From: a virus
DNA: 22,745 bases
IMG/VR virus record: IMGVR_UViG_3300025652_000597
Coordinates: 1-22,745 of that record
Reading direction: 5' to 3' (one strand)
Shown: positions 1 through 22,745 of the stretch, in pieces
Layout of the letters: each line of letters begins with the position of its first letter
Numbering within the stretch: the first letter of the stretch is position 1
Program-made: the position numbers and the translations under genes
The notes under the pieces: model-generated
Seen by the model: the letters and a program-made list of their open reading frames with translations, nothing else
What the model was told of the DNA's origin: nothing
Database searches by the model: none

Positions 1-395
1 AGGAAAAGTTCCTTAGAAATACGCCATCTCTTGGAAAGTTACGAGAACGAGTTAGCTTGGCGGCAGGAAGAGGTTATGTTTATGGCTTGGATGGAAGAAG
101 GGTCTATGTACGGTCAGAACACGCGGCACTGAATACGTTGTTGCAATCAGCAGGTGCTATCGTAATGAAGAAAGCCTTAGCCTTGTTGGATGAATACGCA
201 ACTAAGTGGAACATTAACTATAACTTTATAGGAAACATACACGATGAAATCCAGACAGAGGTTAGAGAAGAGAAAGCAAAGGTTTTCGGAGGACTCGCTA
301 TTAGCTGTGTCGAAGCCGCAGGAATCCACTACAAACTCAACTGCCCCCTTGCAGGGGAGTTTAAGGTTGGAAATAGTTGGGCGGACACCCACTAG
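1..395 (+). CDS. DNA polymerase, family A (T7 gp5-like), C-terminal part, cut by left edge
   Basis: This is the end of the phage replicative DNA polymerase. The reading frame is open from base 3 with no start in view, so the gene begins outside the window. The palm-domain sequence GLDGRRVYVRSEHAALNTLL followed by QSAGA matches the block in T7 gp5 that precedes the last catalytic motif. The motif C residues HDE (codons 240-248, in NIHDEIQ) would hold a catalytic metal ion. The ending GNSWADTH resembles the T7 ending (…NWAICH). Only about 131 residues are visible, so the exonuclease domain and fingers cannot be judged. The TTG at 57 is internal and not a start. It is the first visible gene of the + strand replication operon and overlaps the next gene. 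Family assignment is firm; closer classification is not possible. Confidence 0.95.
   Translation, partial: EKFLRNTPSLGKLRERVSLAAGRGYVYGLDGRRVYVRSEHAALNTLLQSAGAIVMKKALALLDEYATKWNINYNFIGNIHDEIQTEVREEKAKVFGGLAISCVEAAGIHYKLNCPLAGEFKVGNSWADTH
353..359 (+). promoter_or_regulatory. Shine-Dalgarno for a TTG start, inside a small GC hairpin
   Basis: AGGGGAG lies 7 nt before a TTG codon at 367 and supports that codon as the start of the GIY-YIG gene. CCCC at 345-348 can pair with GGGG at 354-357 across a five-base loop, which would hide the ribosome site until ribosomes finishing the polymerase gene open it. Coupling is inferred, not shown. Confidence 0.45.
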
Positions 396-903
396 AAATT
401 GTATTGATTGTGGTACAGGGCTTGTTCTGGGAGAGAACTGGACAGAAGCTAGGGATAGACAGGGTAAGTATGTCTGTAAACCTTGTTGGCATGTGAGAAA
501 CTCTCAACGTATGTGGGTTGATGGTAAGCATATATCTAAGTCACACCCCTTGTACAGAGCAGGACGTTACAAAGGGTTTGAGGAAGCGGCCTTTAGTTCC
601 TTGGAAAACTACAAGGAGAGTGCGGAAGGTGAGGTATATGTTATCACCAACAAAGCTTGGGATGGTTGGGTCAAGGTAGGCATGGCTGTGGACGCGGAGG
701 ATAGGTTAAAGAACTATCAAACCTCTTCCCCTTTCAGAGATTATGTGTTATACTATAGTTATAAGACTGATGATAGACGTAAGGCTGAATCTAAAGCCCA
801 CTCAAAGTTAGAGCAGTTGTTTGAAAGGAATAACGAGTGGTTCAAATGTACACCACAGGAAGCCAAAGGGGTTTTAAATGAACAACAACAAGACAACGGA
901 TAA
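367..903 (+). CDS. Zinc-ribbon plus GIY-YIG nuclease-like protein (T5orf172/Mug113 type)
   Basis: A 178-residue protein with two parts, numbered from the TTG start. The N-terminus has a CxxC…CxxC zinc ribbon (C12, C15, C37, C40). The C-terminal half fits the GIY-YIG nuclease fold in its T5orf172-like form: GEVYV (88-92) for GIY, VKVG (102-105) for YIG, Arg113 in EDRLKNY, Glu141 in AESKAH, and Asn156 before EWF. These are the expected positions of the catalytic Tyr, Arg, Glu and Asn. The frame is open back to 244, but that stretch overlaps the polymerase in another frame; TTG 367 has a strong Shine-Dalgarno and keeps the whole zinc ribbon. The gene overlaps the polymerase by 29 nt and the next gene by 26 nt. 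It may be a domesticated homing endonuclease or a DNA repair/processing nuclease. Substrate unknown. Confidence 0.75.
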   Translation: MEIVGRTPTRNCIDCGTGLVLGENWTEARDRQGKYVCKPCWHVRNSQRMWVDGKHISKSHPLYRAGRYKGFEEAAFSSLENYKESAEGEVYVITNKAWDGWVKVGMAVDAEDRLKNYQTSSPFRDYVLYYSYKTDDRRKAESKAHSKLEQLFERNNEWFKCTPQEAKGVLNEQQQDNG

Positions 904-1765
904 CTTGGTGCAAGACATCTACGATCTAATGGTCAGCAAGGACGCTGATCCATCCGTAGACGTTGAGGCAGAGATAGATAAGTTTGGTGAAGGTGTTAAG
1001 GCTCTTATGCGTACAGAGTTTGGCAGGGAGAAGCGTAAGGATAACCGTAAGCTACGCCTGTCTAACATTGGGCGCACCGATAAGTACCTATGGAATCATG
1101 TCAACGGTACTGAGGGCGAGGACATTCTACCGCACACGTATGTAAAGTTTATGTACGGTCACTTGATTGAGGAGATGTTGTTATTCCTTACTCGCATGGC
1201 AGGACATAGTGTAACTGACGAACAGAAGGTATGTAAAGTTGAAGGAATTGTGGGTCACATGGACTGCAAGATTGACGGTGTTGTTACTGATGTCAAGTCA
1301 GCAAGCAGTTATGGGTTTAAGAAGTTCAAGGATGGATCGCTTGCCTTTGACGATCCCTTTGGTTATATTGATCAGATCAAAGCCTACGCTCACTCAGAAG
1401 GAGACAGGAAGTTTGGATGGTTAGCTATGGACAAAGCCAACGGACACCTGACCTACCTCAAGTACGACTTGGATGATAAGGATGCTAGAGTTTACGATGC
1501 GCTGTCTCAGGATATAGCAGAGAGAGTACGCCATGTAAAAAAGCTAGTGGGGCATCCAGAGCCAGAGTTACTTTGTTACGAACCTTTGCCCGATGGCAAG
1601 TCAGGAAACTTAAAACTCTCCGTTGGTTGCTCCTACTGTCAATTCAAAAAACATTGCTACCCAGACTTAAGAGTATTCAATTATTCCTACGCTCCTAAGT
1701 TTCTCTGTAAGGTGGTTAAGGAACCTAACGTACAGGAGATCATACTAGATGAAGAAGGTTTTTAG
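878..1765 (+). CDS. PD-(D/E)XK exonuclease-like protein (RecB/Cas4-type fold)
   Basis: A 295-residue predicted nuclease. The fold's motifs appear in order: GHLIEE (94-99), the acidic motif GHMDCKIDG with Asp129, DVK with Asp138 and Lys140, and YIDQIKAY with Gln166 and Tyr170 on the following helix. A C-terminal cysteine cluster (C251, C254, C260, perhaps with C233) resembles the metal or Fe-S cysteines of some RecB/Cas4-type nucleases, but the usual N-terminal cysteine is absent, so a cluster is uncertain. Its place between polymerase and endonuclease I corresponds to the T7 gp6 exonuclease slot, suggesting host DNA breakdown or recombination; that role is inferred. The ATG at 878 follows AAAGGGG. 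It overlaps the neighbouring genes by 26 and 17 nt. Confidence 0.8.
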   Translation: MNNNKTTDNLVQDIYDLMVSKDADPSVDVEAEIDKFGEGVKALMRTEFGREKRKDNRKLRLSNIGRTDKYLWNHVNGTEGEDILPHTYVKFMYGHLIEEMLLFLTRMAGHSVTDEQKVCKVEGIVGHMDCKIDGVVTDVKSASSYGFKKFKDGSLAFDDPFGYIDQIKAYAHSEGDRKFGWLAMDKANGHLTYLKYDLDDKDARVYDALSQDIAERVRHVKKLVGHPEPELLCYEPLPDGKSGNLKLSVGCSYCQFKKHCYPDLRVFNYSYAPKFLCKVVKEPNVQEIILDEEGF

Positions 1766-2129
1766 ATCGGGACTTGAGTCCGCTCTTTATGATCAACTTA
1801 ATAAAGAGTTTAAGTATGAGCCTTACAAGTTACCTTACATCATACGTAAGAACTATCTTCCAGACTTTGTACATGAAGACAAGAAGATACTGATTGAGGC
1901 CAAGGGTTACTTTAGAGTAGGGGACACACAGAAGTACACATCCATAAGAGATTCTATCGGAGACTGGGAGTTAGTATTTGTGTTGTCAGACCCTAACAAA
2001 AAAGTAAGGAAAGGTAGTAAAATGACAATGGGGCAGTGGTGTGACAAGGAAGGTTTAGCACACTTCACTGTAAAGACAACTAAAGAGTTACTGAAGTATG
2101 TGAGGAATAAAAATGTCACTAACACTTGA
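1749..2129 (+). CDS. T7 endonuclease I-like Holliday junction resolvase
   Basis: A 126-residue protein of the phage endonuclease I family (T7 gp3), a dimeric enzyme that cuts branched DNA during replication, recombination and packaging. The catalytic set is intact: Glu10 in SGLES, Asp39 in YLPDF, Glu50 and Lys52 in IEAKG, matching T7 Glu20, Asp55, Glu65 and Lys67. Downstream, ELVFVLSDPNKKVRKGSK and the WCDKEG helix match the T7 order (VFSSSRTKLYKGS, then FCEKHG). It is shorter than T7 gp3 (149) mainly at the N-terminus. The ATG at 1749 lies inside the end of the exonuclease gene, with AGGAG at 1734-1738. The neighbours support a recombination and DNA-metabolism role. Confidence 0.93.
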   Translation: MKKVFRSGLESALYDQLNKEFKYEPYKLPYIIRKNYLPDFVHEDKKILIEAKGYFRVGDTQKYTSIRDSIGDWELVFVLSDPNKKVRKGSKMTMGQWCDKEGLAHFTVKTTKELLKYVRNKNVTNT

Positions 2130-2280
2130 GGAATTAAAGGAAGAAGTAATCAGGGAGTATGATGTTGTTCTGTTGTGTGAAGTGTTGGACATAACCCCCG
2201 AAGATGTTTTGGAAGCTTTTGAAGATCGTTTAATTATTAATAGAGATAAATTCACAGAGGATACTGAAGATGAGACTTAA
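2113..2280 (+). CDS. Small acidic protein, 55 residues, function unknown
   Basis: A short gene, MSLTLEELKEEVIREYDVVL and onward, ending TEDTEDET. It starts at ATG 2113 with GAGGA at 2102-2106, inside the end of the endonuclease I gene, and its stop overlaps the start of the DUF3310 gene, so it sits in the translational chain of the operon. The protein is strongly acidic. The middle, from LLCEVLDI through TPEDVLEAF, looks like two helices joined by a turn, as in small helix-turn-helix or protein-binding domains. Similar short proteins are known from T7-like phages without a proven role. The reading frame is well supported; function is not. Confidence 0.75.
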   Translation: MSLTLEELKEEVIREYDVVLLCEVLDITPEDVLEAFEDRLIINRDKFTEDTEDET

Positions 2281-2614
2281 TGATGCAACTCCTGCTGATT
2301 GGGATAGAGTAGCTAGGGAACATCCTGCGATAGACCCTAATAATAGTGTAACACTAAAGCCCTATACGGACATGGTGATGGAAGAGGCTCATGATATAAT
2401 CAATAAGCCACAGCATTACAACACTGGCAACATTGAATGCATCGAAGCAATAGAGGAGTCCATGTCCAGTGTTGCATTCAAAGGGTATCTCAAGGGCAAC
2501 TGTATGAAGTACCTTTGGAGGTACGACTATAAGGGCAAGCAGGTAGAGGACTTAAATAAAGCTAAGTGGTACTTAAACAAACTAACCATTATGGTTTCCA
2601 AGGAGAACAGTTAA
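2270..2614 (+). CDS. DUF3310 protein (related to the C-terminal part of T7 gp1.7)
   Basis: A 114-residue protein whose second half carries the DUF3310 signature: HDIINKPQHYNTGNIECIEA (41-60), then FKGYLKGNCMKYLWRYDYKG (70-89) and LNKAKWYLNKL (95-105). In T7, gp1.7 is a nucleoside monophosphate kinase with this type of domain, so a nucleotide-metabolism role fits, especially immediately before the ribonucleotide reductase. Kinase activity here is inferred by family only. The first ~38 residues are not recognised. The start at 2270 has AGAGGA at 2256-2261 and overlaps the 55-residue gene; the stop overlaps the nrdJ start as TAATG. Confidence 0.85.
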   Translation: MRLNDATPADWDRVAREHPAIDPNNSVTLKPYTDMVMEEAHDIINKPQHYNTGNIECIEAIEESMSSVAFKGYLKGNCMKYLWRYDYKGKQVEDLNKAKWYLNKLTIMVSKENS

Positions 2615-4488
2615 TGGATCAATATCAGCAGTTTATACATAAGTCTCGCTATGCTCGTTGGATGCCTGAAGAGAAACGTAGAGAGACTTGGGAGGAAACA
2701 GTACAGCGTTATGTGGACTTCTGGGTCAACCGTGGACAGCTTGACAAGAAGACAGCCAAGCGCCTGTACAACGGAATACACAGCTTAAAAGTAATGCCGT
2801 CAATGCGATGTATGATGACAGCAGGGGAAGCATTAGACAAAGACAATGTAGCAGGGTTTAACTGCAGTTATTTGCACATAGACTCACCACGCTCCTTTGA
2901 TGAGTTGATGTATGTCTTGATGTGTGGTACAGGTGTAGGCTTCAGTGTTGAGCGTAACTTCATCAACAAGCTACCGATGGTTGCTGAGTCCTTCCATAAA
3001 ACTGACAGTATGATTGTTGTCTCCGATAGTAAGATCGGTTGGGCTTCCGCATTCCGTGAGTTGATAGCTATGCTGTACGCAGGTAAAGTACCTCAGTGGG
3101 ATGTGAGCAAAGTAAGACCTGCAGGAGCAAGGCTTAAGACATTCGGTGGTAGAGCAAGCGGCCCTGAGCCTTTGGTAGATTTGTTTAACTTCTGTATAGA
3201 GGTGTTTACCAAGGCCACAGGACGTAAGCTGACATCCATTGAGTGTCACGACATCTGCTGTAAGATAGCTGACATTGTAGTAGTGGGTGGTGTACGTAGG
3301 TCTGCTTTGATTAGCCTGTCTAACCTATCCGATCCACGAATGGCTAAGGCTAAGATGGGTGATTGGTGGCGCAGTGAAGGACACCGTAGACTCGCTAACA
3401 ACAGCGTAGCGTACACAGAGAAGCCTGACTTTGAGTCCTTTCTGTCTGAGATGCAGAACATGTACGAGTCTAAAGCAGGTGAGCGTGGTATCTTTAGTAG
3501 AGTTGCGGCACAGAAGATAGCCGCTAGGAACGGACGTAGAGACCCTGAGCAGGACTTTGGTACTAACCCTTGCTCTGAGATTATCCTACGCAGTAATCAG
3601 TTCTGTAACCTGTCTGAGGTGGTTGTACGTGCTAATGATACCAAAGCTACCCTTAAGGAAAAAGTAGAACTAGCGGCTATCATAGGGACTCTACAGGCTA
3701 CTCTGACTGACTTTAGGTATCTACGTAAGTTGTGGCAGAGAAATACAGAGGAAGAGGCATTGCTTGGTTTAAGCTTGACAGGCATTATGGATCACAAGGT
3801 CTTAAGTAATGACATAACGTCAGCAAAGTGGTTGGAGGATTTAAAAGATGTGGCAATCAAAACTAATAAAGCTTGGGCAAAAAAGTTGGGAATTAATCAG
3901 TCGGTGGCTATTACTTGCGTTAAGCCTAGTGGTACAGTGTCTCAGTTGGTCGATAGTGCTAGTGGTATTCATCCTAGGTTTGCTCGTCATTACATTAGAA
4001 GAGTTCGTTCGGATGCTAAAGACCCACTTGCACAGTTCATGTCAGCCGGAGGATTCCCTGTAGAGCAAGACATTATGTCCCCTGCATCCTTAGTCTATAG
4101 CTTCCCTGTGAAGTCACCAGAGACTAGTGTTACAGTCAAACAGGTGGGTGCAATGGAACAGCTTAAGTTATGGAAGGCTTACCAGAACCACTGGTGTGAA
4201 CATAAGCCAAGTATCACTGTTTATTATACAGACGATGAGTTCTTGGAAGTAGCACAGTGGATTTGGAATAACTTTGACTTGTGCAGTGGGATTAGTTTGT
4301 TGCCAGTAAGTGATCATGTGTATCAGCAAGCTCCTTATGAAGACATCAGCGAGGATAAGTATCAGGAGTTAGTACAGCAGATGCCTGTGGGTATTGATTG
4401 GAATGACCTTGAACATTTTGAACAAGAGGATAATACTACAGGTTCTCAAGAGTTAGCGTGTGTAGGTGGAGCGTGTGAAATAGTGTAG
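2614..4488 (+). CDS. nrdJ: Class II (adenosylcobalamin-dependent) ribonucleotide reductase, monomeric RTPR type
   Basis: A 624-residue enzyme that reduces ribonucleotides to deoxyribonucleotides using coenzyme B12, without oxygen or a second subunit. The active-site pieces are present: the first redox cysteine C84 in GFNCSYLHID, and NPCSE with Asn318, thiyl-radical Cys320 and Glu322, followed by the partner Cys331. The C-terminal redox pair C616 and C621 (CVGGAC) accepts electrons from thioredoxin or a similar donor. KPSGTVSQL and the surrounding barrel fit the RTPR family (Lactobacillus leichmannii enzyme, 739 residues; phage forms are often shorter). No N-terminal ATP cone is visible. The start is ATG 2614, in a TAATG overlap with the DUF3310 stop and preceded by AAGGAG; the frame is open to 2566 but that part overlaps DUF3310. 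Dependence on host or environmental B12 is inferred. Confidence 0.95.
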   Translation: MDQYQQFIHKSRYARWMPEEKRRETWEETVQRYVDFWVNRGQLDKKTAKRLYNGIHSLKVMPSMRCMMTAGEALDKDNVAGFNCSYLHIDSPRSFDELMYVLMCGTGVGFSVERNFINKLPMVAESFHKTDSMIVVSDSKIGWASAFRELIAMLYAGKVPQWDVSKVRPAGARLKTFGGRASGPEPLVDLFNFCIEVFTKATGRKLTSIECHDICCKIADIVVVGGVRRSALISLSNLSDPRMAKAKMGDWWRSEGHRRLANNSVAYTEKPDFESFLSEMQNMYESKAGERGIFSRVAAQKIAARNGRRDPEQDFGTNPCSEIILRSNQFCNLSEVVVRANDTKATLKEKVELAAIIGTLQATLTDFRYLRKLWQRNTEEEALLGLSLTGIMDHKVLSNDITSAKWLEDLKDVAIKTNKAWAKKLGINQSVAITCVKPSGTVSQLVDSASGIHPRFARHYIRRVRSDAKDPLAQFMSAGGFPVEQDIMSPASLVYSFPVKSPETSVTVKQVGAMEQLKLWKAYQNHWCEHKPSITVYYTDDEFLEVAQWIWNNFDLCSGISLLPVSDHVYQQAPYEDISEDKYQELVQQMPVGIDWNDLEHFEQEDNTTGSQELACVGGACEIV

Positions 4489-4510
4489 AGTTGTAACTTG
4501 TTATAAAACT

Positions 4511-4545
4511 AAAGCCCTTTAGGTTTCCCTAGAGGGCTTTTTTTT
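4511..4545. terminator. Two-way intrinsic terminator between convergent operons
   Basis: Arms at 4511-4523 and 4528-4540 pair over 13 bp (one G·T pair) around a TTTC loop. A T-run extends to 4545 on the + strand, 23 nt after the nrdJ stop, giving a classic intrinsic terminator. On the - strand the hairpin follows directly on the last late gene and is trailed by AGTTTTATAA, a weaker T-rich tail. It therefore likely stops both operons and prevents antisense read-through. Confidence 0.88.
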
Positions 4546-6526
4546 ATAAAAACGCGCCTAGTCCTACGCCTACTTTCACACCTAACATTGTGCTTTTAAG
4601 AATGTCTTGATAGTTTTTGCCTAGGGGTATTCCTCTTCTTTGAGCCTCTGTAGCCGCCTCTATTAAGTTAATTGTCTTGTCTATTTCCTCAACTTTTAAA
4701 CCTCTTCTAGCTATCAATCCGGGAAGGAAGTTAATTATTTGATTAGCTATGGTTAAAGGCTCAGTAGCTATGTTTTTAGCGGCTTGTTGTTCTGCTTGTG
4801 CGACTGTCAACTGAAAACCTGCACCCCCTGAAGCGCCTCTTTCTAGTATAGATAACTTTTTAACAAGTTTATCTATTTTCTTTTCTACTGGCGTTCCTGC
4901 AAACAAGTGTTTAAAAGTAGCTCTAAATTTAGGATCGTTTAACTTTTTTTGTAACTGTTCAACGCTTTTAGCTCCTCCTCGTCCTTCAAACTTTAAAGCC
5001 TCTTCTAAAAACCCTTTCCTTATGCCTTCTATAGGGTCTGTTTCTCTTAACTGTTTAGCCAACTTTTTACCCACTAAAGAATCTTTAGGTAAATCTCTGG
5101 CGTATTGAGAAGCTAATTTTTTAAGCGTGTTTACTTGGTCTATTCCTACAGTAAATCCTGATTTAGTCAACATAGCTCCTATTTCAGAAGGGTCTAACAC
5201 ATCCATTGCTTTTTCTAGGAACGTGTCGCTGACTACTTTTTGTCCTTTAGCATAATAATCAGTTACATCGTCATACTGTTTTTTTAAAGTAGGGTTAAGT
5301 TTTTCAGCCGCTTCTTCCATTGAGTCTTGTAAAGCGTCTCTAGTTAAGGCAAGAGATTCAATATAGTCAGGGTCTTTGGTAGAAGCAGTTCTAGCCGCGT
5401 GTAGTCTTCGCTTGACTGAAGAGAGTCTTTCGTGAGCTTCTTGAAAGTTTAAATTAGTTGGCAAGTTTTCAAGTTCTTTTACTTGAGCAGAAGCCTTTCC
5501 TGTTAATGCGGGATAAGTTTCTACCCACTCTTCTGTTTTTTTATTGTACTTAGGATCACCTCTAAATTTCTCTTTAAACTCTAAAGCAGACTGTTTGGCT
5601 CTCTCTCTAGCTTGAACAGCCACCCCTTGTCCCGATTTAGCTATTTGTTTATACACAGGAGACACTATCTCATCTAACGCAGTATCAACTTGATTAATCA
5701 AAGACTGAAGAACTTCTCCTTGCTCTCTTGGAGTACCTCCTTTGAACATACCGACTAAATTTTCTGTTTGTTTGCCCATATACGTTCCATAACTCTCAAA
5801 CAAGTTTTCTACAGTTCTTTTAGTAACTTGAGAAACGCGAGCAAACGACCCTAATATTTCTGTTGCAGTTCTTTTAGGTTCGACCATTTGAGGTTGAAGA
5901 GTAGAATCAATTTCTTTTAATTCATCCTGCAGTTCTTTCATTATTTCTATATCTTCATCAGGAAGACCTTTTTTACCACCTATGATTTCTTTTCCTTTCT
6001 TGTATAACTTACCTCCTACACCAAAAACAATACCTAGACCTGCGCTCATTATAGCGTCTGTTTGCGCGGCATCTTTAGCTTGTTCAAAAGCAGAAGAAGG
6101 ATCAACTTTTCTACCTTCTATTAAAGATTCTAAAGTTTCTCCTACTATATTAGCGGTTCCTACAGCAGTCGAGCTAAACAAAGTACCAACTGTATTTGAA
6201 CCTATAGCGGCTCCTACGGGTCCTGCTACAGCAAAACCACCTGCTCCTCCTAAAGTTGTTCCGATACCCGCGGCAGGAATTCCGAAAGCTAATTCTAAAG
6301 CAGGAGTTATATAATCAGCGTATGTCTGTGGGTCTACTTCAATTTCTTCTATGTCTTGTACTGCTTTTTTTCGTGCAGGAGTGTTCACTTCGTACAGAAA
6401 CTGTTCAAAGTTAGCAGGAGGAACAATACCTTGTCCTACTAAAAATGTTTCTATTTCTTCAGGGGTTGCTGAAGAACGTATATCAGTAACAAAAGTCCCA
6501 TCTGGTAAATCAAGAGTTTTCGACAT
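4544..6526 (-). CDS. Large internal virion / DNA-ejection-type protein, 660 residues
   Basis: The last gene of the late operon. Not matched to a named family, but its composition fits podoviral ejection proteins. After an N-terminal stretch beginning LPDGTFVTDI there is a long Gly/Ala-rich hydrophobic region (about 74-127, e.g. GIGTTLGGAGGFAVAGPVGA) and a second at 162-172. The rest (about 185-600) is charged and mostly helical with coiled-coil character, and it ends in hydrophobic GVKVGVGLGAFL. Glycine-zipper-like segments of this kind can insert into membranes, suggesting a part of a transient trans-envelope channel; this is inference. The start overlaps the previous stop (TAATG) with GGGAG upstream. 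Its stop abuts the terminator hairpin. Confidence 0.7.
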   Translation of the reverse strand: MSKTLDLPDGTFVTDIRSSATPEEIETFLVGQGIVPPANFEQFLYEVNTPARKKAVQDIEEIEVDPQTYADYITPALELAFGIPAAGIGTTLGGAGGFAVAGPVGAAIGSNTVGTLFSSTAVGTANIVGETLESLIEGRKVDPSSAFEQAKDAAQTDAIMSAGLGIVFGVGGKLYKKGKEIIGGKKGLPDEDIEIMKELQDELKEIDSTLQPQMVEPKRTATEILGSFARVSQVTKRTVENLFESYGTYMGKQTENLVGMFKGGTPREQGEVLQSLINQVDTALDEIVSPVYKQIAKSGQGVAVQARERAKQSALEFKEKFRGDPKYNKKTEEWVETYPALTGKASAQVKELENLPTNLNFQEAHERLSSVKRRLHAARTASTKDPDYIESLALTRDALQDSMEEAAEKLNPTLKKQYDDVTDYYAKGQKVVSDTFLEKAMDVLDPSEIGAMLTKSGFTVGIDQVNTLKKLASQYARDLPKDSLVGKKLAKQLRETDPIEGIRKGFLEEALKFEGRGGAKSVEQLQKKLNDPKFRATFKHLFAGTPVEKKIDKLVKKLSILERGASGGAGFQLTVAQAEQQAAKNIATEPLTIANQIINFLPGLIARRGLKVEEIDKTINLIEAATEAQRRGIPLGKNYQDILKSTMLGVKVGVGLGAFL

Positions 6527-8121
6527 TAAATGTTACTCCCGTCAATTTTCTTTCTCTTAAAGTTTTTATTAGGTGGTATACCTGCTTTATCAAAAATTGC
6601 CTGTAGTTTTTCTTTATCGTTAATAACACCCATCCAATAATCTACAAAACCAGAAGTGTTGCCTTGGTAATTAATCATCCATTTTTGTAAGGCGTTTTGT
6701 TGAGCCGCCCCTAAAGCATTTTTCTTGGCCTTTCCATATAAATATCCTCTTATTACCTCTGGGCCTTCAGTTATTTGAGGCTGTGTTGCATCAGAGCGTT
6801 TAACTTCCATTTCTGTTGCGGTTCCGGGAGGCAATAATATATTAGACTCTTTAATTCGACCTTCAGCATACTGAAAAGTAAGTAATCTATTTTTATCACC
6901 GACACCAAAAGCGGCCGCTACTTTTCTTTTTACTTCTGCCGGTTCGCCCACCCCTAAATTTAAATCATTATAAGTAAACAAAAGATTAATCGCTTCATTA
7001 CTCTGAGATCCTAAATCAAGAGACTCTTGTAAATGTTGTCTAGCTAACGTAGTAATTCTAGGGTCTACCTTAGCCGCTTCCATAGCTTGGTCAACATCTA
7101 TTAGGTTATTTTCTAAGTTGTCTGCAATAACAGTCATTCCGGCAGTTGTTAAAAACTCTAGCGCGCTCTTTTTTGTCTCTATCTGTTTTACTTTTTCAAT
7201 CTCAACATCTTTTTGAATTCCTGCGGCTACTTCAGGAAAAACAAGTTTTCCGTTATCTACATAACGCTTAAAACCATTTTTGTCTGTTTGTGTTTCTCTT
7301 TTGTCGTCTGCACTGGGCGCTCTAGTCGCTTTTGCTAGTGCTTGCATAAATCCTATATAATCGTTTGGCTTCCACTCGTTATTTCTAACAGCCTCATTAT
7401 ATATCTGAACTTTATCAGGCAAGTTGGCAGTAGTGGCTGATTTTTTTTCTAAGAAAGATGACAAAGACATTTCAGGAATTCCCTTAGCTTTGTTTTCTAT
7501 ATTAATCTGAGCCAAATGTTTCTGTTCGTTTGTTAAATTTTCTCCGCCTATTTTAACATTTCTGTCCATAAATTCTAACAAAGTACCTTCAAATCCTTGA
7601 CTTTTAGCTTGAGCATACTCTTTTTGATCATCAGTTAAATTAGTTTTATCAGCTTCCTTAATAAAGTTTTTCATGTTTGCAGGAGTAATTAAACCTTGTA
7701 AGGCTAATGCACCATAACCTTTATTAGGGTAGGTTCTATCCAAGTATTCTGCAAACTTCGCACGGCTTGTGTTCTTCGCATCTATCCCTGATTGTTTTTC
7801 ATCTTTAAGCTCTTGTTTTTCTAAAATAGCATTTCTTCGTGCTATTGTCTCAGCGGCTCCTACTGGGTTTGCTGAAGACATTTGTAACTTAGCAAGCTGA
7901 GTTAAATCGTCAGGATTTTCAGGATTCATATTAGGAAGTAATTTTTCTAGTTGTTCCATAGGGTTGTCTGGAACTTCTCTTCCTGTTAGTTTAGCAAAAA
8001 GTTTACCTACGGCCCTACCGCCACCTGCGGCTCCTTGAGCAAGTCTTTGATTCCTTGTAAGAGGCTGAATTGGTTGCGTGGGAGTGCCTGTTAATAAACC
8101 CACTAAATCTCGATCTGCCAT
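6526..8121 (-). CDS. Probable internal virion protein, 531 residues
   Basis: A hydrophilic, largely helical protein rich in Lys, Glu, Ala, Asn and Gln, with no signal peptide or clear membrane segment. No family was recognised. The N-terminus (MADRDLVGLLTGTPTQPIQP) is followed by helical repeats of charged residues, and no lytic-transglycosylase motif was noticed. Its position between two other internal-type proteins and downstream of the tail nozzle is the position of T7 gp14-gp16 ejection proteins, which is the only basis for the call. The start has AGGAC upstream, after a 34-nt AT-rich gap, the longest in this part of the operon. The stop overlaps the next start as TAATG. Confidence 0.6.
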   Translation of the reverse strand: MADRDLVGLLTGTPTQPIQPLTRNQRLAQGAAGGGRAVGKLFAKLTGREVPDNPMEQLEKLLPNMNPENPDDLTQLAKLQMSSANPVGAAETIARRNAILEKQELKDEKQSGIDAKNTSRAKFAEYLDRTYPNKGYGALALQGLITPANMKNFIKEADKTNLTDDQKEYAQAKSQGFEGTLLEFMDRNVKIGGENLTNEQKHLAQINIENKAKGIPEMSLSSFLEKKSATTANLPDKVQIYNEAVRNNEWKPNDYIGFMQALAKATRAPSADDKRETQTDKNGFKRYVDNGKLVFPEVAAGIQKDVEIEKVKQIETKKSALEFLTTAGMTVIADNLENNLIDVDQAMEAAKVDPRITTLARQHLQESLDLGSQSNEAINLLFTYNDLNLGVGEPAEVKRKVAAAFGVGDKNRLLTFQYAEGRIKESNILLPPGTATEMEVKRSDATQPQITEGPEVIRGYLYGKAKKNALGAAQQNALQKWMINYQGNTSGFVDYWMGVINDKEKLQAIFDKAGIPPNKNFKRKKIDGSNI

Positions 8122-8155
8122 TATATTGTCCTATTTATAAAATTTATTAAAAACT

Positions 8156-9058
8156 TTAGCTTGCCATCATACCAGAGAACGTACTACCACCAGTAGCTCC
8201 ACCAGTAGCCAGATTTGTTACAGCACCTTCTATAGTACCTAATAAATCATTCCAGAAACCGCTTCTAGCATCATCCTTAGCCGCTAACCCTCCAAAGATA
8301 CCGCCTACACGTTCTCCTGTCTTAGGGTTATAACCTGTTCCTAATGTTTGTCCAATGTAACCGCCTTCCTTATCAAACAAAGTTTTTAACATTGATTCAA
8401 CATTTAAGGCCGCACCTGTTTCTCTACCGCTTTGTGCTAAGGATGCTGTAGGAGTAGCTAGTTTATAAAGCTCACCTAACTGTTGCTGTGGTACATAACC
8501 TAGACCCATAAGACCACTAGCTAAACCAAAAGCTTGCTGTCTGTCTGCTTGGGACTGTCCATAGGCATTATAGAAAGCTTCATTACGCGCTTGCTCTTGA
8601 GCTAAAGACTGTGCAAACTGTTCTGGAGTACCTCCGTAACGATCAGTCATTAAACCTAGTCTACCTTGACCTAATAATCGTTCCTCTAAAGCAAGGCGCT
8701 GACGTTCTTCCTCAGGGCTTTGTATGGCCCTTAATTGCTCATATAAAGCCTTTTGTCTTTCAAGAGGATCACCGCCTAGCTCATCTAGGAAACCGCCTGA
8801 CATACCAAACAAACGATCCTGCATGGCCTGTTGTTCTTCAGACAGGTTCATGTCAAAACCACCTTCCGCAGTGCCCTGCAGACCACCTAAGCTAGATGTG
8901 ACACTAAAGGGAACAAACTGTGACTGCTCGTACCCTTGCTCACCTACGGCAGTACCACGAGCTAGTGTTTCATCTCTAAAGTCTGTTTTTCTTTTTATAT
9001 CTCTTTTTAAACTCTTATAATCTTGACCTGCTGATAACAAGTCCGATAAAAAACCCAT
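8156..9058 (-). CDS. Probable internal virion or tail-associated protein, 300 residues
   Basis: Starts MGFLSDLLSAGQDYKSLKRD, a short amphipathic N-terminus. The centre is rich in Gln, Glu, Leu and Gly (about 75-215, e.g. ERQRLALEERLLGQGRLGLM), probably helical. The C-terminal third is Gly-rich (about 230-300), ending ATGGATGGSTFSGMMAS. This resembles small core or ejection proteins that sit before the large internal proteins in podoviral operons (T7 gp14-like in position), but no family is recognised with certainty. The ATG overlaps the previous stop as TAATG with GGGAG upstream. It does not encode a recognisable enzyme. Confidence 0.6.
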   Translation of the reverse strand: MGFLSDLLSAGQDYKSLKRDIKRKTDFRDETLARGTAVGEQGYEQSQFVPFSVTSSLGGLQGTAEGGFDMNLSEEQQAMQDRLFGMSGGFLDELGGDPLERQKALYEQLRAIQSPEEERQRLALEERLLGQGRLGLMTDRYGGTPEQFAQSLAQEQARNEAFYNAYGQSQADRQQAFGLASGLMGLGYVPQQQLGELYKLATPTASLAQSGRETGAALNVESMLKTLFDKEGGYIGQTLGTGYNPKTGERVGGIFGGLAAKDDARSGFWNDLLGTIEGAVTNLATGGATGGSTFSGMMAS

Positions 9059-9297
9059 TAGTAACTCCCTCCGCTAATTGTTCCTGCTAAAGTACCCGCA
9101 ATATTAGCGGCTGATAGTGTAGGGGCTGTGACTGTCCCCGTGAATGTTGGCCCTGCTAGATTTGCTTTAGTCGCAACAGCCGTAGCAATGTCATTGAACT
9201 CAGTGTTTATTTCCGAACCCTTCACAATCTTACCTGCATTACCGGAAGGTAACGAATCCTTAGCCGCAAAGTCCGTGGTTTTTGTATAATCACTCAT
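9058..9297 (-). CDS. Small fibre-head-like protein, 79 residues
   Basis: Starts MSDYTKTTDFAAKDSLPSGN, continues KIVKGSEINTEFNDIATAV and ends in a Gly/Thr/Ala-rich repeat (AGPTFTGTVTAPTL, then NIAGTLAGTISGG). The same kind of sequence is found at the N-terminus of many phage tail fibres, where it joins the fibre to the tail. Here it stands alone, directly after the nozzle gene, so it may be a small adaptor or minor virion protein, or a fibre gene reduced to its head. It overlaps the nozzle stop (TAATG, GGGAG upstream) and its stop overlaps the next start. Confidence 0.7.
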   Translation of the reverse strand: MSDYTKTTDFAAKDSLPSGNAGKIVKGSEINTEFNDIATAVATKANLAGPTFTGTVTAPTLSAANIAGTLAGTISGGSY

Positions 9298-10928
9298 TAA
9301 ATAAGTCTCCCTAGTAATACGTTTATGTCAATTTTTTGTATGGAAAATTCCGATCCGCTAATGGTTGATTCTATTCCGACAGTCACTACCGTTCCGTGTC
9401 CTAAACCATGTACATTGGGAACTTGTATTTCTGTTCCTGCTGAGTATTCAGAGGTAGAAACATTGTACTCACTTACACCATAAAAAGCTGTGTTTGCATT
9501 AGTTCTTTTAGATGTAAAAGTTTGTTTGTAGTAAGAATCTGAATAATCATATCCCCAATTAAGAACGGACTGTGCCGCCGCATCCCCAATAATTGTCATT
9601 TTAAACTTTTTAAGGAATTTAATATTGGATGAGTTTCCAAAATCTAACGGATTGCTAAAGTATGATAGTTGATAGGAAGATGTTGAGTAAGTATAAGTAG
9701 AACTAACAAGAGTACATAGTTTATCAGTAAACCCTTTGTACTCATAAATACCCCCTTGTCTTCCCATGTATATCTTACCGTCCTGTGTTCTTGTGTAACA
9801 CAAAGCAATAGGAGTTGACCACGTTGTAACCCTGTGTGATCCGTCAGGTAACGCTTGTCTCATGTCAAAACAATACGTTATATTGTTATTAGGTAAAGTT
9901 AAAAGATAAAAAGCTTCCTCTGGGCTGTACATAGATTTAACGGAAGCTAATGTAGAGTTTACTATTCTTTCCTCACTAACATAACGTACTAAGTCATTCC
10001 TGACGTTTCTGCTTATGTCACGCATAGGCATAGACTTTTCCTGTATGACTCTGCCAAAGCTACGTACACCTGAATCCGATAGGAATATAATGTCAGTACC
10101 TGTGTGCTGTACGGAGTCTCTAGCAACGCAACCTACGCCTTCCACAGTGTCGTGTAAAGCCATTGATGCCGGAGAGGTTGCACCAGAGTACACAACAATA
10201 GATGTCTTACCAAAGACAATAAGGAATCCGTTGTGTGCCGCGAGGGATACAATCTCATCGTGACCAGTAGGCCATACAGTTGTTAAATCAATAGAGCCTG
10301 TAGTGCCGCCATTCCAAACATTACCATTAAGGGTATCAGACCAATATATTGTATGTTTATCCCCTGTAATGTCAGCTACCCATAAACGACCATAAGCCGC
10401 CAATACTTCATTAGCTTGGAAAGGTGCTATGGGTGACCCTCCAACACTAGGAGCAACATATCCATTGACTAATGTTAGTTTCACAAGCCCTTGAGAACTA
10501 GAGTCTGTATAAACTAAAGGTTCATGTCCTCTTTGATAAAAATAAACATGATCGTTAAAGTTGACAACCTTCCAGTTGTTAGCGCTTATAGTATAAAGTG
10601 CAGGAGTTATGTCAGTCAGTGTTCCTGTGCCACTAAATATTTTATTGTTACCTGCTGAGAAAACAACTTTGTCACCGCTTTTATCTAAGGACTCAAAGAC
10701 TGTTTCTACTTTTACAGTATTTGTACCTACTGTTGAAGCCCCTGCGGTATTTGTAGCTGTAGACAACAGCACTGAGCCTTTCCTAGCCCCTACGCGCCCT
10801 AGCTTATCAATAACACAATTAGTTGCAATAGACGCATAACTAGGGTCAAGACCCACAGGGGAATCCTGAGTATTAATACCGCCAAACGCAGGTGCATTAA
10901 TTGTTACGTTCTGTAATTGTTGAGCCAC
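9297..10928 (-). CDS. Tail nozzle / tail tubular protein B-like
   Basis: A 543-residue protein from GTG 10928. The N-terminus, FGGINTQDSPVGLDPSYA followed by ATNCVIDKLGRVGARKGS, is typical of the podoviral tail nozzle family (functional equivalent of T7 gp12): a Gly-Gly-Ile/Leu-Asn-Thr start, then a 'pay attention to this beta-propeller' layout. The rest is beta-rich with propeller-like repeats (AAYGRLWVADI, AAHNGFLIVFGKTSIVVYSG). It would form the distal tail tube through which DNA passes. The GTG overlaps the adaptor stop as TAGTG, with GGAG about 10 nt upstream; an in-frame TTG at 10943 is less likely. Directly upstream is the tail adaptor gene, the usual partner. Confidence 0.78.
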   Translation of the reverse strand: MAQQLQNVTINAPAFGGINTQDSPVGLDPSYASIATNCVIDKLGRVGARKGSVLLSTATNTAGASTVGTNTVKVETVFESLDKSGDKVVFSAGNNKIFSGTGTLTDITPALYTISANNWKVVNFNDHVYFYQRGHEPLVYTDSSSQGLVKLTLVNGYVAPSVGGSPIAPFQANEVLAAYGRLWVADITGDKHTIYWSDTLNGNVWNGGTTGSIDLTTVWPTGHDEIVSLAAHNGFLIVFGKTSIVVYSGATSPASMALHDTVEGVGCVARDSVQHTGTDIIFLSDSGVRSFGRVIQEKSMPMRDISRNVRNDLVRYVSEERIVNSTLASVKSMYSPEEAFYLLTLPNNNITYCFDMRQALPDGSHRVTTWSTPIALCYTRTQDGKIYMGRQGGIYEYKGFTDKLCTLVSSTYTYSTSSYQLSYFSNPLDFGNSSNIKFLKKFKMTIIGDAAAQSVLNWGYDYSDSYYKQTFTSKRTNANTAFYGVSEYNVSTSEYSAGTEIQVPNVHGLGHGTVVTVGIESTISGSEFSIQKIDINVLLGRLI

Positions 10929-11578
10929 TATACAGGTCTCCAAACAGTTTCCTCTGGGTGACGAGCTACGTCAAAAGCAATCATATCACCTAATGTTTGA
11001 TCAGCAATAGCAAAGAGTTCCGCAGAGGATGTACCGCCTGTTTCCCCTCGCTCTCTTGAAGCCAGAGCTACAGCGTAGTGTATTACAGGATTAGAAGGAA
11101 CATACAAAGTAGCCGTATCTTCAGCCAGTGTTGCTTTTTTATCTACAGCGTTGACACGTATAACATATTCTTTATCTGGAATAGGGTAAAAATCAATAAT
11201 TGCTTCCCCTGCATCATTAAAACCATTCCAAGAGTAATACACAGGAGAGCCATAAGCGGGAGTGTTGTTTAAAAAAGCATTGTTCATCCAGTGTGACGTT
11301 ACAGGCTTTAAAAAACAATTAGATGTGTCATTAATAATATCAAGGGTTTTAAGACTTATATCGGAATTAGTAAGCTGATACCTAAAAACAGTATCTGTTG
11401 TGTTAATAGTAAATGTAGTCCGTAAAGAAGCCCAATCCCAAGAGTCCTCTACAATTCTTTTTGCATCGTTTACAAACTCTCCTATTAACTTGGAATAGCT
11501 GTTGTCCGACACAGACTCAATTGTATCATCTTCCCTTAGCCGTCTTAGTACGCTCTGTACAAGTTGTAAGTAAGTCAT
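10928..11578 (-). CDS. Head-tail adaptor (tail tubular protein A-like)
   Basis: A 216-residue protein beginning MTYLQLVQSVLRRLREDD, followed by GEFVNDAKRIVEDSWDWASL. This helical start with VNDAKR..VEDSWDW is typical of podoviral adaptor proteins that ring the bottom of the portal (position of T7 gp11 or P22 gp4). The middle is a beta-sandwich-like stretch with YYSWNGFNDAGEAIIDFYPIP, and the C-terminus returns to helices (YAVALASRERGETGG). Paired with the nozzle gene, which starts inside its stop. The ATG has AAGGAT about 11 nt upstream, in a 31-nt gap after the 3TM holin-like gene. Assignment is by pattern and neighbours. Confidence 0.75.
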   Translation of the reverse strand: MTYLQLVQSVLRRLREDDTIESVSDNSYSKLIGEFVNDAKRIVEDSWDWASLRTTFTINTTDTVFRYQLTNSDISLKTLDIINDTSNCFLKPVTSHWMNNAFLNNTPAYGSPVYYSWNGFNDAGEAIIDFYPIPDKEYVIRVNAVDKKATLAEDTATLYVPSNPVIHYAVALASRERGETGGTSSAELFAIADQTLGDMIAFDVARHPEETVWRPV

Positions 11579-11609
11579 TAGAGTGTGTATCCTTGCATTG
11601 TTAATTTCA

Positions 11610-11993
11610 TTACTTGTCCCTCGCTACTGATTTTGTTTTTTCTACAGTTCTCATTGCGCCTAGTCCTAACATGCCCATAAGTACACTTGTAAGAAGTGAG
11701 CTATCTACAGGCGGGACAGTAAACCAAATACCTAATATTGGTGCTAAGATTGTAGAATACATTAAAGCAAATCCGCAAATCCAACCTATAGCAGGTCGCC
11801 ATCCGCTAACAAACAAACTCTTGTGTGACGCTTCTACCTTGTTTACTTCCAACTGACCCTTAGCAAGCTCTTGCGCGTGACGCTCTGCCATTGTGCTTAT
11901 TTCGTGGGCTAAAGCATTCTTCTGATCTTTGTCTTCAATAAACTTGTCAAGCAATCCTGAAACAGGAGCAATCAAGGAAGTAATAATAGACAT
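11610..11993 (-). CDS. Holin of the 3TM (GTA_holin_3TM-like) family
   Basis: A 127-residue membrane protein. The block SLFVSGWRPAIGWICGFALM (59-78) is the hallmark of the 3TM holin family, followed by a hydrophobic stretch to about 92 and another at about 100-115 (LLTSVLMGMLGLGAMRTVEK). The N-terminus (MSIITSLIAPVSGLLDKF) is also hydrophobic, and residues 18-57 are charged and helical. Holins form inner-membrane holes that time lysis. The start is ATG 11993, in a TAATG overlap with the previous stop and with AAGGAC upstream; an upstream GTG at 12011 is less likely. Another holin candidate lies two genes upstream, so these may act together or one may have another role. Confidence 0.8.
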   Translation of the reverse strand: MSIITSLIAPVSGLLDKFIEDKDQKNALAHEISTMAERHAQELAKGQLEVNKVEASHKSLFVSGWRPAIGWICGFALMYSTILAPILGIWFTVPPVDSSLLTSVLMGMLGLGAMRTVEKTKSVARDK

Positions 11994-12565
11994 TAAGCTG
12001 TCCTTTTCCACATGTATACAACAATGGAGGGCTGTACTACAGACACTGTAGTTGTAGAAGAAGTAACTGCTGATGGAGAAGTAGCGTGAGCCATATCATC
12101 TCTGTCAGAACTATCAGTAGTTCCATCACCTACAATTAACGCTCCGCTAGTAGTTGGGTTTATTAAAGCACCACCTGAGCTTCCTGTTAAACCATAACCA
12201 GTAGTAGGAATTACAGTATCTACCGCAACGCCGACAGTCTTAGCACCTCTTTCTTCTTCCGCTGTATCAAAGTCAGTGTCAGTAGAATCTAAACTTACAA
12301 GCGCTCTACCTGCTCCAAAGACAGCCCAAGTACCACCAAATAAAGTAGCAGGGGACGTAGCAACAACGGAAATATAAACAGCACCTACAGGATAAGCTTG
12401 CAATGCTCCTGCAATCTCAACTATAGCATTAGAGCTATTCTTTGAGTACAGTTTTTTATCCGTTGTATTGACTGCTAGTTCAGCACCACTTGAAGTTTGT
12501 GCAAGGTCATCTGCGGCAGGGACTGCGCTAGCTGAAGAACTTACTTTAGTTAATAGAGTAGTCAT
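11993..12565 (-). CDS. Tail-collar / fibre-tip-like protein, 190 residues
   Basis: Contains AYPVGAVYISVVATSPATLF, then GGTWAVFGAGRALVSLD (58-93), a pattern common in phage tail-collar and short fibre tip proteins (PVGAIY…PATLFGGTW…GR.LVG). It ends SVVQPSIVVYMWKRTA, also typical of these tips (QPYIVVYMWKR). Between them is a Gly/Thr/Ser/Asp-rich loop region (e.g. GDGTTDSSDRDD). The N-terminal 50 residues (ADDLAQTSSGAELAVNTTDK) resemble fibre linkers. A virion surface or receptor-contact role is likely. It sits oddly between two holin candidates, which shows that the tail and lysis genes are interleaved. Confidence 0.75.
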   Translation of the reverse strand: MTTLLTKVSSSASAVPAADDLAQTSSGAELAVNTTDKKLYSKNSSNAIVEIAGALQAYPVGAVYISVVATSPATLFGGTWAVFGAGRALVSLDSTDTDFDTAEEERGAKTVGVAVDTVIPTTGYGLTGSSGGALINPTTSGALIVGDGTTDSSDRDDMAHATSPSAVTSSTTTVSVVQPSIVVYMWKRTA

Positions 12566-12567
12566 AA

Positions 12568-12732
12568 TTATTTCTTACCTAATAGTTGTTGAACGGTATC
12601 GCTTTCATATATACGTAAACCCAACCAAACAATAGTAAATAAAGAAGCAATAGGTGGAAGCCACGCGCCTATAGTTAATATTGCTGTTGAAGCCGCCGCT
12701 ATATCCACTACTTCCTTAGTTTCCTCAATCAT
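12568..12732 (-). CDS. Small holin candidate, 54 residues
   Basis: MIEETKEVVDIAAASTAILT and onward: a short charged N-terminus, a hydrophobic hairpin (about residues 11-40, split by LPP at 25-27), and a charged end LRIYESDTVQQLLGKK. The LPPIASLFTIVWLGLRIYES pattern matches small phage holins seen in marine podoviruses. The ATG at 12732 has AAGGA about 8 nt upstream. A GTG at 12756 would overlap the previous gene and add eight charged residues, but it lacks a good ribosome site. It could set lysis timing alone or with the 3TM holin. No enzyme follows. Confidence 0.72.
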   Translation of the reverse strand: MIEETKEVVDIAAASTAILTIGAWLPPIASLFTIVWLGLRIYESDTVQQLLGKK

Positions 12733-12752
12733 TGTTTTTTCCTTGTGCTTGT

Positions 12753-13262
12753 TCACTTTAATGGATTAGAAAGGTAGTCCATTGCAGACCACAGGTCTTC
12801 TACCTCTCTCTTAATTGTAGTTATCTTTGCTTCAAATCCACTGACCTTCTCTGTGACTAACTCAGCCTTTGTTACTGTGGCTTTCATGGATTCAATTTCT
12901 TTCTCAAGGTCATCTACATTTTCATCAATAAGTAACAACTTGTCTTGCTGATCAATTATCGTTTGTAGATTAGCTCCAAGGGTTGCTAGTTTTCCTTGCA
13001 ACTGCGATACATCATTGTCTGCTAGCTCTTGCTTAATTAACTCAATCTCACTCAAAAGTTCTTGCTTGTTTGTTACAACTTGTTCTTGTAGAGGCGTAAT
13101 GTTTGGTATCTCATTTAACTCTACAGACTCAAGCCGTGAGTACAAACTGCTTGCTGTCCATACACCGCCACCCAAGGTTGTTGCAAGACTAAACAAAATT
13201 GCAATGTACACACCTTTAAAGGAAGTACCTCCAATCTTTAACTCAGTCTCTTCTAGGCTCAC
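12753..13262 (-). CDS. Membrane-anchored coiled-coil protein, 169 residues
   Basis: One transmembrane segment (about 17-37, VYIAILFSLATTLGGGVWTA) follows a short acidic cytoplasmic-looking end. Nearly all the rest is heptad-like coiled coil rich in Glu, Leu, Lys and Gln (e.g. LLSEIELIKQELADND, LEKEIESMKATVTKAEL). This layout resembles inner-membrane spanin-type or lysis accessory proteins, but no family is confirmed and no outer-membrane partner lipoprotein was identified. The start is GTG 13262, overlapping the previous stop as GTGA, with a weak ribosome site, suggesting re-initiation. It precedes the small holin candidate, supporting a role in host lysis. Confidence 0.7.
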   Translation of the reverse strand: MSLEETELKIGGTSFKGVYIAILFSLATTLGGGVWTASSLYSRLESVELNEIPNITPLQEQVVTNKQELLSEIELIKQELADNDVSQLQGKLATLGANLQTIIDQQDKLLLIDENVDDLEKEIESMKATVTKAELVTEKVSGFEAKITTIKREVEDLWSAMDYLSNPLK

Positions 13263-14116
13263 GTTTCATCGCTCTCATCGCAATCAACTTGATACACAAA
13301 ACAGTTGTAACCTAATGCGGTAGGGCCAGTATTGTAGAACTGACTTTCATAACCTGTGTTTAAAATAGTTGCTTCTGAAGCGTAGATGTCCAATCCGTAA
13401 TCACCTTGACCATTAAGGTAAATACTACTCACTGTGTTACTGGATGCCCACGCTAACTCAACAGCTTGGTTAGATGAGCTATAAGTCAAGGCGTTAGCTT
13501 CAACGCGAGTGTTATTGTCCATTGCTCCTTGATTCAAAAATGCGACAGCTTCGGGATTTCCCGCCACCGCCAAGAAAGCTCCTGCGGCATTGGCGTGGTT
13601 TTCAATATCGTCAAGGCTCTGATTGTAGGTGTCAGCATCATCTTGACTAACAGACATATCATTCTGCGCTATGTATTCTTGAACTTCCGCTTGGTCATCA
13701 GGAGTCTCAGCGGCTTCTGCTCTTTCTGCTACTTCCTGTACCTCAAGCATGTCAACAACGACAGTAGTAAAATCTTCAATAGCATCTTCCATTGCGTCAA
13801 GTTCACTTTGCGCTTGCTCGTTCAAGTAATCTTCTGCTGAACCATAAGGCATATAATTGACCATGCCTGTTAGAGAAGAGTTATACGCAGATACTTGCTC
13901 ATCAGAAATGTAGTAGTTACCTGAAAGCTGACCAGAAGAAATACCCATGCCAGTTTGAGATGCGTGAATTGAGCCACCAACAAACATAATACCTTTGTTT
14001 ATCTGATCAACGATTGCGCTAGACGTTTCTATTAGAGTGTCAAGCTCACTTGATTGAGCGCCTAAACATGACAGACACAAGCTCATCAGAACCGCTTTCT
14101 TCATTTTCATCATCAT
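13259..14116 (-). CDS. Secreted acidic protein with signal peptide, unknown function
   Basis: A 285-residue protein beginning MMMKMKKAVLMSLCLSCLGA, a typical export signal with cleavage likely after residue 20. The mature part is strongly acidic and Asp/Glu/Gln/Asn-rich, with a helical centre (about 95-155) and a beta-like C-terminal part ending YNCFVYQVDCDESDET. Cysteines at 14 and 17 lie in the signal; no good lipobox is seen. The export signal means the protein is made to work in the periplasm or envelope of the host, or in the virion after export. The first ATG (14116) has AGGAT just upstream; the fourth or fifth Met would also keep the signal. The start overlaps the previous gene by 71 nt. 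No family recognised. Confidence 0.75.
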   Translation of the reverse strand: MMMKMKKAVLMSLCLSCLGAQSSELDTLIETSSAIVDQINKGIMFVGGSIHASQTGMGISSGQLSGNYYISDEQVSAYNSSLTGMVNYMPYGSAEDYLNEQAQSELDAMEDAIEDFTTVVVDMLEVQEVAERAEAAETPDDQAEVQEYIAQNDMSVSQDDADTYNQSLDDIENHANAAGAFLAVAGNPEAVAFLNQGAMDNNTRVEANALTYSSSNQAVELAWASSNTVSSIYLNGQGDYGLDIYASEATILNTGYESQFYNTGPTALGYNCFVYQVDCDESDET

Positions 14117-14771
14117 CTGATCCTATCCCTAAAATTGAGTTGTACCATTTTTGCGTGTCGCTGTACTTCGGCGTTGGTGGTTTTTTAGACCACGTTGCCT
14201 TACGTCTTACTGCTACTTCACCATAATCAGGGATGTACAAATTAGGTTGTGTTTTCATTAACAGAAAAGCACGTTTACCTACAACTAGTTTTCCGCTTGC
14301 AATCAAAGGACAAGGAGTAGCTGAAAGCATCATTGACCTAAAGGTTTCAACACTGCCTTGGCAAAGACGACTGATAGCCGCTACCTTCATTCCTAAATCA
14401 CTTAAAAGCTTGGCATCCCTGCGACGATTACAATCAACATCCTTTTGATACGAACCGTCTGTATAACCTATCAGCCCTGTTTGAATACTACGGCCTGATC
14501 CTTGTAAGCAAGTTTCCATGCCGTTAGACATGTAAGACGGCGCTATTGCACTCCCTACTGGCATATCAGAGGAGCTTCCTGCTCCGTTGTAAGTATTTGA
14601 AACACTTCGGTCTTCACTATTGTTATTGGAGCTAACAGTTGATCCAACAGTATTGGTATTCAAGCTACCGTCTTGCGTATTCTGACTGTCCGTGTCGCCC
14701 ATTGGTTCTTCATTTTCCTGAGAAAATACTGAAAAACTAATAACTAAAAACAAAAATATAAAAGGTTTCAT
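14046..14771 (-). CDS. Secreted protein with signal peptide and Ser/Asn-rich linker, unknown function
   Basis: A 241-residue protein. MKPFIFLFLVISFSVFS is an export signal with likely cleavage after Ser17. Residues 18-75 are a disordered Ser/Asn/Thr/Asp-rich linker. A compact domain follows with four cysteines (C88, C114, C137, C154), enough for two disulfides in the periplasm, including METCLQGSGRSIQTGLIGYT and CNRRRDAKLLSDLGMKVAAI. The end is acidic (GSDDDENEESGSDE), because its DNA is shared with the next gene's signal peptide. Proteins of this kind are seen in marine phages without known function. It lies four bases after the previous stop with no strong ribosome site, suggesting coupled translation. 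Together with the next gene it may form an envelope pair. Confidence 0.75.
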   Translation of the reverse strand: MKPFIFLFLVISFSVFSQENEEPMGDTDSQNTQDGSLNTNTVGSTVSSNNNSEDRSVSNTYNGAGSSSDMPVGSAIAPSYMSNGMETCLQGSGRSIQTGLIGYTDGSYQKDVDCNRRRDAKLLSDLGMKVAAISRLCQGSVETFRSMMLSATPCPLIASGKLVVGKRAFLLMKTQPNLYIPDYGEVAVRRKATWSKKPPTPKYSDTQKWYNSILGIGSDDDENEESGSDELVSVMFRRSIK

Positions 14772-14775
14772 TCAT

Positions 14776-15081
14776 TTACGTTCTTGCAGGATATATACCA
14801 CCGCCAAATCTGATTATTACACTAGAACCAGAGCCAAACTCTCCAGTTTTAACACCGGCACGATAAGCCATTGACGGCTCAGGTTCAAACCCTACAAACT
14901 CACCACTGGCAGTAAAGGTATCTACGTCGTACCAAGTGGAACCATCAGTGCTACGCTGTACAGTAAGGATAGTACCGTTAGCAAACGTCCCTGATACGGA
15001 AAGATTAAAACCACCGTCAAAAAAGGTAGTGTCGCTGAAAGTATTCTGAGCAGTAATGGTTTCAGTTACATAAGTTGTCAT
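14776..15081 (-). CDS. Small beta-rich protein, probable virion component, 101 residues
   Basis: Starts MTTYVTETITAQNTFSDTTF and continues with alternating beta-strand pattern (LSVSGTFANGTILTVQRST, then DGSTWYDVDTFTASG), ending IIRFGGGIYPART. The DGSTWYDV piece recalls small jelly-roll or Ig-like domains found in marine phage structural proteins. No signal peptide. Its place beside adhesin and fibre genes suggests a small surface or decoration protein. Strong ribosome site AAGGAG before ATG 15081, lying in the end of the upstream gene. Function unknown. Confidence 0.7.
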   Translation of the reverse strand: MTTYVTETITAQNTFSDTTFFDGGFNLSVSGTFANGTILTVQRSTDGSTWYDVDTFTASGEFVGFEPEPSMAYRAGVKTGEFGSGSSVIIRFGGGIYPART

Positions 15082-15082
15082 C

Positions 15083-15340
15083 TTATTCTCCTTGCGCGTC
15101 TAAGTGAGTTTGATATGCGGCTTTAGCTTCGTCTGTAAATACAACACTAGCAATTGCTACAACATCAGCATCTTCACTAGAAAGGTCTGCATCAGGTGTA
15201 AGAACATGACGATGAAAGTTTCTAGATATTTCCTCATCATCTCTACTGATAATCGTTGCAGTGCGTACCTGTACTACTGGGTATCCTGCTAAATGTAATA
15301 CTTCTATCTTGTCGTTCAATGTTGCTTCTGAAAGTGCCAT
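15083..15340 (-). CDS. Conserved small phage protein, 85 residues, function unknown
   Basis: MALSEATLNDKIEVLHLAGY and onward, with VQVRTATIISRDDEEISRNF and HRHVLTPDADLSSEDADVVA, ending AYQTHLDAQGE. A very similar pattern (MALSEATLNDKIEVV…ISRSFHRHV…PD) recurs in marine phages, usually near structural genes, with no proven role. ATG 15340 has AGGA seven bases upstream and is preferred over an in-frame start at 15385, which lies in another small reading frame. Short stem GTGGC/GCCAC at 15362-15377 stands just upstream. The next gene's ribosome site is within its last codons. Confidence 0.72.
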   Translation of the reverse strand: MALSEATLNDKIEVLHLAGYPVVQVRTATIISRDDEEISRNFHRHVLTPDADLSSEDADVVAIASVVFTDEAKAAYQTHLDAQGE

Positions 15341-15351
15341 GTTTATTTCCT

Positions 15352-15423
15352 TTAGTTTATCGTGGCGAAAGTGCCACCTGTCCACCCACTAGGGGTATTA
15401 ATTAATCCGATTAGTTTTGTCAT
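15352..15423 (-). CDS. Possible 23-residue peptide in the gap before the conserved small protein
   Basis: A tiny frame reading MTKLIGLINTPSGW and then TGGTFATIN, between the beta-helix gene ending at 15473 and the 85-residue gene. There is no clear Shine-Dalgarno. In the same frame upstream of its stop codon lies DPSTNDIYEIAKKVT without a start. It could be a leader peptide or the decayed end of a lost fibre gene. Coding status is uncertain. Confidence 0.25.
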   Translation of the reverse strand: MTKLIGLINTPSGWTGGTFATIN

Positions 15424-15472
15424 TTTTTATGTTACTTTTTTAGCTATCTCGTAAATGTCGTTTGTGCTAGGG

Positions 15473-17146
15473 TCATTTTATCGTGCCCCAACCGCTTGAT
15501 GGTTGCTGTGTAAAGAACACTGAATTAGAAGAAGTAGCTGAATTAACCGTAACCCTTGCGTGTAAAAGACCACCATTCGACCATTCATCCAGTACCTCAA
15601 CAAAACCATAGCCACTGGAACCCCATGAGGGAGCATTCGTAGCGTTAACACTAGCTATATCGACTGTAAAAGCGTTACGAGGGACTAAGTTGTTAAAATT
15701 AAATGTCCACCCACTTTCTACAAGAGAGATAAAACCGTAGTTATTTTGAATTCTAAAACTTTTTACTTCCAAAATCGGATTACCACTCAATTGTCTAAAG
15801 GGTCTATAGTCCGTTGCATTGAGGGTGTTATGACAGTCCGTAACTTCAAAACTTAATTTCTGAGAAACATCACCGCTTGTATAGTTTGTATAACCGATTG
15901 CATAAATAGCAATTGGCCCCCTAACATTTCTTACTATTACAGTTGTTTCAGTGCTTTTTGCCGCTACCTCACCACCGCTAAACTCAATAATACCTCTATT
16001 TAAAGCTGTCGTTGTTAATGTACCGTAAGGGATTATATTGAGGTCACTTACTTCAGTATAAGAACTTTCCGCGCTTGATTGTTGTAATAATGTACAATAT
16101 CGAGGGATTACTACTTCAGTAATTACAGTACCACCGACAGCCTTACCATCATTTATCTTATCACTAAGATTTTGCTGAAATGTCACACATGCGTGAGAAG
16201 CCCCTAATGGGCTATTTCCATTTGCTAATTTATAGTATTCAATGGTTGGCTCTATAAGTAGTGATGTTCCTCCAAGCTGAAAATCAAAATCGATGCCGTT
16301 AGTAATGGATGTATAGGATTCTCTAGTTACTTTTGGCCTATATATAGTTGTTTCTGAACATTGAGATTTTACGGAGCGACCCTGACAGTCTATAAAAACA
16401 CAGTTATTGACTCGTGCTACTCCTGCTCTAGCGTTAGTACTAGCAGAAGCACCTATTGTTTTACCAAAAACTGCAATACCGTCTGCGTCCGAATCAGAAG
16501 GAGTCAAAACATTTTTAACATATACATTTTCTATCGTAGCTAACCCACTAAACTGAGACACCGACAACCCTTTAGTAGCCCCTGCTGAAGTATTTGTACG
16601 TTGAACACTCTCAATGTAAAGGTCTTGAACAAGGATTTTTCCATAGTCCCCGTATATTTCCATTGCAGAGTTTTCTCTAGCTTCAGTTGACGAGTTTTCT
16701 TTAATGTTTTTAATCTTAACTGCCGCTGTTATATTGACCGATCCTCCAGATGAATCATTGTGGCGTATGCTTATACCACGCCCTGCTTTGTCATTACCTT
16801 CAATTTGCAAGATACCGCCAGTAATAGAGGCACTGTTGTAATCATTAGTAGCAAAGTATAATACATCACTAAACGCTGTTGACCCTGAGTCAACTTCAAT
16901 AATCACATTGCTTTCAAGATTAATGTGCAGGCCACCAGAGGTTCTAGTGGCATAAGGCTGTATTGGCCCTGAGATTTTGTAGGTTCCATCAGGTATTGTG
17001 ACAGTTCTTTTTAATGGAATTGCGTAATCAAAACACGCTTTTAAGGCCGCAGTATCATCTATTACTCCATCTCCTACTGCACCAAAGTCCAAGACACTAA
17101 CTGGAGTTCCTGCAATCATTCTGTTGTGTGCTTTAGTTAAAGCCAT
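15473..17146 (-). CDS. Pectate-lyase-3-like beta-helix adhesin, cassette copy 2
   Basis: A 557-residue protein. The head MALTKAHNRMIAGTPVSVLD leads into FGAVGDGVIDDTAALKA (21-37) and TVTIPDGTYKIS (48-59), the entry to a right-handed parallel beta-helix of the Pectate_lyase_3 type used by tailspikes to bind or cut host polysaccharide. The middle is a run of short Asn/Gly/Val/Ile-rich strands; the last ~100 residues look like a separate beta domain ending PSSGWGTIK. Catalytic residues cannot be named. It is a paralogue of the 591-residue gene, sharing the head (MALTK…NR.I.G…VLD.GAVG.G..DDT) while the bodies differ. Ribosome site GAGGAAAT precedes the ATG. The partner fibre gene ends ten bases upstream. 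Confidence 0.8.
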   Translation of the reverse strand: MALTKAHNRMIAGTPVSVLDFGAVGDGVIDDTAALKACFDYAIPLKRTVTIPDGTYKISGPIQPYATRTSGGLHINLESNVIIEVDSGSTAFSDVLYFATNDYNSASITGGILQIEGNDKAGRGISIRHNDSSGGSVNITAAVKIKNIKENSSTEARENSAMEIYGDYGKILVQDLYIESVQRTNTSAGATKGLSVSQFSGLATIENVYVKNVLTPSDSDADGIAVFGKTIGASASTNARAGVARVNNCVFIDCQGRSVKSQCSETTIYRPKVTRESYTSITNGIDFDFQLGGTSLLIEPTIEYYKLANGNSPLGASHACVTFQQNLSDKINDGKAVGGTVITEVVIPRYCTLLQQSSAESSYTEVSDLNIIPYGTLTTTALNRGIIEFSGGEVAAKSTETTVIVRNVRGPIAIYAIGYTNYTSGDVSQKLSFEVTDCHNTLNATDYRPFRQLSGNPILEVKSFRIQNNYGFISLVESGWTFNFNNLVPRNAFTVDIASVNATNAPSWGSSGYGFVEVLDEWSNGGLLHARVTVNSATSSNSVFFTQQPSSGWGTIK

Positions 17147-17156
17147 TTTTATTTCC

Positions 17157-17942
17157 TCAAGACGCTATATAAGTATGAGTTCCAGACCAACCTGTAGAAG
17201 TACTAGTTGAGATGCTTTGAAACAAAAATAAAGTTGATCCGAAAATATTGCCAAAGCTACCGATAGTATTTGCACTAATAGAGCCAGTGGCATAACTTCC
17301 AGACGATGAATTAACAGTAGAGGCAAACGGAAGATTATCTATTTGGCTGTAGCTAGACATGTAAGCGGCAGTTGAAAGTGTTGCAGACCAAGTTACAGTT
17401 ACAACCCGACCCACCTTAGTATATGTGCCACTTGATGCTGATACACTTGCAGAGCCGCTAAACCCATTTACTGCAAAATTAGGAGTCCATACACCCTCTT
17501 CGTAATCATCAAAAAGCTCAGATGTGCCAGTGCCAGCAGTAGCAGAGAAGTCTATGCCTTTGCCAGAGGTTGCTATTACTAGGTTGCCGCCAATAGAGAC
17601 ACCAGCCGATGTGGTTTCTAGCCTTTTACCACCTCCTGTAAAATATAACTCAGCCGCACCATTGTTTCCGTAAAATATTTTATTACCTGAAGCTGTAGAT
17701 ATATTAGGGTTATCAGCCCAGATTCTTAAATCACCAGTACCAGTATCTTTTATATAGCTATTATTACCATCATGGTAAATCTGCAGGTCATCGTTATTTC
17801 CAAATATAGCCTTTTTTCCATCTTCCCAAGTAATATCAGAATCTATGTCAATGTTGCCTTCAAAGGTTAGTTGCCCTTCAATAGTAACATCGTTGAATGT
17901 TGGGTTACGTCCAAAGACACCACCGTTTTGTTTAATACTCAT
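17157..17942 (-). CDS. Tail fibre-like protein, cassette copy 2 (261 residues)
   Basis: Begins MSIKQNGGVFGRNPTFNDVT, a head shared almost exactly with the 315-residue gene. It continues DLQIYHDGNNSYIKDTGTGD (52-71) and GKGIDFSATAGTGTSELFDD (127-146) with YEEGVWTP, motifs frequent in marine phage tail fibres. The last ~100 residues (Ser/Thr/Gly-rich beta strands) differ from the other copy and are the likely variable tip. No enzymatic motif. AAAGGAAT precedes the ATG. It lies between two beta-helix genes in the pattern fibre, helix, fibre, helix. A structural or attachment role is inferred. Confidence 0.78.
   Translation of the reverse strand: MSIKQNGGVFGRNPTFNDVTIEGQLTFEGNIDIDSDITWEDGKKAIFGNNDDLQIYHDGNNSYIKDTGTGDLRIWADNPNISTASGNKIFYGNNGAAELYFTGGGKRLETTSAGVSIGGNLVIATSGKGIDFSATAGTGTSELFDDYEEGVWTPNFAVNGFSGSASVSASSGTYTKVGRVVTVTWSATLSTAAYMSSYSQIDNLPFASTVNSSSGSYATGSISANTIGSFGNIFGSTLFLFQSISTSTSTGWSGTHTYIAS
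17482..17567. repeat. Duplicated fibre block, copy 2, central part
   Basis: An 86-bp stretch inside the 261-residue fibre gene that matches 20120-20205 with 7 mismatches by eye. It encodes the GKGIDFSATAGTGTSEL module and is a remnant of the cassette duplication. Confidence 0.85.
17881..17942. repeat. Duplicated fibre block, copy 2, gene start
   Basis: The first 62 bp of the 261-residue fibre gene match 20636-20697 with 7 mismatches by eye. The changes mostly leave the protein head MSIKQNGGVFGRNPTFNDVT unchanged, indicating that the head is under selection. Confidence 0.88.
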
Positions 17943-17971
17943 TTTTCTATTCCTTTAATTAGGTTGAACAA

Positions 17972-19747
17972 TTAAATTCTAATAATCTCAAACTCAGCTT
18001 TCCAATCGTAAGTAGCTGTAGCACCTGAATTTACTCGCAACCGCAAATTATTACCTGACGCTTCCCACACAAAAGCAGATGTATCTCCTGCTGTCTTTAT
18101 GTCGCTTAGTGTCGTAGCCGCCGCTTCAAGAGCAACACCACCCCCTGCATCCCTATAAGCTAACACTGCTGTTCTTACATATCTGCGCTTAGTGCTATCG
18201 CTTAACTTACAGGCAATATCTGCAACAATAGATACGGAAGACTCATCATCCAAAGGAATCTGGTACATGGTTACAGGAGTAGTAGAAGTAGTTTGGGCTG
18301 TCTGCTTATTTGTTCCAGTAGAGTAGCCAAAGTTACCAATGTTCAGAAGAGATGCCGCGCTGTTAGAATCTAATGTTACATCTACAGGCCAATCTTTTAG
18401 CAAAACATTTGCTCGCGCAGAATAAGCCCCAGAGGTTCCAGTGAATACTGCTTTGCCTTTTACCCAAATATTTCCTGCAACGGCATACAATCCGTAGTCC
18501 TGAAGACTACTGACATCAGTTGCTTCTGGATCAATCAACGTCAGAGAGCCAACATTGTTAATATTAATGCCGTAATACGCTCCATTAGTTGTGTTTGCCT
18601 CTCGAATCTTTGGCTTGATAGTAATGTTGTTTGCTGAAACAGAGTCAATAAAAACCCCATCGCGTCCCGATCTAGTGCTGATGATATCAATATCAATATC
18701 TTTATTGTTTGTGCCTTGAATTACTAAACCGTATTGAGTTGAATCTTCTGCCACAACAGTAGCTTGCATATTACTTGTATCTTTATTGATGCCTAAACCT
18801 CGCTGACATCCTCGCGCAACAACAGTTGCAACAATATTACTGATAGATGCAACACCAGTAGTTCCTGCATTTTGAATTTCTAGCGCGTGTGATCCACAGT
18901 TTGTAGCGTTCACATCGAGAATAAAGTTTTTAATATCTGGATTAGCAGATAACGCAGATTGAATTTTGCAACCGTCTAACTCACAATCGGACGCAATGAT
19001 ACTTAAATTTATGTTTCCAGATTGTAGGTACGCCCCATGCTGACCGGGGATGCCGTGAATAACACCATTTAAAACAATATTATCGTTATTGCCTTGAGTG
19101 TATGTGCTGTAAACTTCAACAAGTATTCCCTGTGCTGTTCCAGTTACATTTAAATTATTTATTTGAACATTCTTGCAGTTACCATAAGTCGCTGAATGCT
19201 TAATGTAGATTCCGTTTTGAAAATTTGCAGACGCAGGAATTGTTGAACCATAATTGTGAGTACCTTCGACAGTTATGTTTTCAACCATCACGCCAACCGA
19301 CCCTTCGATATACAGTCCTGCGTTAGATCCGTTTCTTGTTCTTGCATTTGTTATATTGACAGTTTCACAATCAATAATTGAAATAACCCTGTCTAAATGC
19401 CCAGAGTTTCCTGTCCAACTTGAAGAATATGCACCCTTTCCTTTGAACAGAGCATTATTGCACTGCATGTCTATGTTAGTTTTAGTCGTTGCCTTAAAGA
19501 CTGATTTGTCGTCAGTGGATTGCTCAATTATTACTCCCGCATTAAGAATTACAGACGCATCTGAACTCAACGAAATTTCATCTGTAAGCAGATAAGTTCC
19601 GTCTGGATAAAAAACACTTTTGCCTGTAGTGTGCGCGGCCTGTATTGCTAACGTATCATCTTTAGTGCCATTACCCACTGCTCCATAATCAAGGACGTTT
19701 GCTAGCGCACCAGATATCAGCCTGTTTGTTACTTTTGTTAAGGCCAT
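17972..19747 (-). CDS. Pectate-lyase-3-like beta-helix adhesin, cassette copy 1
   Basis: A 591-residue protein with head MALTKVTNRLISGALANVLD, then YGAVGNGTKDDTLAIQAA (21-38) and SVFYPDGTYLL (44-54): the start of a right-handed beta-helix. A long run of coil repeats follows (about 60-430, for example KNVQINNLNVTGTAQGILVE and NIVATVVARGCQRGLGINKD), consistent with a trimeric tailspike stalk. The C-terminal 120 residues form a distinct beta domain (e.g. QIPLDDESSVSIVADIACKL) ending DWKAEFEIIRI. Enzyme activity on polysaccharide is possible but not shown. It starts three bases after the fibre gene's stop, so the two are probably translated together. A weak ribosome site, TAGGGTATAAAA, precedes ATG. 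Confidence 0.8.
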   Translation of the reverse strand: MALTKVTNRLISGALANVLDYGAVGNGTKDDTLAIQAAHTTGKSVFYPDGTYLLTDEISLSSDASVILNAGVIIEQSTDDKSVFKATTKTNIDMQCNNALFKGKGAYSSSWTGNSGHLDRVISIIDCETVNITNARTRNGSNAGLYIEGSVGVMVENITVEGTHNYGSTIPASANFQNGIYIKHSATYGNCKNVQINNLNVTGTAQGILVEVYSTYTQGNNDNIVLNGVIHGIPGQHGAYLQSGNINLSIIASDCELDGCKIQSALSANPDIKNFILDVNATNCGSHALEIQNAGTTGVASISNIVATVVARGCQRGLGINKDTSNMQATVVAEDSTQYGLVIQGTNNKDIDIDIISTRSGRDGVFIDSVSANNITIKPKIREANTTNGAYYGININNVGSLTLIDPEATDVSSLQDYGLYAVAGNIWVKGKAVFTGTSGAYSARANVLLKDWPVDVTLDSNSAASLLNIGNFGYSTGTNKQTAQTTSTTPVTMYQIPLDDESSVSIVADIACKLSDSTKRRYVRTAVLAYRDAGGGVALEAAATTLSDIKTAGDTSAFVWEASGNNLRLRVNSGATATYDWKAEFEIIRI

Positions 19748-19749
19748 TT

Positions 19750-20697
19750 TTATACCCTATAAGATAGTGTAAAAGTTAAGTGATTGTCATTTGCGCCTGT
19801 GTCTAAATCTGTCAATGCGGCTTGATTATTATTGATATCTCGTGGGACTGCTTCAGTTCCAAAGCAGGAAACAAGTTCAAAGTTGGTTGCATCCACAAAA
19901 CCCGCTCTAAGCGCGGTGGCGTTATTCCACTGGTCAGCCGTTGACCCAACAGTAAAGGGCAAGCCGCCAATTCGCACATTACCAGAACCAGAACCAACAG
20001 TTAATGCATCTGTTCTGATGGCGCAAAATACCGTAACAAGTTCTCCAATTTTGACATAGCTTCCAGTTTGTATGTCGTAAGTAACAGAATCAAAATCTGT
20101 CCCACTGGTAGTATATGTAGGAGTCCATGTACCCTCCTCGTAATCATCAAGTAGCTCAGAGGTGCCAGTGCCAGCGGTAGCAGAGAAGTCTATGCCTTTG
20201 CCAGAAACAAAAGCTAAATTTCCAGAAGTGTTAAATCGTGCGGCTTCAGACCCAGTTAATGTAGTGTTGTTTGGGGCTGTGTAAAAGACAATATTATTTG
20301 TCGCGTTTGCGCCACTAATGCCACCACCAATCGACACCGTACCTCCTGTAACTGACGAGCTAGAAGTTAGAAGCATACCTGTTAAATTTTCTTCAGCATT
20401 TGTATAGTGTCTTCCTAATATTGCCCCATATTTAGTAGTAGCATCAGAAGCTGTATTACTAACTCTAAATTGTGTAGAAAGCCCTGCATCTATAACGTCT
20501 AACTGTATTCCGCTTGCGGCTACTCCTACACCAACATTGCCAGTAAGAGATGAAGTCCCTGTAACCTCAAGATCACCATCAATTTTAAGGTCAGAGTTAA
20601 TATCAATGTCACCGTCAAAGGTTAAAGTTCCATCAATAGTTACATCGTTAAATGTAGGGTTGCGGCCAAAGACACCACCATTCTGTTTAATACTCAT
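19750..20697 (-). CDS. Tail fibre-like protein, cassette copy 1 (315 residues)
   Basis: Head MSIKQNGGVFGRNPTFNDVT as in the 261-residue copy, then a repeated IDGTLTFDGDIDINSDLKID and DGDLEVTGTSSLTGNVGVG pattern (20-58) common in fibre shafts. The module GKGIDFSATAGTGTSELLDD (166-185) with YEEGTWTP follows. The middle (60-160) and the last ~120 residues have no counterpart in the other copy. No catalytic motif is seen. AGGAG stands before the ATG. It is directly downstream of the S74 spike. An adhesin or fibre role beside the beta-helix protein is inferred from the paired layout. Confidence 0.78.
   Translation of the reverse strand: MSIKQNGGVFGRNPTFNDVTIDGTLTFDGDIDINSDLKIDGDLEVTGTSSLTGNVGVGVAASGIQLDVIDAGLSTQFRVSNTASDATTKYGAILGRHYTNAEENLTGMLLTSSSSVTGGTVSIGGGISGANATNNIVFYTAPNNTTLTGSEAARFNTSGNLAFVSGKGIDFSATAGTGTSELLDDYEEGTWTPTYTTSGTDFDSVTYDIQTGSYVKIGELVTVFCAIRTDALTVGSGSGNVRIGGLPFTVGSTADQWNNATALRAGFVDATNFELVSCFGTEAVPRDINNNQAALTDLDTGANDNHLTFTLSYRV
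20120..20205. repeat. Duplicated fibre block, copy 1, central part
   Basis: An 86-bp stretch in the 315-residue fibre gene, 7 mismatches by eye to 17482-17567. Both copies are in the same orientation. Confidence 0.85.
20636..20697. repeat. Duplicated fibre block, copy 1, gene start
   Basis: The first 62 bp of the 315-residue fibre gene, 7 mismatches by eye to 17881-17942, same orientation. Confidence 0.88.
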
Positions 20698-20712
20698 TTT
20701 ATTCTCCTAAAT

Positions 20713-22745
20713 TTAAAGTGCGGCTATGATGAAACTCAATAACTCTTCATAACGAATGCCGTAGCGGTTTCCTGCTTCTAGCTCAACATTACCATCTTTG
20801 TCTTGTCGCTCTTCCCACTTGTCGTAACAGTAAAAAGCATAGTCTTCTGGGGTAAGGCCGTGGCTTGTAAGGATTTCACCAACCTGTTGTGCCGATGCTC
20901 CAAAGTGAATTCGTGCGCCATCACCTTTAGATTCAATAGCATCATTGAACTTAAACTTGCGTAAGTTTGCCTTGATTTCTAAGGCCGCTGATGTCTCTGC
21001 ATCTTCAATAGTTAAGAATGTTTTTTCTCTTGCATCAGAGGTGTTGATAGTGCCTGTTCCTGCGTAGACTACGCTGAATCTTTGCGAGGCGGTTCCTAAA
21101 GAATACGCATTGTCAGCCGAAGGTCTAAATCCTGAACTATAAGCTTGAAATCTTGCGGCACCATCTATATTAAAATATATACCGCCAGACCCAGACACAA
21201 TGTTCATAAAGTTAGCACCTGTATCTGCACCAACTGTCCAATCATCTGAAGCAGATAACCCTATAGCATTTTTGAGATTGCCTGCACTATCTTTAATCTG
21301 CACAGACTTACCGTTTTGAAGCTTAACCAGACCAGAAAACTCATGGTCATTGGTGTCAATTTTAATATAATTTGTATTGGTATCTGGGCCTAATTTTATT
21401 TGATTAAGTGAGCCAGAAGATACATCTCGATAGATGTGGTTATTTGCATTGCCAGCATTGGTAATTGCTAATGGATTAGAGTTGCTCATGTAATAACAGG
21501 AAGAAGTTCCAAGAAGAAATGCAACAGTAGTACTGGATGTTGAAAATTGATTACCAATTAAGTTACAGTTAGGTAGACCAACAGTAACATTTCCTGTACA
21601 CCTATTGCTAACAACCATACCGCCATTAGTTCCTGACGGCCCAGTGCCTTTTGAGATGTTTAGTTTACCAATTTGACACCCAAGAATAGTTTGAGAGCCA
21701 CAGTCAACAAGCAAAATACCACCATTTGTTTGTCCAGTTCTTACACCAGTAAGGTAATGATAAAGAGTTGCTGTGCCAGATACACCAATTTCTATGTCGT
21801 AATCCGAAACGCCAGTTGCTGTTGTTGCCCAAGTGTTGTGGCCACCATAAATTCTTATTGGGCCGCCTGTTGCTTTTAATGCTCGACCATGAGCATCACT
21901 TGAGCCGCAGTTCTCAGAAAAAGTAATTCGGTTGCCTGTTAAAGAAATGTTGTCACCAGTAAAGCTAGATGCGTTTCCCCTAAAATCTATTCCACCAAAG
22001 TACAAGTCATCGCCTGACCCAGAGATAATAGTTCCGTTAGCGTCTTTAGTTATCCGCGTGTGACCACCGTTGGCAATAAAAGACTGCTGATTGTTGTTAA
22101 CGGTTAAACCTTGGGCCAAGTAGTTACCTTCAGGAAAGAAAACATCCTTACCAGTGTCGATAGCCGCCTGTATAGCGTCCTTACTGGAAGTAGCTCCAGT
22201 GCTATCTGCCCCAAAGTCTTTAACGCTTACAGTCTCGCGTAACTTAGTTTGAACAGTAGTAGCGACTGCACCAGTACCAGCAGGGGTGTAAGACACTAGA
22301 TCAGAACTAGTAGACCCCACAGCAAGAGCCGATGTAACCATGACTTCAATAGTGCTTAGATTAGGGGGTGCAACAGAAAAAGTTAATACTGTACCTGATA
22401 CACTGTATCCATCTTTTTGTTGGTAGACACCATCAATATAAACTTGAGTATTGTTCTCAGAGTTAGGAGTTGAGCCTAGAGTAAAGGCTACTGTAGAACC
22501 ATCGCCAGTAAAGTTGTAAGGAGTCCAAGCGGCAGAATCATATAATACAGACAATGTACTAGCTTCAGGCGCACCAGTAACAGAGTTAAAGGATAACAGT
22601 TTACCCTTACGATCATCTTTCAAAGGGATAGTCATGTCTACCCCACTAGTAGGAGGCTCGACATCTTTAAGTCTTAGGCTACGACCACCCTCATTCTCGT
22701 TCTGAACCGCACCAATGTAAATCTTATCAAAGTCTTCGTTAACAT
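20713..22745 (-). CDS. Tailspike/fibre with pectate-lyase-3-like beta-helix and S74 chaperone domain, N-terminus cut by right edge
   Basis: The frame is open to the right edge: codons upstream of ATG 22635 read DKIYIGAVQNENEGGRSLRL then KDVEPPTSGVD without a stop. That ATG lacks a clear ribosome site, so it is probably internal. Numbering from it, 35-105 is a beta module (WTPYNFTGDGSTVAFTLG, QVYIDGVYQQKDGYSVSG). VKDFGADSTGATSSKDAIQA (138-157) and DVFFPEGNYLA open a beta-helix. The end is a peptidase S74 self-cleaving chaperone: TSDAREK (Ser533-Asp534 at the expected cut site), FGASAQQVGEIL and a final helical RYEELLSFIIAAL. S74 domains guide trimer folding, then cut themselves off. Likely a trimeric host-recognition spike attached to the tail. 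Confidence 0.88.
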   Translation of the reverse strand, partial: VNEDFDKIYIGAVQNENEGGRSLRLKDVEPPTSGVDMTIPLKDDRKGKLLSFNSVTGAPEASTLSVLYDSAAWTPYNFTGDGSTVAFTLGSTPNSENNTQVYIDGVYQQKDGYSVSGTVLTFSVAPPNLSTIEVMVTSALAVGSTSSDLVSYTPAGTGAVATTVQTKLRETVSVKDFGADSTGATSSKDAIQAAIDTGKDVFFPEGNYLAQGLTVNNNQQSFIANGGHTRITKDANGTIISGSGDDLYFGGIDFRGNASSFTGDNISLTGNRITFSENCGSSDAHGRALKATGGPIRIYGGHNTWATTATGVSDYDIEIGVSGTATLYHYLTGVRTGQTNGGILLVDCGSQTILGCQIGKLNISKGTGPSGTNGGMVVSNRCTGNVTVGLPNCNLIGNQFSTSSTTVAFLLGTSSCYYMSNSNPLAITNAGNANNHIYRDVSSGSLNQIKLGPDTNTNYIKIDTNDHEFSGLVKLQNGKSVQIKDSAGNLKNAIGLSASDDWTVGADTGANFMNIVSGSGGIYFNIDGAARFQAYSSGFRPSADNAYSLGTASQRFSVVYAGTGTINTSDAREKTFLTIEDAETSAALEIKANLRKFKFNDAIESKGDGARIHFGASAQQVGEILTSHGLTPEDYAFYCYDKWEERQDKDGNVELEAGNRYGIRYEELLSFIIAAL

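Follow-up and report, generated by a model that had tools for sequence, protein, structure and literature searches.

What kind of tail would a short-tailed phage build from two fibre genes and two beta-helix spike genes set in alternation, when each kind shares its start and differs in its end, and did the second pair arise by copying of the first in place? This arrangement lies in a 22.7-kb virus record (22,745 nt; IMG/VR IMGVR_UViG_3300025652_000597; hereafter the window) of an uncultured podovirus-like phage. One strand of the record encodes a polymerase, a Cas4-type exonuclease, an endonuclease and a ribonucleotide reductase, and the opposite strand carries the structural and lysis genes. 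In a phage search the window capsid sequence had only distant (<60%) capsid relatives, which were spread over several phage groups, and a search of genome contigs with the head of the fibres found no relative, and hence no prophage that would point to a host.

A fibre and spike island

The island lies on the minus strand, as do all features described below, in the order anchor spike (XD domain, beta-helix and S74 domain), fibre F1, spike B1, fibre F2, spike B2, p100 and p101. An earlier note on this DNA had described alternating fibre and beta-helix genes of 315, 591, 261 and 557 amino acids on one strand, and we confirmed F1 (19750–20697), B1 (17972–19747), F2 (17157–17942) and B2 (15473–17146) in that order and at those lengths. 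An ORF check of the window showed all four genes to be intact, with gaps of 2, 29 and 10 nt between F1/B1, B1/F2 and F2/B2, respectively. Downstream lie the small partner gene p100 (phrog_6228; 15083–15385), translation of which probably begins at the ATG at 15340 (MALSEATLNDKIEV), and p101 (14776–15081), a small conserved protein with which the island ends. From p101 onward the window matches two close relatives, L092 and L094, at 88% DNA identity, whereas the island itself differs: L092 has an anchor and a short F that lacks the knob, and in L094 this short F occurs together with a B. For comparison across related loci we built HMMs for the F head, the F knob (Fcore), the B head, p100, p101, XD and S74, and used these to classify the ORFs of all gathered loci.

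Two fibres with one head and related knobs

F1 and F2 are predicted short fibres with the same head and related knobs (protein match E = 1e-32), F1 being composed of a putative docking head, a shaft and a C-terminal knob. The F1 head peptide MSIKQNGGVFGRNPTFNDVTI (20635–20697) is identical in protein sequence to that of F2 (17880–17942) and is conserved in related loci, where F heads follow the consensus MSIKQ.GG.FGRNPTF and are invariant at 10 positions. Mismatches had previously been counted by eye, at 7 in 62 nt for the gene starts and 7 in 86 nt for a block encoding GKGIDFSATA, and both counts proved exact; likewise, a repeat search recovered the F blocks with lengths of 115 nt (81% identity) and 88 nt (92% identity). 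Over the first 21 codons there are 7 synonymous and 0 nonsynonymous differences between F1 and F2, and since all seven are synonymous the head peptide is under purifying selection.

The knob (Fcore, GKGIDFSATAGTGTSELLDDYEEGTWTP...) spans 19933–20223 in F1 and 17301–17588 in F2. The F1 structure model, of a single chain, was mediocre overall (mean pLDDT 67.6) with a usable C-terminal knob, which matched the C-terminal domain of the Dettilon tailspike (6f7d; Z 9.2, rmsd 3.0, 115 residues aligned), with weaker structural matches to viral fibre heads. F1 as a single sequence gave no match among PDB sequences, but the F alignment profile did match the Dettilon tailspike (E 1e-4). The knob also goes with p100, which is found nearby in 48 of 49 F loci with Fcore and in 0 of 18 without it (Fisher 2e-15). 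Neither the window p100 nor its L005 homologue has a Pfam match, and this co-occurrence suggests that p100 may be a folding helper or chaperone for the knob, or its cap.

Secondary spikes with short heads and mobile tips

Both B1 and B2 exceed the PF12708 Pfam cut-off of 27 bits (40.7 and 36.1 bits, respectively), and they match each other with E = 4e-13, chiefly over the first ~65 residues. PF12708 tailspikes usually bind or cut surface glycans. The head peptides are MALTKVTNRLISGALA in B1 (19700–19747) and MALTKAHNRMIAGTPV in B2 (17099–17146), followed by tip modules at 17972–19699 and 15473–17098. The earlier note had taken both MALTK..NR and GAVG.G..DDT as the shared head; we find only the MALTK..NR.I part to be specific, because GAVG.G..DDT is the generic PF12708 start motif and common to many tailspikes. 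The B proteins have ~16 residues ahead of the beta-helix, forming a short conserved N-terminal peptide, and lack an anchor domain.

Beyond the head the B bodies are mostly unrelated, with 36 of 8778 pairs above 30% identity, although head conservation in this set stems partly from how the set was selected. Several bodies recur on anchor spikes of other phages. That of B1 matches the anchor-spike body of a close relative, L084, at 98.3% DNA identity over 966 nt, starting at B1 residue 17–18 and running up to the end of the L084 contig. The L094 B body is the same tip as the L092 anchor body (87% protein identity), a B in L239 matches the L216 anchor at 94% over 420 amino acids, and the B2 body is 51–54% identical to spike bodies on three different anchors (L038, L087–L089 and L090). 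An N-terminal joint falls at B residue 4–20 in 26 of the 27 B/anchor hit pairs that have such a joint, although these are not all independent because several come from related contigs. The alignments place a fixed joint at B residue ~16–18, directly before the first beta-helix rung (V.DFGA.G), and indicate that receptor-binding modules are exchangeable between spike positions. Recurrence of the same tips on two kinds of carrier, joined at a fixed place, shows that the tip and not the gene is what is exchanged. Head conservation and tip shuttling together support the earlier proposal of conserved heads with divergent tips, and show these tips to be exchangeable.

An anchor spike with a predicted docking domain

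The anchor spike (20713–22743) combines a DUF4183-like XD domain, a beta-helix tip (PF12708, 31 bits against a cut-off of 27) and a C-terminal Peptidase_S74 domain (PF13884, 28.9 bits against a cut-off of 22). Its 5' end runs off the contig, so that the virion-attachment part lies outside the window. The S74 domain (residues 569–630; 20854–21039), a predicted auto-cleaving intramolecular chaperone with solved homologues such as 3gw6 and 4uw8, is present in the anchor only. The XD domain (residues 76–136; 22336–22518), our proposed docking site, scores 110 bits with the XD HMM and belongs to the same family as the XD half of a homologue, L310. The L219 spike matches the window anchor at 75% protein identity, although the likely capsid gene of L219 differs in type from that of L084 and L092.

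Many loci encode XD as a stand-alone adaptor ~160 amino acids long, which stops directly behind the XD domain. We modelled the fold, again as a single chain, on the L310 stand-alone adaptor and not on the window anchor, which gave two domains (mean pLDDT 82.8). L310 residues 12–96 matched the head-binding domain of the P22 tailspike (1lkt; Z 10.2, rmsd 1.9, 83 aligned) and also Pan3, while profile comparison linked the N-terminal half of the adaptor to the Pam1 head-binding domain (E 5e-13); P22-like head-binding domains are present in the relatives. Residues 102–167 matched CBA120 TSP4 187–249 (7rfv; Z 10.4, rmsd 1.4, 63 aligned), the N-terminal domain of T7 gp17 (7boz; Z 8.8) and T4 gp10 (5iv5_B; Z 6.6). 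By published domain limits TSP4 187–249 falls in XD2, and XD2 and XD3 bind other spikes (PMC8825819). The window anchor carries a T4gp10/XD-type domain, its family being assigned by HMM and its fold through the L310 homologue. To our knowledge, XD-type folds are present too where nothing is known to dock. Searches for DUF4183 in phages and for DDYEEG found no paper in the openly accessible literature.

Gene order in related loci

Among the matches listed, the commonest p100-centred order was XD, one F, one B and p100, in 69 of 126 distinct loci, and these counts are not unbiased frequencies because the loci were gathered by capped, query-driven scans. The record of phage DSL-LC05 also shows XD, F, B and p100 in this order. 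F and B are not obligate partners, since Vibrio phage 5P1a has a B without an F and many F loci have no B; likewise, L118–L121 have two B genes and no F. Occurrence of each without the other would suit free enzymes or adhesins, each with its own attachment to the tail and no branch formed with the anchor. However, the ~16 residues before the B beta-helix leave too little room for any known virion-binding domain and most loci have an XD protein ahead of B, and we consider separate attachment distinctly unlikely.

The F-B-F-B order was found in the window alone among the 126 distinct p100-centred loci listed. This uniqueness suggests a transient state and, with a single p100 following the two F genes, could mean that the second pair is a passenger, a tip set kept as a recombination reservoir and poorly expressed or not assembled into virions. 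We regard this as rather improbable given the four intact ORFs, the short intergenic gaps and the conserved heads, and promoter-like and terminator-like sites in the island were no more frequent than in shuffled sequence, which also argues against it.

Origin of the double pair

The order, strand and head peptides common to both pairs, together with the 81% and 92% DNA identity of the F1/F2 blocks, are what would be expected had one F-B pair been duplicated in tandem in place and its tips then replaced, and the earlier note had read the island as such a tandem duplication. However, both F heads and both knobs are closer in DNA to other phages. While the two F heads share 81% identity, that of F1 is identical to L219 over 84 nt, where the L219 record ends, and 92% identical to L187, and that of F2 is 90% identical to L213 in a match that continues for 222 nt at 84%. 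Likewise, the two knob blocks share 92%, but the F1 block is 98.9% identical to L191 and the F2 block 94.2% identical to L173/L174. A knob tree, although short and poorly resolved, also places other loci as the nearest rows of the window knobs, and by DNA identity of heads and knobs the two copies are not each other's closest relatives.

As each F block is closer to another phage than to its neighbour, simple in-place duplication is not supported; the absence of F-B-F-B from every other sampled locus among those listed also counts against it, and the B1 and B2 bodies have separate histories by sequence comparison. The island is, as far as these comparisons go, a mosaic. That one pair was copied in place is less likely than acquisition, and we would call it unlikely, with the shortness of the blocks and possible gene conversion leaving some room for it. 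Separate arrival of the two pairs, named in the earlier note as evidence that would overturn its reading, is thus largely what comparison with related phages shows for their origin, and this does not extend to their function.

A proposed branched tail apparatus

We propose, with a probability of roughly 70%, that the island encodes the receptor-binding proteins of a short-tailed phage and that these form a branched multi-tip adsorption apparatus, with an XD domain in its anchor, docking through short peptides, and tips that can be exchanged. The anchor spike would attach to the virion tail, bear its own beta-helix tip and offer XD docking faces. The F proteins, as short trimeric fibres with a terminal knob, would plug in via MSIKQ.GG.FGRNPTF, and the almost headless B spikes via MALTK..NRMI, with p100 helping to fold or cap the knob. 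Tips on the assembled virion would bind or cut surface glycans, and recombination at the joint before the first rung (V.DFGA.G) would let one and the same tip pass back and forth between the B genes and the anchor genes of different phages. The XD domain of docking type in the anchor lends support to the branched, multi-receptor design suggested earlier, whose physical assembly we infer.

A second F-B pair would have been taken up, or both members of a pair swapped, rather than simply copied in place, and as many as five tips could be displayed by the window phage. Given that the heads of the two F proteins, and of the two B proteins, are equal or nearly so, either docking sites would have to exceed the usual single one for F and for B, or the proteins would compete. 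Because the docking peptides are the same or nearly the same, F1/F2 and B1/B2 might compete for the same sites, so that a single phage genotype would give virions whose tips are mixed at random and would bet on host range combinatorially, with no DNA inversion switch; we offer this tentatively, as rather unlikely.

Under this proposal, branched modular receptor-binding systems, so far described mostly in enterobacterial phages, would also occur in a widespread group of uncultured aquatic phages. It also provides a key for annotation (XD adaptor, F head and knob, B head, p100), and the doubled pair allows a clear test of identical docking peptides competing within one virion.

Comparison with known systems

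Phages of Klebsiella, E. coli and Salmonella provide earlier examples of branched multi-spike tails. The view in the earlier note that no described system of this exact form was known is too strong, as K1-5, G7C, KP32 and CBA120 have branched receptor-binding proteins and modules are swapped in Kuttervirus (PMC8432352). Latka et al. described systems of an anchor, a T4gp10-like domain and a short conserved peptide (PMC6872550), and Sorensen et al. described how receptor-binding modules of Kuttervirus have changed places among the TSPs, a conserved motif marking the joint (PMC8432352). Furthermore, Mizuno et al. located host-recognition genes of marine phages in variable islands (PMC3909814). 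The window island is in keeping with these descriptions.

The island resembles TSP1-4 of CBA120/Kuttervirus in its XD docking anchor, its several spikes, the same module on different positions and the conserved joint (PMC8825819, PMC8432352). However, those phages are myoviruses, their secondary spikes have folded head domains (with XDs in TSP2), descriptions of them mention neither a short fibre with a knob like F nor a partner like p100, and their joint motif is GTTAVSL compared with V.DFGA.G here. G7C gp66/gp63.1, KP32 and K1-5 likewise have a T4gp10-like anchor or adapter and a second receptor-binding protein with only a short conserved N-terminal peptide (PMC6872550), although they have one or two receptor-binding proteins where the window has two fibre-spike pairs.

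Stand-alone adaptors of the relatives share the N-terminal head-binding fold with the P22, Sf6 and Pam1 tailspikes, but P22 has its head-binding domain and beta-helix in one protein whereas here the spike is split into adaptor, F and B. The Alteromonas A5/V22 module, a fibre and small chaperone common to marine phages of different families, is also similar, although its chaperones have 195–240 amino acids and resemble intramolecular chaperone domains, whereas p100 has ~85–100 and is without a known fold (PMC10579305). Among named isolates, Vibrio phage 5P1a combines an XD anchor with a B directly behind it (a pectin-lyase-fold gene) whose head is MVTKTNNRMIDG, but this B is single, and no F and no p100 were found. 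Because our paper searches covered open literature only, the lack of an earlier description is not proved; as far as we found in the openly accessible literature, what appears to be new is the F partner with its knob, p100, the brevity of the B head, the presence in many aquatic phages of a split adaptor, and the doubling of the pair.

In the region of the window at 4544-8121, a 531-aa protein is 91% conserved with its relatives in the phage loci L094, L097 and L099 over residues 1-164, with conservation confined to this stretch. Past residue 164 it is replaced jointly with the next gene, which encodes 660 aa in the window versus a different 754-aa protein in these three loci. Both products are likely to be ejection proteins, with the head conserved and the body swapped. 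Separately, the 548-aa protein at 9297-10943 (PHROG amidase family) has relatives in L092, L094 and L119 in which ~95 aa are inserted after its residue 166. Two overlapping genes of 241 and 285 aa (13259-14771), with apparent signal peptides, separate the fibre island from the lysis genes and are kept in close relatives.

Within the island, a 29-nt repeat spanning upstream bases and the MAL.. codons is common to the start regions of the small gene p100 (15323-15351) and the beta-helix spikes B2 (17129-17157) and B1 (19730-19758), and is a possible recombination foothold. Lineage cousins (L118-L121) have a tandem pair of MALTK beta-helix genes and no short fibre F. In L235, a second F head, divergent in sequence (MVFRPLGGVFHRHPVFN) and lacking the knob, is sited at 9349-10350, between p100 and the island-closing small protein p101. 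The MALTK head may carry other tip folds, because the B-slot gene at L014:2831-4123 starts with MALTK, yet has no recognised beta-helix start.
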